From NCBI GenBank assembly GCA_017992055.1, contig JAGOPK010000002.1, positions 558,001 through 622,000 of the forward strand: DNA of 64,000 nt, in the 5' to 3' direction. Position numbers and translations under genes: made by a program. This stretch comes from Burkholderiaceae bacterium. GTDB lineage: Bacteria; Pseudomonadota; Gammaproteobacteria; Burkholderiales; Burkholderiaceae_C. How positions within the stretch are numbered: the first letter of the stretch is position 1; each line of letters starts with the position of its first letter. Below the pieces are notes generated by a model. The model was given only the letters and a program-made list of their open reading frames with translations, was not told the DNA's origin and ran no database searches. This document shows positions 1 through 64,000 of the stretch, piece after piece.

Positions 1-1068
1 GCCCTTGGGGTTGGCAACGAACGGGATGCGGATCGAGGCCGAGCGGTTCTTGGCCGAGTAGGCCAGCTTCACCGGGGCTTCGAAGCCGGGCACCAGGCGC
101 TTGTAGCTGTTGGTGCCAGGGTTGGTGATGGCGTTCAGCGCACGGGCGTGCTTGATGATGCCGCCGATGTAGTACAGCGCGAACTCGCTCAGGCCGGCAT
201 AGCCTTCGCCGGCGAACAGGTTCTTGCCGTCCTTCCAGACCGACTGGTGCACGTGCATGCCGCTGCCGTTGTCGCCGACGATGGGCTTGGGCATGAACGT
301 GGCCGTCTTGCCATAGGCATTGGCGACGTTGACGATGACGTACTTCTGCAGCTGGGTCCAGTCGGCGCGCTGCACCAGCGAGCTGAACTTGGTGCCGATC
401 TCCATCTGGCCGGCGTTGGCCACCTCGTGGTGGTGCACCTCGACCGGGATGCCCAGCTGCTCGAGCAGCAGGCACATTTCCGAGCGCAGGTCCTGGCCGC
501 TGTCGACAGGGGGCACCGGGAAGTAGCCGCCCTTGACGGTGGGACGGTAGCCGGAGTTGCCGCCTTCGTATTCCTTGCTGGTGTTCCAGGCGGCTTCGTC
601 GGACTCGATCTTGAAGAACGAGCCGGACATGTCGTTGCCCCAGCGGATACCGTCGAACACGAAGAACTCGGGTTCCGGGCCGAAGAAGGCGGTGTCGCCC
701 AGGCCGCTGCTCTTCAGGTAGGCCTCGGCACGCTTGGCCAGCGAGCGCGGGTCGCGCTCATAGGGCTTGCCGTCGGCGGGATCGACCACGTCGCAGGTCA
801 GGATCAGCGTCGGCTCTTCGAAGAACGGGTCGATGTTGGCCGTGGCCGGGTCCGGCATCAGCAGCATGTCCGAGGCTTCGATGCCCTTCCAGCCGGCGAT
901 CGACGAGCCGTCGAAGGCATGGCCCGACGTGAACTTGTCTTCATCGAAATGGGACAGCGGCACGGACACATGCTGTTCCTTGCCGCGGGTGTCGGTGAAA
1001 CGGAAGTCGACGAACTTGACTTCGTTCTCCTTCACCATCGACATCACGTCGGCGACGGTCTTGGCCAT
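1..1068 (-). CDS. glnA: Glutamine synthetase, type I (C-terminal part missing)
   Basis: Makes glutamine from glutamate, ammonia and ATP in the cytoplasm; the main entry point of ammonium. The translation starts [20 protein letters not shown] and runs 356 residues to the window edge, against about 470 for the family. Visible hallmarks are the beta-grasp N-terminus, the GSSI stretch, the metal-binding [12 protein letters not shown] stretch, HHHEVA and [10 protein letters not shown]. The adenylylation tyrosine lies beyond the edge, so whether the enzyme is GlnE-modified cannot be read here. The start is fixed by an AGGAG ribosome site at 1076-1080. The gene that makes the PII modifier, glnD, is also in this window at 9750. 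Confidence 0.97.
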
Positions 1069-1164
1069 CAAGAATCTCCTAGCGGGGGCTTTGCGAACGA
1101 GTGGGGGTGTGATGGGGCTGGCCTGGTCACGGGAAAACCCTGGACACGAGGCGCACTGCAATGT

Positions 1165-1181
1165 AGCAGAAAGCATGCCTG
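1165..1181 (-). promoter_or_regulatory. Candidate sigma-54 promoter of glnA
   Basis: Reading toward glnA, the minus strand holds AGGCATGCTTTCTGCTAC. It has the GG (1178-1179) and GC (1166-1167) doublets exactly ten bases apart, as in the -24/-12 class (TGGCAC-N5-TTGC). Match beyond the doublets is moderate. Transcription would begin near 1155, giving a leader of about 87 bases. glnA in many proteobacteria is NtrC/sigma-54 dependent, which makes the site plausible, but GG-N10-GC is frequent by chance in DNA this rich in G and C. Confidence 0.4.
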
Positions 1182-1255
1182 GCACCGGGCTGGCGCATCG
1201 CCCCGCCACCCAGGGTCGGCCCCGCTGGGCCGGCCCGCCCAGAGGCCGGCCGTCC

Positions 1256-1283
1256 AAATTGGTGCGCCGCAAGGCACCAATTT
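1256..1283. terminator. Perfect inverted repeat between cinA-like gene and glnA
   Basis: Ten-base arms, AAATTGGTGC and its exact complement, flank an eight-base spacer. The repeat sits six bases past the stop of the cinA-like gene. On the minus strand it gives a GC-rich stem flanked by A and T bases, so it could end that transcript. An alternative is an activator site for glnA: GCACCAATTTAATGC at its right edge partly matches the NtrC pattern GCACCA-N3-TGGTGC. The hairpin itself is seen directly; the role is inference. Confidence 0.5.
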
Positions 1284-1289
1284 AATGCA

Positions 1290-2090
1290 TCAAGGACGCA
1301 CCAACTCGGGGCCCAGTTCGGCAGCAAAGGCCTGCAGGCCGGCATGCAGTTCGGCAAAGGCCGCGGGCACCGCTTCGGCCCGGCCCTTGACGCCCAGCTC
1401 GATGTGGCGGCCGTACTGCGGGTGGTCGACGCTGGGCAGGCTGAACACCTTGACCGCCGGATGGGCGGCCTCGACGCGCTCCATCAGCGGCGTCAGCGCC
1501 GCCTCCAGCCCGCCCATGACGATGATCGAGCGCTCGACCTCGCGCATCGCGCCGTGCAGGCCGGCATAGCGCGTGTCCAGCAGCCATTCGATCATCGGAT
1601 GGGCCATGACCGGAAAGCCGGGCACGAAGTGCACATCGCCGATCGAGAAGCCGGCGATCTTGTTGTAGGGGTTGGGAATGATCTGCGCGCCGGCCGGGAA
1701 CACGCCCATGTTCAGCCGGTGCAGGTTGTCGGGCCGATCGGGCTCGTAGGGCAGGCCCTGCTCGGCGGCCACATCGCGCATGCGCTCGCGGATCAGCTCG
1801 GCGGCCTGCGGATGCAGCACCAACTCGCGGCCCAGCGCCGCGGCCGCGCACTGGCGCGTGTGGTCGTCGGGCGTGGCGCCGATGCCACCGCAGCTGAACA
1901 CGATGTCGCCCGAGGCAAAGGCCTCGCGCAGCGCGGCGGTGATGCGCTCGCGGTGGTCGCCCACATAGCGCGCCCAGCCCAGCTGCAGGCCGCGTGCGGC
2001 CAGCAGCTCGATGAGCTTGGGCAGGTGCTTGTCCTGGCGCTTGCCGGACAGGATTTCGTCGCCGACGATGATGAGGCCGAAGCTGGGCAT
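1290..2090 (-). CDS. CinA-like molybdopterin-binding (MoaB/Mog) domain protein
   Basis: A 266-residue cytoplasmic protein made of one MoCF-biosynthesis fold, with GLIIVGDEILSGKRQDKH at the N-terminus and the glycine-rich SCGGIGATPDDHT nucleotide/pterin loop near residue 70. This matches the short competence/damage-inducible protein A family. It lacks the C-terminal nicotinamide-nucleotide amidase domain of full CinA, so deamidase activity is not expected. The true substrate of these stand-alone proteins is not established. It lies upstream of glnA on the same strand, separated by an inverted repeat and 220 bases, so it is probably a separate unit. Confidence 0.85.
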   Translation of the reverse strand: MPSFGLIIVGDEILSGKRQDKHLPKLIELLAARGLQLGWARYVGDHRERITAALREAFASGDIVFSCGGIGATPDDHTRQCAAAALGRELVLHPQAAELIRERMRDVAAEQGLPYEPDRPDNLHRLNMGVFPAGAQIIPNPYNKIAGFSIGDVHFVPGFPVMAHPMIEWLLDTRYAGLHGAMREVERSIIVMGGLEAALTPLMERVEAAHPAVKVFSLPSVDHPQYGRHIELGVKGRAEAVPAAFAELHAGLQAFAAELGPELVRP

Positions 2091-2102
2091 GGCGGAGCGA
2101 AT

Positions 2103-3023
2103 TTATAGAGGAGGCGGCAGGGAGGGCGCGGCCGGCGGCGCCACGGGAGCGGCGGGCTGCAGCTCGATGACCTCGCCGACCGGCCGCGCGGCCTGGGCCC
2201 GCGCCAGATCGGCTTCGGCCTCTGCATCGCGCACATGGCGCATGCGCGCCAGCGCGGCCAGCGCGTAATGGGCGAACCACAGCGCCGAGAACGCGAACAC
2301 CAGCGTGTACAGCCACACCGAGAGCGCGATCAGCAGCGGCGCGAACACCAGGGTCATGGCGCCAAAGGCCCACAGCAGCGACGGTGCCGCGCCCAGATAG
2401 CCCGAGACCACGCCGATGCCCAGCAGCGGCAGGCGGTGCTCGCGCAGGATCTGGCGGCGCTCGTCGCGCGTGGCATGCTCGGCCAGCACGTCGAAGGTCA
2501 TCACGCGGTAGGTCAGCCAGCCCCAGATCAGCGGCGGCAGCACCAGCACCAGCGGCGGCACCAGCCAGAACGGCAGGCTGATGGCCAGCGCCAGCAGGGC
2601 CAGCAGGGTGCAGCCCAGCGACCAGGCCACGCTGGCCAGCAGGCCGGCGCCGCGCAGGCGCTGCAGATCGGGAAAGCGCCGCGCCGCCACCAGCGACACC
2701 AGGGCCGGCACCATCAGCAGGGCCACCAGCAGCACCGACAGCACGACGATCACCGGCGCCGCCAGCAGCACCACGATCAGCGGCGCCAGCACCGAGCGGA
2801 ACGAGGCGCCGGCCATGGTCTCCACCCATTTCAGCGCGGCGTCGACCAGCAGCCAGTTCTCCAGCGCGGCACGCACGCCGGCCACCGCCGACTCCCAGTA
2901 CAGCCAGCCCAGGCCCAGGGCCAGGGCCACGCCGACGATCAGCGGCGCCAGCGACAGGCCGATGACCTTGGGATGCAGGCAGTAGGCGACGGCGCGCCAG
3001 AACGAGTTGAACAGCAGGTTCAT
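2103..3023 (-). CDS. EI24/CysZ-family inner membrane protein
   Basis: A 306-residue polytopic membrane protein starting MNLLFNSFWRAVAYCLHP. Long hydrophobic stretches occur near residues 22-45, 75-110, 135-165 and 195-225, and a charged tail follows. The pattern, with FWRAVAYCL at the start and a GWLTYRVMTFD stretch in the middle, is that of the EI24 domain family, which includes the sulfate transporter CysZ. The reading frame continues upstream, but the extension lacks family similarity and would run into the next gene, so the ATG at 3023 was chosen. No sulfur genes are near, so transport of sulfate is only a family-level guess. The gene ends 12 bases before the CinA-like gene and may be cotranscribed with it. 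Confidence 0.8.
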   Translation of the reverse strand: MNLLFNSFWRAVAYCLHPKVIGLSLAPLIVGVALALGLGWLYWESAVAGVRAALENWLLVDAALKWVETMAGASFRSVLAPLIVVLLAAPVIVVLSVLLVALLMVPALVSLVAARRFPDLQRLRGAGLLASVAWSLGCTLLALLALAISLPFWLVPPLVLVLPPLIWGWLTYRVMTFDVLAEHATRDERRQILREHRLPLLGIGVVSGYLGAAPSLLWAFGAMTLVFAPLLIALSVWLYTLVFAFSALWFAHYALAALARMRHVRDAEAEADLARAQAARPVGEVIELQPAAPVAPPAAPSLPPPL

Positions 3024-3049
3024 GCGGTGGGCGAGCATACACGCCGGCT

Positions 3050-3481
3050 TCAGCGCGGCGCCGGCCCGACCTGTTCGCCGCCCAGCTGGCAGCGCTGCTG
3101 CACGCAGCGCGCGCCCGGGTCCATCTGCACCATGCAGTTGCTGACCAGGCCCGACTGGGCCTGGCGCTTGCGCTGCAGCGCGGCCAGTTCGTCGGCCCAG
3201 GCCTGCAGCCGGTCGCCGCGGCTGACCGCTGCCGACCAGGGCACAAAGCGCAGCGGCCCGCCGCAGGCCTTGTGGCCCAGCGCCAGCGTGCGGCACTGGG
3301 CGTCGCCGTCGCAGCGGGCCGTGCCGATCTCGGCCTGGATGCGCGCCAGCAGCGCCGCCTCGGGGTCGGGCTGGGGCTCGGGCGCGCGGGCAGGACGGCC
3401 CATGCCGTCGGCCCAGGCCAGGGCCGAGGCGCCGGCCAGCGCCAGCGCCAGCAGGCTGCGGCGGACTTGATGTGAGGACAT
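3050..3481 (-). CDS. Small exported cysteine-rich protein, function unknown
   Basis: A 143-residue protein starting [20 protein letters not shown], a clear cleavable signal peptide ending near ALAWA. The mature part has paired cysteines (RCDGDAQC, then KACGG, NC and RCVQQRC), which suggests a small disulfide-bonded periplasmic protein. No enzymatic motif is visible and I do not recognise a named family. The ATG at 3481 is preferred because GGAG lies six bases upstream of it; an in-frame ATG four codons further upstream is possible. The divergent neighbour is the flavin monooxygenase. Confidence 0.7.
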
Positions 3482-3527
3482 GCACGACTCCATGGCGCCG
3501 GACATCCGGAGCCCCTGCAAGGGATCT

Positions 3528-3563
3528 TGCCGCAGCCGCCACGGTTCCCCGGCGGCTGCGGCA
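3528..3563. repeat. Strong inverted repeat in the divergent 3481/3575 gap
   Basis: Thirteen-base perfect arms, TGCCGCAGCCGCC and its complement, flank a ten-base spacer (3541-3550). It sits just 11 bases before the monooxygenase ATG and within the upstream region of the divergent small exported protein. It could be an operator shared by both genes or a leader hairpin that hides the monooxygenase start. No T-run follows, so it is not a typical terminator. Confidence 0.65.
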
Positions 3564-3574
3564 TCATCACCGGC

Positions 3575-4591
3575 ATGATCCCCTTGTCCGTGCTCGACCT
3601 TGCCCCGATTGCCGAAGGCCGCGATGCCGCCGCCGCCCTGGCCCACAGCCTGGAGCTGGCACAGCAGGCCGAAGCCAGCGGCTACAAGCGCTTCTGGCTG
3701 GCCGAGCACCACAACATGGACGGCGTGGCCTGCTCGGCCACCGCGGTGCTGATCGGCCATGTGGCCGGCGGCACCAAGACCATCCGCGTCGGCGCCGGCG
3801 GCGTGATGCTGCCCAACCATGCGCCGCTGGTGATTGCCGAGCAGTTCGGCACCCTGGCCACGCTGTACCCGGGCCGCATCGACCTGGGCCTGGGCCGTGC
3901 GCCTGGCACCGACATGGCCACCGCGCGTGCGCTGCGCCGCCACCTGGCCACGGCCGGCGAGGACGACTTCGCCCAGGACGTGCAGGAGCTGCAGCAGTAC
4001 CTGGAGCCGGCCGCCCCCGGAGCACCGGCCGCGGTGCGCGCCATCCCGGGCATCGGCACGCGGGTGCCGATCTGGATCCTCGGCTCCAGCCTCTACGGCG
4101 CCCAGCTGGCGGCCTGGCTGGGCCTGCCTTATGCGTTTGCCTCGCACTTTGCGCCCGAGCTGCTGGTGCAGGCGGTGGACACCTACAAGCGCCTGTACCG
4201 GCCCTCGCCACGCTGGCCCGAGCCGCATGCGATGGTCGGCGTCAACGTCATCGCCGCGCCCAGCGACGACGAGGCGGCGTATCTGGCCACCTCGTTCCAG
4301 CAGCGCTTTCTGGCCATGCAGCGCGGCGTGCGCGGCCCGCTGCCCCGGCCGATGGACCCGGCCGAGTTTGCCCAGCTGGGCACGCCCGCCGAGCGCGCAG
4401 GCGCCGCGCGCATGTGGGCCTGCAGCGCCATCGGCGCGGCCGACACGGTGCGCGCCCAGCTGGCGCGCATCGTCGAGGCCAGCGGCGCCGACGAGCTGAT
4501 CGTCACCGCCGGCATCCACGACCACGGCGCCCGGGTGCGCAGCTACAGGCTGCTGGCCGACTGGCTGGCCACGCCGCTGCCGCGCAGCTGA
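3575..4591 (+). CDS. LLM-class flavin-dependent oxidoreductase (YhbW/luciferase-like)
   Basis: A 338-residue soluble protein of the bacterial-luciferase-like monooxygenase group. Typical elements are [15 protein letters not shown] at the start, [19 protein letters not shown] near residue 45, [20 protein letters not shown] near residue 75 and the [12 protein letters not shown] turn. Family members use reduced flavin (FMNH2 or F420) and oxygen on unknown small molecules. The ATG at 3575 matches the family start; a longer frame beginning at 3527 runs through the inverted repeat and is unlikely. No flavin reductase gene is adjacent, so a substrate cannot be inferred. Confidence 0.9.
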
Positions 4592-4801
4592 TCAGGCCGC
4601 CAGCGCCACCTCGGCCTCGTCGCGCCACCAGGCCACGGCCTCGAACCAGCCCTCCCAGACGCAGCCGCTGCAGCCGCGGCCGCAGCAGCCGAAGGGCTCG
4701 GGCGGCGGCTCGCGCAGCGCCACGCCAGCGCGGCCGGCGCGCTGCTGCAAATGGGCGATCACCGCCAGGCCGGTGTCGCGGTCGGTGATGGCAAAACTCA
4801 T
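4592..4801 (-). CDS. Oxidoreductase-like domain protein (small, Cys-rich)
   Basis: A 69-residue protein with FGCCGRGCSGCVWEGWFEAV at residues 38-57, the C-C-G-x-G-C-x-x-C-V-W core of the Oxidored-like family (PF09791). The four clustered cysteines suggest binding of a metal or an iron-sulfur centre, though no activity is known for the family. Its stop codon touches that of the flavin monooxygenase at 4591 (convergent, zero spacing). Its start lies inside the second copy of a 14-base duplication just after purL, so it is probably read from the purL transcript. Confidence 0.75.
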   Translation of the reverse strand: MSFAITDRDTGLAVIAHLQQRAGRAGVALREPPPEPFGCCGRGCSGCVWEGWFEAVAWWRDEAEVALAA

Positions 4802-4817
4802 CCGGCAAAACTCATCC
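4790..4817 (-). repeat. Tandem 14-base duplication at the purL stop / downstream start
   Basis: On the minus strand GGATGAGTTTTGCC occurs twice back to back (4817-4804 and 4803-4790). The first copy supplies the purL stop (GGA TGA). The second copy supplies the ATG of the small downstream gene. The ATG in the first copy opens only a five-codon frame that stops in the second copy. Without the duplication the purL stop and downstream start would overlap as ATGA. Confidence 0.9.
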
Positions 4818-7800
4818 GACCCAGCGCCGCGCGTTGCGGAACATGCGCAGCCAGGGGCTGTACTGCGAGCGATCGCCCGAGGTCCAGCTCATCTGCACAT
4901 TGCGGAACACACGCTCCGGGTGGGGCATCAGCACGGTGAAGCGGCCGTCGGCCGTGGTCACCGAGGTCAGGCCCTCGGGGCTGCCATTGGGATTGGCCGG
5001 ATAGCGCTCGGTGGCCTGGCCGGCCGAGTCGACGAAGCGCATCGCGCGCTGCACACGCTGGGCATTGCCACGCTGGCTGAAATCGGCATAACCCTCGCCA
5101 TGGGCGACGGCGATCGGCAGCCGGCTGCCGGCCATGCCGGCGAAGAAGATCGACGGGCTGTCCAGCACCTCCACCAGGCTCAGCCGGGCCTCGAACTGCT
5201 CGCTCTTGTTGCGCGTGAACTTGGGCCAGTCCTGGGCGCCGGGGATGATGGGCGACAGCGCGGCCATCATCTGGCAGCCATTGCACACGCCCAGCGCAAA
5301 GCTGTCGCTGCGCTGGAAGAAGGCCTGGAACTGCTCGGCCAGCTGCGGGTTGAACAGGATGGAGCGCGCCCAGCCCTCGCCGGCGCCCAGCGTATCGCCG
5401 TAGCTGAAGCCGCCGCAGGCCACCAGGCCCTGGAACTGGGCCAGTGCCACGCCGCCACGCTGCAGGTCGCTCATGTGCACATCGAAGGTGTCGAAGCCGG
5501 CCAGGTGCATGGCATGGCTCATCTCCAGATGCGAGTTGACGCCCTGCTCGCGCAGGATGGCCACCTTGGGCCGGGCTGAGGCCTTGGCGATATAGGGCGC
5601 TGCCACGTCCTCGGCCGGGTCGAAGCCGAGCTTCACATGCAGGCCGGTGTCGGCCTCGTCGCCCACGGCCGCATGCTCGGCGGCGGCGCAGTCCGGGTGG
5701 TCGCGCAGCGCGGTGATGCGCGCCGAGACCTGGTCCCAGGCCTGCTGCAGCTCGCGCAGCGGCGCACTGAACTGGGCCTTGGCATCGCGCCAGACCTCGA
5801 TGGTCGGGCGCTGATGGGTGGCGCCCACCACATGGCTCCAGCGCGACAGGCCGTGGCGGCGCAGCACGGCGATGGCCGCATCGCGCTGGGCACGCGGCAC
5901 CTGCAGCACCACGCCCAGTTCCTCGTTGAACAAGGCCTTCAGCATCAGCTCATTGCGGCGCTCGCTGACCTGGCCGGCCCAGTTCTTGGAATCGCCATGC
6001 TCGGCGCGGCTGTCGCTGATGCCATCGCCCTCGGTACACAGCAGGTCGACATTCAGGCTCACGCCCTGCTGGCCGGCAAAGGCCATCTCGCAGACCGTGG
6101 CCCACAGGCCGCCGTCGCTGCGGTCGTGGTAGGCCAGCAGGCTGCCATCGGCACGCAGCTCGTTGACGGCAGCCACCAGGGCCTTGAGCAGGGTCGGATC
6201 GTCGACATCGGGAACGCCGTCGGCCTGGGCGCAGCCGAACTGGCCCAGCACCTGGGCCAGCATGCTGCCGGCCATGCGTTGGCGGCCGGCGCCCAGGTCA
6301 ACCAGGATCAGGCTGGTCTCGCCGGGCTGCAGCTGCGGCGTCAGCGTGCCGCGCACATCGTCCAGCGAGGCGAAGGCGGTGACGATCAGGCTCACCGGCG
6401 CGGTGACCTGCTTGCTGCCGCCGGCATCGCTCCAGCGCGTGCGCATCGACAGGCTGTCCTTGCCCACCGGGATGCCGATGCCCAGCGCCGGACACAGCTC
6501 CATGCCCACGGCACGCACGGTGTCGTACAGCGCTGCGTCTTCGCCGGGCTCGCCGCAGGCGGCCATCCAGTTGGCGCTGAGCTTGATGCGCGACAGCTCG
6601 ATCGGCGCGGCCAGCAGATTGGTGATGGCCTCGCCCACGGCCATGCGGCCCGAGGCGGCGGCGGTGGCCGAGGCCAGGGCGGCCAGCGGCGTGCGCTCGC
6701 CCATGCTCATGGCCTCGCCACGAAAGCCCGTGTAGTCGGCCAGGGTCACGGCGCAGTCGGCCACCGGCACCTGCCAGGGGCCGACCATCTGGTCGCGGTG
6801 GCTCAGGCCCCCCACGGTGCGGTCGCCGATGGTGATCAGAAAGCGCTTGCTGGCCACCGTGGGATGGCGCAGCACGTCAAAAGCCACCTGGGCCAGCGCC
6901 ACGCCGGTGAGGTCCAGCCTGGGCGACTGCAGCGCCACGCGCTGCACGTCGCGGTGCATCTTGGGCGGCTTGCCCAGCAGCACGTCCATCGGCATGTCGA
7001 TGGCGCGATCACCGCCCGGGCCGTCTTCCAGCACCAGGGCACGGTCGGAAGTGGCCACGCCAACCACTGCAAACGGGCAGCGCTCGCGCCCGGCCATGCG
7101 CTCGAACACCGGCAGCAGATCGGGATCGAGCGCCAGCACATAGCGCTCCTGGCTCTCGTTGCACCAGATTTCCTTGGGTGCCAGGCCGGTTTCTTCCAGC
7201 GGCACCTTGCGCAGATCGAAGGTGGCACCCTGGCCGGCGCCATCCACCAGCTCGGGGAAGGCATTGCTGATGCCGCCTGCGCCCACGTCGTGGATGGCCA
7301 GGATGGGATTGCCCTCGCCCAGCGCCCAGCAGTGGTTGATGACCTCCTGGGCGCGGCGCTGGATCTCGGGGTTGCCACGCTGCACGCTGTCGAAGTCGAG
7401 CGCCGCGGTGTTGCTGCCGGCGGCCATCGAGCTGGCGGCGCCGCCGCCCATGCCGATGCGCATGCCCGGCCCGCCCAGTTGCACCAGCAGGGTGCCGGCG
7501 CCAAACGGCAGCTTGTGCGTCTGGCCGGCGCTGATGCTGCCCAGGCCGCCGGCGATCATGATGGGCTTGTGGTAGCCACGCACCTGGCCGGCCACAGCCT
7601 GCTCGTAGACGCGGAAATAGCCGCCCAGGTTGGGCCGGCCGAACTCGTTGTTGAAGGCCGCGCCGCCCAGCGGGCCCTCGATCATGATCTGCAGCGGGCT
7701 GGCGATGTGCTCGGGCTTGCCCACCGGCTTGGCTTCCCAGGGCTCGGCCAGGCCCGGCAGGTGCAGGTTGGAGACCGAGAAGCCGGTCAGCCCGGCCTTG

Positions 7801-8840
7801 GGGCGGGCGCCGCGGCCGGTGGCGCCCTCGTCGCGGATCTCGCCGCCGGCACCGGTGGACGCGCCCGGGAACGGGCTGATGGCGGTGGGATGGTTGTGCG
7901 TCTCCACCTTCATCAGCACATGCACGGTCTCGTCGCGCGGGCCGTAGAGCGGCGCGTCGCTGCAACCCTGCGGCAGCCAGCGCTGCGCCGGGCCGCCTTC
8001 CATCACCGCGGCGTTGTCGCTGTAAGCCACCACGCTGTGCTGGGGCGACAGCTTCTCGGTGTTGCGGATCATGCCGAACAGGCTCAGGTCCTGGCGCTGG
8101 CCGTCGATGGTGAAGTCGGCATTGAAGATCTTGTGCCGGCAATGCTCGCTGTTGGCCTGGGCGAACATCATCAGCTCCACGTCGCTGGGGTTGCGGCCCA
8201 GCTGGCGGAAGTTGCTCACCAGGTAGTCGATCTCGTCGTCCGACAGCGCCAGGCCCCAGTCGGCATTGGCCTGCTGCAGCGCGGCGCGGCCGGCGCCCAG
8301 CACGTCCACATGGGCCAGCGGCTCGGCCTGGCGGGCGTCGAACAGGTGGCGCGCGGCCTCGCGCTCGAAGGCCACGCTCTCGGTCATGCGGTCGTGCAGC
8401 AAATCGGCGCAGGCGGCCAGGGCCGCCTCGGTCAAGGGCTTGGCCGAGCCGAACAGCGGCGCCTTCAGCTGCAGCCGGTATTCGGTGACGCGCTCGACGC
8501 GGTGCACGGCCAGGCCGCAGTTGTGGGCGATGTCGGTGGCCTTGCTGGCCCAGGGCGAGACCGTGCCCAGGCGCGGCATCACCAGCACCAGGCTGCCGCC
8601 GTCGCCATCGCCGGCATAGGCATCGCCATAGTCCAGCAGCGCGGCCACGCGCTCGCGGGTGACACTGTCCAGCGCCGCATCGGCCCAGACCCAGTGCACA
8701 TGGCGCGCCACCAGGCCGCTGATGCGCGGCTCCAGCGCCTGCAGCCGCGGCAGCAGGGCCTGGGCGCGGAAGGCCGACAGCGCATTGCCGCCCTCGACGA
8801 AGAACACGTTGGCGGAGGAAGGCTTGGTGGTGGTCGACAT
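4812..8840 (-). CDS. purL: Phosphoribosylformylglycinamidine synthase, single-chain
   Basis: Fourth step of purine synthesis: converts FGAR, glutamine and ATP to FGAM. At 1342 residues it is the large form that fuses an N-terminal PurS-like part, two AIR-synthase-like ATP domains and a C-terminal glutamine amidotransferase. Visible are the [20 protein letters not shown] stretch, [15 protein letters not shown] and, in the amidotransferase, the nucleophile in GVCNGCQMM with the later HGEG. The ATG at 8840 was chosen; a GTG two codons upstream (8846) is equally possible, and neither has a strong ribosome site. Divergent from map with 95 bases between. Confidence 0.97.
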
Positions 8841-8921
8841 GGGCACCCGTTGCAGCGGGAAGAAGGACTTCCACGGGCGCTGGCCATGCCCATGAAAACC
8901 CTTGATTCTACTTTGAGGTGG

Positions 8922-8935
8922 GATAATTCCCGCCC
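8922..8935 (+). promoter_or_regulatory. -10 element placed for a leaderless map transcript
   Basis: GATAAT at 8922-8927 lies only eight bases before the map ATG, and no purine-rich ribosome site exists between them. A start of transcription six to eight bases past this element would fall on or beside the ATG. No good -35 box is seen at 17 bases. The same layout occurs before the genes at 21792 and 30579. Confidence 0.45.
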
Positions 8936-9742
8936 ATGGCCATCACCCTGAAGACCGCCGCCGACATCGAAGGCATGCGCATCGCCGGCCGCCTCGCCAG
9001 CGAGGTGCTCGACATGCTGACCCCGCACGTCAAGCCCGGCATCACCACCGAACAGCTGGACAAGCTGGCGCACGACCACATCGTCGAGGTGCAAAAAGCC
9101 ATTCCCGCGCCGCTGAACTACCAGCCGCCGGGCTATGTGCCCTACCCCAAGTCGATCTGCACCTCGATCAACCACCAGGTCTGCCACGGCATCCCCAACG
9201 ACAAGCCGCTGAAGAACGGCGACATCGTCAACATCGACGTCACCGTCATCAAGGACGGCTGGCATGGCGACACCAGCCGCATGTTCGTGGTCGGTGACGG
9301 CGGCATCGCCGCCAAGCGGCTGTGCAGCATCACCTACGAGGCGATGTGGAAGGGCATTGCCAAGGTGCGGCCCGGCGCGCGCCTGGGCGACATCGGCCAC
9401 GCCATCCAGACCTTTGCCGAGAACCAGGGCTTTTCCATCGTGCGCGAGTTCTGCGGCCATGGCATCGGCCAGAAGTTCCACGAGGAGCCGCAGGTGCTGC
9501 ACTACGGCCGCCCCGGCACGCTGGAAGAGCTGGTGCCGGGCATGGTGTTCACCATCGAGCCGATGATCAACGCCGGCCGGCGCGAGATCCGCGAGCTGGG
9601 CGACGGCTGGACCATCGTCACCAAGGACCGCTCGCTGTCGGCGCAGTGGGAGCACACGGTGGTGGTCACCGAGACCGGCTACGAGATCATGACGCTGTCG
9701 GCCGGCAGCCCGCCGCCGCCGGCCTTCATCACCGGCGCCTGA
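8936..9742 (+). CDS. map: Methionine aminopeptidase, type I
   Basis: Removes the initiator methionine from new proteins when the second residue is small. The 268-residue cytoplasmic enzyme has the full two-metal site: [17 protein letters not shown] (two aspartates), [14 protein letters not shown] (histidine), VFTIEPM (glutamate) and [11 protein letters not shown] (glutamate). There is no N-terminal zinc-finger or SH3 extension, so it is the bacterial Ia form. It is followed after seven bases by glnD, a common pairing in betaproteobacteria. The C-terminal proline-rich tail is short and variable. Confidence 0.97.
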
Positions 9743-9749
9743 GCTGCCG

Positions 9750-12410
9750 ATGCGCGTGGACACCGCGGAACAGCTGGCCGCCGACGCCGCGGCGCCGGCA
9801 CCGGCGCCACTGGACCTGCCCGCGCTGCGCAGCCAGTTCCGCGACGGCAAGAAGGCGCTGATCGACCACTTCCTGCAGTCGCGCGCCAGTGCGCCGGCGG
9901 CCACGCGCCTGATCCGCGGCCTGACGCGCCATGTCGATGCCACGCTGGCCGCGCTGTGGCGCCATGCCGGCCTGCCGGCCAATGCCACGCTGATGGCCGT
10001 GGGCGGCTATGGCCGGGGCGAGCTGCTGCCCTACAGCGACATCGACGTGCTGCTGCTGCTGCCCGAGGCCAGCCCCACCGAGGACGGCAGCCCGCTGAAG
10101 GCGGCCATCGAGGGCTTCATCACCGCCTGCTGGGACATCGGCCTGGAGATCGGCTCGTCGGTGCGCACGGTGTCGGACTGCGTCGCCGAGGCCCTGCGCG
10201 ACGTGACGGTGCAGACCGCGCTGCTGGAAGCCCGCTGGCTGGCCGGCAACCGCCGCCTGGGCCAGCGCCTGCAGCGCGAGACCACGGCGGCCATGGACCC
10301 GGTGGCCTTTCTGCGCGCCAAGACGCTGGAGATGCGCCAGCGCCACACCAAGTACGAGGACACGCCCTACGCGCTGGAGCCCAACTGCAAGGAAAGCCCG
10401 GGCGGCCTGCGCGACCTGCAGCTGCTGCTGTGGGTGGCACGCGCCGCCGGCCTGGGCCGCAACTGGGCCGAGCTGGCGGCCAGCGGCCTGATCACGCCGT
10501 TCGAGGTCAAGCAGCTGCAGCGCCACCAGGGCACGCTGACCCTGATCCGCGCCCGCCTGCATGCGGTGGCCGGCCGTCGCGAGGACCGGCTGGTGTTCGA
10601 CCAGCAGACCGCGGTGGCCGAGAGCTTTGGCTACCACAGCAGCCGCGAGCAGCGCGCCAGCGAGGTGCTGATGCACCGCTACTACTGGGCCGCCAAGGCC
10701 GTGGCCCAGCTCAACCAGATCCTGCTGCTGAACATCGCCGAGCGCATCGAAGACCGCACCGAGGTGCCGATGCGGCCGATCAATGCCATCTTCCTGGATC
10801 GCTCGGGCATGCTGGAGGTGGTGCGCGACGACCTCTACCTGGACAACCCGCACGCCATCCTCGAGACCTTTCTGGTGTTCGAGCAGACGCCGGGCATCAA
10901 GGGCCTGTCGGCGCGCACGCTGCGTGCGCTGTACAACGCGCGCAATGTGATGGACGGCGCCTTCCGCCGCGACCCCATCAACCGCGAGCTGTTCCTCGAC
11001 ATCCTGCGCCAGCCCCAGGGCATCACCCATGCCTTCCGGCTGATGAACCAGACCTCGGTGCTGGGCCGCTACCTGTGGGTGTTCCGGCGCATCGTCGGCC
11101 GCATGCAGCACGATCTGTTCCACGTCTACACCGTGGACCAGCACATCCTGATGGTGCTGCGCAATGTGCGCCGCTTCTTCATCGCCGAGCATGCGCACGA
11201 GTACCCGTTCTGCAGCCGCCTGGCCTCGCAGTGGGACCGGCCCGAGCTGCTCTACATCGCCGCGCTGTTCCACGACGTGGCCAAGGGCCGCGGTGGCGAC
11301 CACAGCGAGCTGGGCGCCACCGAGGTGCGGCGCTTCTGCCGCGACCACGGCCTGCCCAGGGCCGATGCCGAGCTGTGCGAGTTCCTGGTGCGCCACCACC
11401 TGACCATGAGCACGGTGGCGCAGAAGGAAGACCTGTCCGACCCCGACGTGATCCGCGCCTTCGCCCACACCGTCGGCGACCAGCGCCACCTGACCGCGCT
11501 GTACCTGCTGACGGTGGCCGACATCCGCGGCACCAGCCCCAAGGTCTGGAACGCCTGGAAGGCCAAGCTGCTGGAAGACCTGTACCGCATCACGCTGCGC
11601 GCCCTGGGTGGCGCCCAGCCGAATGCCGATGCCGAGATCGAGGCGCGCCAGCTGGAGGCACGCCAGATCCTGGCCCTGCACAGCGCCCTGCCCGGCACCG
11701 AAGAGCCGCTGTGGAAGACGCTGGAGCTGAGCTACTTCGCCCGCCACGACGCCAGCGAGATCGCCTGGCATGCGCGGGCGCTGTGGCGCTTTCTGCAGAC
11801 CACCGATCCGGTGGTGCGCGCCCGTCCCTCGCCGGTGGGCGACGGCCTGCAGGTGCTGGTGTATTCGCCCGACCGGCCCGACCTGTTCGTGCGCATCTGC
11901 GGCTACTTCGACCGCGCCGGCTTCTCCATCCAGGACGCCAAGGTGCACACCAGCCGCAACGGCTATGCGCTCGACACCTTCCAGGTCGTGCACCCGAACT
12001 GCGAGCCCGGCGACGCCGGCGCCTACCGCGACCTGATCGCCCTGGTCGAGCACCAGCTGGTGGCCGCGCTGGCCAGCCGCGACGAGCTGAACCCGCCCTC
12101 GCGCGGGCGGCTGTCGCGGCGGGTGCGCTCGTTCCCGGTCACGCCCTGGGTCTCGCTGCGGCCCGACGAGCGCGCCCAGCGCTGGCTGCTGTCGGTCAGC
12201 ACCAGCGACCGCTCGGGCCTGCTCTATGCCATCGCCCTGGTGCTGGCCCGCCACCAGATCAACCTGCAGCTGGCCAAGGTGACGACGCTGGGTGAGCGGG
12301 TGGAAGACACCTTCCTGGTCGACGGCCCGGCGCTGCAGCAGACGCGGCGCCAGCTGCAGATCGAGAGCGAGCTGCTGGACGCCATCGCGCCCGAGCGGCC
12401 GCTGGCCTGA
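9750..12410 (+). CDS. glnD: Bifunctional [protein-PII] uridylyltransferase/uridylyl-removing enzyme
   Basis: Central nitrogen sensor: it adds UMP to PII proteins when glutamine is low and removes it when glutamine is high, and so controls NtrBC and GlnE and through them glnA (at 1). The 886-residue protein shows the nucleotidyltransferase core GGYGRGELLPYSDID near residue 80, an HD hydrolase domain (AALFHDVAKGRGGDHSELG near residue 505) and two C-terminal ACT domains (starting near residues 705 and 810) that bind glutamine. Length matches the family. The gene runs on from map and is followed after ten bases by mnmH. Confidence 0.97.
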   Translation: MRVDTAEQLAADAAAPAPAPLDLPALRSQFRDGKKALIDHFLQSRASAPAATRLIRGLTRHVDATLAALWRHAGLPANATLMAVGGYGRGELLPYSDIDVLLLLPEASPTEDGSPLKAAIEGFITACWDIGLEIGSSVRTVSDCVAEALRDVTVQTALLEARWLAGNRRLGQRLQRETTAAMDPVAFLRAKTLEMRQRHTKYEDTPYALEPNCKESPGGLRDLQLLLWVARAAGLGRNWAELAASGLITPFEVKQLQRHQGTLTLIRARLHAVAGRREDRLVFDQQTAVAESFGYHSSREQRASEVLMHRYYWAAKAVAQLNQILLLNIAERIEDRTEVPMRPINAIFLDRSGMLEVVRDDLYLDNPHAILETFLVFEQTPGIKGLSARTLRALYNARNVMDGAFRRDPINRELFLDILRQPQGITHAFRLMNQTSVLGRYLWVFRRIVGRMQHDLFHVYTVDQHILMVLRNVRRFFIAEHAHEYPFCSRLASQWDRPELLYIAALFHDVAKGRGGDHSELGATEVRRFCRDHGLPRADAELCEFLVRHHLTMSTVAQKEDLSDPDVIRAFAHTVGDQRHLTALYLLTVADIRGTSPKVWNAWKAKLLEDLYRITLRALGGAQPNADAEIEARQLEARQILALHSALPGTEEPLWKTLELSYFARHDASEIAWHARALWRFLQTTDPVVRARPSPVGDGLQVLVYSPDRPDLFVRICGYFDRAGFSIQDAKVHTSRNGYALDTFQVVHPNCEPGDAGAYRDLIALVEHQLVAALASRDELNPPSRGRLSRRVRSFPVTPWVSLRPDERAQRWLLSVSTSDRSGLLYAIALVLARHQINLQLAKVTTLGERVEDTFLVDGPALQQTRRQLQIESELLDAIAPERPLA

Positions 12411-12420
12411 GGTCGGCCCG

Positions 12421-13530
12421 ATGTCGCTGCTGAGCCTGGATGCCGCCGAGGCCTCGCGCCGGCTGCACGAGTACGACGCGGTGCTCGACGCCCGCTCACC
12501 GTCGGAGTTTGCGCTGGACCACCTGCCCGGCGCGCAGAACTGGCCGGTGCTCAGCGACGACGAGCGCCGCATCGTCGGCACGCTCTACGTGCAGCAGGGC
12601 CCGCTGCCGGCGCGCAAGATCGGCGCGGCCATGGTCGCGCGCAACATCGCCGACCACCTGGACCGCTGGATCGCCGACAAGCCGCGCGACTGGAAACCCC
12701 TGGTCTATTGCTGGCGCGGCGGTCAGCGCTCGGGCACGCTGGCCTGGTTCCTCGACCAGATCGGCTTTCGCACCACGCGCGTGGCCGGCGGCTACAAGGG
12801 CTTTCGCGCCCAGGTGCGGCAGGACCTGGCCGACTGGCCGGCGCGCTTCGACTTCCGTGTGCTGGTGGGCCGCACCGGCAGCGGCAAGACGCGGCTGCTG
12901 CAGGCGCTGCGCGAGGCCGGCGCCCAGGTGCTGGACCTGGAAGGCCTGGCCTGCCACCGCGGCAGCATCCTCGGCGCCCTGCCCGACCGGCCGCAGCCGG
13001 CGCAAAAGCGCTTCGACACCCTGCTGTGGTCGGCGCTGCAGTCGCTGGACGCGCAGCGGCCGGTGTTCATCGAGAGCGAGAGCAAGAAGATCGGCCAGCT
13101 GCAGCTGCCCGATGCCCTGGTGCGCCAGATGCAGGCCCGCGGCCGGGTGCAGCGCCTGGAACTGGCCGATGCCGCCCGGGTGCAGCTGCTGTTGCAGGAC
13201 TATGCGGCGCTGAGCGCCGCGCCCGAGCGCTTCTGCAGCCTGATCGAGGCCCTGGTCGAGCTGCGTGGCCGCGAGACCGTCAAGCGCTGGCAGGCCCAGG
13301 CCCGCGCCGGCGACTGGGCCGGCGTGTTTGCCGCGCTGATGACCGAGCACTACGACCCGCTGTACCAGCGCTCCACCGACCGCCATTACGCCGGCCTGGC
13401 CCAGGCCGCCGAGCTGCGGCTGGCCGATGCCGCGCCGGCCACGCTGGCCCGGGCCGCCCAGGCCCTGCTGGCGGCGGCCGACGCGACAGCTGTCCAAGAT
13501 CAAGCCCTGCCTCCCGCTGCGGCGGCATGA
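12421..13530 (+). CDS. mnmH: tRNA 2-selenouridine synthase
   Basis: Replaces sulfur by selenium (through a geranylated intermediate) at the wobble 2-thiouridine of some tRNAs. The 369-residue protein has an N-terminal rhodanese domain with its catalytic cysteine in VYCWRGGQRSG near residue 98 and a Walker A loop, GRTGSGKTRLL, near residue 150. The ATG at 12421 gives the usual family start MSLLSLDAAEASRRLHEYD. The enzyme needs selenophosphate from SelD; no selD is in the window. Cotranscription with glnD is likely from the ten-base gap. Confidence 0.93.
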   Translation: MSLLSLDAAEASRRLHEYDAVLDARSPSEFALDHLPGAQNWPVLSDDERRIVGTLYVQQGPLPARKIGAAMVARNIADHLDRWIADKPRDWKPLVYCWRGGQRSGTLAWFLDQIGFRTTRVAGGYKGFRAQVRQDLADWPARFDFRVLVGRTGSGKTRLLQALREAGAQVLDLEGLACHRGSILGALPDRPQPAQKRFDTLLWSALQSLDAQRPVFIESESKKIGQLQLPDALVRQMQARGRVQRLELADAARVQLLLQDYAALSAAPERFCSLIEALVELRGRETVKRWQAQARAGDWAGVFAALMTEHYDPLYQRSTDRHYAGLAQAAELRLADAAPATLARAAQALLAAADATAVQDQALPPAAAA

Positions 13531-13548
13531 TGCGAGGCCGTGCCGCCC

Positions 13549-14337
13549 ATGCGTGAAAGTCCCGCCCTGATCGAATCGCGCCAGTTCGGCGTGCGCTCCA
13601 TCCCGATGCTGCGCCCGCTGGGCTGGCTGGCGCGTGGCTGGCGCGACCTGATGCGCTGCCCGCTGCCCGGCCTGCTGCATGGCCTGGCGCTGGCGCTGTT
13701 CGGCGCGCTGCTGATCGTGCTGGCGCGCGACCAGTTCTGGCTGCTGTCGGGCGCCTTCACCGGCTTTCTGCTGGTGGCGCCGCTGCCGGCCACCGGCCTG
13801 TATGCGATCAGCCGTGCGCTGGAGCGCGGCGAGCGTGCCGACCTGGCCGTGGCCCTGCGCGCCTGGAAGCCCGACCGCCAGCGCGGCGGCCGGCTGATCA
13901 TCTTCGGCCTGCTGCTGGCCTTTGCCGGCACCGGCTGGGTCATGACCTCGGCCTCGCTGATCACCGGCTTTGCCAGTGCGCCGGTGAACAACCCGATCGA
14001 CTTCCTGCGCGTGGTGGTGCTGGCCGAACACTCGATGCTGTTCGAGGTCTGGCTGGGCCTGGGCGCCTTCCTGGCCGCGCCGGTGTTCGCCAGCAGCGTG
14101 GTGGCGATGCCGATGCTGCTGGACCGCGATGTCAGCGTGCTCGGCGCGGTGCTCACCAGCTGGCGCGTGGTGCAGGCCCATCCGGCGGCCATGGCCCTGT
14201 GGGCCGCGCTGCTGCTGGCGCTGACGGCGCTGGGCATGGCCACCGCCCTGCTGGGCCTGGTGGTGGTGGCGCCCTGGCTGGCCCATGCCAGCTGGCATGC
14301 CTACCGCGACCTGGTCGGTCCGGCCGGCGACGCCTGA
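13549..14337 (+). CDS. DUF2189 polytopic membrane protein
   Basis: A 262-residue inner membrane protein with about six hydrophobic segments and the family hallmarks RSIPMLRPLGWLARGWRDL near the start and GLYAISRALERGE in the first half. DUF2189 proteins have no proven function. The ATG at 13549 has GAGG eleven bases upstream; a GTG three codons earlier is too close to that site. It is followed 20 bases later by two more membrane-protein genes, and the three may form one unit with mnmH. Confidence 0.8.
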   Translation: MRESPALIESRQFGVRSIPMLRPLGWLARGWRDLMRCPLPGLLHGLALALFGALLIVLARDQFWLLSGAFTGFLLVAPLPATGLYAISRALERGERADLAVALRAWKPDRQRGGRLIIFGLLLAFAGTGWVMTSASLITGFASAPVNNPIDFLRVVVLAEHSMLFEVWLGLGAFLAAPVFASSVVAMPMLLDRDVSVLGAVLTSWRVVQAHPAAMALWAALLLALTALGMATALLGLVVVAPWLAHASWHAYRDLVGPAGDA

Positions 14338-14357
14338 GCCCGCGCAGGACCCGCAGC

Positions 14358-14576
14358 ATGTTCGGCTATACCGAGGAGCAGATCGCCTGGTTCGGGCTCA
14401 CCTTCGGCGTGGGCGCGTTCATGCTGTACATGGTGTTCATCATCTTCCAGCTGGCGCGCGAGTCCAAGGCGGGCAAGTTCGGCGCCTTCGTGCTGTTCCT
14501 GGCGCTGGGCTTCGGCCTGCTGGGCTTCGTCGCCAAGGGCGTGATCAAGTTCTTCCTCGCCGGGGTCGGCGAGTGA
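14358..14576 (+). CDS. DUF2788 small membrane protein
   Basis: A 72-residue protein with two predicted membrane segments (residues 9-31 and 41-63) separated by a short basic loop, ARESKAGKFG. This is the pattern of the DUF2788 family found in beta- and gammaproteobacteria. No function is known. Its stop overlaps the GTG start of the next gene by four bases, which argues for translational coupling. Confidence 0.8.
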   Translation: MFGYTEEQIAWFGLTFGVGAFMLYMVFIIFQLARESKAGKFGAFVLFLALGFGLLGFVAKGVIKFFLAGVGE

Positions 14577-15190
14577 GCGCCGCCACCAACGCCGAAGCCC
14601 CGCCCCACAGCCTGTTCGACGACCTGCAGGCCCTGGCCACCGGCACGCTGTTCGTGGCCCTGGGCCTGGCCCTGTTCCGCCAGGCCGGGCTGATGACCGG
14701 CGGCACCGTGGGCCTGGCACTGATCGCCCACTATGCGCTGGCCTGGCCCTTCGGCCTGCTGCTGTTTGCCATCAACCTGCCGTTCTACGCGCTGGCCTGG
14801 GCGCGCATGGGGCCACGCTTCACGCTCAAGACCATGGCCGCGGTGGCCCTGCTGGCCCTGCTCAGCGAGACGCTGCCGCGCTGGCTGAGCATCGCCTGGG
14901 TGGCACCGCCGTTTGCGGCCCTGGCCGGTGGCCTGCTGGTCGGCGCCGGCTTCATCATCCTGTTCCGCCACCGCGCCAGCCTGGGCGGCTTCGGCGTGCT
15001 GGTGCTGTGGCTGCAGCAGCGCTTCGGCTGGCGCGCCGGCCTGGTGCAGGCCCTGATCGACTGCGCCATCCTGCTGGCCGCCACGCCCTGGCTGGACTGG
15101 CGCCGCCTGGCGCTCAGCGTGCTGGCCGCCCTGGCGATGAACTTCGCGCTGGCCATCAACCACCGCCCCGGCCGCTACATGGCGTTCTGA
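14573..15190 (+). CDS. YitT-family membrane protein
   Basis: A 205-residue inner membrane protein with five to six hydrophobic segments. GLMTGGTVGLALIAHY near residue 45 and GFIILFRHRASLGGFGVL in the second half are YitT/UPF0750 hallmarks. No transport substrate is established for the family. The start is GTG at 14573, inside a GTGA overlap with the DUF2788 gene. The C-terminal DUF2179 domain of longer YitT proteins is missing. The gene ends opposite the phaB terminator. Confidence 0.82.
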   Translation: MSAATNAEAPPHSLFDDLQALATGTLFVALGLALFRQAGLMTGGTVGLALIAHYALAWPFGLLLFAINLPFYALAWARMGPRFTLKTMAAVALLALLSETLPRWLSIAWVAPPFAALAGGLLVGAGFIILFRHRASLGGFGVLVLWLQQRFGWRAGLVQALIDCAILLAATPWLDWRRLALSVLAALAMNFALAINHRPGRYMAF

Positions 15191-15193
15191 ATG

Positions 15194-15217
15194 AAAAAGG
15201 GCCGGCAAGGCCGGCCC
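15194..15217 (-). terminator. Rho-independent terminator of phaCAB
   Basis: On the minus strand, about 20 bases past the phaB stop, an eight-base perfect GC stem (GGGCCGGC and its complement) with a three-base loop is followed at once by TTTTT. This is a textbook intrinsic terminator. It also lies four bases from the stop of the convergent YitT gene. Confidence 0.88.
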
Positions 15218-15238
15218 TGGAGGACGAGCGCTGCGCGC

Positions 15239-15976
15239 TCAACCCATGTGCAGACCGCCATTGCAGCTGAAATCGGCGCCGGTGGTGAAGCCCGAGTCCG
15301 GGCCGGCCAGCCAGGCCACGACCGAGCCGATCTCTTCCGGCGTGCCCAGGCGCTTGACCGGGATGGTGGCGACGATCTTTTCCAGCACCTCGGGCTTGAT
15401 GGCGCGGACCATGTCGGTGCCGATGTAGCCGGGGCTGACGGTGTTGACCGTCACGCCCTTGGCCGCCAGTTCCTGGGCCAGGGCCATGGTGAAGCCGTGC
15501 ATGCCGGCCTTGGCCGCCGAGTAGTTGGTCTGGCCGGCCTGGCCCTTCTCGCCGTTGACCGAGCTGATCTGGATGATGCGGCCCCAGCCCTTTTCGACCA
15601 TGCCCGGCACCACCTGCTTGGTGACGTTGAACATGCTGTTGAGGTTGGTGTCGATCACCGCGCGCCAGTCTTCCGGCGACATCTTCAGGAACATGCGGTC
15701 GCGGGTGATGCCGGCGTTGTTGACCAGCACGTCGATGTGGCCGTGCTCGGCCGTGGCCTTGGTGAAGGCCTCGACCGTCGAGTCCCAGTCGGCGACGTTG
15801 CCCACCGAGGCGTAGAAGCTGTAGCCCAGGGCCTTCTGCTCGTCGAGCCACTTGTTGAAGTCGCGGCTGGGACCGCAGCCGGCGATGACCTTGAAGCCGT
15901 CCTTGGCCAGGCGCTGGCAGATGGCGGTGCCAATGCCGCCCATGCCGCCGGTGACGTACGCAACTTTCTGACTCAT
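15239..15976 (-). CDS. phaB: Acetoacetyl-CoA reductase
   Basis: Reduces acetoacetyl-CoA to (R)-3-hydroxybutyryl-CoA with NADPH, the second step of polyhydroxybutyrate synthesis. The 245-residue short-chain dehydrogenase has the TGGMGGIG nucleotide loop at residues 9-16, NNAG at 86-89, and the catalytic Ser138/139, Tyr152 and Lys156 (NYSAAKAG). The ATG at 15976 has AAGGAG six bases upstream. It is last in phaC-phaA-phaB; 127 bases with no clear signal separate it from phaA. Confidence 0.95.
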   Translation of the reverse strand: MSQKVAYVTGGMGGIGTAICQRLAKDGFKVIAGCGPSRDFNKWLDEQKALGYSFYASVGNVADWDSTVEAFTKATAEHGHIDVLVNNAGITRDRMFLKMSPEDWRAVIDTNLNSMFNVTKQVVPGMVEKGWGRIIQISSVNGEKGQAGQTNYSAAKAGMHGFTMALAQELAAKGVTVNTVSPGYIGTDMVRAIKPEVLEKIVATIPVKRLGTPEEIGSVVAWLAGPDSGFTTGADFSCNGGLHMG

Positions 15977-16103
15977 CTCACTCTCCTTGGGTGTTTGCTG
16001 GGACTCGAAACGGGGTGGCGCGCTGCCAGGGTCGCCGCTTGCCACGCCGCGGTCAACCGGGTTCGCCCTGCACGCGCTCTGTGGTGTTGCGGGTGCCGGA
16101 GGT

Positions 16104-17285
<1,182 letters not shown>

Positions 17286-17343
17286 GAACAGTCTCCAGGG
17301 GTTTGCGGGAACGGGGTGGAAGCGGGCGCTCGGGCTTGCTGCG

Positions 17344-19164
17344 TCAGGCCTTCTGTTTGACGTAGCGGCCCGGTGCCGGCTCGATGGCCGGGTACTGCCG
17401 GCTGCCATAGGCCTTGGGGGCAGCAATCATCTTGCCACCGTGGCCGGACAGCCAGTCCGACCACACCGGCCACCAGCTGCCGGGCTTTTCGGCCGCGGCG
17501 TCGAACCAGGCCTGGGGCTGATCGGCCAGCTTGGCATTGACCCAGTGGCTGCGCTTGTTCTTGCTCGCCGGGTTGATGACGCCGGCGATGTGGCCCGAGG
17601 CGCCGAGCACGAAGGTCTTGTCCTTCACGCCCTTGAGCACGCCGGTGGAGGCATAGGCCGCCTTCCAGGGCACGATGTGGTCCTCGCGCGAGGCATAGAT
17701 GAAGGTCGGCGTGCTGATCTTGCCCAGGTCCAGCGGCGCGCCGCAGACCGTCAGCGCGCCGGGCTGCTTCAACTCGTTGTTCAGGTAGGTGTGGCGCAGG
17801 TACCAGCAGTACATGGGCCCGGGCAGGTTGGTGGAGTCGCCGTTCCAGTACAGCAGGTCGAACGGCGGCGGCGCCTCGCCCTTCAGGTAGTTGCCCTGCA
17901 CATAGTTCCACACCAGGTCGTTGGGGCGCAGAAAGCTGAAGGTGGTGGCCAGTTCCTGGCCCTTGAGCATGCCCGGGCCGGTGGGCGCGTTCGGGCCGAT
18001 GGTCATCTCGCGCAGCCGCACCGAGGCCTCGTCGACAAACACGTCCAGCACGCCGGTGTCGGCAAAGTCCAGCAGCGTGGTCAGCAGGGTCATCGAGCTG
18101 GCCGGGAACTGGCCGCGCCCGGCCAGCACGGCCAGGGCCGTGGCCAGGATGGTGCCGCCGACGCAGAAGCCCAGGGTATTGATCTGCGGCGAGCCGCCGA
18201 TGGCCTGCACCACCTCGATGGCCTTCAGCGGCCCCTGCTCGATGTAGTCGTCCCAGCCCAGGCCGACCATGCCCGGATCCGGGTTGCGCCAACTGACCAC
18301 GAACACGCGGTGGCCCTGCTCCACCGTGTAGCGGATGACCGAGTTCTCGGGCTGCAGGTCCAGGATGTAGTACTTGTTGATGCAAGGCGGCACGAACAGC
18401 ATCGGCCGCTCGTAGACCTTGGCGGTGAGCGGCTTGTATTCGATCAGCTGGAACAGCTCGTTCTCGAACACCACCGCACCTTCGCTGACCGCCACATTGC
18501 GGCCGACCTCGAAGGCGCTTTCGTCGGTCTGCGAGATGTGGCCCTGCTGCACGTCCTTCAGCAGCTGCTGCAGGCCCTGCTGCAGGCTCTCGCCGCGGGT
18601 CTCGACGGCCTTGGCCAGGGCCTCGGCATTCAGCGCCAGGGTGTTGGCCGGGCTGGCCGCATCCACCCACTGCTGCACCGCGAAGCGGATGCGGGCCTTG
18701 GTCTTGGCATCGGCCTGCACCGCCTCGGCCATCTGCATCAGCGTGCGCGCATTCAGCAGATAGGTCTGGGCGGCCATCGCCGCCACCGGGTTCTCGCCCC
18801 AGGCGGCGGCGGCGAAACGCTTGTCGCCGCTGGGCGCGGCCGGCTTGCCCTCTTTCTGGAAGCGTGTCAGCGACTCGTTCCACAGCGCCGCGGCCTGGGC
18901 CATGTAGTCGGCCTGCAGCCGGCTCAGCGCATCGGCCGGCAGGCTCAGCGCCGACATCGACTTGAAGGCCTCGCCCAAGGCGCTCTGCATGCCGTTCATC
19001 GCGCCCATGGCCGGCGCCGTATCGGCGGCGGCGCCAAAGCCCGGCAGGGCACCGGACCAGGCCTTGCCGGCCTGCTCGCCGAAGGACTGGGCCATCTGCG
19101 ACATCTGGGCCATCGCGTCGTTGACCGCGCTGATGGCCTCGTGGGCCGGGCTCTTCTGCGTCAT
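17344..19164 (-). CDS. phaC: Class I poly(3-hydroxyalkanoate) synthase
   Basis: Polymerises (R)-3-hydroxyacyl-CoA on the surface of intracellular granules. At 606 residues it is a single-subunit class I enzyme. The lipase-like box LGFCVGGT places the catalytic cysteine at residue 334; the partner aspartate and histidine lie in the later FIYASREDHIVPW and GASGHIAGVINP stretches. The N-terminal 190 residues are the variable helical domain. It is the first gene of phaC-phaA-phaB. No phaR, phasin or depolymerase gene is in the window. Confidence 0.97.
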   Translation of the reverse strand: MTQKSPAHEAISAVNDAMAQMSQMAQSFGEQAGKAWSGALPGFGAAADTAPAMGAMNGMQSALGEAFKSMSALSLPADALSRLQADYMAQAAALWNESLTRFQKEGKPAAPSGDKRFAAAAWGENPVAAMAAQTYLLNARTLMQMAEAVQADAKTKARIRFAVQQWVDAASPANTLALNAEALAKAVETRGESLQQGLQQLLKDVQQGHISQTDESAFEVGRNVAVSEGAVVFENELFQLIEYKPLTAKVYERPMLFVPPCINKYYILDLQPENSVIRYTVEQGHRVFVVSWRNPDPGMVGLGWDDYIEQGPLKAIEVVQAIGGSPQINTLGFCVGGTILATALAVLAGRGQFPASSMTLLTTLLDFADTGVLDVFVDEASVRLREMTIGPNAPTGPGMLKGQELATTFSFLRPNDLVWNYVQGNYLKGEAPPPFDLLYWNGDSTNLPGPMYCWYLRHTYLNNELKQPGALTVCGAPLDLGKISTPTFIYASREDHIVPWKAAYASTGVLKGVKDKTFVLGASGHIAGVINPASKNKRSHWVNAKLADQPQAWFDAAAEKPGSWWPVWSDWLSGHGGKMIAAPKAYGSRQYPAIEPAPGRYVKQKA

Positions 19165-19265
19165 GCACGTCTCCTGGTGGTGTCGGCGAGGCCGTCGCCG
19201 CTGTGCGATGCTCGGCGGGCGCTGCGTGCGCCACGATGCCGGCAGACTGGGTTTGTACGGCCTCT

Positions 19266-19295
19266 AGCTTACCCGATGATGACTAATTTTTTCAA
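19266..19295 (-). promoter_or_regulatory. Likely sigma-70 promoter of phaCAB
   Basis: In the AT-rich gap upstream of phaC the minus strand reads TTGAAA (19295-19290), 18 bases, then TAAGCT (19271-19266). Both boxes match the consensus at four of six positions. The leader would be about 95 bases. The AT-rich patch stands out in DNA this rich in G and C. Confidence 0.5.
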
Positions 19296-19323
19296 GAAGC
19301 GGTAAACAACTCCGCATAGTGAA

Positions 19324-19620
19324 ATGCACATCGTTGCCATTGCCTGGATCTTCGTGGCCGTGCTGATGGCCGCGGCCGAAGCCACGTCCACCCAGGGCAC
19401 GCTGCTGGGCGCGTTCTTCACGCTGCTGCTGTATGGGGTGATGCCGCTGGCCATCGTGCTCTATGTGCTGGGCACGCCGGGGCGCAAGCGGCTGCGCCGG
19501 GCGCGCGAACTGGCCGAAGCCGAGGCGGAAGCTGCGGCCGCCGCCGGTTCAGCCGATGCGGGCGATGGCGGCGGCCAGGCGGCCGCTGACCGGCTGGCGC
19601 CGGAACGAAAAGAAGCGTGA
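19324..19620 (+). CDS. Small conserved membrane protein, unknown function
   Basis: A 98-residue protein with two hydrophobic segments (residues 3-19 and 26-48), a basic stretch (GRKRLRRARELAE) and an Ala/Glu-rich tail. Similar short proteins are common in Burkholderiales and have no assigned role. Its last 72 bases overlap the convergent pgeF gene, so the low-complexity tail may be under little constraint, or the overlap may reflect a lost stop. It diverges from the phaC promoter. Confidence 0.6.
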   Translation: MHIVAIAWIFVAVLMAAAEATSTQGTLLGAFFTLLLYGVMPLAIVLYVLGTPGRKRLRRARELAEAEAEAAAAAGSADAGDGGGQAAADRLAPERKEA

Positions 19621-20373
19621 GGCCTCGCCCACCGTGCACCAGCCGGCGCTGCCGTCGTTGCCAGCGATGGCCTCGGCCGCCAGGCCGCTGGCCTGCAGGC
19701 GCAGGCGGGCCAGGCCGGCCAGGTCGGCACGCCAGCGTGGGCTGCCATCGGGCCGCGGCGTGTAGCGGAAGAAGCGACCGTCGGCGCCCGTCGGCACCAC
19801 GCCGAAGGCCTGCAGCACCTCGGGCCCGACCTCGAAGGCCTGCGGGCCGATGCAGGGGCCCAGCCAGGCCTGCAGCTCGGCCGGCCTGACGCCGGCGGCC
19901 TCGGTCATCGCGGCCAGCGTGGCCTCGAGCACGCCGCCGGACAGGCCGCGCCAGCCGGCATGGGCCGCGCCGACCACCCGGCCGCAGCGGCTGGCCAGCA
20001 GCACCGGCAGGCAGTCGGCGACCATCACCGTGCAGGCGATGCCGGGCTCGGTGCTGATCGCCGCATCGGCCACCGGCAGTTCGGCCCCGGGGCATGCCAG
20101 GCCAGCATCCAGGCGCACCACGCCGCGGCCATGCACCTGGCGCAGCCACACCGGCCGGGCGCCCAGCGCAGCGGCAAAGCGGCGCTGGTTCTCGGCCACG
20201 GCCCCGGCATCGTCGGTCGACTCGCCGCCCAGCGCCGCCGGCCGCAGGTTCAGGCTGTCGAACGGCGGCCGGCTGACACCGCCCTGGCGCGTGCTCATCA
20301 GCGCGCCCACGCCCTGCGGCAGCGCCGGCGTCCACTGCGGCCGGATGGCCTCGGGCAGGGCCTCAGGCTGCAT
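19549..20373 (-). CDS. pgeF: Peptidoglycan editing factor PgeF (YfiH/DUF152, multicopper-like)
   Basis: The YfiH family removes wrongly incorporated amino acids from UDP-MurNAc peptides; some members were first described as polyphenol oxidases. The 274-residue protein has the family's metal site: QVHGRGVV, MVADCLPVLLAS and AAHAGWRGLSGGV, with the histidines and cysteine expected for zinc or copper. The ATG at 20373 overlaps the end of the upstream isomerase gene by eleven bases; an in-frame start ten codons earlier is less likely. The gene overlaps the convergent small membrane-protein gene by 72 bases. Confidence 0.88.
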   Translation of the reverse strand: MQPEALPEAIRPQWTPALPQGVGALMSTRQGGVSRPPFDSLNLRPAALGGESTDDAGAVAENQRRFAAALGARPVWLRQVHGRGVVRLDAGLACPGAELPVADAAISTEPGIACTVMVADCLPVLLASRCGRVVGAAHAGWRGLSGGVLEATLAAMTEAAGVRPAELQAWLGPCIGPQAFEVGPEVLQAFGVVPTGADGRFFRYTPRPDGSPRWRADLAGLARLRLQASGLAAEAIAGNDGSAGWCTVGEASRFFSFRRQPVSGRLAAAIARIG

Positions 20374-21001
20374 CCGGGCAGGCCGAGGGCTGGGTCTTGG
20401 CAAAGGCCTCCAGCGCCATGCAGGCCTCGAACACGCGCATCACCTGGGGCACATGGTCGGTGCGGCAGTCCAGGCGCTGGGCATTGAAGATCTGCGGCAC
20501 CAGCACGCAGTCGGCCAGCGTCGGCGCATCGCCGTGGCAGTAGCGCGAAGGCTGGGCCGCCAGCTGGCGCTCCACCGCCACCAGGCCGCTTTCCACCCAG
20601 TGCCGGTACCAGCGGTTCTTGTCGTCCTCGCTGAGCTTGAGGTCGTGCACCAGGTAGCGCAGCACACGCAGGTTGTTCAGCGGATGGATCTCGCAGGCGA
20701 TGTCTTGCGCGATGGCGCGCACGCGGGCGCGGCCCAGCGCGTCGGCCGGCAGCAGCGGCGGCTCGGGCCGGGTCTCGTCCAGGTATTCGATGATGGCCAT
20801 CGACTGCGTGACCACGGCCTCGCCGTCACGCAGCAGCGGCACCAGGCCCGAGGCCGAGACCGCCGCATAGTCGGCGCCGCGCTGCTCGCCCTTGACCAGG
20901 TGCACCGGCAGGTAGTCGTAGTCCAGGCCCTTCAGCGCCAGCGCGATGCGCACGCGGTACGAGGCCGACGAGCGGAAGTAGTTGTAGAGCTGCAGTGCCA
21001 T
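20363..21001 (-). CDS. Maleylacetoacetate/maleylpyruvate isomerase (zeta-class GST)
   Basis: A 212-residue zeta-class glutathione transferase that uses glutathione for cis-trans isomerisation of a ring-cleavage product. The active-site motif FRSSASYRVRIAL is at residues 9-21. Two substrates fit: maleylacetoacetate (tyrosine breakdown, MaiA) or maleylpyruvate (gentisate breakdown, NagL). The next gene upstream is an FAH-family hydrolase, as in both pathways. No homogentisate or gentisate dioxygenase is in the window, so the choice stays open. The ATG at 21001 gives the typical MALQLYNYFRSSAS start. Confidence 0.87.
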   Translation of the reverse strand: MALQLYNYFRSSASYRVRIALALKGLDYDYLPVHLVKGEQRGADYAAVSASGLVPLLRDGEAVVTQSMAIIEYLDETRPEPPLLPADALGRARVRAIAQDIACEIHPLNNLRVLRYLVHDLKLSEDDKNRWYRHWVESGLVAVERQLAAQPSRYCHGDAPTLADCVLVPQIFNAQRLDCRTDHVPQVMRVFEACMALEAFAKTQPSACPDAA

Positions 21002-21018
21002 GGTCGGGCCCTCCCCGC

Positions 21019-21717
21019 TCAGCGCACGGCCACGCGCAGCGTGCCCAGGCCGGCGATGCTGGCTTCCATCACATCGCCGGCCTGGACCGCGCTGACGCCG
21101 GCCGGCGTGCCGGTGAAGATCAGGTCGCCGGGCTGCAGGGTCCAGGCCTGGCTGAGCGTGGCGATGGTCTCGGCCACGCTCCAGATCAGCTCGGACAGGT
21201 CGCCCTGCTGGCGCAGCTGGCCGTTGACGGCCAGCGTGATGGCGCCGCGCTCCAGCGTGCCGGTGCTGGCCAGCGGCACGATGGAGCCGATCGGCGCCGA
21301 GGCGTCGAAGGCCTTGCCGATGCACCAGGGCCGGCCCTGCTTCTTCATCTCGTTCTGCAGGTCGCGGCGGGTCATGTCCAGGCCCACGGCGTAGCCATAG
21401 ATGTGCTGCAGCGCGTCGGCCACCGCGATGTCGCGCCCCCCCTGGCCAATGGCCACCACCAGCTCCACCTCGTGGTGCAGGTTCTGCGTCAGCGGCGGGT
21501 ACGGCATCTCGCCGGTGCTGCCCTCGGCCACGTGTACGAGGGCATCGGCCGGCTTCATGAAGAAGAACGGCGGCTCGCGGCCGGTGAAGCCCATCTCCTG
21601 GGCATGCTCGGCATAGTTGCGGCCCACGCAGTAGATGCGGTGCACCGGAAACAGGCCGCCGCCCTGCACCGGGATGGCGGTCTGGGCGGGCGGGTTGACG
21701 ACATACGCAGCACTCAT
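21019..21717 (-). CDS. Fumarylacetoacetate hydrolase family protein (fumarylpyruvate hydrolase-like)
   Basis: A 232-residue FAH-domain enzyme, the short form that resembles fumarylpyruvate hydrolase (NagK) more than the 400-residue fumarylacetoacetase. Visible are YCVGRNYAEHAQEMG near residue 29, the metal-binding HHEVELVVAIG stretch near residue 81 and the LIFTGTPAGV turn. It would hydrolyse the C-C bond of the diketo acid made by the isomerase encoded 17 bases downstream. Short size and pairing favour the gentisate route, but this is inference. Confidence 0.87.
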   Translation of the reverse strand: MSAAYVVNPPAQTAIPVQGGGLFPVHRIYCVGRNYAEHAQEMGFTGREPPFFFMKPADALVHVAEGSTGEMPYPPLTQNLHHEVELVVAIGQGGRDIAVADALQHIYGYAVGLDMTRRDLQNEMKKQGRPWCIGKAFDASAPIGSIVPLASTGTLERGAITLAVNGQLRQQGDLSELIWSVAETIATLSQAWTLQPGDLIFTGTPAGVSAVQAGDVMEASIAGLGTLRVAVR

Positions 21718-21778
21718 GATCGGGGGCCTCGGACAGCGGGAAAGGGCAGATCCGATGATGATGCCATGGCCCTCAGGC

Positions 21779-21791
21779 TAGACTGGCTGCC
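21779..21791 (+). promoter_or_regulatory. -10 element directly before a leaderless-type start (Nudix gene)
   Basis: TAGACT at 21779-21784 stands seven bases before the ATG at 21792, and no ribosome binding site lies between. Transcription would begin at or beside the ATG. No convincing -35 box is seen. Confidence 0.35.
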
Positions 21792-22340
21792 ATGCTGGAG
21801 ACACGCCTGATCAAGCACTGCCGCCACTGCGGCACCGGGGTCGCCTACCGCGTGCCCGACGACGACAACCGCGAGCGCGCCATCTGCGGCGCCTGCGGCA
21901 CCATCCACTACGAGAACCCGCTCAACGTGGTGGGCACGGTGCCGGTGTGGGGCGAGCAGGTGCTGCTGTGCAAGCGCGCCATCGAGCCGCGCTACGGCTT
22001 CTGGACGCTGCCGGCCGGCTTCATGGAACTGGGCGAGACGGTGGCCGATGGCGCGCGGCGCGAGACCACCGAAGAGGCCGGCGCCCGCATCGAGCTGCAG
22101 GAGCTGCTGACGCTGATGAACGTGGTGCGCGTCGGCCAGGTGCACCTGTTCTACCGTGCGCGCATGCTCGACACCACGCTGGACCCCGGCCCCGAGACGC
22201 TGGAGGCGCGGCTGTTCCACGAGCACGAGATCCCCTGGGATCAGATCGCCTTTCGCACCGTGCGCGAGACGCTGCAGCACTTCTTTGCCTGCCGGCGCGC
22301 CGGCCAGGGCTATCCGCTGCACACCGGCGACATCGGCTAG
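21792..22340 (+). CDS. Nudix hydrolase with N-terminal zinc ribbon
   Basis: A 182-residue cytoplasmic pyrophosphohydrolase. Residues 10-35 form a zinc ribbon (CRHCG and CGACG) as in NudC-like and ADP-ribose-type enzymes. The Nudix box at about residues 76-97 is complete: G-x5-E-x7-R-E-T-x-E-E-x-G. The substrate cannot be read from sequence; NADH, ADP-ribose or FAD are possible. It stands alone on the plus strand. Its TAG stop shares the four bases CTAG with the stop of the convergent GGDEF/EAL gene. Confidence 0.88.
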   Translation: MLETRLIKHCRHCGTGVAYRVPDDDNRERAICGACGTIHYENPLNVVGTVPVWGEQVLLCKRAIEPRYGFWTLPAGFMELGETVADGARRETTEEAGARIELQELLTLMNVVRVGQVHLFYRARMLDTTLDPGPETLEARLFHEHEIPWDQIAFRTVRETLQHFFACRRAGQGYPLHTGDIG

Positions 22341-23977
22341 GCCGGCAGCCGGGCCTGCACCGCCGGCCCGGTGGCCGCATCGAAGCCCAGCGACCACAGC
22401 ACCTCCAGATCGGCCGGCGCGCGCACGCCCTCGGCGGTCAGGCCCAGGCCCATGCCCTGCACCAGGCGCACCAGGCCCTGCAGATGGCGGCGCGCGTCGC
22501 CGGCCTCGGGCGCGGCGATGCCGTTGACGAAGCGCGCATCGATGCGCACGCAGTCCAGGCCCAGGTCCATCAGGCCCTGCAGCCGGGCCAGGCCCTCGCC
22601 GGCATGTTCCAGGCCCAGCATCACGCCCAGCGGCCGCCAGCGCCGCGACAGCGCGCGCACGCGCTCGGGGCAGTCCAGCGCCAGGCTTTCCGGCAGGTCC
22701 ACCCACAGCCGGCCGGCGGCCTCGGGGGCCGCGGCCAGGCGCAGCGTGGCCGACTCGACAAAGCCGGCCGACATCAGGGCCGCGCGGCCCAGGTTGATGC
22801 AGCGCGCCTGGCCGTCGGCGGCGATCGCCGCCAGCGCCAGCATCAGCGCCCGCTCGTCGACCACCGCGCCCAGCCGGTTGCGCGCCACCTGCGGCAGCCA
22901 GCGCGCCGCCGGCTCGAACTCGCCGCCGGGCGCCAGCTGCACGCGCAGCGGGCAGTCCAGCAGCAGCACCCGCTCGTCGGCGGTGATGACCGGAAACTCG
23001 CCCAGCCGCACCCGTCCCTGGGCCAGGGCGCGCATCACGCGCCGGTGCCAGGGATTGCGGTCAGGGTCGGGCGCGGGGTCGTCCGGGTCCTCGGCCAGCA
23101 CCGGCTCGGCCTCGGACAGCGGCGGGCCGGCTTCCAGTGCCGACGCGGCCTGCACCAGGGCCACGTCGGCCGGACACGGCGGTCGCAGCTCCAGCGCCGC
23201 CACCGACACCCGGGCCAGCGGATCGACCGTGGCCAGCGACTGGCCCAGGGCCTGGCGCAGGGCCTGGGCCGTGTCCTCGGCCACGCCGCCGGCGGGCAGC
23301 AGCAGCGCAAAGTCGCCACCGTCCAGCCGGCCCAGCAGGCAATCGGCCACGTGCTGCGGATAGGACTGCAGGCTCAGCGCCAGCGCACGCAGCAAACGGT
23401 CGGCGGCCTCGCGGCCGATGCGTTGGTTGAGGCCGGCCAGGTCGTGCAGGCGCACCAGCAGCAGCGTGGCCTGGGCCGGCGCCTCGTCGGATTCCAGCAC
23501 CGCGGCCAGGCTGGCCAGCAGGTGGCGGCGGTTGCTCAGGCCGGTGACGGCATCCTGGTGCACCTGGCGGCGCAGCGCCTCCACCTGGCCGGCCTGCAGC
23601 TCGGCCATGCGGCGCAGGCGCTGGTGCAGGCCACCCAGGGCCTGGGCCAGCGGCTGCAGTTCCGGCGGCACGGGCGTCGCGGCCACATCGCCGCCGTCCT
23701 GGGCCGGGTCTTCGCCGCAGCACTGCACGCGACGCTGCAACTCGGCCACGGCCTGCTGCCAGCGCCGCTGGCGGCGCTGCAGCCAGGCCAGCCAGGCCAG
23801 CGCCAGCGCCCCCGGCGCGGCCAGGCCCAGTGCCAGCCAGGCCGGCCCGGCACGCGGGCCCCAGGCCAGCGCCAGCAGCAGGCCGGCGGCCAGCGCCGCC
23901 CAGCCGGCCGCTGCCGCCCAGGGGTGGATCTGGGCAGGCGCTGGGCGTTCGCTGATTGGGGTTGGGGACGGCGGCAT
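22337..23977 (-). CDS. Membrane GGDEF/EAL-type protein with both active sites degenerate
   Basis: A 546-residue protein with two N-terminal membrane helices (residues 20-70), a diguanylate-cyclase-like domain (about 140-260) and an EAL-like domain (about 300-546). The cyclase signature reads DGGDF where GGDEF is expected (in GRLDGGDFALLLP). The phosphodiesterase signature reads DCP in place of EAL, and the DDFGTG loop is replaced by LEHAGEG. VRIDARFV and the closing AEGV stretch still mark the fold. It is therefore probably an inactive c-di-GMP sensor or a signalling partner, not an enzyme. No partner gene is adjacent. Confidence 0.8.
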   Translation of the reverse strand: MPPSPTPISERPAPAQIHPWAAAAGWAALAAGLLLALAWGPRAGPAWLALGLAAPGALALAWLAWLQRRQRRWQQAVAELQRRVQCCGEDPAQDGGDVAATPVPPELQPLAQALGGLHQRLRRMAELQAGQVEALRRQVHQDAVTGLSNRRHLLASLAAVLESDEAPAQATLLLVRLHDLAGLNQRIGREAADRLLRALALSLQSYPQHVADCLLGRLDGGDFALLLPAGGVAEDTAQALRQALGQSLATVDPLARVSVAALELRPPCPADVALVQAASALEAGPPLSEAEPVLAEDPDDPAPDPDRNPWHRRVMRALAQGRVRLGEFPVITADERVLLLDCPLRVQLAPGGEFEPAARWLPQVARNRLGAVVDERALMLALAAIAADGQARCINLGRAALMSAGFVESATLRLAAAPEAAGRLWVDLPESLALDCPERVRALSRRWRPLGVMLGLEHAGEGLARLQGLMDLGLDCVRIDARFVNGIAAPEAGDARRHLQGLVRLVQGMGLGLTAEGVRAPADLEVLWSLGFDAATGPAVQARLPA

Positions 23978-24019
23978 GGCGGCCGGCGCCGGCCCTTGAT
24001 GACCGGCGTCGACACCCGG

Positions 24020-24043
24020 GTTGTCGTCCTTGCGGACGACAAC
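24020..24043 (-). terminator. Hairpin after the pyruvate dehydrogenase operon
   Basis: Ten-base perfect arms (GTTGTCGTCC and complement) enclose four bases that read GCAA on the minus strand, a stable GNRA tetraloop. It lies about 30 bases past the lpdA stop. There is no T-run, so it may be a processing or mRNA-stabilising 3' hairpin as well as a terminator. Confidence 0.6.
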
Positions 24044-24071
24044 TTGAGCGCCTGGCCGCTCGCCTGCCGCG

Positions 24072-25898
<1,827 letters not shown>

Positions 25899-25912
25899 CT
25901 CGGTGCCCCCGC

Positions 25913-27610
25913 TCACAGCATGACCCGGCGGAAGTCCGCCAGGATGGCCGCGAAATACGCGTTGAAGCGCGCCGCCGCCGCGCCGTCGATGACGCGGTGG
26001 TCCCAGCTCAGGCTCAGCGGCAGGATCAGGCGCGGCTGGAAGGCCTTGCCGTCCCAGCGTGGCTCCATCGTGCTCTTGCACACGCCCATGATCGCCACCT
26101 CGGGCGCATTGATGATGGGCGTGAAGTACTTGCCGCCGATGCCGCCCAGCGACGAGATGCTGAAGCAGCCGCCGCTCATGTCGGCCGGGCCCAGCTTGCC
26201 GTCGCGCGCCTTCTTGGCCAGTTCGCCCATCTCGGTGCCGATCTGGAAGATACCCTTCTTGTCGGCATCCTTGATCACCGGCACCACCAGGCCGTTGGGC
26301 GTATCGGCGGCAAAGCCGATGTGGAAGTAGTTCTTGTAGACCAGGGCGTCGCCGTCCAGGCTGGCATTGAACTCGGGGAACTTCTTCAGCGCCGCCACCG
26401 CGGCCTTGATCATGAAGGCCAGCATCGTGACCTTGATGCCGCTCTTCTCGTTCTCCTTGTTCAGCTGGACACGGAAGGCCTCCAGCTCGGTGATGTCGGC
26501 ATCGTCGTGGTTGGTGACGTGCGGGATCATCACCCAGTTGCGGTGCAGGTTGGCGCCGCTGATCTTCTTGATGCGGCTCAGGTCCTTGCGCTCGATGGGG
26601 CCGAACTTGGCGAAGTCCACCTGCGGCCAGGGCAGCAGGCCGGGCAGGCTGCCACCCGCAGCAGCCGGCGCGGCGGCCGGGGCCTTGGCCTTCTGCGCCG
26701 CGGTCTGGGTGTCACCGGCCATCACGCGCTTGACGAAGCCCTGCACGTCGTCCTGGGTGATGCGGCCCTTGGGACCGCTGCCGGCCACCTCGGCCAGCGG
26801 CACACCCAGCTCACGCGCCAGCTTGCGGATGGTGGGCGAGGCATGGGGCAGCTTGGCGCTGGGCGTGCCGGGCTGGTGCGCCGGCAGAACGGCCGCAGCG
26901 GCCGCCGGGGCGGCGACAGCCGGCGCCGCTGCGGGAGCGGCCGCGGGGACGGCTGCAGAGGCGGCCACCGGAGCCGATGCCGCAGCAGCCGGTGCCGCCA
27001 TCGCGGCACCACCGGCCACCGCCACGCGGGCGATCAGCGAGCCCTGGTTGACCTTGTCGCCGATGGCCACGGTCAGCGACTGCAGCACGCCGGCCACGCT
27101 GGACGGGATCTCCATCGAGGCCTTGTCCGACTCCACCGTCAGCAGGCTCTGCTCGGCCTGGATCGTGTCGCCGGGCTTGACCAGCAGCTCGATCACCGCC
27201 ACGTCCTTGAAGTCGCCGATGTCGGGCACCAGCACGTCGACCACACCGCCGGCGGCGGCCGGCGCCGCGGCAACGGGTGCCGGCGCTGCGGCTGTGGCCG
27301 CTGCCGCGACCGGTGCGGGAGCGGGCGCCGCCGCGGCAGCGGGGGCCGGTGCCGCGGCAGCGCCGCCGGCCGCCTCCAGCACCAGCAGCAGCGAGCCTTC
27401 GGCCACGCGGTCGCCCAGCGCCACCTTCAGCTCCTTGACCACGCCGGCGTGGCTGGACGGGATCTCCATCGAGGCCTTGTCCGATTCCACCGTGATCAGG
27501 CTCTGCTCGACACGCACCGTGTCGCCGGGCTTGACCAGCAGCTCGATCACCGCCACGTCCTTGAAGTCGCCGATGTCCGGGACCTTCACTTCCACCAATG
27601 TTCCTGCCAT
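25913..27610 (-). CDS. aceF: Pyruvate dehydrogenase E2, dihydrolipoyl acetyltransferase
   Basis: Core of the pyruvate dehydrogenase complex; transfers the acetyl group to CoA. The 565-residue protein has two lipoyl domains (about residues 1-78 and 125-200), each with an [12 protein letters not shown] lysine motif, separated by Ala/Pro-rich linkers. A peripheral subunit-binding domain follows near 255-295 ([15 protein letters not shown]), then the catalytic domain with [16 protein letters not shown] at the C-terminus. The DNA of the two lipoyl domains is very alike, and both resemble the one in lpdA. It sits between aceE and lpdA in one operon. Confidence 0.97.
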
Positions 27611-27639
27611 GGTTGTCGTCTCCAGTGAGGCCGCGTATT

Positions 27640-30363
27640 TCAGGCGTACAGCGGGTTGATCTTGTTCACGTCCAGGCCGTACTTGGCGATGGCCTCGGCC
27701 ACGCGTGCGGCCGGCACCGCGCCTTCATCGGCCAGGCTCTTCAGCGCGGCCACGACGATGTAGTGGCGGTTGATCTCGAAGTGCTCGCGCAGCTTGCTGC
27801 GGAAGTCGCTGCGGCCGAAGCCGTCGGTGCCCAGCACCTTGTAGCCGCGGCCGCGCGGCATGAAGGCGCGGATCTGCTCGGCGTAGTTCTTGATGTAGTC
27901 GGTGGAAGCCACCACCGGGCCGGCCTGGTCGGCCAGCTGCTGGGTGACGAAGGGCACGCGCGGCGCCTCGGTGGGATGCAGCAGGTTCCAGCGCTCGCAG
28001 TCCTGGCCGTCGCGGGCCAGCTCGTTGAAGCTGGGGCAGCTCCACACCCGGGCGGCCACGCCCCAGTCGGCGGCCAGCAGGGTGCGCGCGGCCATGCTCT
28101 CGCGCAGGATCGAACCCGAGCCCAGCAGGTTGACCTGGGGCTGGCCGGCCACCGCGGTGGAGGCCTCTTCCAGCAGGTACATGCCCTTGATGATCTGTTC
28201 CTCGGTGCCGGCGCGCAGGCCGGGCATCGGGTAGTTCTCGTTCAGCAGGGTCAGGTAGAAGAACACGTTCTCCTGGCGCTCGACCATGCGCTTCAGGCCG
28301 TGGTGGATGATCACGCCGACCTCGTGCGCGAAGCTGGGGTCGTAGCTGACGCAGTTCGGGATGGTGCCGGCCAGGATGTGGCTGTGGCCGTCCTCGTGCT
28401 GCAGGCCTTCGCCGTTCAGCGTGGTGCGGCCGCTGGTGCCGCCGAGCAGGAAGCCACGCGCCTGCATGTCGCCGGCGGCCCAGGCCAGGTCGCCGATGCG
28501 CTGGAAGCCGAACATCGAGTAGTAGATGTAGAACGGCACCATGATGCGGTTGTTGGTGCTGTACGACGTCGCCGCGGCGATCCAGCTGGCCATGCCGCCG
28601 GCCTCGTTGATGCCTTCCTGCAGGATCTGGCCGTTCTGCGCCTCGCGGTAGTACATCACCTGGTCCTTGTCGACCGGCGTGTACTTCTGGCCCTCGGGGT
28701 TGTAGATGCCGATCTGGCGGAACAGGCCTTCCATGCCGAAGGTGCGCGCCTCGTCCACCAGGATGGGCACGACGCGCGGGCCCATGGCCTGGTCGCGCAG
28801 CAGCTGGGTCAGGAAGCGCACATAGGCCTGGGTGGTGCTGATCTCGCGGCCCTCGGCGGTGGGCTCGAGCACGGCCTTGAAGGTGTCGAGCGCCGGCACG
28901 GTGAAGTGCTCGTCGGCCTTGGCACGGCGCTTGGGCAGGTAGCCGCCCAGGGCCTTGCGGCGCTCGTGCAGGTACTTCATCTCCGGCGTGTCGTCGGCCG
29001 GCTTGTAGAACGGGATCTTCGGCAGCTCGCTGTCGGGGATGGGGATGTTGAAGCGGTCGCGCATGTAGCGGATGTCGTCGTCCGACAGCTTCTTGGTCTG
29101 GTGGGCGGTGTTCTTGCCCTCGCCGGCCTTGCCCATGCCATAACCCTTGACCGTCTTCACCAGCAGCACGGTGGGCTGGCCCTGGTGGGTGTTGGCGGCA
29201 TGGAAGGCCGCATACACCTTGGCCGCATCATGGCCGCCGCGGCGCAGGTTCCAGACGTCGGCGTCGCTCATCTTGGCCACCATCTCCAGCGCGCGCGGAT
29301 CGCGGCCGAAGAACTGCTTGCGCACGAAGGCGCCGTCGTTGGCCTTCATCGCCTGGTAGTCGCCGTCCAGCGTCTCCATCATGATGCGGCGCAGCACGCC
29401 TTCCTTGTCGCGGGCCAGCAGCGGGTCCCAGTTGCTGCCCCACAGCAGCTTCAGCACGTTCCAGCCGGCGCCGCGGAACTCGCCCTCCAGTTCCTGGATG
29501 ATCTTGCCGTTGCCACGCACCGGGCCGTCCAGGCGCTGCAGGTTGCAGTTGACGACAAACACCAGGTTGTCGAGGTTCTCGCGCGCGGCCAGGCCGATGG
29601 CGCCCAGGCTCTCGGGCTCGTCCATCTCGCCGTCGCCGCAGAACACCCAGACCTTGCGCTGGCTGGTATCGGCCAGGCCACGCGCATGCAGGTACTTCAG
29701 GAAGCGCGCCTGGTAGATGGCCATCAAGGGCCCCAGGCCCATGGACACGGTGGGGAACTGCCAGAAGCCCGGCATCAGCTTGGGATGCGGATAGCTGGAG
29801 ATGCCCTTGCCGTCGACCTCCTGGCGGAAGTTGAGCAGCTGCTCCTCGGTCAGCCGGCCTTCCATGTAGGCGCGGGCATAGACGCCGGGCGCGCTGTGGC
29901 CCTGGATGTAGAGCAGGTCGCCGCCATGCTTGCCGCCGGCATCGGTGTCATCGGCATGCCAGAAGTGGTTGAAGCCGGCCGCGAACATGTGGGCCAGGCT
30001 CTGGAACGAGCTGATGTGGCCGCCCAGGTCACCGCCATCGGCCGGGTCCAGCCGATTGGCCTTGACGACCATGGCCATGGCATTCCAGCGCATGTAGGCA
30101 CGCAGCCGGCCTTCCAGCTCCAGGTTGCCCGGGCTGCGCTCTTCCTGTTCGGGCTCGATGGTGTTGACGTAGCCGGTGTTGGCCGAGAACGGCATGTCCA
30201 CGCCGTGCTCGCGGGCCTCTTCCAGCAGCTGCTCCAGCAGGAAATGCGCGCGCTCCGCGCCCTCGCTGTCGATGACGGCCTGCAGGGCCTGCAGCCATTC
30301 ACGGGTTTCCTGCGCGTCGGTGTCCAGGGCGGAACCGGGCAGCGCGGAGGGCGATGCGGACAT
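27640..30363 (-). CDS. aceE: Pyruvate dehydrogenase E1, homodimeric
   Basis: Decarboxylates pyruvate with thiamine diphosphate and passes the acetyl unit to E2. At 907 residues it is the single-chain E1 type. Visible are SFQSLAHMFAAGFNHFW, YIQGHSAPGVYARAY, the thiamine-binding FCGDGEMDEPES with its later asparagine (VVNCNLQRLDG), and SYSTNNRIMVPFYIYYSMFG. The ATG at 30363 has GAGGAG seven bases upstream; the frame extends further but without family similarity. It leads the operon and diverges from a sensor kinase gene across a 215-base, AT-enriched gap. Confidence 0.97.
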   Translation of the reverse strand: MSASPSALPGSALDTDAQETREWLQALQAVIDSEGAERAHFLLEQLLEEAREHGVDMPFSANTGYVNTIEPEQEERSPGNLELEGRLRAYMRWNAMAMVVKANRLDPADGGDLGGHISSFQSLAHMFAAGFNHFWHADDTDAGGKHGGDLLYIQGHSAPGVYARAYMEGRLTEEQLLNFRQEVDGKGISSYPHPKLMPGFWQFPTVSMGLGPLMAIYQARFLKYLHARGLADTSQRKVWVFCGDGEMDEPESLGAIGLAARENLDNLVFVVNCNLQRLDGPVRGNGKIIQELEGEFRGAGWNVLKLLWGSNWDPLLARDKEGVLRRIMMETLDGDYQAMKANDGAFVRKQFFGRDPRALEMVAKMSDADVWNLRRGGHDAAKVYAAFHAANTHQGQPTVLLVKTVKGYGMGKAGEGKNTAHQTKKLSDDDIRYMRDRFNIPIPDSELPKIPFYKPADDTPEMKYLHERRKALGGYLPKRRAKADEHFTVPALDTFKAVLEPTAEGREISTTQAYVRFLTQLLRDQAMGPRVVPILVDEARTFGMEGLFRQIGIYNPEGQKYTPVDKDQVMYYREAQNGQILQEGINEAGGMASWIAAATSYSTNNRIMVPFYIYYSMFGFQRIGDLAWAAGDMQARGFLLGGTSGRTTLNGEGLQHEDGHSHILAGTIPNCVSYDPSFAHEVGVIIHHGLKRMVERQENVFFYLTLLNENYPMPGLRAGTEEQIIKGMYLLEEASTAVAGQPQVNLLGSGSILRESMAARTLLAADWGVAARVWSCPSFNELARDGQDCERWNLLHPTEAPRVPFVTQQLADQAGPVVASTDYIKNYAEQIRAFMPRGRGYKVLGTDGFGRSDFRSKLREHFEINRHYIVVAALKSLADEGAVPAARVAEAIAKYGLDVNKINPLYA

Positions 30364-30565
30364 GGGTTGTCTCCTCTTGGCAGAGTCTGGGTCTGGGACG
30401 TGGCGATCGGGCCGATCCGGCGATCGGCGCGAAGTGTCGCACAAGGGTTGGCAAATTCCAAATCACAGGAACTGTTTTCGTATTATGAATTTTTAGAGAG
30501 AATGAGGCGTTGTATGCCGCCCTGCGGAATCCAATCCAGGCCGCCTGCGCAGCCGCCCCGCCCGG

Positions 30566-30578
30566 GATAATCCGCGCC
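30566..30578 (+). promoter_or_regulatory. -10 element directly before the sensor kinase start
   Basis: GATAAT at 30566-30571 is seven bases before the ATG at 30579, with no ribosome site between. The block GGGATAAT...CGCC-ATGGC closely resembles the one before map at 8922. A leaderless transcript is implied. The AT-rich stretch around 30460-30500 further upstream may hold the divergent aceE promoter, but no clear boxes can be named there. Confidence 0.4.
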
Positions 30579-33236
30579 ATGGCAACCCCTTCCCAAGGCT
30601 CCGGCGCCGGGCTCGGCGAACGTGCACGCCGGCCGCTGGGCCGCTGGTGGCGCCGCCAGTCGCCAGCGCGCCAGGACCGACTGGCCACCCTGGCCCCGCT
30701 GGCCTCGGTGCTGCTGTTCCTGGCGGCCATCATTGCGGCCTTCTGGTACCTGCGCAACGAGGAAATCGAGCGCGAGACCGAGGCCGTCAAGCGCGATGCC
30801 GAGATCGCCCAGCAGCAGATCCGCCTGCGCCTGATCGAGACCCAGGAGCAGCTGGTGCGGCTGGCGCGCGAGTTCGCCTCGCGCGAGCTCGAGCCCGGCG
30901 AGTTTGCGCAGCAGGCCCATGGCCTGGCCGGCGACCGCCCGGAGATCCAGCGCCTGGTGTGGCTGGGCGCCGACGAGCGTGTGCGCGCCCGCCACGAGGT
31001 GGCCGGCGAGCGCGAGGACGGGGGCAGCACCGCGCCCGGCAGCGCCCTGCCCGCACGCGGCGGCGCATCGGCGGCCAGCGGCCGCGGTCCGCTGCGCCCC
31101 GAGGTCCGCAGCGAATCTCGCGGCGAGTCGCGCGGCGAATCCCGCAGCGAGGCCGACTGGGCCTTCATCGCCGCCCGCGACCTGCGCCAGCCGATCTACT
31201 CGCGCCCGTTCAAGGACCGCCACGGTACCCTGGTGTTCCAGGTGCAGGTGCCGATGCTGTCGCGTGGCCAGTTCACCGGCGCCCTGGTGGCCGACTATGC
31301 GGTGGACGTGCTGATGCGCCACCAGGTGCCGTCCGAGGTGACGCGCCGCCATGCGGTGGCCATCCTCGACGACCGCCACAACGAGCTGGTCAACACCGGC
31401 TCGGCGGTGCCCGGCCCGGCCGGCCGCCAGGCCTCGCGCTCGGCCATCGTGCACGACATCCCGCTGGCCCCGGCGGCCAACGGCCTGCTGGTGCGCGCCA
31501 CCGGCTACCGCACCTCGGCCGGCCTGGTCGGCAACACCTTGTTCTGGATGGTGGTGGCGCTGTCGGTGCTGACGGTGTGGATGCTGCTGGGCACCTGGCG
31601 CCATGTGCGCCGGCGTGGCCAGATCCAGGGCGCCTTGGTGCAGGAGACCAATTTCCGCCGCGCGATGGAAAACTCCATGCTCACCGGCATGCGCGCGATC
31701 GACATGGAAGGCCGCGTGACCTATGTCAACCCGGCCTTCTGCGCGATGACCGGCTTCACCGAGCACGAGCTGATCGGCCGCCTGCCGCCCTATCCCTACT
31801 GGCCGCACGACCGGGTGGACGAGAACCACCGCCTGCTGCAGCAGCAGCTGCAGGGCCGCAGCCCGGCCGGCGGCATCGAGGTCAAGGTGATGCGCAAGAA
31901 CGGCACGCTGTTCGATGCGCGCATGTATGTGTCGCCGCTGGTCGATGCCAAGGGCCAGCAGACCGGCTGGATGACCAGCATGACCAACATCACCGAGGCC
32001 AAGCGCATCCGCGACCAGCTCTCGGCCAGCCACGAGCGCTTCACCACCGTGCTCGAAGGCCTGGAGGCCGCGGTGTCGGTGCTGTCGGTGCAGCAGGGCG
32101 AGCTGCTGTTCACCAACCGCTCCTACCGGCTGTGGTTCGGCGCCGATCCACGCGGCCATGCGCTGCTGGCCAGCGGTTCGGCCCCGGGCACCGACGACGA
32201 AACCCATGGCGACGGCGATGTCGACGACTACACCGGCCTGCCGGCGCAGGAGCTGGCCGGCCTGGGCGCCAACCCGCGCGAGGTGTATGCGCCGGCGCTG
32301 GACAAATGGTTCGACGTGCGCGCCCGCTACCTGCAATGGACCGACGGCCGGCTGGCGCAGATGCTGATTGCCACCGACGTGACCGCGCGCCGCCGTGCCG
32401 AGGAGCTGTCGGCCCAGCAGGCCGAGAAGGCCCAGGTGTCGAGCCGGTTGATCACCATGGGCGAGATGGCCAGCAGCGTGGCGCACGAGCTGAACCAGCC
32501 GCTGACGGCCATCAACAACTACTGCAACGGCATGGTGTCGCGGGTCAAGGCCGGCTCGATCGACAACGACGGCCTGATCGCCGCGCTGCAAAAGACCGCC
32601 AAGCAGGCCGAGCGCGCCGGCCAGATCATCCACCGCATCCGCGCCTTCGTGAAAAAGAGCGAGCCGCAGCGCGTGCCGGCCCATGCCAAGGACATCGTCG
32701 AGGACGCGGTCGAGCTGGCGTCCATCGAGATGCGGCGGCGCAATGTGCAGATCCACCATTACGTGGCTCAGCGCCTGCCGCAGCTCAAGTGCGACCCGAT
32801 CCTGATCGAGCAGGTGCTGCTGAACCTGCTGAAAAACGCCGCCGAGGCCATCGACAGCGGCAAGATGCCGCCGTCGCGCCGCCACATCGAGCTGCGCGTG
32901 GTGCCGCGCCACACGCCCGACGAGGGCGGCGTGATCGAGTTCAACGTCACCGACATGGGCCCGGGCCTGCCCGACGAGGTGATCGCCCGGCTGTACGAGG
33001 CATTCTTCTCCACCAAGGCCGAGGGCCTGGGCATCGGCCTGTCGCTGTGCCGCTCGATCATCGAGTCGCACCGCGGCCGGATCCGGGCGGAGAACCTCTA
33101 CAATGGAACGCTTGTGTCGGGGTGCCGGTTCGCCTTCACCCTGCCCGTCGAAACCAGCGTTCGGCCCGAGGAGACACCACTGCTGCCGTCGCCCGACGAT
33201 GCAGTGCCCGGCACCGGCCCACGCACCGCCGTCTGA
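30579..33236 (+). CDS. Membrane-bound PAS sensor histidine kinase (FixL/DctB-like)
   Basis: An 885-residue inner-membrane sensor: helix 1 (about 36-58), a periplasmic sensing region (60-300), helix 2 (about 305-328), two PAS domains (about 345-460 and 475-605), a dimerisation domain with the phospho-accepting His636 (SSVAHELNQPLTAINNY) and a C-terminal ATPase domain (N box LLNLLKNAAEAI, then DMGPGLP and GLGIGLSLCRSIIESH). The kinase core resembles FixL, DctB and TtrS. The signal is unknown. Near residues 177-192 the periplasmic part carries a Arg/Ser/Gly/Glu repeat. It is followed after 37 bases by its likely partner regulator. Confidence 0.92.
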   Translation: MATPSQGSGAGLGERARRPLGRWWRRQSPARQDRLATLAPLASVLLFLAAIIAAFWYLRNEEIERETEAVKRDAEIAQQQIRLRLIETQEQLVRLAREFASRELEPGEFAQQAHGLAGDRPEIQRLVWLGADERVRARHEVAGEREDGGSTAPGSALPARGGASAASGRGPLRPEVRSESRGESRGESRSEADWAFIAARDLRQPIYSRPFKDRHGTLVFQVQVPMLSRGQFTGALVADYAVDVLMRHQVPSEVTRRHAVAILDDRHNELVNTGSAVPGPAGRQASRSAIVHDIPLAPAANGLLVRATGYRTSAGLVGNTLFWMVVALSVLTVWMLLGTWRHVRRRGQIQGALVQETNFRRAMENSMLTGMRAIDMEGRVTYVNPAFCAMTGFTEHELIGRLPPYPYWPHDRVDENHRLLQQQLQGRSPAGGIEVKVMRKNGTLFDARMYVSPLVDAKGQQTGWMTSMTNITEAKRIRDQLSASHERFTTVLEGLEAAVSVLSVQQGELLFTNRSYRLWFGADPRGHALLASGSAPGTDDETHGDGDVDDYTGLPAQELAGLGANPREVYAPALDKWFDVRARYLQWTDGRLAQMLIATDVTARRRAEELSAQQAEKAQVSSRLITMGEMASSVAHELNQPLTAINNYCNGMVSRVKAGSIDNDGLIAALQKTAKQAERAGQIIHRIRAFVKKSEPQRVPAHAKDIVEDAVELASIEMRRRNVQIHHYVAQRLPQLKCDPILIEQVLLNLLKNAAEAIDSGKMPPSRRHIELRVVPRHTPDEGGVIEFNVTDMGPGLPDEVIARLYEAFFSTKAEGLGIGLSLCRSIIESHRGRIRAENLYNGTLVSGCRFAFTLPVETSVRPEETPLLPSPDDAVPGTGPRTAV
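31107..31154 (+). repeat. Four 12-base repeats inside the kinase gene
   Basis: Four tandem 12-base units of the type CGCGGCGAGTCG encode RSES-RGES-RGES-RSEA in the periplasmic loop. The units differ at a few third positions. Slippage here would change the loop by four residues without a frameshift. Confidence 0.75.
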
Positions 33237-33273
33237 CTGGCCACTGAGCCGCCAACGAGGAGCCCACCGCCCC

Positions 33274-33903
33274 ATGAGCCTGATCCCGAAAAAAGGCACG
33301 GTCTATGTCGTCGACGATGACGAGGCTGTTCGCGATTCGCTGCAATGGCTGCTGGAGGGCAAGGACTACCGCGTCAAGTGCTTTGATTCGGCCGAGGGCT
33401 TTCTGTCGCGCTTCGACCCGCGCGAGGTGGCCTGCCTGATCGCCGACATCCGCATGGACGGCATGAGCGGCCTCGAACTGCAAGACCGCCTGCTCGAGCG
33501 CAAGAGCCCGCTGCCCATCGTCTTCATCACCGGCCATGGCGACGTGCCGATGGCGGTGACGACGATGAAGAAGGGCGCGATGGACTTCATCGAGAAGCCC
33601 TTCAAGGAAGACGAGCTGATCGGCCTGGTCGAGCGCATGCTGGACCAGGCGCGCTCGGCCTTTGCCCAACATCAAGAGCAGGCCAGCCGCGACGCCCTGC
33701 TGTCGCGCCTGACCACGCGCGAGGCCCAGGTGCTGGAGCGCATCGTCGCCGGCCGGCTGAACAAGCAGATCGCCGACGACCTGGGCATCAGCATCAAGAC
33801 GGTGGAGGCGCACCGCGCCAACATCATGGAAAAGCTCAATGCCAACACCGTGGCCGATCTGCTGAAGATCGCACTCGGTGCCAATGCCCCGGTCAAGGCC
33901 TGA
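33274..33903 (+). CDS. FixJ/NarL-type response regulator
   Basis: A 209-residue two-domain regulator. The receiver (residues 8-125) has the acidic pocket VVDDDEAVRDS, the phospho-accepting Asp58 in LIADIRMDGMSG, a threonine in FITGHGD and the lysine in FIEKPF. The C-terminal LuxR-type helix-turn-helix (about 140-200) reads LTTREAQVLERIVAGRLNKQ. It should be phosphorylated by the kinase encoded just upstream. Target genes are unknown; the divergent pyruvate dehydrogenase operon is one candidate by position only. GAGGAG lies eleven bases before the ATG. Confidence 0.94.
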   Translation: MSLIPKKGTVYVVDDDEAVRDSLQWLLEGKDYRVKCFDSAEGFLSRFDPREVACLIADIRMDGMSGLELQDRLLERKSPLPIVFITGHGDVPMAVTTMKKGAMDFIEKPFKEDELIGLVERMLDQARSAFAQHQEQASRDALLSRLTTREAQVLERIVAGRLNKQIADDLGISIKTVEAHRANIMEKLNANTVADLLKIALGANAPVKA

Positions 33904-33936
33904 GTCCGCGCCGGCCTGACCCGTCCTCCTTCCACC

Positions 33937-33959
33937 AAGGCCGCTGCTGAAGCGGCCTT
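33937..33959 (+). terminator. Hairpin after the response regulator gene
   Basis: AAGGCCGCT and its exact complement enclose a five-base loop, 33 bases past the regulator stop. The following bases (GTCGCTTTCTG) are only weakly T-rich, so termination may be partial. It separates the two-component pair from folD. Confidence 0.55.
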
Positions 33960-33981
33960 GTCGCTTTCTGGAGTCCAGCCC

Positions 33982-34839
33982 ATGACCGCCCACAGCATCA
34001 GCGGCACCGCCCTGTCGGCACAGATCCGCACCGAGGTGGCGCAGCGCGCCGCCGCCCTCAGCGCCCTCGGCCAGCGGCCCGGCCTGGCCGTGATCCTGGT
34101 CGGCGACGACCCGGCCTCGGCCGTCTATGTGCGCAACAAGGTCAAGGCCTGCGCCGAGGCCGGCTTCCATTCGGTGCTCGAGAAGTACGAGGCCGACCTG
34201 TCCGAAGAGGCCCTGCTGGCGCGCATCCGCGCGCTGAACGACGATGCGGCCATCCACGGCATCCTGGTGCAGATGCCGCTGCCCCGGCACATCAACCCCC
34301 AGCGGGTGATCGAGACCATCGCCGATGCCAAGGACGTGGACGGTTTCTCCATCCACTCCGCCGGCAGCCTGGCCAGCGGCCTGCCGGGCTTTCGCGCCTG
34401 CACGCCCTATGGCTGCATGAAGCTGATCGAGAGCACCGGCATCGACCTGCGCGGCAAGCATGCGGTGGTCATCGGCCGCAGCAACACCGTGGGCAAGCCC
34501 ATGGCCCTGCTGCTGCTGCAGGCCAATGCCACGGTCACCGTCTGCCACAGCGCCACGCCCGACCTGGGCCTGCACACGCGCCAGGCCGATGTGGTGGTGG
34601 CCGCGGTGGGCCGGCGCAACACCGTCACCGCCGACATGGTCAAGCCCGGTGCCGTGGTCATCGACGTGGGCATGAACCGCAACGACGAGGGCAAGCTCTG
34701 CGGCGACGTGGACTTTGCCGGCGTCAGCCAGGTGGCCGGCTGGATCACGCCGGTGCCCGGCGGCGTGGGCCCGATGACCATCACCATGCTGCTGGTGAAC
34801 ACGCTGGAATCGGCCGAGCGCGCCGCCGCCGCGCAATGA
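33982..34839 (+). CDS. folD: Methylenetetrahydrofolate dehydrogenase/cyclohydrolase
   Basis: Interconverts 5,10-methylene- and 10-formyl-tetrahydrofolate with NADP, supplying one-carbon units to purine synthesis (see purL at 4812). The 285-residue protein carries [16 protein letters not shown] with the catalytic lysine, [12 protein letters not shown], the substrate loop DVDGF and the nucleotide-binding [18 protein letters not shown], and ends with the typical [15 protein letters not shown]. The ATG at 33982 has GGAG nine bases upstream and gives standard length. It stands alone after a hairpin. Confidence 0.96.
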
Positions 34840-34926
34840 CCGGCCGCGAGCCGGCGCTGTTCCCGGCTTGAAGCCCGGCCCGCCGCCCCCATCATTGGCG
34901 TTTTGAACCGTCTCCCGCCTGCCGCC

Positions 34927-36960
34927 ATGACCGCTCCCAATCCGCTGCTGTCCACCGCCGACCTGCCGTCGTACACCGACTTCCGGCCCGATCAGGTGAC
35001 GCCGGCGCTGGACCAGCTGCTGGCCCAGGCCCAGGCCGCGCTCGACCTGGCCGTGGGCGACGGCGTGCCGGCCGACTTCGATGCCATGTCGGCCGCGCTG
35101 GACGTGCCGCTGGAGCGGCTGTCGCGCGCCTGGGGCCTGGTCGGCCACCTCAATGCCGTGGCCAATACGCCCGAGCTGCGCGAGGCCTACAACGCCAACC
35201 TCGGCCGGGTGACCGAGTTCCACACCCGGCTGGGCGCCGACGAGCGCCTGTATGCCAAGTACAAGGCCATCCACGCCAGCTCGGCCGGCCGGCTGAGCCC
35301 GGCGCGGCGTGCCGCGCTCGATCATGCGCTGCGCGACTTCAGGCTGTCGGGCGCCGAGCTGCAGGGCGAGGCCAAGGCGCGCTTCCAGGCCATCCAGGAG
35401 CGCATGGCCGAGATCGGCCAGGCCTACAGCGAGCATGTGCTGGACGCCACCGACGGCTTCACGCTGGACGTGGCCGCCGAGCGCCTGGCCGGCGTGCCGG
35501 CCGATGTGCTGGACGCCACCCGGCAAGAGGACGGCAGCCACCGCCTGAGCCTGCACCAGCCGGTGTACCTGCCGCTGATGATGTATGCCGACGAGCGTGC
35601 GCTGCGCGAGCAGCTCTACCGCGCCTACACCACGCGGGCCAGCGAGTTTGGCCCGGCCGAGCGCGACAACGGCCCGCTGATGGCCGAGCTGCTGCGGCTG
35701 CGCGCCGAGGAAGCCCAGCTGCTGGGCCAGCCGACCTATGGCGCGCTGTCCCTGGTGCCCAAGATGGCCGAGTCGCCGGCCCAGGTGACGGGCTTTCTGC
35801 GCGACCTGGCGGCCAAGGCCCGGCCGCATGCCGAGCGCGACCTGGCCGAGCTGCGCGAGTTCGCCGCCACCCAGCTGGGCCTCACCGACCTGCAGCCCTG
35901 GGACGTGCCCTATGCCAGCGAGAAGCTGAAGCAGGCGCGTTATGCCTTCAGCGAGCAGGAGGTCAAGCAGTACTTCACCGAGCCCAAGGTGCTGGAAGGC
36001 CTGTTCCACATCATCGAGACGCTGTTCGAGGTCAGCATCCGCGCCGACGAGGCGCCGGTGTGGGCCGAGGGCGTGCGCTTCTTCCGCATCGAGCGGCGGG
36101 GCGCGGCCGCGGGCGATGCCGCACCGCAGCTGGTGGGCCGCTTCTACCTCGACCCCTATGCGCGCACCGGCAAGCGGCCCGGCGCCTGGATGGACGGCGA
36201 GCGTGGCCGCTGGACGCGGCCCGACGGCGCCGGCCTGCAGACGCCGGTGGCCCATCTGGTGTGCAACTTCGCCAGCCCGCTGGGCGACCGGCCGGCGCTG
36301 CTGACGCACGACGACGTGATCACGCTGTTCCACGAGTTCGGCCATGGCCTGCACCACCTGCTGACGCGTGTGGACGAGCTGGCCGTGGCCGGCATCTCGG
36401 GCGTCGAATGGGATGCGGTGGAGCTGCCCAGCCAGTTCATGGAGAACTTCTGCTGGGAATGGGAGGTGCTGTCGCGCATGACCGCCCATGTGGACAGCGG
36501 CCAGCCGCTGCCGCGCGAGCTGTATCAGCGCATGCTGGCGGCGAAGAACTTCCAGAGCGGCCTGCAGACGCTGCGCCAGATCGAGTTCGGCCTGTTCGAC
36601 ATGCGCATCCACACCGAGGCCGACGCGCCCGGCCGCATCCAGGCCATCATGGACGAGGTGCGGCAGGAGGTGGCGGTGCTGCTGCCGCCGGACTTCAACC
36701 GCTTCCAGAACTCGTTCTCGCACATCTTTGCCGGCGGCTACTCGGCCGGCTACTACAGCTACAAATGGGCCGAGGTGCTGTCGGCCGACGCCTTTGCCGC
36801 CTTCGAGGAAGAAGGTGTGTTCAGCCCCGCGGTGGGCAGCCGCTTCCTCCGCGAGATCCTCGAAGCCGGCGGCGCCCGCCCGGCGATGGACAGCTTCAAG
36901 GCCTTCCGCGGCCGCGAGCCCAGCATCGAGGCCCTGCTGCGCCACCAGGGCATGTCATGA
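34927..36960 (+). CDS. prlC: Oligopeptidase A (M3 metallopeptidase)
   Basis: A cytoplasmic zinc peptidase that degrades short peptides, including cleaved signal peptides. The 677-residue chain is helical, with the zinc site HEFGHGLHHLL near residue 470 and the glutamate ligand about 28 residues later (SGVEWDAVELPSQFMENF). Length fits the family. The ATG at 34927 gives MTAPNPLLSTADLPSYTDF, a standard start. Its TGA overlaps the ATG of the next gene (ATGA), so the two are probably coupled. The symbol opdA is also used for this enzyme. Confidence 0.93.
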   Translation: MTAPNPLLSTADLPSYTDFRPDQVTPALDQLLAQAQAALDLAVGDGVPADFDAMSAALDVPLERLSRAWGLVGHLNAVANTPELREAYNANLGRVTEFHTRLGADERLYAKYKAIHASSAGRLSPARRAALDHALRDFRLSGAELQGEAKARFQAIQERMAEIGQAYSEHVLDATDGFTLDVAAERLAGVPADVLDATRQEDGSHRLSLHQPVYLPLMMYADERALREQLYRAYTTRASEFGPAERDNGPLMAELLRLRAEEAQLLGQPTYGALSLVPKMAESPAQVTGFLRDLAAKARPHAERDLAELREFAATQLGLTDLQPWDVPYASEKLKQARYAFSEQEVKQYFTEPKVLEGLFHIIETLFEVSIRADEAPVWAEGVRFFRIERRGAAAGDAAPQLVGRFYLDPYARTGKRPGAWMDGERGRWTRPDGAGLQTPVAHLVCNFASPLGDRPALLTHDDVITLFHEFGHGLHHLLTRVDELAVAGISGVEWDAVELPSQFMENFCWEWEVLSRMTAHVDSGQPLPRELYQRMLAAKNFQSGLQTLRQIEFGLFDMRIHTEADAPGRIQAIMDEVRQEVAVLLPPDFNRFQNSFSHIFAGGYSAGYYSYKWAEVLSADAFAAFEEEGVFSPAVGSRFLREILEAGGARPAMDSFKAFRGREPSIEALLRHQGMS

Positions 36961-37592
36961 ACCTGCACCGCCCTGCCGCCGCGGCGGGCCTGCTGGCCCT
37001 GCTGCTGGCCGCCATGCCGGCGGCCCAGGCCCAGTACAAGGTCATCGGCCCCGATGGCCGCGTGACCTACACCGACCGGCCGCCCACCCAGGCAGGCCAC
37101 AAGGTGCAGGCCATCCGCCGCGACGGCCTGGTCACCGGCGAGGCCGATGCGGCGGCGGCCCTGCCGCTGGCGCTGCGCCAACCGGTGGCACGCTTTCCGG
37201 TGCTGCTGATCAGCGGCGCCGACTGCAGCCCCTGCGACCGCGGCCGCCAGCTGCTGCAGGCCCGCGGCATCCCGTACACCGAGCGCAGCGTGTCCAGCGA
37301 CGAGGACGCCCAGGCCCTGCAGCGCCTGAGCGGCGCGCTGACCCTGCCCTCGCTGCAGGTCGGCGGCCAGTGGCTGCGCGGCCTGCTGGACAGCGACTGG
37401 CAGTCCACGCTGGACCTGGCCGGCTATCCCAAGGAATCGGCGCTGCCGCGCACCTGGCGGCCGGCCGCCGTGGCGCCGCTGGCACCGCGGCCCACGGCCG
37501 CCAACGCACCGGCCACGCCGGCGGCCGACAGCGCCCGGCCGGCCACGCCGGCCGAGCCCGGTGCCGGCAGCGGCCCGGCGATCCGCTTCTAG
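36957..37592 (+). CDS. Exported DUF4124-glutaredoxin-like protein
   Basis: A 211-residue protein with a signal peptide (about residues 1-24, ending AAQA), a DUF4124 segment (YKVIGPDGRVTYTDRPP) and a glutaredoxin-like thioredoxin fold (about 80-155) with the redox pair in GADCSPCDRGRQLL. The C-terminal 50 residues are Pro/Ala-rich. A periplasmic disulfide or thiol role is likely from the export signal and CxxC; the partner is unknown. The start codon is fused with the prlC stop. The TAG stop shares CTAG with the convergent fusion gene. Confidence 0.83.
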   Translation: MNLHRPAAAAGLLALLLAAMPAAQAQYKVIGPDGRVTYTDRPPTQAGHKVQAIRRDGLVTGEADAAAALPLALRQPVARFPVLLISGADCSPCDRGRQLLQARGIPYTERSVSSDEDAQALQRLSGALTLPSLQVGGQWLRGLLDSDWQSTLDLAGYPKESALPRTWRPAAVAPLAPRPTAANAPATPAADSARPATPAEPGAGSGPAIRF

Positions 37593-38545
37593 GCCGGCCA
37601 GCGCCGTGGCCCGGCCTGCCAGGCCGTGATCGCCGGCAGCAGGGCCTGGCGCCGGCGCAGGCTGGCGGCCGGCCACAGCCGCTCACGCTCGTAGAACTCG
37701 GCCACCGCCGGTGTGTCCGGCGACAGGCTCACCCAGGGCTGCTTGCTGGCGGTGAAGATGTGCACATCGGGCGGCAGCCGGTCGGGCTGGTCCAGCGTGC
37801 CCACGCGCACAAAGGCCACGGCCGGGCCCGAGCCGGCATAGTGGCTCCACAGCGCGATGCGGCACTGCGGGCAGCGTGCGATCCACTGGCCGGCGCCGCT
37901 GTCGGACGGCGTGACCACGCGCTCGGGCGCTCCGGCCAGCAGTTGCAACCGGTCGGCCTCGATCATCGCGTTCAGCGCAAACGAGGCACCGCTCTCACGC
38001 TGGCACCAGCGGCAATGGCAGCAGTGGGTGAACAGCGGCCGGCTCAGCAACCGGTAGCGCAGCGCGCGGCAGTCGCAGCCGCCCTCGGCCTCGAACACCT
38101 GGGGGCCGCCGTGCCAGTCCAGGCGCAGATCGCCCGAGGCCAGCGGCGGCTGGGCCGGGTCGTGCTGCCAGCCGCGGCGCAGGTAGAAGCCCAGCGCCTG
38201 CGTGCCCGCCCCGGTGCCCAGCCAGGGCCGCGGCGTGCCGGGCTGGGCCAGCAGCCAGTCCAGCATCAGCTGGTGCAGGCGGTGGCCCAGGCCCTGGCCC
38301 TGCGCGTCGGGATGCACGAACAGCGCCCAGATGTTGCTGTCCTGGGCATTGGCGATGGCAAAGCCCAGGATGCGGCCGTCGCGCTCGGCCACCCAGCCGC
38401 GGCCGGTGTCCTGCAGCGCGCGGCGCAGGTCTTCGTCGCTGATCCGGCCGGGGGCCAGCGTGTTCTCCTGCACCGCATAGCGCACGGCCCAGATGCCCGG
38501 GGCATCGGCCATCCCGGCCTGGCGCAGAACGACGTCAGCGTGCAT
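37589..38545 (-). CDS. GNAT acetyltransferase fused to a GFA-type zinc domain
   Basis: A 318-residue two-domain protein. Residues 1-150 are a GNAT N-acetyltransferase, with the acetyl-CoA loop in WALFVHPDAQGQGLGHRLHQ. Residues about 175-300 are a glutathione-dependent formaldehyde-activating (GFA/CENP-V-like) fold with zinc cysteines in EGGCDCRALRY, HCCHCRWCQRESGA and RCPQCRIALW. No frameshift separates them, so this is a real fusion in this genome. Substrates are unknown. The ATG at 38545 lies inside the end of the upstream transporter gene (11-base overlap). Confidence 0.8.
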   Translation of the reverse strand: MHADVVLRQAGMADAPGIWAVRYAVQENTLAPGRISDEDLRRALQDTGRGWVAERDGRILGFAIANAQDSNIWALFVHPDAQGQGLGHRLHQLMLDWLLAQPGTPRPWLGTGAGTQALGFYLRRGWQHDPAQPPLASGDLRLDWHGGPQVFEAEGGCDCRALRYRLLSRPLFTHCCHCRWCQRESGASFALNAMIEADRLQLLAGAPERVVTPSDSGAGQWIARCPQCRIALWSHYAGSGPAVAFVRVGTLDQPDRLPPDVHIFTASKQPWVSLSPDTPAVAEFYERERLWPAASLRRRQALLPAITAWQAGPRRWPA

Positions 38546-39761
38546 GGTGAGTCCCTCCGGTGTCCGGGTCCGGTGCCGGCAGCACCAGGCGCTTGAGCGT
38601 GCCAAAGCTGGTCAGCAGCAGGGCCGCCATCAGCCACATCGGCGCCGCCGCGGTGGTGACGCCGGCCAGCAGGCCGAAGCCGCCGGGCATGGCCACGGTG
38701 GCGGCATTGGTGGCCAGCATGCGCACGCCCAGGGCTTCGCCATGGCGTTCGGGCGGCGTGACCTGGTGCAGCAGGGCCAGCACCATGGGCTGCACCGCGC
38801 CCAGGGCCAGGCCCAGCAGGGCCGAGCCGGCCACCATGCCGGCGCTGCCCGGCAGCCAGTGGTAGCCGCCCAGCGCCAGCGTGGCCACGACCATGGCCAC
38901 GCGCAGGGCCTGGCGCTCGTCCACGCGCGCGCTGAAGGCGCTGATGCCCAGGCGAACGACGCTGGCGGCGATGGCAAAGCTGCCCAGCACCAGGCCGATC
39001 TGGCTGGCCGTCAGGCCGCGCGCATGGCCGATCACCGGCACCGCAAACATGTGGGCATCCCAGCAGGCGGCCAGCACCACGTTCAGGCGCAGCAGGCGGC
39101 GCATGGCCGGCTGGCGCAGCAGGCTCCAGGCACTGTGCCGACCATGCCGGCCCGAGCTGGCGTCGGCCACCGCCGGCCGCGGCAGCATGCGCGGCACGCG
39201 CAGGGTCAGCACCCAGCACAGCAGCGGCATGGCCAGCGCAAAGGCGAAGGCGCTGCGAAAGCCCACATGGTCGATCAGCAGGCCGGCAACCACCGGCGAC
39301 AGCGCGTTGCTCAGCGCCGGCCCCAGCGCCACCCAGGAGAACACGCGCTTGAGCTGGGCCGGATCGTCGGCCATGCGGCCGGCCTCGCGCTGGATGGCCA
39401 CCGCGCCCACGCTGAGCGCGCCGCCGGTGAGCAGGCTGCCCAGGGCCAGCGCCCACAGCTGCTGGCTGGCCACCATCACGCCGGCGCCGGCCAGGGCCAT
39501 CCACACCGCCGCGCCCATGGGCCGGTGCAGGCCGTGGCGGTCGGCCAGGCGGCCAGCCCACAGCGCCAGCGCCATCGGCGCCACCGCATACAGGCTCAGC
39601 AGCAGGCCCACCATCCACTCGGGCCGGCCGGCCTGCAGCAGAGCCAGGCTGGCCGCCACGCGGGCGCAGGCCATGCAGGCATGCAGGGCGATCAGCGCAC
39701 CGATCAGGGCCACAAAGCCGGACGGCGGCCGTGTGCTGCCCTGGCCGGCCGATCGGTTCAT
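38535..39761 (-). CDS. Major facilitator superfamily transporter
   Basis: A 408-residue, about 12-helix inner membrane transporter. ALWAGRLADRHGLHRPMG near residue 68 is the conserved MFS loop between helices 2 and 3. The substrate is not predictable. It sits between rmuC (upstream, four-base overlap) and the GNAT-GFA fusion (downstream, eleven-base overlap), so all three are probably cotranscribed. With an acetyltransferase next to it, drug or metabolite export is possible, but this is only a guess. Confidence 0.85.
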   Translation of the reverse strand: MNRSAGQGSTRPPSGFVALIGALIALHACMACARVAASLALLQAGRPEWMVGLLLSLYAVAPMALALWAGRLADRHGLHRPMGAAVWMALAGAGVMVASQQLWALALGSLLTGGALSVGAVAIQREAGRMADDPAQLKRVFSWVALGPALSNALSPVVAGLLIDHVGFRSAFAFALAMPLLCWVLTLRVPRMLPRPAVADASSGRHGRHSAWSLLRQPAMRRLLRLNVVLAACWDAHMFAVPVIGHARGLTASQIGLVLGSFAIAASVVRLGISAFSARVDERQALRVAMVVATLALGGYHWLPGSAGMVAGSALLGLALGAVQPMVLALLHQVTPPERHGEALGVRMLATNAATVAMPGGFGLLAGVTTAAAPMWLMAALLLTSFGTLKRLVLPAPDPDTGGTHHAR

Positions 39762-41236
39762 GCAGCGCCGTCCTCGCTGCCCTCGTCACCGGCCTCCGCC
39801 GGCCCCAGCAGGCGCAGCGTCTCGGGTTCGGGCAGGGCCTCCACCGCCTTCAGCCGGCGTGTCATGGCCCGCGTGCGCACGGCCGCCTGGTCGATGGTGT
39901 TGCTGGCTTCTTCCAGCTTCTTCTTGGTCTTGGCCAGCACCTCGCCGAACTTGCCGAACTCGGTCTTCACCGCGCCCAGCACCTCCCAGACCTCGGCGCT
40001 GCGCTTTTCAAGTGCCAGCGTGCGAAAGCCCATCTGCAGGCTGGTCAGCGTGGCCAGCAGCGTGGTCGGTCCGGCCAGCGTGATGTGGTGCTCGCGCTGC
40101 AGCGATTCGACCAGGCCGGGCCGGCGCAGCGCCTCGGCATACAGGCTCTCGGTGGGCACGAACAGGATGCCGAAGTCGGTGGTGTGCGGCGCGGCGATGT
40201 ACTTCTCGCGGATCGTTCGCGCCTCCAGCCGCAGGCGCTGCTCGATGGCGCGGGCCGCGGCCTCGACCGCCGGCGCATCGGCGCGCTCCTGGGCATCGAG
40301 CAGACGCTCGTAGTCCTCGCGCGGGAACTTGGCGTCGATGGGCAGCCACAGCGGGGGCCCGTCGCTGCCCGGCCCGCCGCGCCCCGGCAGGCGGATCGCA
40401 AATTCGACGCGCTCGCCGCTGCCCGGCACGGTCTCGACATTGGCCGCGTACTGCTCGGGCGTGAACACCTGCTCCAGCAGGCCGGCCAGTTGGGCCTCGC
40501 CGTAGATGCCGCGGGTCTTGACGTTGGTGAGCACGCGGTTCAGCGAGCCCACGTCGCGGGCCAGGTTCTTCATCTCGCCCAGGCCCTGGTGCACCTGCTC
40601 CAGCCGCTCGCTGACCTGCTTGAAGCTTTCGCCCAGGCGCTGCTCCAGCGTGGCATGCAGCTTCTCGTCCACCGTGGCGCGCATCTGCTCGAGCTTTTTC
40701 TCGTTGCCCTCCTGCAGCGCGGCCAGCCGGCCTTCGACGGCCTGGCGCAGCTCGGCCTGGCGGCGCTCGTTGCCCTCGGCCAGGGCCTTGAGCTGCTCGG
40801 CAATGGCCTCGGCCTGGCGGCGCAGCGCCGCATCCAGCGCATCACGCGCCACCTGGCCCTGCTGGGCCTGCTGGCTGGCGGACTGGGCCAGGGCGGTGGT
40901 CACCGCCTGCTGCATGGCCGCCAGCTGGGTGCGGAAGGAATCGATCTGCTCGTTCTGCGTGCGCGCCACGTCACCGCTCTGCGCCAGCAGGGTCTGCTGG
41001 AACAGGCTCAGCGTGCCGGACAGCTCCTGGCGCGTGGCGCGTGCGCCATCGGCCAGCTCGGCGCGCTGGGCCTGCTCGCGCAGCGGCTGCTGGGCCAGCC
41101 AGTCGGACAGCTGCTGCAGGGCCGGGTCCGGCGCCGCCGGCTGTTCGGCCGCGGCCGGCCGCAGCCCACGCAACAGCACGACCAGCAGCAGCCCGAGATT
41201 CACCGCCAGCAGCGCCGGCACCATCCAATCACTCAT
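39758..41236 (-). CDS. rmuC: DNA recombination protein RmuC
   Basis: A 492-residue protein with one N-terminal membrane helix (residues 5-23), a long coiled-coil region (about 40-215, rich in Glu, Gln and Arg) and the conserved RmuC nuclease-like domain (about 220-450; VKTRGIYGEAQLAGLLEQV, LPIDAKFPREDYERLL, FGILFVPTESLYAEAL). RmuC limits recombination between short inverted repeats. Length matches the family. It is the first gene of a tight three-gene set; its stop overlaps the transporter start by four bases. Confidence 0.93.
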   Translation of the reverse strand: MSDWMVPALLAVNLGLLLVVLLRGLRPAAAEQPAAPDPALQQLSDWLAQQPLREQAQRAELADGARATRQELSGTLSLFQQTLLAQSGDVARTQNEQIDSFRTQLAAMQQAVTTALAQSASQQAQQGQVARDALDAALRRQAEAIAEQLKALAEGNERRQAELRQAVEGRLAALQEGNEKKLEQMRATVDEKLHATLEQRLGESFKQVSERLEQVHQGLGEMKNLARDVGSLNRVLTNVKTRGIYGEAQLAGLLEQVFTPEQYAANVETVPGSGERVEFAIRLPGRGGPGSDGPPLWLPIDAKFPREDYERLLDAQERADAPAVEAAARAIEQRLRLEARTIREKYIAAPHTTDFGILFVPTESLYAEALRRPGLVESLQREHHITLAGPTTLLATLTSLQMGFRTLALEKRSAEVWEVLGAVKTEFGKFGEVLAKTKKKLEEASNTIDQAAVRTRAMTRRLKAVEALPEPETLRLLGPAEAGDEGSEDGAA

Positions 41237-41281
41237 CCGGGCGATTGTGTCAGCGCGGCCCGGCGCGCCGCGGGCGAGGGT

Positions 41282-43453
41282 TCAGGCCTGCTTCAAATAC
41301 TCCGGCGTGAACGGCGTGCGCCGCGCGCGCTTGCCGGTGGCGGCGAAGATGGCATTGGCCAGGGCCGGGGCGATCAGCGCGGTGGCCGGCTCGCCGATGC
41401 CGCCGGGCTTCTCGCGGCTTTCGATCAGGGCGATGTCGATCTGCGGTGCCTCGTGGTTGCGCATCACGCGGTAGTCGCCGAAGTTGCCCTGCTGCACGCG
41501 GCCGTTCTCCAGCGTGATCTCGCCCCACAGCGCCGCCGACAGGCCGAAGATCACGCTGCTCTGGATCTGCGCCTGCACGGTGTCGGGGTTGACCATGCTG
41601 CCCAGGTCGGCGCACACGCTGACCTTGTGCACCACCGGCTCGCCGCCCTGCATGCTGATCTCCACCACCTCGGCGATGTAGGTGTCGTAGCCCTCCATCA
41701 GCGCCACGCCGCGGAAGCGCCCGGCCGGCGCCGGCTGGCCCCAGCCGGCGCGCTGGGCCACGGTCTTCAGCACCTGGGCCATGCGCGGCTGGCCCTGCAG
41801 CAGGGCCAGGCGGTAGGCCACCGGGTCCTGGCCGGCGGCAGCGGCCAGCTCGTCGATGAAGCTCTCGTTGGCGAAGGCGTTCATGTTGTGGCTGACCGCG
41901 CGCCAATAGCCCACGCGCACGCCGGCATCGTGCTTGACCACGTCGTGCCGCGTGGCCGGGATCTGATACAGCGCCACCGCAGCCTCGGTCATCAGCGCAT
42001 CCGGCGCCTCGGCCGGCAGGCCGAAGACACGCCCGGTGATGGACTGCGAGGCCACGCGCCAGGTCATCGCCTGCGGCTTGCCGTCCGGCCCCAGCGCCGC
42101 CTCCAGCCGGTGCACGGCCAGCGGGCGGTAGAAGTCGTGCTGCATGTCGTCTTCGCGGGTCCAGATCAGCTTGACCGGCCGCGCCACGGCCTTGCTGATC
42201 TGCGCCGCCTGGATGATGAAGTCGATGTCGATGCGCCGGCCGAAGCCGCCGCCCAGGAAGGTGTTCTCCACCGCCACGTTCTCGGGTGCGATGCCCAGCA
42301 GCTTGGCGATGGTGCCCTGGGCCGCATCGGGCCATTGCGTGGGCCCGATCAGGCGCATGCGCTCGCCCTGGGCGTCCTTCTGGTAGTGGGCCGTGTAGTT
42401 CATCGGCTCCATCGGCGCATGGGCCAGCATCTGCGTCATGTACTCGGCGCGGTGCACCTTGGCGGCCGAGGCAATCGCCGCATCGGCATCGCCGACCTTC
42501 TTGATCTCCAGCGGCTTGGCCGTGGTCAGCGCGGCGCGCGTGCCGGCAAACATCGCCGCCGTGCTGAGGTTGGCGTTCGGGCCGGCGTCCCATTCGACCT
42601 TCAGCGCCTGGCGCGCCTTGACGGCCTGCCAGTAGCTCTGCGCGACCACGGCCACGCCGTCGGGGATCTGCACCACGTCGATCACGCCCGGCATGCCGCG
42701 GGCCTGGCTGGCGTCGAAGCCCTTGAGCTTGCCGCCCTGCACCGGCGACTGCTCCAGCGACGCGTAGACCATGCCCGGCAGCTTGACGTCGATGCCGAAG
42801 CGCGCCGTGCCATTGACCTTGGCCGGCGTGTCCAGCCGCGTGGCCTTCTTGCCGACGATGCGGAACTGGCTGGGGTCCTTCAGCGCCACCTTCTCGGGCA
42901 CCGGCAGGCGCGACGCGGCCTCGGCCAGCTGGCCGTAGCTGGCGCGCTGGCCCGGCTTGGGCCCCAGCACCATGCCGTTGTGGGCCTTCAGCGTGGAGGC
43001 GTCCACGCCCCACTTCTGCGCCGCCGCGGCGATCAGCATCTCGCGCACCTGGGCGCCGGCCAGGCGCAGCTTCTCCCAGCCCTCGCGCACCGAGGTGCTG
43101 CCGCCGGTGAGCTGCAGACCGAAGATCATCGCGTTGCCATACACCTTGCCGGGCGGCGCGAAGGCCACGCCGACCTTCTGGATGTCGACGTTCAGCTCCT
43201 CGGCAATCAGCATCGGCATCGAGGTGTAGACGCCCTGGCCCATCTCGGCGCGCGCCGAGATGATGGTGATGCGGTTGTCGTCGGCGATGTGCACCCAGGC
43301 ATTGGGCGTGTGCACCAGGCCGGCGGCCTGGGCCGGGCCGCCGGCCGGCAGGGCCACGCCGACCAGCAGGCCGCCCTGGATGCTGGCCGCGGCGGCCGCA
43401 CTGCCCTGCAGCAGGCTGCGACGCGACAAGGTGGGGGTGGAGGTCTTGCTCAT
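41282..43453 (-). CDS. iorB: Molybdopterin subunit of a periplasmic xanthine-dehydrogenase-type oxidoreductase
   Basis: The large catalytic subunit, resembling isoquinoline 1-oxidoreductase beta (IorB). It would hydroxylate an N-heterocycle or oxidise an aldehyde. The 723-residue protein has a twin-arginine signal (LSRRSLLQGSAAAAASIQGG), so it is exported folded. Two large molybdopterin-binding domains follow, with GGGFGRRIDIDF near the middle and a closing GGIGEPATALIAPAL that carries the usual catalytic glutamate. The second of two nearby ATGs (43453) was chosen because it stands six bases from GGGGAG. The [2Fe-2S] partner is encoded just upstream. No c-type cytochrome or XdhC-like maturation gene is adjacent. 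Confidence 0.88.
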   Translation of the reverse strand: MSKTSTPTLSRRSLLQGSAAAAASIQGGLLVGVALPAGGPAQAAGLVHTPNAWVHIADDNRITIISARAEMGQGVYTSMPMLIAEELNVDIQKVGVAFAPPGKVYGNAMIFGLQLTGGSTSVREGWEKLRLAGAQVREMLIAAAAQKWGVDASTLKAHNGMVLGPKPGQRASYGQLAEAASRLPVPEKVALKDPSQFRIVGKKATRLDTPAKVNGTARFGIDVKLPGMVYASLEQSPVQGGKLKGFDASQARGMPGVIDVVQIPDGVAVVAQSYWQAVKARQALKVEWDAGPNANLSTAAMFAGTRAALTTAKPLEIKKVGDADAAIASAAKVHRAEYMTQMLAHAPMEPMNYTAHYQKDAQGERMRLIGPTQWPDAAQGTIAKLLGIAPENVAVENTFLGGGFGRRIDIDFIIQAAQISKAVARPVKLIWTREDDMQHDFYRPLAVHRLEAALGPDGKPQAMTWRVASQSITGRVFGLPAEAPDALMTEAAVALYQIPATRHDVVKHDAGVRVGYWRAVSHNMNAFANESFIDELAAAAGQDPVAYRLALLQGQPRMAQVLKTVAQRAGWGQPAPAGRFRGVALMEGYDTYIAEVVEISMQGGEPVVHKVSVCADLGSMVNPDTVQAQIQSSVIFGLSAALWGEITLENGRVQQGNFGDYRVMRNHEAPQIDIALIESREKPGGIGEPATALIAPALANAIFAATGKRARRTPFTPEYLKQA

Positions 43454-43467
43454 GCTCATCTCCCCGT

Positions 43468-43950
43468 TCAGGCCTTGGCCGGCGTCTGGGCGCCACGCAT
43501 CTCGGCGGCGGCGGTCTTGATGGCCGCCCGCACGCGCACATAGGTGCCGCAGCGGCAGATGTTGCCGGACATGGCCTGGTCGATCTGGCTCTCGCTGGGG
43601 TTCTTGTTGCCGGCCAGCAGGGCCGCCGCGCTCATCAGCTGGCCCGACTGGCAGTAGCCGCACTGCGGCACGTCGTGCGCGATCCAGGCCTTTTGCAGCG
43701 GATGGCTGTTGTTCTTGGACAGGCCCTCGACCGTGGCCACCGAGCGCCCGGCCGCGGCCTGCAGCGGCGTGGAGCACGAGCGCACCGGCTTGCCATCCAG
43801 CAGCACGGTGCAGGCACCGCAGAGCTGGGCGCCGCAGCCGAACTTGGTGCCGGTGAGGCCGATTTCGTCGCGGACCACCCACAGCAGCGGGGTCTCGGGA
43901 TCGGATTGCACGGTCACGGCGCGACCGTTGACCTTGAGGGTGGTGCTCAT
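43468..43950 (-). CDS. iorA: [2Fe-2S] subunit of the molybdenum oxidoreductase
   Basis: A 160-residue electron-transfer subunit, resembling IorA. It has two clusters: a plant-ferredoxin-like site ([20 protein letters not shown], about residues 36-55) and a four-helix site (QCGYCQSGQ and [11 protein letters not shown], about 95-140). It has no signal sequence of its own and would ride out with the twin-arginine partner. It precedes the catalytic subunit gene by 14 bases. Confidence 0.92.
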
Positions 43951-44066
43951 GCGGTGTCTCCTCCAACGCTGGACGCCGCGCATGGTCGCGCGCCGGCCCG
44001 GCGGCCTGCGCCGGGACAAACCCGGCTGGCCCGGCGCGCAACGTCGCCGGTTGCGACAACCGGCGC

Positions 44067-44987
44067 TCAGGCGCCAGTGCTGCGACGCCGCGGCGTGCGC
44101 GCGCGGCGCTGGCCCAGGTCGGGCAGCAGGTCCATCAGCGCCGCCAGCGCCGGCGACGGCGTGCCCTGCCACACCAGATGGGTGCGGTTGCGCGCGATGG
44201 CCGGCGGCAGCGCATGGCGCTGCACATGGGCCGCGGCGGTCAGGCCGTCCAGCACCGCCGCTGGCACGATGGCGCAGCCGGTGCCGGCGGCCACGCAGGC
44301 GATGATGGCGGTGTAGCTGGACATCTCCAGCGCCCGGGCGGGCAGCACCTGGCCGCCGCCCAGCCACTGCAGCAGGCGCTGGCGGTAGGAGCAGCCCTGG
44401 GCAAAGGCGATCAGCGTGGCGTCGGCCAGGTCGGCCGGCCGCTGCACCGGCGCCTGGCCGGCCGGCGTGATCAGCACCAGCTCCTCGTCGAACACCGGCC
44501 GCGACTGCAGGGCCTGCAGTCCCGGCCCCGGCGTGAACGGCTCGGACACCAGGGCCGCCTCCAGCTGCCAGGCCGCCAGGCGCTGCAGCAGGGCGCCGGT
44601 GGTGCCGGTCTGCAGCTCCACACGCAGCTGCGGCCGCTGCGCATGCAGCCGGGCCAGCAGCGGCGGCAGGCGCGTGGCCGCCGCGGCCTCCAGCGAGCCC
44701 AGGCGCAGCGGGCCCTGCAGCGACGCATCGCGCAGCTCGCCCTCGGCCGCATCGGCCAGGGCCAGCAGGCGCTCGGCATGGCCCAGCAGGCGCTGGCCGT
44801 CGGCGGTGAGCGCCAGGCCACGGCCCTGGCGACGGAACAGCGCCAGGCCCAGCCGCTGCTCCAGCTGCTTGAGCCGGGTGGTGACGTTGGACGGCACGCG
44901 GTGCAGGGCCTCGGCCGCACGCACCACGCCGCCCTGGCGCGCCACGCTGCGGAAGATCTCCAGCGAGTCCAGATCCAGGTTTCTCAT
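44067..44987 (-). CDS. LysR-family transcriptional regulator
   Basis: A 306-residue regulator with an N-terminal winged helix-turn-helix (residues 4-62; [20 protein letters not shown]) and a C-terminal periplasmic-binding-like effector domain. It diverges from the YbfB-type transporter gene at 45054 and its start codon lies within a triple TTCTC/GAGAA half-site array, so it probably represses itself and controls the transporter pair. The effector is unknown. Confidence 0.92.
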
Positions 44988-45006
44988 TCGGAGAATGATA
45001 GTTCTC
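44981..45006. promoter_or_regulatory. Triple half-site operator of the LysR regulator
   Basis: Three five-base half sites alternate: TTCTC (44981-44985), GAGAA (44991-44995), TTCTC (45002-45006). They form two overlapping inverted repeats with spacers of five and six bases. They cover the regulator's own start codon and lie about 50 bases before the divergent transporter. The layout suits a LysR-type tetramer. Confidence 0.6.
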
Positions 45007-45053
45007 GACAATTCATTTGTGCAATGTGCGGGGATGCGCTGAAATCGGTCCCG

Positions 45054-46310
45054 ATGAAAGCCTCTTCCTCCCCGGCCGCGGTGGCCTGGGCCGGCCTGCT
45101 GGCCCTGGCCCTGGCCATGGGCATCGGCCGCTTCGCCTTCACGCCGCTGCTGCCGCTGATGCAGCGCGACGGCCTGATCGACGCGGCCCTGGGCGCCGAG
45201 CTGGCAGCGGCCAACTACGGCGGCTACCTGCTGGGCGCGCTCAGCGCCGCGGCCGTGGCCGCACGCCTGGGCGCCTCCGGCGACAGCGCACGGCGCTCGC
45301 TGCGCCTGGCCGGGCTGGCCCTGCTGGCCGTGGTGCTGCTGACCGCGGCCATGGCGCTGAGCCACGGCGCCTGGACCTGGCGGCTGCTGCGCGCCGGCGC
45401 CGGCGTGGCCAGCGCCTGGGCCCTGGTGGGCACCAGCGGCTGGGCCCTGGGCCGGCTGGCCCAGACCGGCCAGGCCGCGCTGGGTGGCCGGGTGTTTGCC
45501 GGCGTGGGCAGCGGCATCGCGCTGGCCGGCCTGGCGGCCTGGATGGCCGCGGAATGGGCCTCGCCCGGCCTGTGGGCCCTGCTGGCCGCGCTGGGCGCCG
45601 GCCTGGCCCTGGCCATGGCCCTGCTGGTGCAGCGCGCCGGTGCCGCGCCAGCGGCCGTCGCAGCCGCCATGCCCGGCCCGGCCGCCCACCGCCAGCGGCC
45701 CGGCCTGCCCGCTGGCAGCGCCGCCCTGCTGTTCTGCTATGGCGCCTTCGGCTTCGGCTACATCGTGCCGGCCACCTATCTGCCGCTGATGGCCCGGCAG
45801 CTGGTGGACGATCCGCGCTGGTTCGGCCTGGCCTGGCCGCTGTTCGGCCTGGCGGCGGCCCTGTCCACGCTGGCCTCGGCGCGCTGGGCCGCGCACTGGC
45901 CGCGCACGCGGCTGTGGGCGCTGTGCCAGGCGGCGATGGCCCTGGGCGTGGCCCTGCCGCTGGCCAGCCGCTCGGGCCTGGCCATTGCCGCAGCGGCGGT
46001 GCTGGTGGGCGGCAGCTTCATGGTCGCCACCATGGCCGGGCTGCAGCTGGCCCGGGCCTGGCTGCCGGCCGATCCCACGCCGCTGCTGGCGCGGCTGACC
46101 GCGGCCTTTGCGCTGGGCCAGATCGCCGGCCCGCTGGCCGTGCGTGGCCTGGCCGCCCTGCCCGCCCCGCCAACCCTGCCAACCCTGCCGATTGGCCTGG
46201 ATGCCATTGCACTGACCAGCGCCGCCGCGGCCCTGCTGCTGGCCGCCACCGCCGCCTGGCTGTGGCTGGGCCTGAACGATCATCCCCCGGAGACACACCA
46301 TGCCCCATGA
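45054..46310 (+). CDS. YbfB/YjiJ-family MFS transporter
   Basis: A 418-residue, about 12-helix MFS protein. The opening GIGRFAFTPLLPLMQRDGLI and AANYGGYLLGAL are hallmarks of the YbfB/YjiJ family. The substrate is unknown. The gene diverges from a LysR regulator and its end overlaps the next gene by eleven bases, so the transporter and the carboxymuconolactone-decarboxylase-like protein are likely one unit under LysR control. The ATG at 45054 was chosen since upstream codons run through the operator. Confidence 0.86.
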   Translation: MKASSSPAAVAWAGLLALALAMGIGRFAFTPLLPLMQRDGLIDAALGAELAAANYGGYLLGALSAAAVAARLGASGDSARRSLRLAGLALLAVVLLTAAMALSHGAWTWRLLRAGAGVASAWALVGTSGWALGRLAQTGQAALGGRVFAGVGSGIALAGLAAWMAAEWASPGLWALLAALGAGLALAMALLVQRAGAAPAAVAAAMPGPAAHRQRPGLPAGSAALLFCYGAFGFGYIVPATYLPLMARQLVDDPRWFGLAWPLFGLAAALSTLASARWAAHWPRTRLWALCQAAMALGVALPLASRSGLAIAAAAVLVGGSFMVATMAGLQLARAWLPADPTPLLARLTAAFALGQIAGPLAVRGLAALPAPPTLPTLPIGLDAIALTSAAAALLLAATAAWLWLGLNDHPPETHHAP

Positions 46311-46923
46311 CCCCCAGCAACTGATCCAGGGCTTCAACCCCAGCAGCCATCAGGAGCGGCTGCCGCTGCCGCCCGAGGCCGGCTGGAGCGCCGAGCAGCG
46401 CCGCGTGGCCCAGGCGCTGATCGACGGCCCGCGGCGTGGCGTGTTCGGCCCCTTCGTGCCGCTGCTGCAGGCGCCGGCCCTGCTGGAGCGTGTGGGCGCG
46501 CTGGGTGAGCAGCTGCGCTTTGGCGGCAGCCTGCCCGACCGGCTGCGCGAGCTGCTGATCTGCGCCGTGGCCCGCCACACCGGCAACCAGTTCGAATGGC
46601 AGCTGCATGCGGCACTCGCCCGCCAGGCCGGCGTGGCCGATGCGGTGATTGCCGCGCTGCGCGATGGCGCTCGCCCCGATGCGGCGCGCGACGGACTGGC
46701 CGACGACGAGGCACTGGCGCTGGATGCGGCGCAAGAGCTGATGCACCAGCATGGCCTGGCCGATGCCACCTGGGCGCGCCTGCAGCAGGCCCTGGGCGCA
46801 CCGGCGGCGGTGGAACTGGCCACGCTGGTGGGTTATTTCACGATGGTCTGCTGGGTCATGAACCTGGCGCGCACGCCGGCCCGGCCATCCGACGAAGCGG
46901 CATTGCCGGGCCTGCCCGGCTGA
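46300..46923 (+). CDS. Carboxymuconolactone decarboxylase-family (AhpD-like) protein
   Basis: A 207-residue all-helical protein of the CMD/AhpD fold. The pattern LPDRLRELLICAVARHTGNQFEW near residue 85 carries the conserved histidine, but the CxxC pair of AhpD peroxidases is absent (C is followed by AVARH). Decarboxylase or hydratase activity on a small carboxylic acid is possible. It starts inside the end of the transporter gene. Its neighbour on the other side ends the phosphonate operon, convergent, with 12 bases between. Confidence 0.83.
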   Translation: MPHDPQQLIQGFNPSSHQERLPLPPEAGWSAEQRRVAQALIDGPRRGVFGPFVPLLQAPALLERVGALGEQLRFGGSLPDRLRELLICAVARHTGNQFEWQLHAALARQAGVADAVIAALRDGARPDAARDGLADDEALALDAAQELMHQHGLADATWARLQQALGAPAAVELATLVGYFTMVCWVMNLARTPARPSDEAALPGLPG

Positions 46924-46935
46924 CCACTCCCCGGT

Positions 46936-48108
46936 TCACCAGCCGGCCAGCACCTCTTCGGCCAGCGCAAAGCCGGTGCTGGCACCGGTGCCGCTGGTGA
47001 CCAGCACCACGCGCAGCGCATCGCCGGGTTGCAGCACCAGCGCATCCTCGCTGTGGCCCACCGGATAGTGGCCGATCCAGCGCTCGACCACGGTGGTGGC
47101 CGCCGGCTCGCCCAGGTCGAGCAGGGCCCGCAGCTCGCGCAGGATCAGGCCATCCACCGCCTCGCTGGCCGGCGCGGCATCGGCGGCGAACAGGCCACGC
47201 TCTTCAAATGCGCCGAAGGGCGCGGCCGCGTCGTCGGCGTGGTGGGAATCGCCGACCACCCAGCTGCCATCGGCGCTTTGCACCACGATCACATGCACGC
47301 CATGGGCCAGGCAGTCGCCGGCCTCCCGCTCCAGCGCCTGGCGCAGCGCCGCGGCGGCCGGCTGGGCGGCAAAGCCGCCATAGCGCACCAGGCTCAGATC
47401 GCCCAGCACCGGCGCCGGCAGCACGGCGCCGGCCGGCGGGCGCAGGCGCAGCATCTGCAGCCGCGTCAGGCCCAGGCCATGGGCATCGAGCCAGGGCGCG
47501 GCCACGCCACCCAGCGCGGCCCCGGTACACAGCACCACCCGCTCGGCCTGCAGCCATCGGCGGGCGGTGCGCACGGCGGGCGGCTCGACGGCCAGCACCT
47601 CCTCGCCCCAGAAGAAGGCCACGCCATGGGCCTGCTGCAGCCAGGCGGCCAGGCGCGGCAGCGCGCTGCGCGACTCGACGCGCAGCTCGTGTGGCGAGCA
47701 CAGCACGGCCTGGGTATCGGCGGCCAGCACCGGCGCCTGCCGGCGTGCGTCGGCGCCGGACAGCAGCGTGCAGCCCTGGCCCTGGGCACTGGCGGCAAAC
47801 TGCTCCAGCACCGCCACCGCGGCCGGCCGCCGCGCGCTGATCCAGGCGCCCTGCTGCAGCACGGCGATGCCGGCGGCCGGCGCCAGCTCGGCCCAGACCT
47901 CGCGCGAGCGCCGTGCCCGCGGCCAGGCCTGGGCGCCCTGGCCGCTGACGGTGACAAAGCCGAAGTTGCGCACCGAGGCGCCGACGCAGCGCGCATCGCG
48001 CTCGACCACCGCCACGCGCCAGCCGCGGCGCACGCCGGCCAGCGCATGGGCCAGGCCGACGATGCCGGCGCCAACCACCAGCAGGTCGAACGGGCCCTCG
48101 GCGCTCAC
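46936..48108 (-). CDS. FAD-dependent amine oxidoreductase of phosphonate clusters (TIGR03364-like)
   Basis: A 390-residue DAO-fold flavoprotein. VVGAGIVGLAHALAGVRRGW at the start binds FAD; GASVRNFGFVT and the closing VTSGTGASTGFALAEEVL fit the TIGR03364 family often found next to phnW. Published work on recurrent FAD enzymes of such clusters (called PbfC and PbfD) reports oxidation of AEP and N-methyl-AEP toward phosphonoacetaldehyde; I cannot tell which type this is. It would feed PhnY independently of PhnW. The start is GTG at 48108 within a four-base overlap, and the gene is the last of the minus-strand operon. Confidence 0.82.
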   Translation of the reverse strand: MSAEGPFDLLVVGAGIVGLAHALAGVRRGWRVAVVERDARCVGASVRNFGFVTVSGQGAQAWPRARRSREVWAELAPAAGIAVLQQGAWISARRPAAVAVLEQFAASAQGQGCTLLSGADARRQAPVLAADTQAVLCSPHELRVESRSALPRLAAWLQQAHGVAFFWGEEVLAVEPPAVRTARRWLQAERVVLCTGAALGGVAAPWLDAHGLGLTRLQMLRLRPPAGAVLPAPVLGDLSLVRYGGFAAQPAAAALRQALEREAGDCLAHGVHVIVVQSADGSWVVGDSHHADDAAAPFGAFEERGLFAADAAPASEAVDGLILRELRALLDLGEPAATTVVERWIGHYPVGHSEDALVLQPGDALRVVLVTSGTGASTGFALAEEVLAGW

Positions 48109-48821
48109 GCCCCGGCCCCATGCAGGCCCAGCACCGGCCAGGCACGGGCCTGGGCCTCGGCGTGCAATCGGGCGTCGGGATCAACCACCACCGGCAGGCC
48201 CACGGCACACAGCAGCGGCAGGTCGTTGATCGAGTCGCTGTAGAAGCTGGCGCCGGCCAGGGCGGCTTCCACCGCCGCCTCGTCCAGGCCCCAACCCGAG
48301 CCGAGCGCAGCATCGGCCTGCGCCAGCCAGGCGCGCAGGCGCAGCGGCTTGCCGTCGCGCATGTTCGGCAGGCCGGCATTGCGGCCGGTGTAGCAGCCGT
48401 CCACGCACTCCAGCTCGGTGGCGATCAGGTCGGCAAAGCCCAGGGCCTGGGCCGTGGGCTCGGTGATCAGGCGGTGGGTGGCGGTGGTCATCACCAGGCG
48501 GTGGCCGGCGCGGCGGTGGCGCTCGACCAGGGCGCGCGCGGACTCGGGGATGCGCGGCAGCACCTCCTCGACCAGGAAGCGCTGGCGCCAGGGCTGCCAG
48601 TGCGCCGGGCCATGGCCGGCCAGCAGGCCGGCATAGAAGCCGCAGAACTCGGCCACGCCGACCGCGCCGCTGCGGTAGCCGGCATCCATTTGCGCATTGC
48701 GCTGGCGCTGGCTCTCGGGCAGCAGGCCGTGGCGGATCAGGAACTCGCACCACAGCACATCGCTGTCGCCGGCCAGCAGCGTGTGGTCGAGGTCGAACAG
48801 GGCCAGCGGTGCAGGGCTCAT
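48105..48821 (-). CDS. HAD-IB family phosphatase
   Basis: A 238-residue haloacid-dehalogenase-type phosphatase of subclass IB, the group of phosphoserine and phosphoethanolamine/phosphocholine phosphatases. Motif I is FDLDHTLLAGDS (nucleophile Asp10, acid Asp12), motif II is in VMTTATHR, motif IV in YSDSINDLPLL. It sits directly after eutC with an ATGA overlap. In that place release of ethanolamine from phosphoethanolamine is an attractive role, but phosphoserine or another ester cannot be excluded from sequence. Confidence 0.85.
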   Translation of the reverse strand: MSPAPLALFDLDHTLLAGDSDVLWCEFLIRHGLLPESQRQRNAQMDAGYRSGAVGVAEFCGFYAGLLAGHGPAHWQPWRQRFLVEEVLPRIPESARALVERHRRAGHRLVMTTATHRLITEPTAQALGFADLIATELECVDGCYTGRNAGLPNMRDGKPLRLRAWLAQADAALGSGWGLDEAAVEAALAGASFYSDSINDLPLLCAVGLPVVVDPDARLHAEAQARAWPVLGLHGAGA

Positions 48822-49612
48822 CGCGCCAGCAGCTCCGTCTCGCTGTCGTCCTTCAGTGCGATGCCGGTGACGCGGCGGCGCAGCGCCTCGCGCAGCAGCC
48901 AGGCCAGGCGGCGCGCGGCCAGGTCGTAGGCCAGACCGCCGGGGCGGATGTTGCTGATGCAGTTGCGCTCGGCATCGCTGCGGCCCACGCAAGGGCTGAA
49001 GGTCAGGTAGGCGCCCAGGCTGTCGGGCGAGCTCAGGCCCGGGCGCTCGCCGATCAGCATCAGCGCGGCGCGTGCGCCCAGCAGCGCCCCCACCTCGTCG
49101 GCCAGGGCCACGCGGGCCTGGGTGGCGATGACCAGCGGCGCCAGCGTCGGTGCCGGGCCCGGGCTGCCGTCGAACACCGCACGCAGCGCCTGCAGCAGCG
49201 GCCGCACATGGCGCTGCACGGCCACGGCCGACAGGCCATCGCCGGCCACCACCACCAGATCGGGCGGCGGTGAGGACGGCACAGGCGCCGCGGCCTGCAG
49301 CATGGCCACGCTGTCATCGTCCAGGCGGCGGCCCCAGTCGGGCCGGCGCAGATAGGCGTCGCGCGTGGTCGCGCGGCTGGCCACGGCCAGCGTGGCCCAG
49401 CCGTCCTGTTGCAGTTCGGCGGCCAGGGCGTCGCCATCCAGCGGCACATGCACCGCATCGCGGGCCTGGGCATGGGCGGCGGCAAAGCGCAGCAGCTCGT
49501 GCGTGGGCAGGCTGGTGCCGGCGCGGCCGAGCGCGATGCGCGCCGGCGTGTGGCGGCGCAGTTCGGCCCAGGGGTCGGGCGGCGGATCGACGCCCACCAG
49601 ATCGTTGCTCAT
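48818..49612 (-). CDS. eutC: Ethanolamine ammonia-lyase, small subunit
   Basis: Forms the adenosylcobalamin-binding site with EutB; together they turn ethanolamine into acetaldehyde and ammonia. The 264-residue protein shows the family stretches LVVVAGDGLSAVAVQRHV near residue 120 and RPGLSSPDSLGAYLTFSP followed by GRSDAERNCISNIRPGGL near residue 200. It overlaps eutB by four bases and the HAD gene by four. There is no shell, eutA reactivase or aldehyde dehydrogenase of the classical eut operon here. Confidence 0.95.
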   Translation of the reverse strand: MSNDLVGVDPPPDPWAELRRHTPARIALGRAGTSLPTHELLRFAAAHAQARDAVHVPLDGDALAAELQQDGWATLAVASRATTRDAYLRRPDWGRRLDDDSVAMLQAAAPVPSSPPPDLVVVAGDGLSAVAVQRHVRPLLQALRAVFDGSPGPAPTLAPLVIATQARVALADEVGALLGARAALMLIGERPGLSSPDSLGAYLTFSPCVGRSDAERNCISNIRPGGLAYDLAARRLAWLLREALRRRVTGIALKDDSETELLAR

Positions 49613-51009
49613 GCACCCGCTCCATCGGCGGCGGCGGACAGGGCCAGCGCCAGCGGCGGCCGCGCCGCGGCCGGCAGCAGCCCGCCCTGCGCATCCGTCA
49701 GGCCCTGGCGCTGCAGCCAGGCCTCGAACTCGGGAGCGCGCTTCAGGCCCAGCAGCTGGCGCACGAACAGCGCGTCGTGGAACGAGGTGCTCTGGTAGTT
49801 CAGCATCACATCATCCGCGCCCGGCACGCCCATCATGAAGTTCAGCCCGCTGGCGGCCAGCAGCACCAGCAGGTTGTCCATGTCGTCGGAATCGGCCTCC
49901 GCATGGTTGGTGTAGCAGATGTCGCAGCCCATCGGCAGGCCCAGCAGCTTGCCGCAGAAATGGTCTTCCAGGCCGGCGCGCAGGATCTGCTTGCCGTCGT
50001 ACAGGTACTCGGGGCCGATGAAGCCGACCACGGTGTTGACCAGCAGCGGCCGGTAGCGCCGCGCCGCGCCATACACCCGCGCCTCGATCGTCTGCTGGTC
50101 CACGCCATGGTGGGCATGGGCCGACAGCGCACTGCCCTGGCCGGTCTCGAAATACATCAGGTTGTCGCCCAACGTGCCGCGCTTCAGCGCCAGCGCCGCG
50201 GCATGGGCTTCATCCAGCAGGGCCAGGCTGACACCGAAGCTCTTGTTCGCCGCTTCGGTGCCGGCAATCGATTGGAACACCAGGTCCACCGGCGCGCCCT
50301 GCTCGATGGCCTGCAGCGTATTGGTCACATGGGTCAGCACGCAGCTTTGCGTGGGCACCTGGTGGGTCTGGATCAGACCGTCGAGCTGCTTGAGCAGGCC
50401 CACCAAGGCCGGCACCGAATCCGCCGCCGGGTTGATGCCGATCACCGCATCGCCGGCGCCGTACATCAGGCCGTCCAGGATGCTGGCCAGGATGCCGGCC
50501 GGGCTGTCGGACGGGTGGTTGGGCTGCAGGCGCACGGCCAGGTGGCCGGGCAGGCCCAGGGTGTTGCGAAAGCGCGTGATCACGCGGCAGCGGCTGGCCA
50601 CCAGCATCAGGTCCTGGTTGCGCATCAGCTTGCTGACGGCGGCCACCATCTCGGGCATCAGGCCCGGCGCCAGCGCGGCCAGGGTCTCGGGCGTGGCGGC
50701 GTCGGACAGCAGCCAGTCGCGGAAAGCGCCCACCGTCAGGTGGGCCACCGGTTGAAAGGCCGCGGCATCGTGGCCGTCGATGATCAGGCGTGTGACCTCG
50801 TCGGCCTCGTAGGGCACGACCGCCTCGTTCAGAAAGCGCTGCAGCGGCACATCGGCCAGGGCCATGCGCGCGGCCACGCGCTGCTGGGCGCTGTGGGCCG
50901 CCACGCCGGCCAGTTCGTCGCCCGAGCGCGCCGGCGTGGCCTTGGCCAGCAGGTCGCGCAGGTCGGCGAAGGCGAAGGTTTCGCTGCCCAGCGTGGCGCG
51001 GTAGGCCAT
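49609..51009 (-). CDS. eutB: Ethanolamine ammonia-lyase, large subunit
   Basis: Catalytic subunit of the B12-dependent lyase. The 466-residue protein keeps the residues known to hold ethanolamine in the E. coli enzyme, almost at the same numbers: Arg160 and Gln162 in VRLQPNHPSD, Asn193 in VIGINP, and Glu288 in MYFETGQGS (287 in E. coli). The aspartate of GCDICYTNHAEAD is also kept. So a true ethanolamine lyase is expected, not one changed to a phosphonate substrate. Placement ten bases after phnW, inside an AEP operon, is unusual. Confidence 0.95.
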   Translation of the reverse strand: MAYRATLGSETFAFADLRDLLAKATPARSGDELAGVAAHSAQQRVAARMALADVPLQRFLNEAVVPYEADEVTRLIIDGHDAAAFQPVAHLTVGAFRDWLLSDAATPETLAALAPGLMPEMVAAVSKLMRNQDLMLVASRCRVITRFRNTLGLPGHLAVRLQPNHPSDSPAGILASILDGLMYGAGDAVIGINPAADSVPALVGLLKQLDGLIQTHQVPTQSCVLTHVTNTLQAIEQGAPVDLVFQSIAGTEAANKSFGVSLALLDEAHAAALALKRGTLGDNLMYFETGQGSALSAHAHHGVDQQTIEARVYGAARRYRPLLVNTVVGFIGPEYLYDGKQILRAGLEDHFCGKLLGLPMGCDICYTNHAEADSDDMDNLLVLLAASGLNFMMGVPGADDVMLNYQSTSFHDALFVRQLLGLKRAPEFEAWLQRQGLTDAQGGLLPAAARPPLALALSAAADGAGA

Positions 51010-51019
51010 GGCCCGGCTT

Positions 51020-52132
51020 TCAGCGCGGCTGGGTGGGAATGCCCATCTCGCGCAGCGTCTCGGCCACGGCGTGGACGGCTTGCTCCATCTCCAGCCGCGA
51101 GATCGCGCCGATGCAACCGACGCGGAAGGTCTCCACCGTGGTCAGCTTGCCGGGATAGAGCATGAAGCCGCGCTGCTTGGCCGCGGCATAGAAGCGCTTG
51201 AAGTCGTAGGCCGGGTGCTCGGGCGCATGGAAGGTGACGATGATCGGCGCCTGGTGCTCGGGCTTCAGGAAGGGCTTCAGGCCGATGGCCTGCATGCCGT
51301 CGATCAGCGTGCGGCAGTTGTCCTCGTAGCGCGCCAGGCGGGCGGCCTGGCCGCCTTCCTCGACGAACTGCGTGATGGCCTCGGCCAGCGCCACCACCAC
51401 ATGCGTGGGTGGGGTGAAGCGCCACTGGCCGGTCTTCTCCATGTAGCTGTGCTGGTCGTGCAGGTCCATCGCCAGGCTCTGGCTGTTTCCGGCGCAGCCG
51501 TCCAGGATGGCCTTGCGGATGAAGACGAAGCCCATGCCCGGCACGCCCTCCAGGCACTTGCCGCTGGCGGCGATCAGCGCATCGAAGCGCAGCTCGCGCG
51601 CATCGATGGGCAGGGCCCCCAGGCTGGACATGGCATCGACGATCAGGCCCTTGCCATGGCGCTCGCACACCGCGCCCACGGCATTCAGCGGGTTCAGCAC
51701 GCCGGCACCGGTCTCGCAATGGATCATCACCACATGGGTGATGCCGGGGTCCGCGCGCAGTTGTGCGTCCACGGCCTCGGCACACACCGGCGCATCCTCG
51801 GCAAAGCCCAGCACGCTGCAGCGCCGGCCCATCATCTGCGTGAGCCTGGCGGCACGCTTGCAGTAGGCGCCGTTGTCCAGCACCAGCACATGGCCGTCGC
51901 GCGGCACCACGGTGGCCACGGCCGCCTCGACGCTGAAGGTGCCGCTGCCCTGCAGCGGCACCACCACATGGCTGTGCTGGCCATGCACGATGTCCAGCAA
52001 ACGGCTGCGCACGCCGGCGGTGACAGCATTGAAGTCGGCGTCCCACGAGCCCCAGTCGTGCAGCATGGCCAGCTTGGTGCGCAGCGTGGTGGTCAGCGGT
52101 CCGGGGGTCAGCAGGATGCGGTCGCGGTCCAT
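51020..52132 (-). CDS. phnW: 2-Aminoethylphosphonate--pyruvate transaminase
   Basis: Moves the amino group of AEP to pyruvate, giving phosphonoacetaldehyde and alanine. The 370-residue class V PLP enzyme starts [16 protein letters not shown] and has Asp166 ([10 protein letters not shown]) under the cofactor and the Schiff-base Lys192 ([15 protein letters not shown]). AAGGAG stands six bases before the ATG. It follows the ABC transporter genes by 17 bases and precedes eutB by ten. Its product is the substrate of PhnY, encoded in the divergent operon. Confidence 0.96.
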
Positions 52133-52149
52133 CGCGGTCTCCTTGGGGT

Positions 52150-53853
52150 TCAGGCCTTCCAGCCTTGGGTGCGGCGGTCCACCCACCAGGCCAGCAGGCC
52201 GAACAGCGCCATCGCCAGCGCCGAGGCGGCGGTGATCAGCACCGCCATCGCGGCGGCGGGGCCGATCTCGCCGGCTTCGTCGAGGTTCAGGATGGCGATG
52301 GCCGCGACCTTGGTTTCGGGCGTGTAGAGGAACACCACGGCCGAGATCGTGGTCATGGCGTTGATGAAAAAATAGCGCGCGATGTCCACCAGGGCCGGCG
52401 TGCAGATCGGCAGCGTGACACGCCGGAAGGTGACCCAGAACGGCACCTTCAGCGAAGCCGACACGGCCTCGAACTCGGCGTCCAGTGCCTTCAGGGCGGT
52501 CACCGCCGTCAGGTGGCCGGTGGTGTAGAAATGGGCGATGGTGCACAGCGTCAGCAGCGCCATCGTGTGGTACAGCCCGTTCAGCGGATTGCCCGGCGCA
52601 TTGAAGAAGAAGATGTAGCCCAGGCCCAGCACCAGGCCGGGCACGGCCATCGGCAGCATGGCCAGCAGGCGCACGGCGCTGCGCAGCGGGCCCGCGCCAT
52701 CGGTCTTTTCCAGCAGGTAGGCGCCTGCAAACACCGCGGCCGTGCCGAACACGGCCGTGCCGGCGGCCATGCTCAGGCTGTTGACGAAGGCCGCGCCCAC
52801 CTCGGCATCCACCAGGCCCATCGCATAGTGGTTCAGCGTGGGCGCCAGGTTGTAGGGCCAGAAGCTGGCGAAGGATGCAAACACGGCCATGCCCATCATC
52901 GCCAGCACCAGGGCCGCGATCAGCGCGCAGTACAGCGTGGCCAGCGCATCGCGCCAGGGCTTGCGCGCCGGGCGGTAAGGCACGGCGCGGGCGGTGAGCA
53001 AGGCCGTCTGGCGGCCGGCCACCCAGCGGTCGACCGCAAAGGTCAGCACCGCCGGCGCCAGCAGCAGCAGGGCCACCACCGCGCCGCGCTGGAAGTCCTG
53101 CTGGCCGATGACCAGCTTGAAGACATCGGTGGCCAGCATGTTGAAGTTGCCGCCGATGACCTTGGGGATGCCGAAGTCGGTGACCACCAGGGTGAAGCTG
53201 ACCAGGGCGGCCGAGATCAGGCCGTACTTGGCGCCCGGCAATGTGATGGTGAAGAAGCGCCGCCAGGTGCTGGTGCCCATGGCCGCGGCGGCCTCGTACA
53301 GCCGGCCGTCGGCGGTGTTCAGCGCGGTGACCAGGATCATCAGCGCATGCGGAAACACCGCAAAGCACTCGGCCACCACGATGCCCGGCGCGCCGTAGAT
53401 GGACGCTATGCCCAGGCCCTGCATCCAGGCCTTGAGCACGCCCTGGTTGCCAAACCAGTAGATCAGCGAGATCGCCGACAGCAGCGACGGCGCCAGCAGC
53501 GGCAGCAGGGTGATGCCGCGCCACAGCGGCTTGGCCGGCAGGCGCGTGCGCCGCAGCGCATAGGCAAAGCCGAAGGCCAGCGGCACGGTGATGACGGTGA
53601 CCAGGGCCGACACCCAGACGCTGTTGGCCAGCGAATCCAGCAGCGCCGGCGTTTGCGCATAGGCAATGAAGTTGGCCAGGCCGACCCAGTGGCCCTGGGC
53701 GTCCTGCAGGGCCTGGCCCAGGATGGCCAGCAACGGCGCCGCCAGGAACACCAGCAGGGCCAGCAGCACCGCGGCCAGGGCCGCATGGGCGGCGTACTGG
53801 GTGGGATCGGTGCGCAGGCGCAGATCGGGCGCCACCCGCAGTCCGATGCTCAT
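52150..53853 (-). CDS. 2-Aminoethylphosphonate ABC transporter, fused two-domain permease
   Basis: A 567-residue inner membrane protein with about 12 helices and two binding-protein-dependent permease domains (about residues 60-270 and 330-560). Each has an EAA loop for the ATPase: [22 protein letters not shown] in the first and [21 protein letters not shown] in the second. It corresponds to the fused PhnU-type AEP permease of Burkholderiales, so no separate second permease gene is needed. The ATG at 53853 is preferred over an upstream frame that overlaps the ATPase gene. Confidence 0.92.
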
Positions 53854-53885
53854 GTCGGCCCCTCGTCCGCCGGGTACGACGGCCG

Positions 53886-53900
53886 ATCCCCCAAGGGGAT
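53886..53900. repeat. Intercistronic GC hairpin (REP-like stretch)
   Basis: In the 88-base gap between the ATPase and permease genes, ATCCCC and GGGGAT pair across three bases (53886-53900). The rest of the gap is a GC-rich run of a kind I associate with repeated intergenic elements in this order. It is the only sizeable gap in an otherwise overlapping operon, so it could tune the ratio of ATPase to permease. Confidence 0.4.
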
Positions 53901-53941
53901 GGCGGTCCGGCTTGGGAGCGGCCCGGCGCTCGTCCCGCCCC

Positions 53942-55033
53942 TCATGCAAACACCCTCAGCCGCTCGGGCAGCAGCTTCAGCGGCAGGCGCGAGCCGATCT
54001 GCAGCCGCTGCTCGGCCAGGAAGTTCAGCGACAGCACCACGTCCAGCCGCTGGTCGGCCAGGGCCTCGCCGCCCACGGTGACCAGGCAGTACGAGCCCAG
54101 GAACTCGATGCGCTCGATGGCGGCCTCGAAGACATTGGCGTCGCCCTCGGCGATGGGCCGGGCCAGCACGTCCTCGGGGCGCAGGTAGACGGTGACCTGC
54201 TCGCCGGCCGCGCCATGGCCGGCCAGACCGTTGCCAACGAAGGGCGTGGCGCCGATGCGCAGCCGGCCATCGGCCTGGCGCTGGGCCTGCACCGCATTGA
54301 TGCGGCCGACGAAGTCGGCCACGAAGGGCGTGGCCGGCTCGCGGTAGACCTGCATCGGCGTGCCCACCTGCTCGATCGCGCCCTGGTTCATCACCACGAT
54401 GCGGTCGGCCACCGACAGCGCCTCTTCCTGGTCGTGCGTGACCATGATGGTGGTCACGCCCAGCTGGCGCTGCAGGGCCTTGATCTCCTGGCGCAGGTGC
54501 ACGCGCACGATGGCGTCCAGCGCCGACAGCGGCTCGTCCAGCAGCAGCAGGCCCGGCGAGGTGGCCAGTGCCCGCGCCAGGGCCACGCGCTGCTGCTGGC
54601 CGCCCGACATCTGGGCCGGGAACTTGGCCGCGCTGCCGGGCAGGCCCACCAGGGCCAGCAACTGCTCGACGCGCTGGCGCACCTGCTCGCGCGGCTGGCG
54701 CCGATTCACCAGGCCATAGGCCACGTTGTCGGCCACGCTGAGGTTGGGGAACAGCGCATACGACTGGAACACGATGCCGTAGTCGCGTCGCGCCGGCGGC
54801 AGCGTGCTGATCTCGCGCCCGTCCTGCCACAGCCGGCCGGCGCTCTGCGCCTCCAGCCCGGCGATCACCCGCAGCAGCGTGGTCTTGCCGCAGCCCGAGG
54901 GACCGAGGAAGCAGACGAACTCGCCCTTGGCGATGCTGAGATCAATGCCCTTCAGCGCCTCGAAGCTGCCGTAGTGCTTGCGCACCCCGTCCAGCCTCAG
55001 GTAGGCCGCAGGCGGCGGCACCGGCAGGTTCAC
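53942..55033 (-). CDS. phnT: 2-Aminoethylphosphonate ABC transporter, ATP-binding subunit
   Basis: A 363-residue ATPase with Walker A GPSGCGKTTLLRVIAGLE, the signature MSGGQQQRVALARAL, Walker B LLLLDEPLSALD and the switch histidine in VTHDQEEAL, then a C-terminal TOBE domain (LRPEDVL). The GTG at 55033 was chosen because it forms a GTGA overlap with the phnS stop, as elsewhere in this operon; an ATG twelve codons upstream would overlap phnS by 40 bases. Energises AEP uptake with the fused permease. Confidence 0.92.
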   Translation of the reverse strand: MNLPVPPPAAYLRLDGVRKHYGSFEALKGIDLSIAKGEFVCFLGPSGCGKTTLLRVIAGLEAQSAGRLWQDGREISTLPPARRDYGIVFQSYALFPNLSVADNVAYGLVNRRQPREQVRQRVEQLLALVGLPGSAAKFPAQMSGGQQQRVALARALATSPGLLLLDEPLSALDAIVRVHLRQEIKALQRQLGVTTIMVTHDQEEALSVADRIVVMNQGAIEQVGTPMQVYREPATPFVADFVGRINAVQAQRQADGRLRIGATPFVGNGLAGHGAAGEQVTVYLRPEDVLARPIAEGDANVFEAAIERIEFLGSYCLVTVGGEALADQRLDVVLSLNFLAEQRLQIGSRLPLKLLPERLRVFA

Positions 55034-56082
55034 CGCTTTTCCGACTTGGCGCTGTAGCGCTTGTTCCACTCGGCCAGCACGCGCTCGCGGTTCTCGGCGG
55101 CGACGTTGAAGTCCAGCTTCACCAGGCGCGCCTCATAGTCCTTGGGCACGTTGGCCAGCGGCGCGGCCACGCCGGGCTGGGCGGTGATGGCGAAGTTCTT
55201 GCCGTACAGCAGCATCGCGTCCTTGCTGCTGGCCCAGTCGGCCAGCTTCTTGGCCGCGTCCAGCTTCTTCGTGCCCTTGTGGATGGCAAAGGCCTCCAGG
55301 TCCCAGCCCAGGCCTTCCTTCGGGAACACCAGGTCGATGGGCGCGCCCTTGGCCTTGTTGCTGTTGGCGCGGTACTCGAAGCTGATGCCGACCACGTACT
55401 CGCCGCTGGCGGCCATGTTGCAGGGCTTGCTGCCGCTGTGCGTGTACTGGGCGATGTTCTCGTGCAGGCCGTCCATGTACTTCCAGCCGCCGCCCTTGCC
55501 GTTGTCGTCGCCCCACAGCGCCAGCCAGGCCGTGACGTCGAAGTAGCCGGTGCCCGAACTGGCCGGGTTGGGCATCACGATCTGGCCCTTGTAGGCGGGC
55601 TTGAGCAGGTCCTTCCAGGTCTCGGGCTTGGGGATGCCCTTCTTCTGCGCCTCCACGGTGTTGAAGCACAGGGTGGCGCCCCACACGTCCATGCCGAACC
55701 AGGCCGGCGGATTTTTCTTGTCGCGGTACTGCGACATGATGGCATCGATGTTCAGCGGCTTGTACGGCTCGAGCATGCCGTTCTTGTCCAGCAGGGCCAG
55801 GCTGGACGCGGCCACGCCCATCACCGCATCGGCCTGCGGATTGGCCTTCTCGGCCAGCAGCTTGGCGGTGATGACGCCGGTGGAATCACGCACCCACTTG
55901 ATTTCGATGTCGGGGTGGACCTTGTTGAAGCCTTCCTGATAGGCCTTGAGCTGGTCGGTCTCGAGTGCGGTGTAGACCAGCAGCTGGGCCTTTTGCGCGG
56001 CGGCCGGGCCGGCGGCCAGGGCCAGCAGCGCCGCAGCGCAGACAAGGGTGGAAACGGTGAACGGGCGGCGCGGCAGCGTCAT
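55030..56082 (-). CDS. phnS: 2-Aminoethylphosphonate-binding periplasmic protein
   Basis: The 350-residue binding protein of the AEP importer. A signal peptide of about 30 residues (MTLPRRPFTVSTLVCAAALL, cleavage after PAAAQ or nearby) is followed by an iron/AEP-type class of extracellular solute-binding fold, with VYTALETDQLKAYQEGFNK at the mature start and NPASSGTGYFDVTAWLAL in the middle. AGGAGA is six bases before the ATG at 56082. It is the first gene of the minus-strand operon and faces phnR across a 199-base gap that holds the palindromic operator. Confidence 0.92.
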   Translation of the reverse strand: MTLPRRPFTVSTLVCAAALLALAAGPAAAQKAQLLVYTALETDQLKAYQEGFNKVHPDIEIKWVRDSTGVITAKLLAEKANPQADAVMGVAASSLALLDKNGMLEPYKPLNIDAIMSQYRDKKNPPAWFGMDVWGATLCFNTVEAQKKGIPKPETWKDLLKPAYKGQIVMPNPASSGTGYFDVTAWLALWGDDNGKGGGWKYMDGLHENIAQYTHSGSKPCNMAASGEYVVGISFEYRANSNKAKGAPIDLVFPKEGLGWDLEAFAIHKGTKKLDAAKKLADWASSKDAMLLYGKNFAITAQPGVAAPLANVPKDYEARLVKLDFNVAAENRERVLAEWNKRYSAKSEKR

Positions 56083-56220
56083 GGTTTTCTCCTGGCTGGT
56101 TCCCGCTTTTGGGTGGGGGAACGGACGTTGGGACACAAACCGCTGAGCATGGGCCGCCGATCGTGACGGCACGATGACCGGCTGCGGGCTGGGCTTCATC
56201 TTCTGCGGCTCCGTATCAGT

Positions 56221-56254
56221 TTGTCAACGGTTTTTGGCAGATTGTTGACAATCT
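56221..56254. promoter_or_regulatory. Paired palindromes, probable PhnR operator between the two phn operons
   Basis: AGATTGT-TG-ACAATCT at 56239-56254 is a perfect 16-base palindrome of the TTGT...ACAA type bound by GntR/FadR-class regulators. TTGTCAAC at 56221-56228 and GTTGACAA at 56244-56251 also pair, giving a second inverted repeat. TTGACA at 56245-56250, with TCCAAT 17 bases on, could be the phnR promoter, so binding would block it. The minus-strand TTGACA at 56227-56222 may serve phnS, but I see no good -10 for it. Confidence 0.65.
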
Positions 56255-56281
56255 ACGATCTGGCGCGTCCAATCGATCTCC

Positions 56282-58325
<2,044 letters not shown>

Positions 58326-58338
58326 GCGGAGGCTGACG

Positions 58339-59772
58339 ATGGAACCCCGCCATGAGGGCCTGCGCATCGCCGGCGAGACCGTGGGCGCCGGCCGGCCCGA
58401 GCACATCGCCGTGCGCCATCCCTACAGCGGCCAGCTCGTGGGCACGGTGCCCAAGGCCACGCTGGCCGAGGTGCGGCGTGCCTACGACATCGCGCGCGGC
58501 TACAAGGCCAGGCTGTCGCGCTTCGAGCGCAGCGCCATCCTCAACCGCGCCGCCGACGCGGTGCGCACGCGGCACGACGAGATCGCCACGCTGATCACCG
58601 CCGAATCGGGCCTGTGCCTGAAGGACAGCCTGTACGAGACCGGCCGCGTGGCCGACGTGCTGATGTTCGGCGCCATCGAGGTGCTGAAGGACGACGGCCA
58701 GACCTTCAGCTGCGACATCACGCCGCATGGCCGCAAGCGCCGCGTCTACACCCAGCGCGACCCGCTGCTGGGCGTGATCACCGCCATCACGCCGTTCAAC
58801 CACCCGATGAACCAGGTGGCGCACAAGGTCGTGCCCAGCATCGCCACCAACAACCGCATGGTGCTCAAGCCCAGCGAGAAGGTGCCGCTATCGGCCCTGC
58901 TGTTTGCCGACCTCCTGTATGCCGCCGGCCTGCCACCCGAGATGCTGAGCGTGCTCACCGGCGACCCGCGCGAGATTGCCGACGAGCTGCTGACCCACCC
59001 GGCGGTGGACCTGATCACCTTCACCGGCGGCGTGGCCATCGGCAAGCACATCGCGGCCCGCGCCGGCTACCGGCGCATGGTGCTGGAGCTGGGCGGCAAC
59101 GACCCCATCATCGTGATGGACGATGCCGACCTCGACGAAGCCAGCACGCTGGCGGTCAGCGGCAGCTACAAGAACTCGGGCCAGCGCTGCACCGCGGTCA
59201 AGCGCATGCTGGTGCATGAGAAGGTGGCGGCGGCCTTCACCGATGCGGTGGTCGAGAAGACCCGGGCCTGGAAATACGGCGATCCCTTCGATGCCGGCAA
59301 TGACATGGGCACGGTCATCGACGAGGCTGCGGCGCGGCTGTTCGAGCAGCGCGTGGACCAGGCCATCGCCCAGGGCGCGCGCCTGCTCACCGGCCACCGG
59401 CGCGAAGGCGCGCTGTACGCGCCCACGGTGATCGACCGCGTGCGCCCCGAGATGACCTTGGTGCACGAAGAGACCTTCGGCCCGGTGTCGCCGATCATCA
59501 CTTTCAGCTCGGTGGACGATGCCATCGCCATCGTCAACGGCACGGCCTACGGCCTGTCGTCGTCGCTGTGCACGCAGCGGCTGGATGTCATCACCCGCTT
59601 CGTCGACGAGTTGCACGTGGGCACGGTGAACGTGCGCGAGGTGCCCGGCTACCGCCTGGAGCTGACACCCTTTGGCGGTATCAAGGATTCCGGCCTGGGC
59701 TACAAGGAGGGCGTGCAGGAAGCGATGAAGAGCTTCTGCAACACCAAGACCTACTCTCTGCCGTGGAACTGA
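58339..59772 (+). CDS. phnY: Phosphonoacetaldehyde dehydrogenase
   Basis: Oxidises phosphonoacetaldehyde to phosphonoacetate with NAD. The 477-residue aldehyde dehydrogenase has the catalytic Cys284 in GQRCTAVKRM, the glutamate in LELGGNDPII and the nucleotide stretch FTGGVAIGKHI. It must not be confused with the unrelated iron oxygenase also named PhnY. It links PhnW (minus operon) to PhnA. With no acetaldehyde dehydrogenase beside eutBC, a side activity on acetaldehyde is imaginable but unsupported. Confidence 0.95.
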   Translation: MEPRHEGLRIAGETVGAGRPEHIAVRHPYSGQLVGTVPKATLAEVRRAYDIARGYKARLSRFERSAILNRAADAVRTRHDEIATLITAESGLCLKDSLYETGRVADVLMFGAIEVLKDDGQTFSCDITPHGRKRRVYTQRDPLLGVITAITPFNHPMNQVAHKVVPSIATNNRMVLKPSEKVPLSALLFADLLYAAGLPPEMLSVLTGDPREIADELLTHPAVDLITFTGGVAIGKHIAARAGYRRMVLELGGNDPIIVMDDADLDEASTLAVSGSYKNSGQRCTAVKRMLVHEKVAAAFTDAVVEKTRAWKYGDPFDAGNDMGTVIDEAAARLFEQRVDQAIAQGARLLTGHRREGALYAPTVIDRVRPEMTLVHEETFGPVSPIITFSSVDDAIAIVNGTAYGLSSSLCTQRLDVITRFVDELHVGTVNVREVPGYRLELTPFGGIKDSGLGYKEGVQEAMKSFCNTKTYSLPWN

Positions 59773-59797
59773 CGCTGTCCGGCCACCGAGGCCCGCC

Positions 59798-61519
59798 TTG
59801 ATCCACCTGCTCAACCTGCTCGCGGCGATTGCGCTGCTGGTCTGGGGCACCTACCAGGTGCGCACCGGCGTGCTGCGCGTGGCCGGCGAGAACCTGCGCC
59901 ATGTGCTGGCGCGCAGCATGGGCCACCGCGGCTCGGCTCTGCTGGCCGGCCTGGGCGTGACCAGCCTGGTGCAGAGCAGCACCGCCACCGGCCTGATCGT
60001 CGCCAGCTTCGTCGGCCAGCGCCTGGTGCCCACGGCCGCGGCGCTGGCGGTGATGCTGGGTGCCGATGTTGGCTCGGCGCTGATGGCGGTGGTGTTCTCG
60101 TTCGACCTGTCCTGGCTGTCGCCGCTGCTGATCGTGGTCGGCGTGGCGCTGTTCATCGCCGGCCAGAGCGGGCCTGGCCTGGGCGGACGCATCGGCCGCG
60201 TGCTGATCGGCCTGGGGTTGATCACGCTGGCGCTGCAGCTGATCGTCGCCGCCACCCGGCCGCTGACCGAAAGCCCGGCCGTGCGCGCCCTGCTGGTGGC
60301 CCTGCCCAACGAGGTGCTGCTGGACATCGTGGTCGGCGCCGCGCTGACCGTGGCCGCCTATTCCAGCCTGGCCATCGTGCTGCTGACGGCCGCGCTGGCC
60401 TCGCAGGGCCTGCTGCCGGCCGGCGTGGCCCTGGGCCTGGTGCTGGGCGCCAACCTGGGCAGCGGCCTGCTGGCCATCATCGCCACCAGCCGCGACAGCC
60501 CGGCCACGCGGCGGCTGCCGCTGGGCAATCTGCTGTTCAAGCTGATCGGCATTGCCGCGGCCATGCCGCTGCTGGGCTCGGCCCATGTGCTGCTGCAGGA
60601 CCAGGCCTGGCTGCCGACGGTGCACGAGCAGGTGGTGGCCTTCCACCTCGGCTTCAACCTGGTGCTGGCGGCGGTGTTCATCGGCTTCACCGCACCCATC
60701 GCCCGCCTGGTGGAGCGCTGGCTGCCCGAGGCCAAGGCCGATGCCGCCCAGCAGCGCACCAGCCACCTGGACCCGGTGGCCCTGGCCACGCCCAGCCTGG
60801 CCATCAGCTGCGCCGCCCGCGAGGCCCTGCACCAGGCCGACATCGTCGAGGCCATGCTGCGCGGCATGCTTTCGGTGCTGCGCGACAACGACCTGGAGCT
60901 GTCCGAGCGCCTGCGCCAGCGCGACGACGAGGTGGACCGGCTGTACAGCGCGATCAAGTTCTACCTGACGCAGATCTCGCGCGAGGCGCTGAGCGAGCGC
61001 GAGGGCCGGCGCTGGACCGACATCGTCAGCTTCACCATCAACATGGAGCAGATCGGCGACGGCATCGAGCGTGTACTGATCGACATCGAGGACAAGAAGA
61101 TCCGGCCGCAGCGGCGCTTCTCGGATGCCGGCATGGCCGAGATCTGCCATCTGCACGAGCGCCTGTTGGCCAATCTGCGCCTGGGCATGAGCGTCTTCCT
61201 CGACGGCCATGCCCGCGACGCGCGGCGGCTGCTGGAGGAGAAGGCGCGCTTTCGCGACCTGGAGCATGCCTATGCCGCCAACCACATCGCCCGCCTGCAG
61301 GACAACACCGCGCAGAGCATCGAGACCAGCTCGCTGCACCTGGACCTGCTGAGCGAGCTCAAGCGCATCAACTCGCACATCTGCTCCATCGCCTACCCCA
61401 TCCTCGAAAGCCGCGGCGCCCTGGCCGCGACGCGGCTGCAGGCCGGCAGCAACGAACCCACCGACTGGGCCGAGCTGGCCGAGCCGGCCCCTCCCTCGCC
61501 CCCCCGCAAGCCCCGATGA
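59798..61519 (+). CDS. Na/Pi-cotransporter family protein with PhoU-like domain
   Basis: A 573-residue protein with 8-9 membrane helices and the two repeated family motifs (SLVQSSTATGLIVASFVG near residue 55; a second copy near 180-225, ending VLGANLGSG). A cytoplasmic PhoU-like helical region follows from about residue 330. It probably moves phosphate, perhaps exporting excess released by PhnA. The start is TTG at 59798, chosen because MIHLLNLLAAIALLVWGT is the usual family opening; no ATG lies nearby. It overlaps the next gene by four bases. Confidence 0.87.
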   Translation: MIHLLNLLAAIALLVWGTYQVRTGVLRVAGENLRHVLARSMGHRGSALLAGLGVTSLVQSSTATGLIVASFVGQRLVPTAAALAVMLGADVGSALMAVVFSFDLSWLSPLLIVVGVALFIAGQSGPGLGGRIGRVLIGLGLITLALQLIVAATRPLTESPAVRALLVALPNEVLLDIVVGAALTVAAYSSLAIVLLTAALASQGLLPAGVALGLVLGANLGSGLLAIIATSRDSPATRRLPLGNLLFKLIGIAAAMPLLGSAHVLLQDQAWLPTVHEQVVAFHLGFNLVLAAVFIGFTAPIARLVERWLPEAKADAAQQRTSHLDPVALATPSLAISCAAREALHQADIVEAMLRGMLSVLRDNDLELSERLRQRDDEVDRLYSAIKFYLTQISREALSEREGRRWTDIVSFTINMEQIGDGIERVLIDIEDKKIRPQRRFSDAGMAEICHLHERLLANLRLGMSVFLDGHARDARRLLEEKARFRDLEHAYAANHIARLQDNTAQSIETSSLHLDLLSELKRINSHICSIAYPILESRGALAATRLQAGSNEPTDWAELAEPAPPSPPRKPR

Positions 61520-62058
61520 TCACCGTCGACGAGATCGAGATCCTGTTCCTCACCCGCGGCCACGAGCAGTACGCCGGCGAGCCCGTGACCCAGCTGCAGC
61601 ATGCGCTGCAGTCGGCGCAGCGGGCCGAGCAGGAGGGCGCCGACGACGAGCTGGTCACCGCCGCCCTGCTGCACGACCTGGGCCATCTGGTGCAGGACCT
61701 GGGCGAATCGCCCACCACCCGCGGCATCGACGACCTGCACCAGTACATCGCCCTGCCCTTTCTGCGCGGCCGCTTTTCCGACCGCGTGCTGGGTGCCATC
61801 CAGGGCCATGTGGATGCCAAGCGCTACCTCTGCGCCACGCGGCCCGGCTACCACGCCGCGCTGTCGGCCGATTCGCAGCGCAGCCTGCTGCTGCAGGGCG
61901 GTGTGTTCGACGCCGACCAGGCCGCCGCCTTCATCGCCCGGCCCGGTGCCGAAGAAGCCGTGCGCCTGCGCCTGTGGGACGACCTGGCCAAGGCGGCCGA
62001 CGCCCACACGCCGCCGCTGGCGCATTACCTGGACCGCGCGCGACGCTGCGCGCGGTGA
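61516..62058 (+). CDS. phnZ: PhnZ/TmpB-like HD-domain diiron oxygenase
   Basis: The 180-residue HD protein belongs to the phosphonate-operon HDIG family (TIGR03276) that contains PhnZ, which cleaves (R)-1-hydroxy-2-aminoethylphosphonate with O2 to glycine and phosphate. As I recall the PhnZ sequence, every key residue has a partner here: the gate pair Tyr19/Glu22 (QYAGEPVTQL), iron ligands His29, His53, Asp54, His75, His98 and Asp155, and the substrate residues His57 and Lys102 (GHVDAKRYL). So an oxygenase, not a nucleotide phosphohydrolase, is expected. The usual hydroxylase partner is not in the window. Confidence 0.82.
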   Translation: MITVDEIEILFLTRGHEQYAGEPVTQLQHALQSAQRAEQEGADDELVTAALLHDLGHLVQDLGESPTTRGIDDLHQYIALPFLRGRFSDRVLGAIQGHVDAKRYLCATRPGYHAALSADSQRSLLLQGGVFDADQAAAFIARPGAEEAVRLRLWDDLAKAADAHTPPLAHYLDRARRCAR

Positions 62059-62939
62059 GCGGCCTGAGCTGGCCCATCGTCGCCGCCGTGCTCTGCGGCG
62101 CGCTGCTGCATGCCGGCTGGAACGCCCTGGTCAAGTCCGGCGGCGACAAGGCGCTGGACACGGCCCTGGTGCACTTTCTCGGCGCCGTCGTGGCCCTGCC
62201 GCTGCTGCTGTGGGCCGGCCTGCCGCAGGCCGGCAGCCTGCCCTTCATCGCCGCCTCGCTGGCCATCCACATCGGCTATTACGTGGCCCTGGCCGGCGCC
62301 TACCAGCATGGCGAGCTGGGCCTGACCTATCCCATCATGCGCGGCTTCGCGCCGCTGCTGGTGGCGCTGGGCAGCGCCAGCCTGATCGGCGAGTCGCCCA
62401 GCGCCGCGGCCTGGCTGGGCATCGTCGGCATCACGCTGGGCGTGGCCCTGGTCGGCCTGGCCCATCCGGGCGAGGCCCTGCACCATGGCAAGGCCCTGGC
62501 CTATGCCTTCAGCAACGCGGCGATCATCGCCGTCTACACCGTGGTCGACGGCCTGGGCGTGCGCCACGAGGTGGCCGCGGGCGGCAGCGCGCTGCGCTAT
62601 GTGCTGCTGCTGTTCGTGCTCGACGGCCTGCCCTATCCGCTGCTGCTGTTGTGGCACCGCGGCCTGCTGCGCACCCAGGGCCGGCCGCAGCTGTGGGCCT
62701 ATGCGCGCCAGCGCTGGAAGCTGGCGGCGCTGGGCGGCAGCGCCTCCATCGGCTCGTATGCCATCGCGCTGTGGGCCATGACGCGCGCGCCGGTGGCCAG
62801 CGTGGCCGCGCTGCGCGAGACCTCGGTGCTGTTCGCCACGCTGCTGGGCACCTGGCTGCTGAAAGAGGCCTTCGGCTGGCAGCGTGCCATCGGCACCGTG
62901 GTCATCGTGGCCGGCGTGATGGCGCTGCGCCTGGGCTGA
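62055..62939 (+). CDS. Phosphonate-associated EamA/DMT-family membrane protein
   Basis: A 294-residue protein with ten hydrophobic segments in two EamA-like halves. CGALLHAGWNALVKSGGDK at the start and YPIMRGFAPLLVALGSA in the first half fit the phosphonate-utilisation-associated membrane protein family (TIGR03340). It may export a by-product such as alanine, or import a phosphonate. The start is GTG at 62055 inside a GTGA overlap with phnZ. It is the last gene of the plus-strand operon, and its last 38 bases overlap the convergent exonuclease gene. Confidence 0.82.
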   Translation: MSGLSWPIVAAVLCGALLHAGWNALVKSGGDKALDTALVHFLGAVVALPLLLWAGLPQAGSLPFIAASLAIHIGYYVALAGAYQHGELGLTYPIMRGFAPLLVALGSASLIGESPSAAAWLGIVGITLGVALVGLAHPGEALHHGKALAYAFSNAAIIAVYTVVDGLGVRHEVAAGGSALRYVLLLFVLDGLPYPLLLLWHRGLLRTQGRPQLWAYARQRWKLAALGGSASIGSYAIALWAMTRAPVASVAALRETSVLFATLLGTWLLKEAFGWQRAIGTVVIVAGVMALRLG

Positions 62940-63576
62940 AGCGGCTGGCCCAGCCGGCCGCCACCCGCGCCACCGGCCAGGCCTGCAGCCGGCACAGCAG
63001 GCCATGGTCGATGTCGGCCAGCGAATCGCTGCCCAGGCGCTGGCTCAGCTCCTGCTGCAGCAGCGCTAGCAGATGGGCGGTGGTGGTGGCATCGGCCAGC
63101 GCGCGGTGGGCGCGGCCGGCATCGGGCAGGCCATGCCAGGCCGCCAGCGTGCCCAGGCGGTGGTTGGGCGCCTGCGGAAACAGCCGTCGAGACAGCCTCA
63201 CGGTGCAGGCAAACGGCGCGCCCACGGCCTCGTCGCCGCGCCCGCAGCGCTGCGCCTCGTCCAGCCAGAAGGCGCGGTCGAAGGCCGCGTTGTGGGCCAC
63301 CAGCGGGCAGCCGGCGGTGAAGTCCAGCACCTCGCGCATCACCCGATCGGACGGCGGCGCCGTGGCCAGCATCTGGTTGCTGATGCCGGTCAGCTGCTCG
63401 ATGAAGGGCGGCACCCAGGCGCCGCTGCGCATCAGGCTCTGGTACTGGCCGACGATGCGGCCATCGGCCACCAGCACCGCGGCGATCTCGGTGGCCCGCG
63501 CGCCCTGGCCGGGCGAACTGCCGGTGGTCTCGAAGTCGATCACGGCAATCGGAGCGGACGGCGGCAGGGACGGCAT
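62902..63576 (-). CDS. 3'-5' exonuclease, DnaQ/epsilon-like
   Basis: A 224-residue DEDD-type exonuclease. The first motif is VIDFETTGSSPGQGARATEI (Asp and Glu), the second is LVAHNAAFDRAFW, and the third, HRALADATTTAHLL, carries His and Asp, so it is the DEDDh class. Stand-alone epsilon-like proteins of this size act in DNA repair or proofreading. The C-terminal 40 residues are variable, and the gene end overlaps the EamA gene by 38 bases. Confidence 0.87.
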   Translation of the reverse strand: MPSLPPSAPIAVIDFETTGSSPGQGARATEIAAVLVADGRIVGQYQSLMRSGAWVPPFIEQLTGISNQMLATAPPSDRVMREVLDFTAGCPLVAHNAAFDRAFWLDEAQRCGRGDEAVGAPFACTVRLSRRLFPQAPNHRLGTLAAWHGLPDAGRAHRALADATTTAHLLALLQQELSQRLGSDSLADIDHGLLCRLQAWPVARVAAGWASRFSPGAAPSRRPR

Positions 63577-63601
63577 GGGCCGGATTGTCGGGCCGCCATC
63601 C

Positions 63602-63641
63602 GGCCCTTTCCGGCCCTTTCCGGCGCGTTCCCACCCTTTCC
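63602..63641 (+). repeat. Four 10-base tandem repeats before the P-type ATPase gene
   Basis: GGCCCTTTCC occurs twice in a row (63602-63621), followed by two diverged copies, GGCGCGTTCC and CACCCTTTCC (to 63641). The 10-base period places each unit on one helix face. The array lies between two divergent genes, 30 bases before the ATPase ATG. Confidence 0.7.
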
Positions 63642-63671
63642 TATGATGACTGGCGCCCTCCCCCCATCGCC

Positions 63672-64000
63672 ATGCCCACCCAGACCTCCCGACCTCCTGA
63701 AGCCGCAGCCCCCGCCACGCCGGCCTGGCATGCCCTGAGCGCGGACCAGGTGCTGCACTCGCTGCAGGCCGATGGCCACCAGGGCCTGTCGCGCGCCGAG
63801 GCCACGCGCCGCCTGCGCGAGCTGGGCGCCAACCGCCTGGCCGCGGCGCGGCGCCGGCCGGCCTGGCTGCGCCTGCTGCTGCAGTTCCACAACCCGCTGA
63901 TCCATGTGCTGGTCGCCGCCGGCCTGGTCACGCTGCTGCTCCAGGACTGGGTGGATGCGGCGGTGATCTTCGGCGTGGTGCTGATCAATGCGCTGATCGG
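63672..64000 (+). CDS. P-type cation-transporting ATPase (N-terminal part only)
   Basis: The first 109 residues, cut by the window edge. WHALSADQVLHSLQADGHQGLSRAEATRRLRELGANRL is the cation-ATPase N-terminal domain, here read in two parts across residues 19-55. It is followed by the first membrane helices (LIHVLVAAGLVTLLLQDW and DAAVIFGVVLINALIG). This fits the Ca2+/Na+-type P2 ATPases. The phosphorylation site and ion site lie beyond the edge, so the ion cannot be named. Confidence 0.85.
   Translation, partial: MPTQTSRPPEAAAPATPAWHALSADQVLHSLQADGHQGLSRAEATRRLRELGANRLAAARRRPAWLRLLLQFHNPLIHVLVAAGLVTLLLQDWVDAAVIFGVVLINALI

Follow-up and report, generated by a model that had tools for sequence, protein, structure and literature searches.

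AEP (2-aminoethylphosphonate) taken up through the PhnS2T2U2 importer is converted by PhnW, PhnY, and PhnA to acetate and phosphate. Phosphoethanolamine, a common lipid headgroup, is one oxygen apart from AEP. PhnZ homologues are already known in phnWAY clusters (24 of 75; PMC8154272), as are FAD oxidases in AEP clusters (PMC10590968). For the catabolism of ethanolamine via gamma-glutamyl intermediates, a set comprising a ligase, dehydrogenases, and a hydrolase has been reported (PMC6529630, PMC10132767). In Fusobacteria, Eut clusters include a predicted PF12710 HAD protein that is 28% identical to the P. aeruginosa phosphoethanolamine/phosphocholine phosphatase (PMC6620236).

The window, a stretch of 64,000 nt from a Burkholderiaceae genome, contains an island of 14 genes arranged in two divergent operons on both strands (positions 46936–62939). 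All genes named in the first-pass annotation (an AEP importer, phnW, eutBC, a HAD, and an FAD gene on one strand; phnR, phnA, phnY, a Na/Pi-type transporter, a phnZ homologue, and an EamA gene on the other) were present where it had placed them, as judged by ORFs and profile scores in the window. NCBIfam scores are given as bits/cut-off, some ORFs having been scored with an over-long start. The minus strand encodes the importer binding protein PhnS2 (55030..56082; TIGR03261 499/393, with sequence relatives in the PDB), the importer ATPase PhnT2 (53942..55033; TIGR03265 507/458), the importer permease PhnU2 (52150..53853; TIGR03262 796/593), the AEP transaminase PhnW (51020..52132; NF010006 568/296), EutB (49609..51009; PF06751, NF011649; 716/554), EutC (48818..49612; PF05985, NF003971; 314/230), a HAD-IB phosphatase (48105..48821; PF12710, TIGR01490 114/98; start set by the eutC overlap), and a PbfD-like FAD amine oxidoreductase, a predicted N-methyl-AEP/AEP oxidase (46936..48108; TIGR03364 360/285). 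The plus strand encodes the GntR/FCD regulator PhnR (phnR_burk, 56282..57118; TIGR03338 286/271.5; start chosen by alignment of relatives), the phosphonoacetate hydrolase PhnA (57111..58325; TIGR02335 602/408), the phosphonoacetaldehyde dehydrogenase PhnY (58339..59772; TIGR03250 854/636), a Na/Pi-type transporter with PhoU domains (59798..61519; PF02690, PF01895; TIGR00704 236/210), a PhnZ/TmpB-type HD oxygenase (Phn-HD, 61516..62058; TIGR03276 232/215), and an EamA-family membrane protein (62055..62939; PF00892 55/28; TIGR03340 223/288, below cut-off). The genes phnW, phnA, and phnY exceeded curated cut-offs within one locus, and both EutBC subunits scored above theirs. The phnS2T2U2 genes carry an AEP importer annotation.

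Two details of the first-pass annotation needed correction: 4-base overlaps form six of the 12 joints (phnS2/phnT2, eutB/eutC, eutC/HAD, HAD/FAD, Na/Pi transporter/HD, and HD/EamA), i.e., half rather than most, and the operons do not overlap each other, lying about 200 bp apart (56083–56281). This region, the single divergent intergenic region of the island, holds a conserved palindrome, AGATTGTTGACAATCT (56239–56254, no strand), which is the sole exact copy in the genome. We propose that the palindrome is the operator bound by PhnR, which, acting at this one site, could control both operons.

At the eutBC slot (between phnW and the HAD gene), sister species instead carry genes for a glutamine-synthetase-like ligase, an Fe-alcohol dehydrogenase, a C26 hydrolase, and an aldehyde dehydrogenase, the combination reported for gamma-glutamyl-ethanolamine catabolism. 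Three genomes of the same genus (G143, G227, and G356) possessed the ligase and both dehydrogenases after phnW instead of eutBC, with the C26 hydrolase also present in the slot modules of G143 and G227. The ligase, no more than a distant relative of solved and tested enzymes, was found in cis in 40 of the 132 mapped importer loci, together with the Fe-alcohol dehydrogenase in 36, the aldehyde dehydrogenase in 32, and the C26 hydrolase in 32, some of these loci being cut by contig or fetch ends. EutB was detected in none of the 40 genomes with a cis ligase versus 49 of the 82 other importer genomes, which supports the main reading set out below; against it, five of 68 ligase genomes had EutB after all. 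Permeases in two ligase modules scored 352 and 360 of 382 on the ethanolamine permease model, also in its favor. The same exchange of ethanolamine routes was observed with a second, divergent importer type (~39% identical), likewise supporting that reading: an inositol-monophosphatase-type phosphatase was accompanied by eutBC in three loci and by the full ligase module in G027. Two unrelated ethanolamine pathways exchange at a single operon position among members of one genus and, with the ligase in the locus, exclude each other, making this an instructive case of module replacement. This exchange, invisible from the window alone, strengthened the proposed (phospho)ethanolamine function. Finding an alternative ethanolamine pathway at that position points to an island that imports AEP and phosphoethanolamine alike as phosphorus and nitrogen sources.

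Of 399 Burkholderiaceae genomes, 49 had both EutB and a PhnU2-type importer, and in 11 of these the two lay within 10 kb of each other, in four arrangements, compared to ~0.2 expected (5-Mb genomes, random placement; relatedness uncorrected); like those of the ligase and HAD genes, the EutB and importer counts take no account of phylogeny. The co-location is not due to chance and favors the main reading. It recurs in several genera, and the pairing of eutBC with AEP genes is not confined to one strain, a restriction that would have undermined the first-pass idea. The phylum-level search detected the importer in 39 of 398 genomes, 35 of them outside the family. EutB was within 10 kb of PhnU2 in none of these 35, although 20 of ~35–36 have EutB, which counts against the main reading. 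A ligase homologue (33–41% identity) was found near the importer in two of the 35: in G410 with Fe-alcohol dehydrogenase, aldehyde dehydrogenase, Na/Pi transporter, and EamA genes, and in G459, besides the importer, with an FAD gene only. The counts rest on tblastn, not on the simple gene caller, which lacked an anchor in L201, L219, L237, L251, L273, L278 (few or no calls), and L288. The mapping covered 132 of 133 importer loci (L285, having no anchor, was left out); L166 and L170, having no importer, were not mapped, and L159 (from G171) and L015, with identical length and gene order, were treated as one contig.

The EutB of the island is the only one in its genome. Aligned to E. coli EutB (3abo), it keeps all residues that we take to form the active site (R160, Q162, N193, E287, V326, F329, D362, M392, L402, and Y404; counted by eye), in support of the main reading. 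EutBC as a hydroxy-AEP lyase was rejected on account of this presumed site and the module exchange. No ethanolamine permease over the cut-off was found in the island's genome (best score 39.5 of 382 bits), which also fits the main reading.

The model of the HAD protein (pLDDT 94.8) was closest in fold to 3fvv and phosphoserine phosphatases. On the histidinol-phosphatase model NF052360, the protein scored 212/280, below the cut-off; another copy in the genome, 42% identical to it, passed (289/280), and the window protein was rejected as the genome's histidinol phosphatase. It was likewise rejected as a PhnX phosphonatase, having matched HAD-IB and histidinol-phosphatase models only. Histidinol phosphatases act on 2-amino-alcohol phosphates, and both this HAD and the inositol-monophosphatase-type phosphatase score with histidinol-phosphatase families, in line with the main reading. 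Sequence and model alike relate the HAD protein to phosphatases that act on amino-alcohol phosphates; context and fold point to a putative phosphoethanolamine phosphatase. It was present in 32 of the 132 loci; 24 of these encoded an ethanolamine route in cis and a further seven belonged to genomes with EutB at another position, 31 in total, as the main reading would have it. Several observations count against that reading. Among loci with no route in cis, EutB accompanied the HAD gene in seven of eight versus 35 of 71 without it, with a p-value of only 0.06; seven of 23 assessable loci lacked it directly after the aldehyde dehydrogenase of the ligase module (16 had it there); and eight of 11 eutBC-linked loci, namely the g75 and g14 arrangements and divergent-importer loci, lacked this HAD, with no named phosphatase among the mapped genes of g75. 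In G126, the HAD gene was present and neither ethanolamine route was found.

The reading we favor, at a probability of roughly 0.58, is that the island recovers both phosphorus and nitrogen from compounds of the 2-aminoethyl phosphorus type, C–P and C–O–P alike. In the C–O–P branch, the AEP importer would also admit phosphoethanolamine, the HAD enzyme would free its phosphate, and EutBC would cleave the ethanolamine to ammonia and acetaldehyde. In the C–P branch, the HD oxygenase, a sequence relative of TmpB (6npa) and PhnZ (4mlm), may handle some 1-hydroxy-aminophosphonate. It keeps all six iron ligands of PhnZ (alignment by eye, with the positions in 4mlm taken as our reference). The case for hydroxy-AEP salvage is nevertheless weak: this oxygenase is present, but no PhnY* hydroxylase was found among the 14 genes. 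The FAD enzyme would channel N-methyl-AEP into the AEP path: it scored above the TIGR03364 cut-off within an AEP locus, and PbfD-type enzymes, one of them annotated as TIGR03364, act on N-methyl-AEP (PMC10590968). The N-methyl-AEP substrate is predicted by analogy with these enzymes; the FAD gene was also present in G171 and absent from G011 and L017. Recurrence in several genera and the one palindrome between the operons speak for a single integrated system; the substrates of the importer and HAD, PhnR binding, and induction are what we infer. The known AEP-binding protein AepX, reported to be very specific among phosphonates (PMC8316502), argues against a shared importer.

An unlikely, though not negligible, alternative is that EutBC serves free ethanolamine only, being co-regulated with AEP use since decaying membranes release both compounds; ethanolamine would enter by diffusion or an unrecognised carrier, e.g., EamA, and the HAD would act on another substrate. 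The placement of eutBC directly after EamA in three g75 genomes without this HAD fits this explanation, as do permease-like genes in four of the 40 ligase loci and near 29 of the best 80 (of at least 591) related eutB loci in named genomes, a set not used as a frequency, in which phn clusters were present in two (L015 and L017). In G119, G298, and G358, an ethanolamine-permease-like gene lies near eutBC, so the substrate there may be free ethanolamine, contrary to the main reading. The free-ethanolamine alternative is harder to reconcile with the HAD gene lying between eutC and the FAD gene, joined to both by 4-base overlaps, with its position after the ligase module, and with the unrelated second phosphatase accompanying the divergent importer in five of seven loci.

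A different amine as the substrate of EutBC and the ligase module, such as hydroxy-AEP or an amino alcohol from it, seems improbable: the PhnZ-type oxygenase does point to hydroxylated aminophosphonates and the ligase is distant from tested enzymes, but the EutB score and retained ethanolamine-site residues oppose it, and some modules hold ethanolamine-permease-like genes. Moreover, both exchanging routes are known for ethanolamine (PMC6529630, PMC10132767). In the EutB tree, which includes four loci twice (L130, L140, L142, and L144 repeat L156, L161, L158, and L160), the window's EutB clusters with copies from related genera that are unlinked, L016 and L170 among them, indicating that relocation did occur. 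A chance landing of resident eutBC behind phnW, with no functional link, is very improbable given the 11 of 49 genomes in four arrangements, the 4-base overlaps in the operon, and the swap with an equivalent pathway. Extending the salvage reading beyond this island is tentative, with odds somewhat short of even: many Burkholderiaceae PhnSTU2 importers may carry intact phosphoethanolamine and AEP, their loci serving as general salvage islands for 2-aminoethyl phosphorus, with a phosphatase of the HAD-IB or inositol-monophosphatase type supplying an interchangeable EutBC or gamma-glutamyl module.

Compared to known systems, the island is a variant of the PhnWAY cluster with new gene content. It shares PhnW, PhnA, PhnY, and the PhnU2 importer, all above cut-off, and adds eutBC and the HAD-IB phosphatase, the counterpart in sister species being the gamma-glutamyl module; the available text of PMC8154272 and PMC10590968 makes no mention of eutBC/HAD-IB or a gamma-glutamyl module in phnWAY clusters. 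Standalone EutB and EutC are shared with the short, non-microcompartment eutBC operon (PMC6529630), and no shell genes were seen among the eutBC neighbours in the island; that operon has an eat permease, whereas here eutBC lies inside an AEP operon. In the Fusobacteria clusters, too, ethanolamine genes neighbor a gene for a PF12710 HAD protein, but these are microcompartment clusters, the HAD is predicted to substitute for phosphate acetyltransferase, and phosphonate genes are unmentioned in the available text (PMC6620236). The sister loci resemble, by description and not sequence, the Streptomyces (GlnA4, PMC6529630) and Phaeobacter (PMC10132767) routes in their ligase, alcohol dehydrogenase, aldehyde dehydrogenase, and glutamine-amidotransferase-fold hydrolase, and differ in their AEP-locus setting and Fe-type alcohol dehydrogenase. 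Should a single importer and a single regulator handle both substrates, environmental counts of these genes would overstate phosphonate use. In Phaeobacter, PhoX cleaves the headgroup outside the cell and ethanolamine is imported (PMC10132767); the intracellular hydrolysis proposed here would be an added route joining the phosphorus and nitrogen cycles, and the island would supply candidate genes for the intact-headgroup transport that the Phaeobacter study left to be determined.

Fourteen open genes make up the island (46936-62939), arranged as two divergent operons with ~200 bp between them. The minus-strand operon has the order phnS2-phnT2-phnU2-phnW-eutB-eutC-HAD-FAD, where the first three genes encode the binding protein, ATPase and permease of a 2-aminoethylphosphonate (AEP) importer, HAD is a HAD-IB phosphatase gene (48105-48821) and FAD is a TIGR03364 amine oxidoreductase gene. 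The plus-strand operon has the order phnR-phnA-phnY-NaPi-HD oxygenase-EamA, with a Na/Pi-type transporter (NaPi) and a PhnZ/TmpB-type HD oxygenase. All 14 genes listed in the first-pass annotation were found. Twelve passed the curated NCBIfam cut-off of a model fitting their label; HAD exceeded the cut-offs of HAD-IB models only, and the EamA gene scored over the Pfam cut-off and under that of TIGR03340. Six of the 12 gene joints are 4-base overlaps. Outside the island lie genes for a YbfB-type MFS transporter and a carboxymuconolactone-decarboxylase-family protein (45081-46923), convergent with FAD, and minus-strand genes for a molybdenum hydroxylase large subunit, a [2Fe-2S] subunit and a PtrR-like LysR regulator (41282-44987).

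We surveyed 399 Burkholderiaceae genomes; here and throughout, locus and genome counts take no account of phylogeny. A PhnU2-type permease was detected in 122 genomes at E 1e-100 (116 above the family cut-off), EutB in 119, and both in 49. The two were at most 10 kb apart in 11 of these 49, against ~0.2 expected if the genes were placed at random in 5-Mb genomes, with kinship ignored. The position of eutBC beside AEP genes is thus recurrent rather than a one-off, and with the correct gene list this upholds the earlier observation of a composite island. The 35 genomes examined from outside the family showed no EutB linked to the importer.

The 11 linked loci fell into four arrangements. The order phnW-eutB-eutC-HAD was shared by the window, G011 and G171, and was also present in the MAG locus L017. 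In three loci of genus g75 (L162, L163 and L164), phnR-(HD oxygenase)-EamA-eutB-eutC faces phnS2T2U2-phnW-phnX, so that phnX is used, eutBC is on the phnR side and the window-type HAD is absent. Two loci of genus g14 have the order importer-FAD-DHHA1 protein-eutB-eutC. The protein between FAD and eutB (314 aa; L160:10113-11057 and the same gene in L161) scores just below the DHHA1 cut-off (25.8/25.9 bits), and is possibly a third kind of phosphoesterase. Three further genomes combine eutBC with a divergent importer (~39% identical, its permease under the family cut-off), a DeoR regulator and an inositol-monophosphatase-type phosphatase. On a midpoint-rooted FastTree phylogeny, the EutB proteins of G119 and of the window and g75 types formed separate branches, and the g14 type grouped with G325 and G347. 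Since the window EutB clustered with unlinked copies of related Burkholderiales, including G296 of its own genus, the AEP locus probably acquired an eutBC already resident in the genome.

In three genomes of the window's genus with an otherwise similar island (G143, G227 and G356), the genes occupying the slot behind phnW encode a ligase resembling glutamine synthetase, along with iron alcohol and aldehyde dehydrogenases. G143 and G227 also have a C26 gamma-glutamyl hydrolase gene, and there HAD follows the module; the G356 contig stops before that point. According to excerpts of reports on Streptomyces (PMC6529630) and Phaeobacter (PMC10132767), ethanolamine is ligated to glutamate, oxidised twice and hydrolysed, with glycine and glutamate as the proposed hydrolysis products in Streptomyces (PMC6529630). 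Family membership and gene set suggest that the module encodes this gamma-glutamyl-ethanolamine route. The assignment is supported by permeases within two modules (L187 and L227) scoring 352 and 360 bits with the ethanolamine permease model (cut-off 382).

The ligase was present in 40 of 132 mapped importer loci, 38 of them with phnW. EutB (E 1e-100) was absent from all 40 genomes with the ligase in the locus, versus 49 of 82 other importer genomes with EutB. Across the 399 genomes, 68 had the ligase, and five of these also had EutB: four of genus g39, plus G007, where the match is 48% identical. On the tree of importer permeases, the window grouped with G171, G011 and G356 in a clade with support 1.0; within it, eutBC-bearing G011 and ligase-bearing G356 were sisters (support 0.92), indicating at least one exchange inside this small clade. 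Loci with the divergent importer show the exchange as well: alongside the same phosphatase, importer and DeoR genes, G325 carries eutBC and G027 a complete ligase module. In G410, outside the family and class, genes for a ligase homologue, Fe-ADH and ALDH adjoin PhnU2, NaPi and EamA genes (35-42% identity; L293:2355-10781).

Phosphoethanolamine, phosphoserine and histidinol phosphate are phosphate esters of 2-amino alcohols. HAD was found in 32 of the 132 importer loci. Of these, three also contain eutBC and 21 the ligase; in seven more, EutB is elsewhere in the genome, and one (G126) has neither. The window genome encodes another HAD, 42% identical to this one, with a score above the histidinol-phosphatase cut-off. 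The AlphaFold model of the island's HAD (pLDDT 94.8, 30-sequence alignment) was nearest in fold to 3fvv, a functionally uncharacterised Bordetella protein, followed by phosphoserine phosphatases, with phosphorylcholine phosphatase of P. aeruginosa (4as2) in 42nd place. An AstE/AspA-type hydrolase gene follows HAD in G011 and G143/G227 (L155:6077-7033, L168:15955-16920). Seven loci (L156, L157, L158, L283, L284, L286 and L287) have the divergent PhnSTU-like importer and DeoR regulator, five of them with eutBC or a ligase in the locus. The inositol-monophosphatase-type phosphatase, present in five of the seven, is unrelated to HAD and likewise exceeds the cut-off of a histidinol-phosphatase model (TIGR02067, 309/275)​. 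All seven genomes have EutB, or a ligase in the locus (G094, a 35% homologue only). Mainly because two phosphatases from different families, expected to share their chemistry, each accompany such an importer and either ethanolamine route, we propose that the island's substrates would include phosphoethanolamine; the divergent importer is a candidate dedicated phosphoethanolamine importer.

Some observations count against this reading, among them the missing EutB linkage outside the family. The window kind of HAD was missing from eight of the 11 eutBC-linked loci, and HAD was not next after the ligase module in seven of 23 assessable loci. Among loci without a cis route, EutB accompanied HAD in seven of eight cases versus 35 of 71 without HAD, a weak association (p 0.06) that ignores kinship. 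Ethanolamine-permease-like genes lie close to eutBC in G119, G298 and G358, making free ethanolamine a possible substrate there.

The window genome, 99% complete in 40 contigs, has one EutB copy, and none of its proteins came near the ethanolamine permease cut-off (best 39.5/382 bits). The closest PDB sequences to PhnS2 were 4r72 and 8x1a, both deposited as iron-binding components, followed by 6wce, which binds pyridoxal-5-phosphate; 4r72-4r75 are sugar phosphate binders.

Members of the PhnW, PhnY and PhnA families convert AEP to acetate and phosphate, and EutBC enzymes convert ethanolamine to acetaldehyde and ammonia. Phosphoethanolamine would enter through the AEP importer and be hydrolysed by HAD, and the HD oxygenase (in 56 of the 132 importer loci) may act on an imported 1-hydroxy compound. 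PbfD-type enzymes convert N-methyl-AEP to phosphonoacetaldehyde (PMC10590968, excerpt). The NaPi/PhoU protein may export excess phosphate when these compounds are the nitrogen source; P. putida exports phosphate on AEP as nitrogen source (PMC8316502, excerpt).

Between the operons lies the palindrome AGATTGTTGACAATCT (56239-56254), at which PhnR would bind. Its core was present in all 22 extractable intergenic regions (24 considered). In a wider test on related loci, with the divergent pair as called in 64 of 132, it was found in all 33 loci that have eutBC or the ligase and in 15 of 31 with neither, versus five of 1280 shuffled regions. The 5.9-Mb genome has one exact copy, the remaining matches having three mismatches. 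The earlier claim of one integrated salvage system is supported by genome comparison and becomes more specific.

Searches of the open-access PMC literature found no account of AEP with phosphoethanolamine and ethanolamine ammonia-lyase, nothing that joins phnW and phosphonate to glutamine synthetase and alcohol dehydrogenase, nothing on a 'phosphoethanolamine phosphatase' with bacteria and phosphonate, and, for AEP with eutB, nothing but a review on oxidative stress. No open-access description of an AEP island combined with an ethanolamine module was found, and a 2023 phosphonate degradation review (PMC10574752) mentions neither 'phosphoethanolamine' nor 'ethanolamine'. A HAD protein is predicted in eut clusters of Fusobacteria (PMC6620236, excerpt). 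The PhnR of the island belongs to the GntR/FCD family, whereas that in PMC9311074 (excerpt) is LysR-type. The island is a variant of the PhnWAY cluster rather than a new kind of system.
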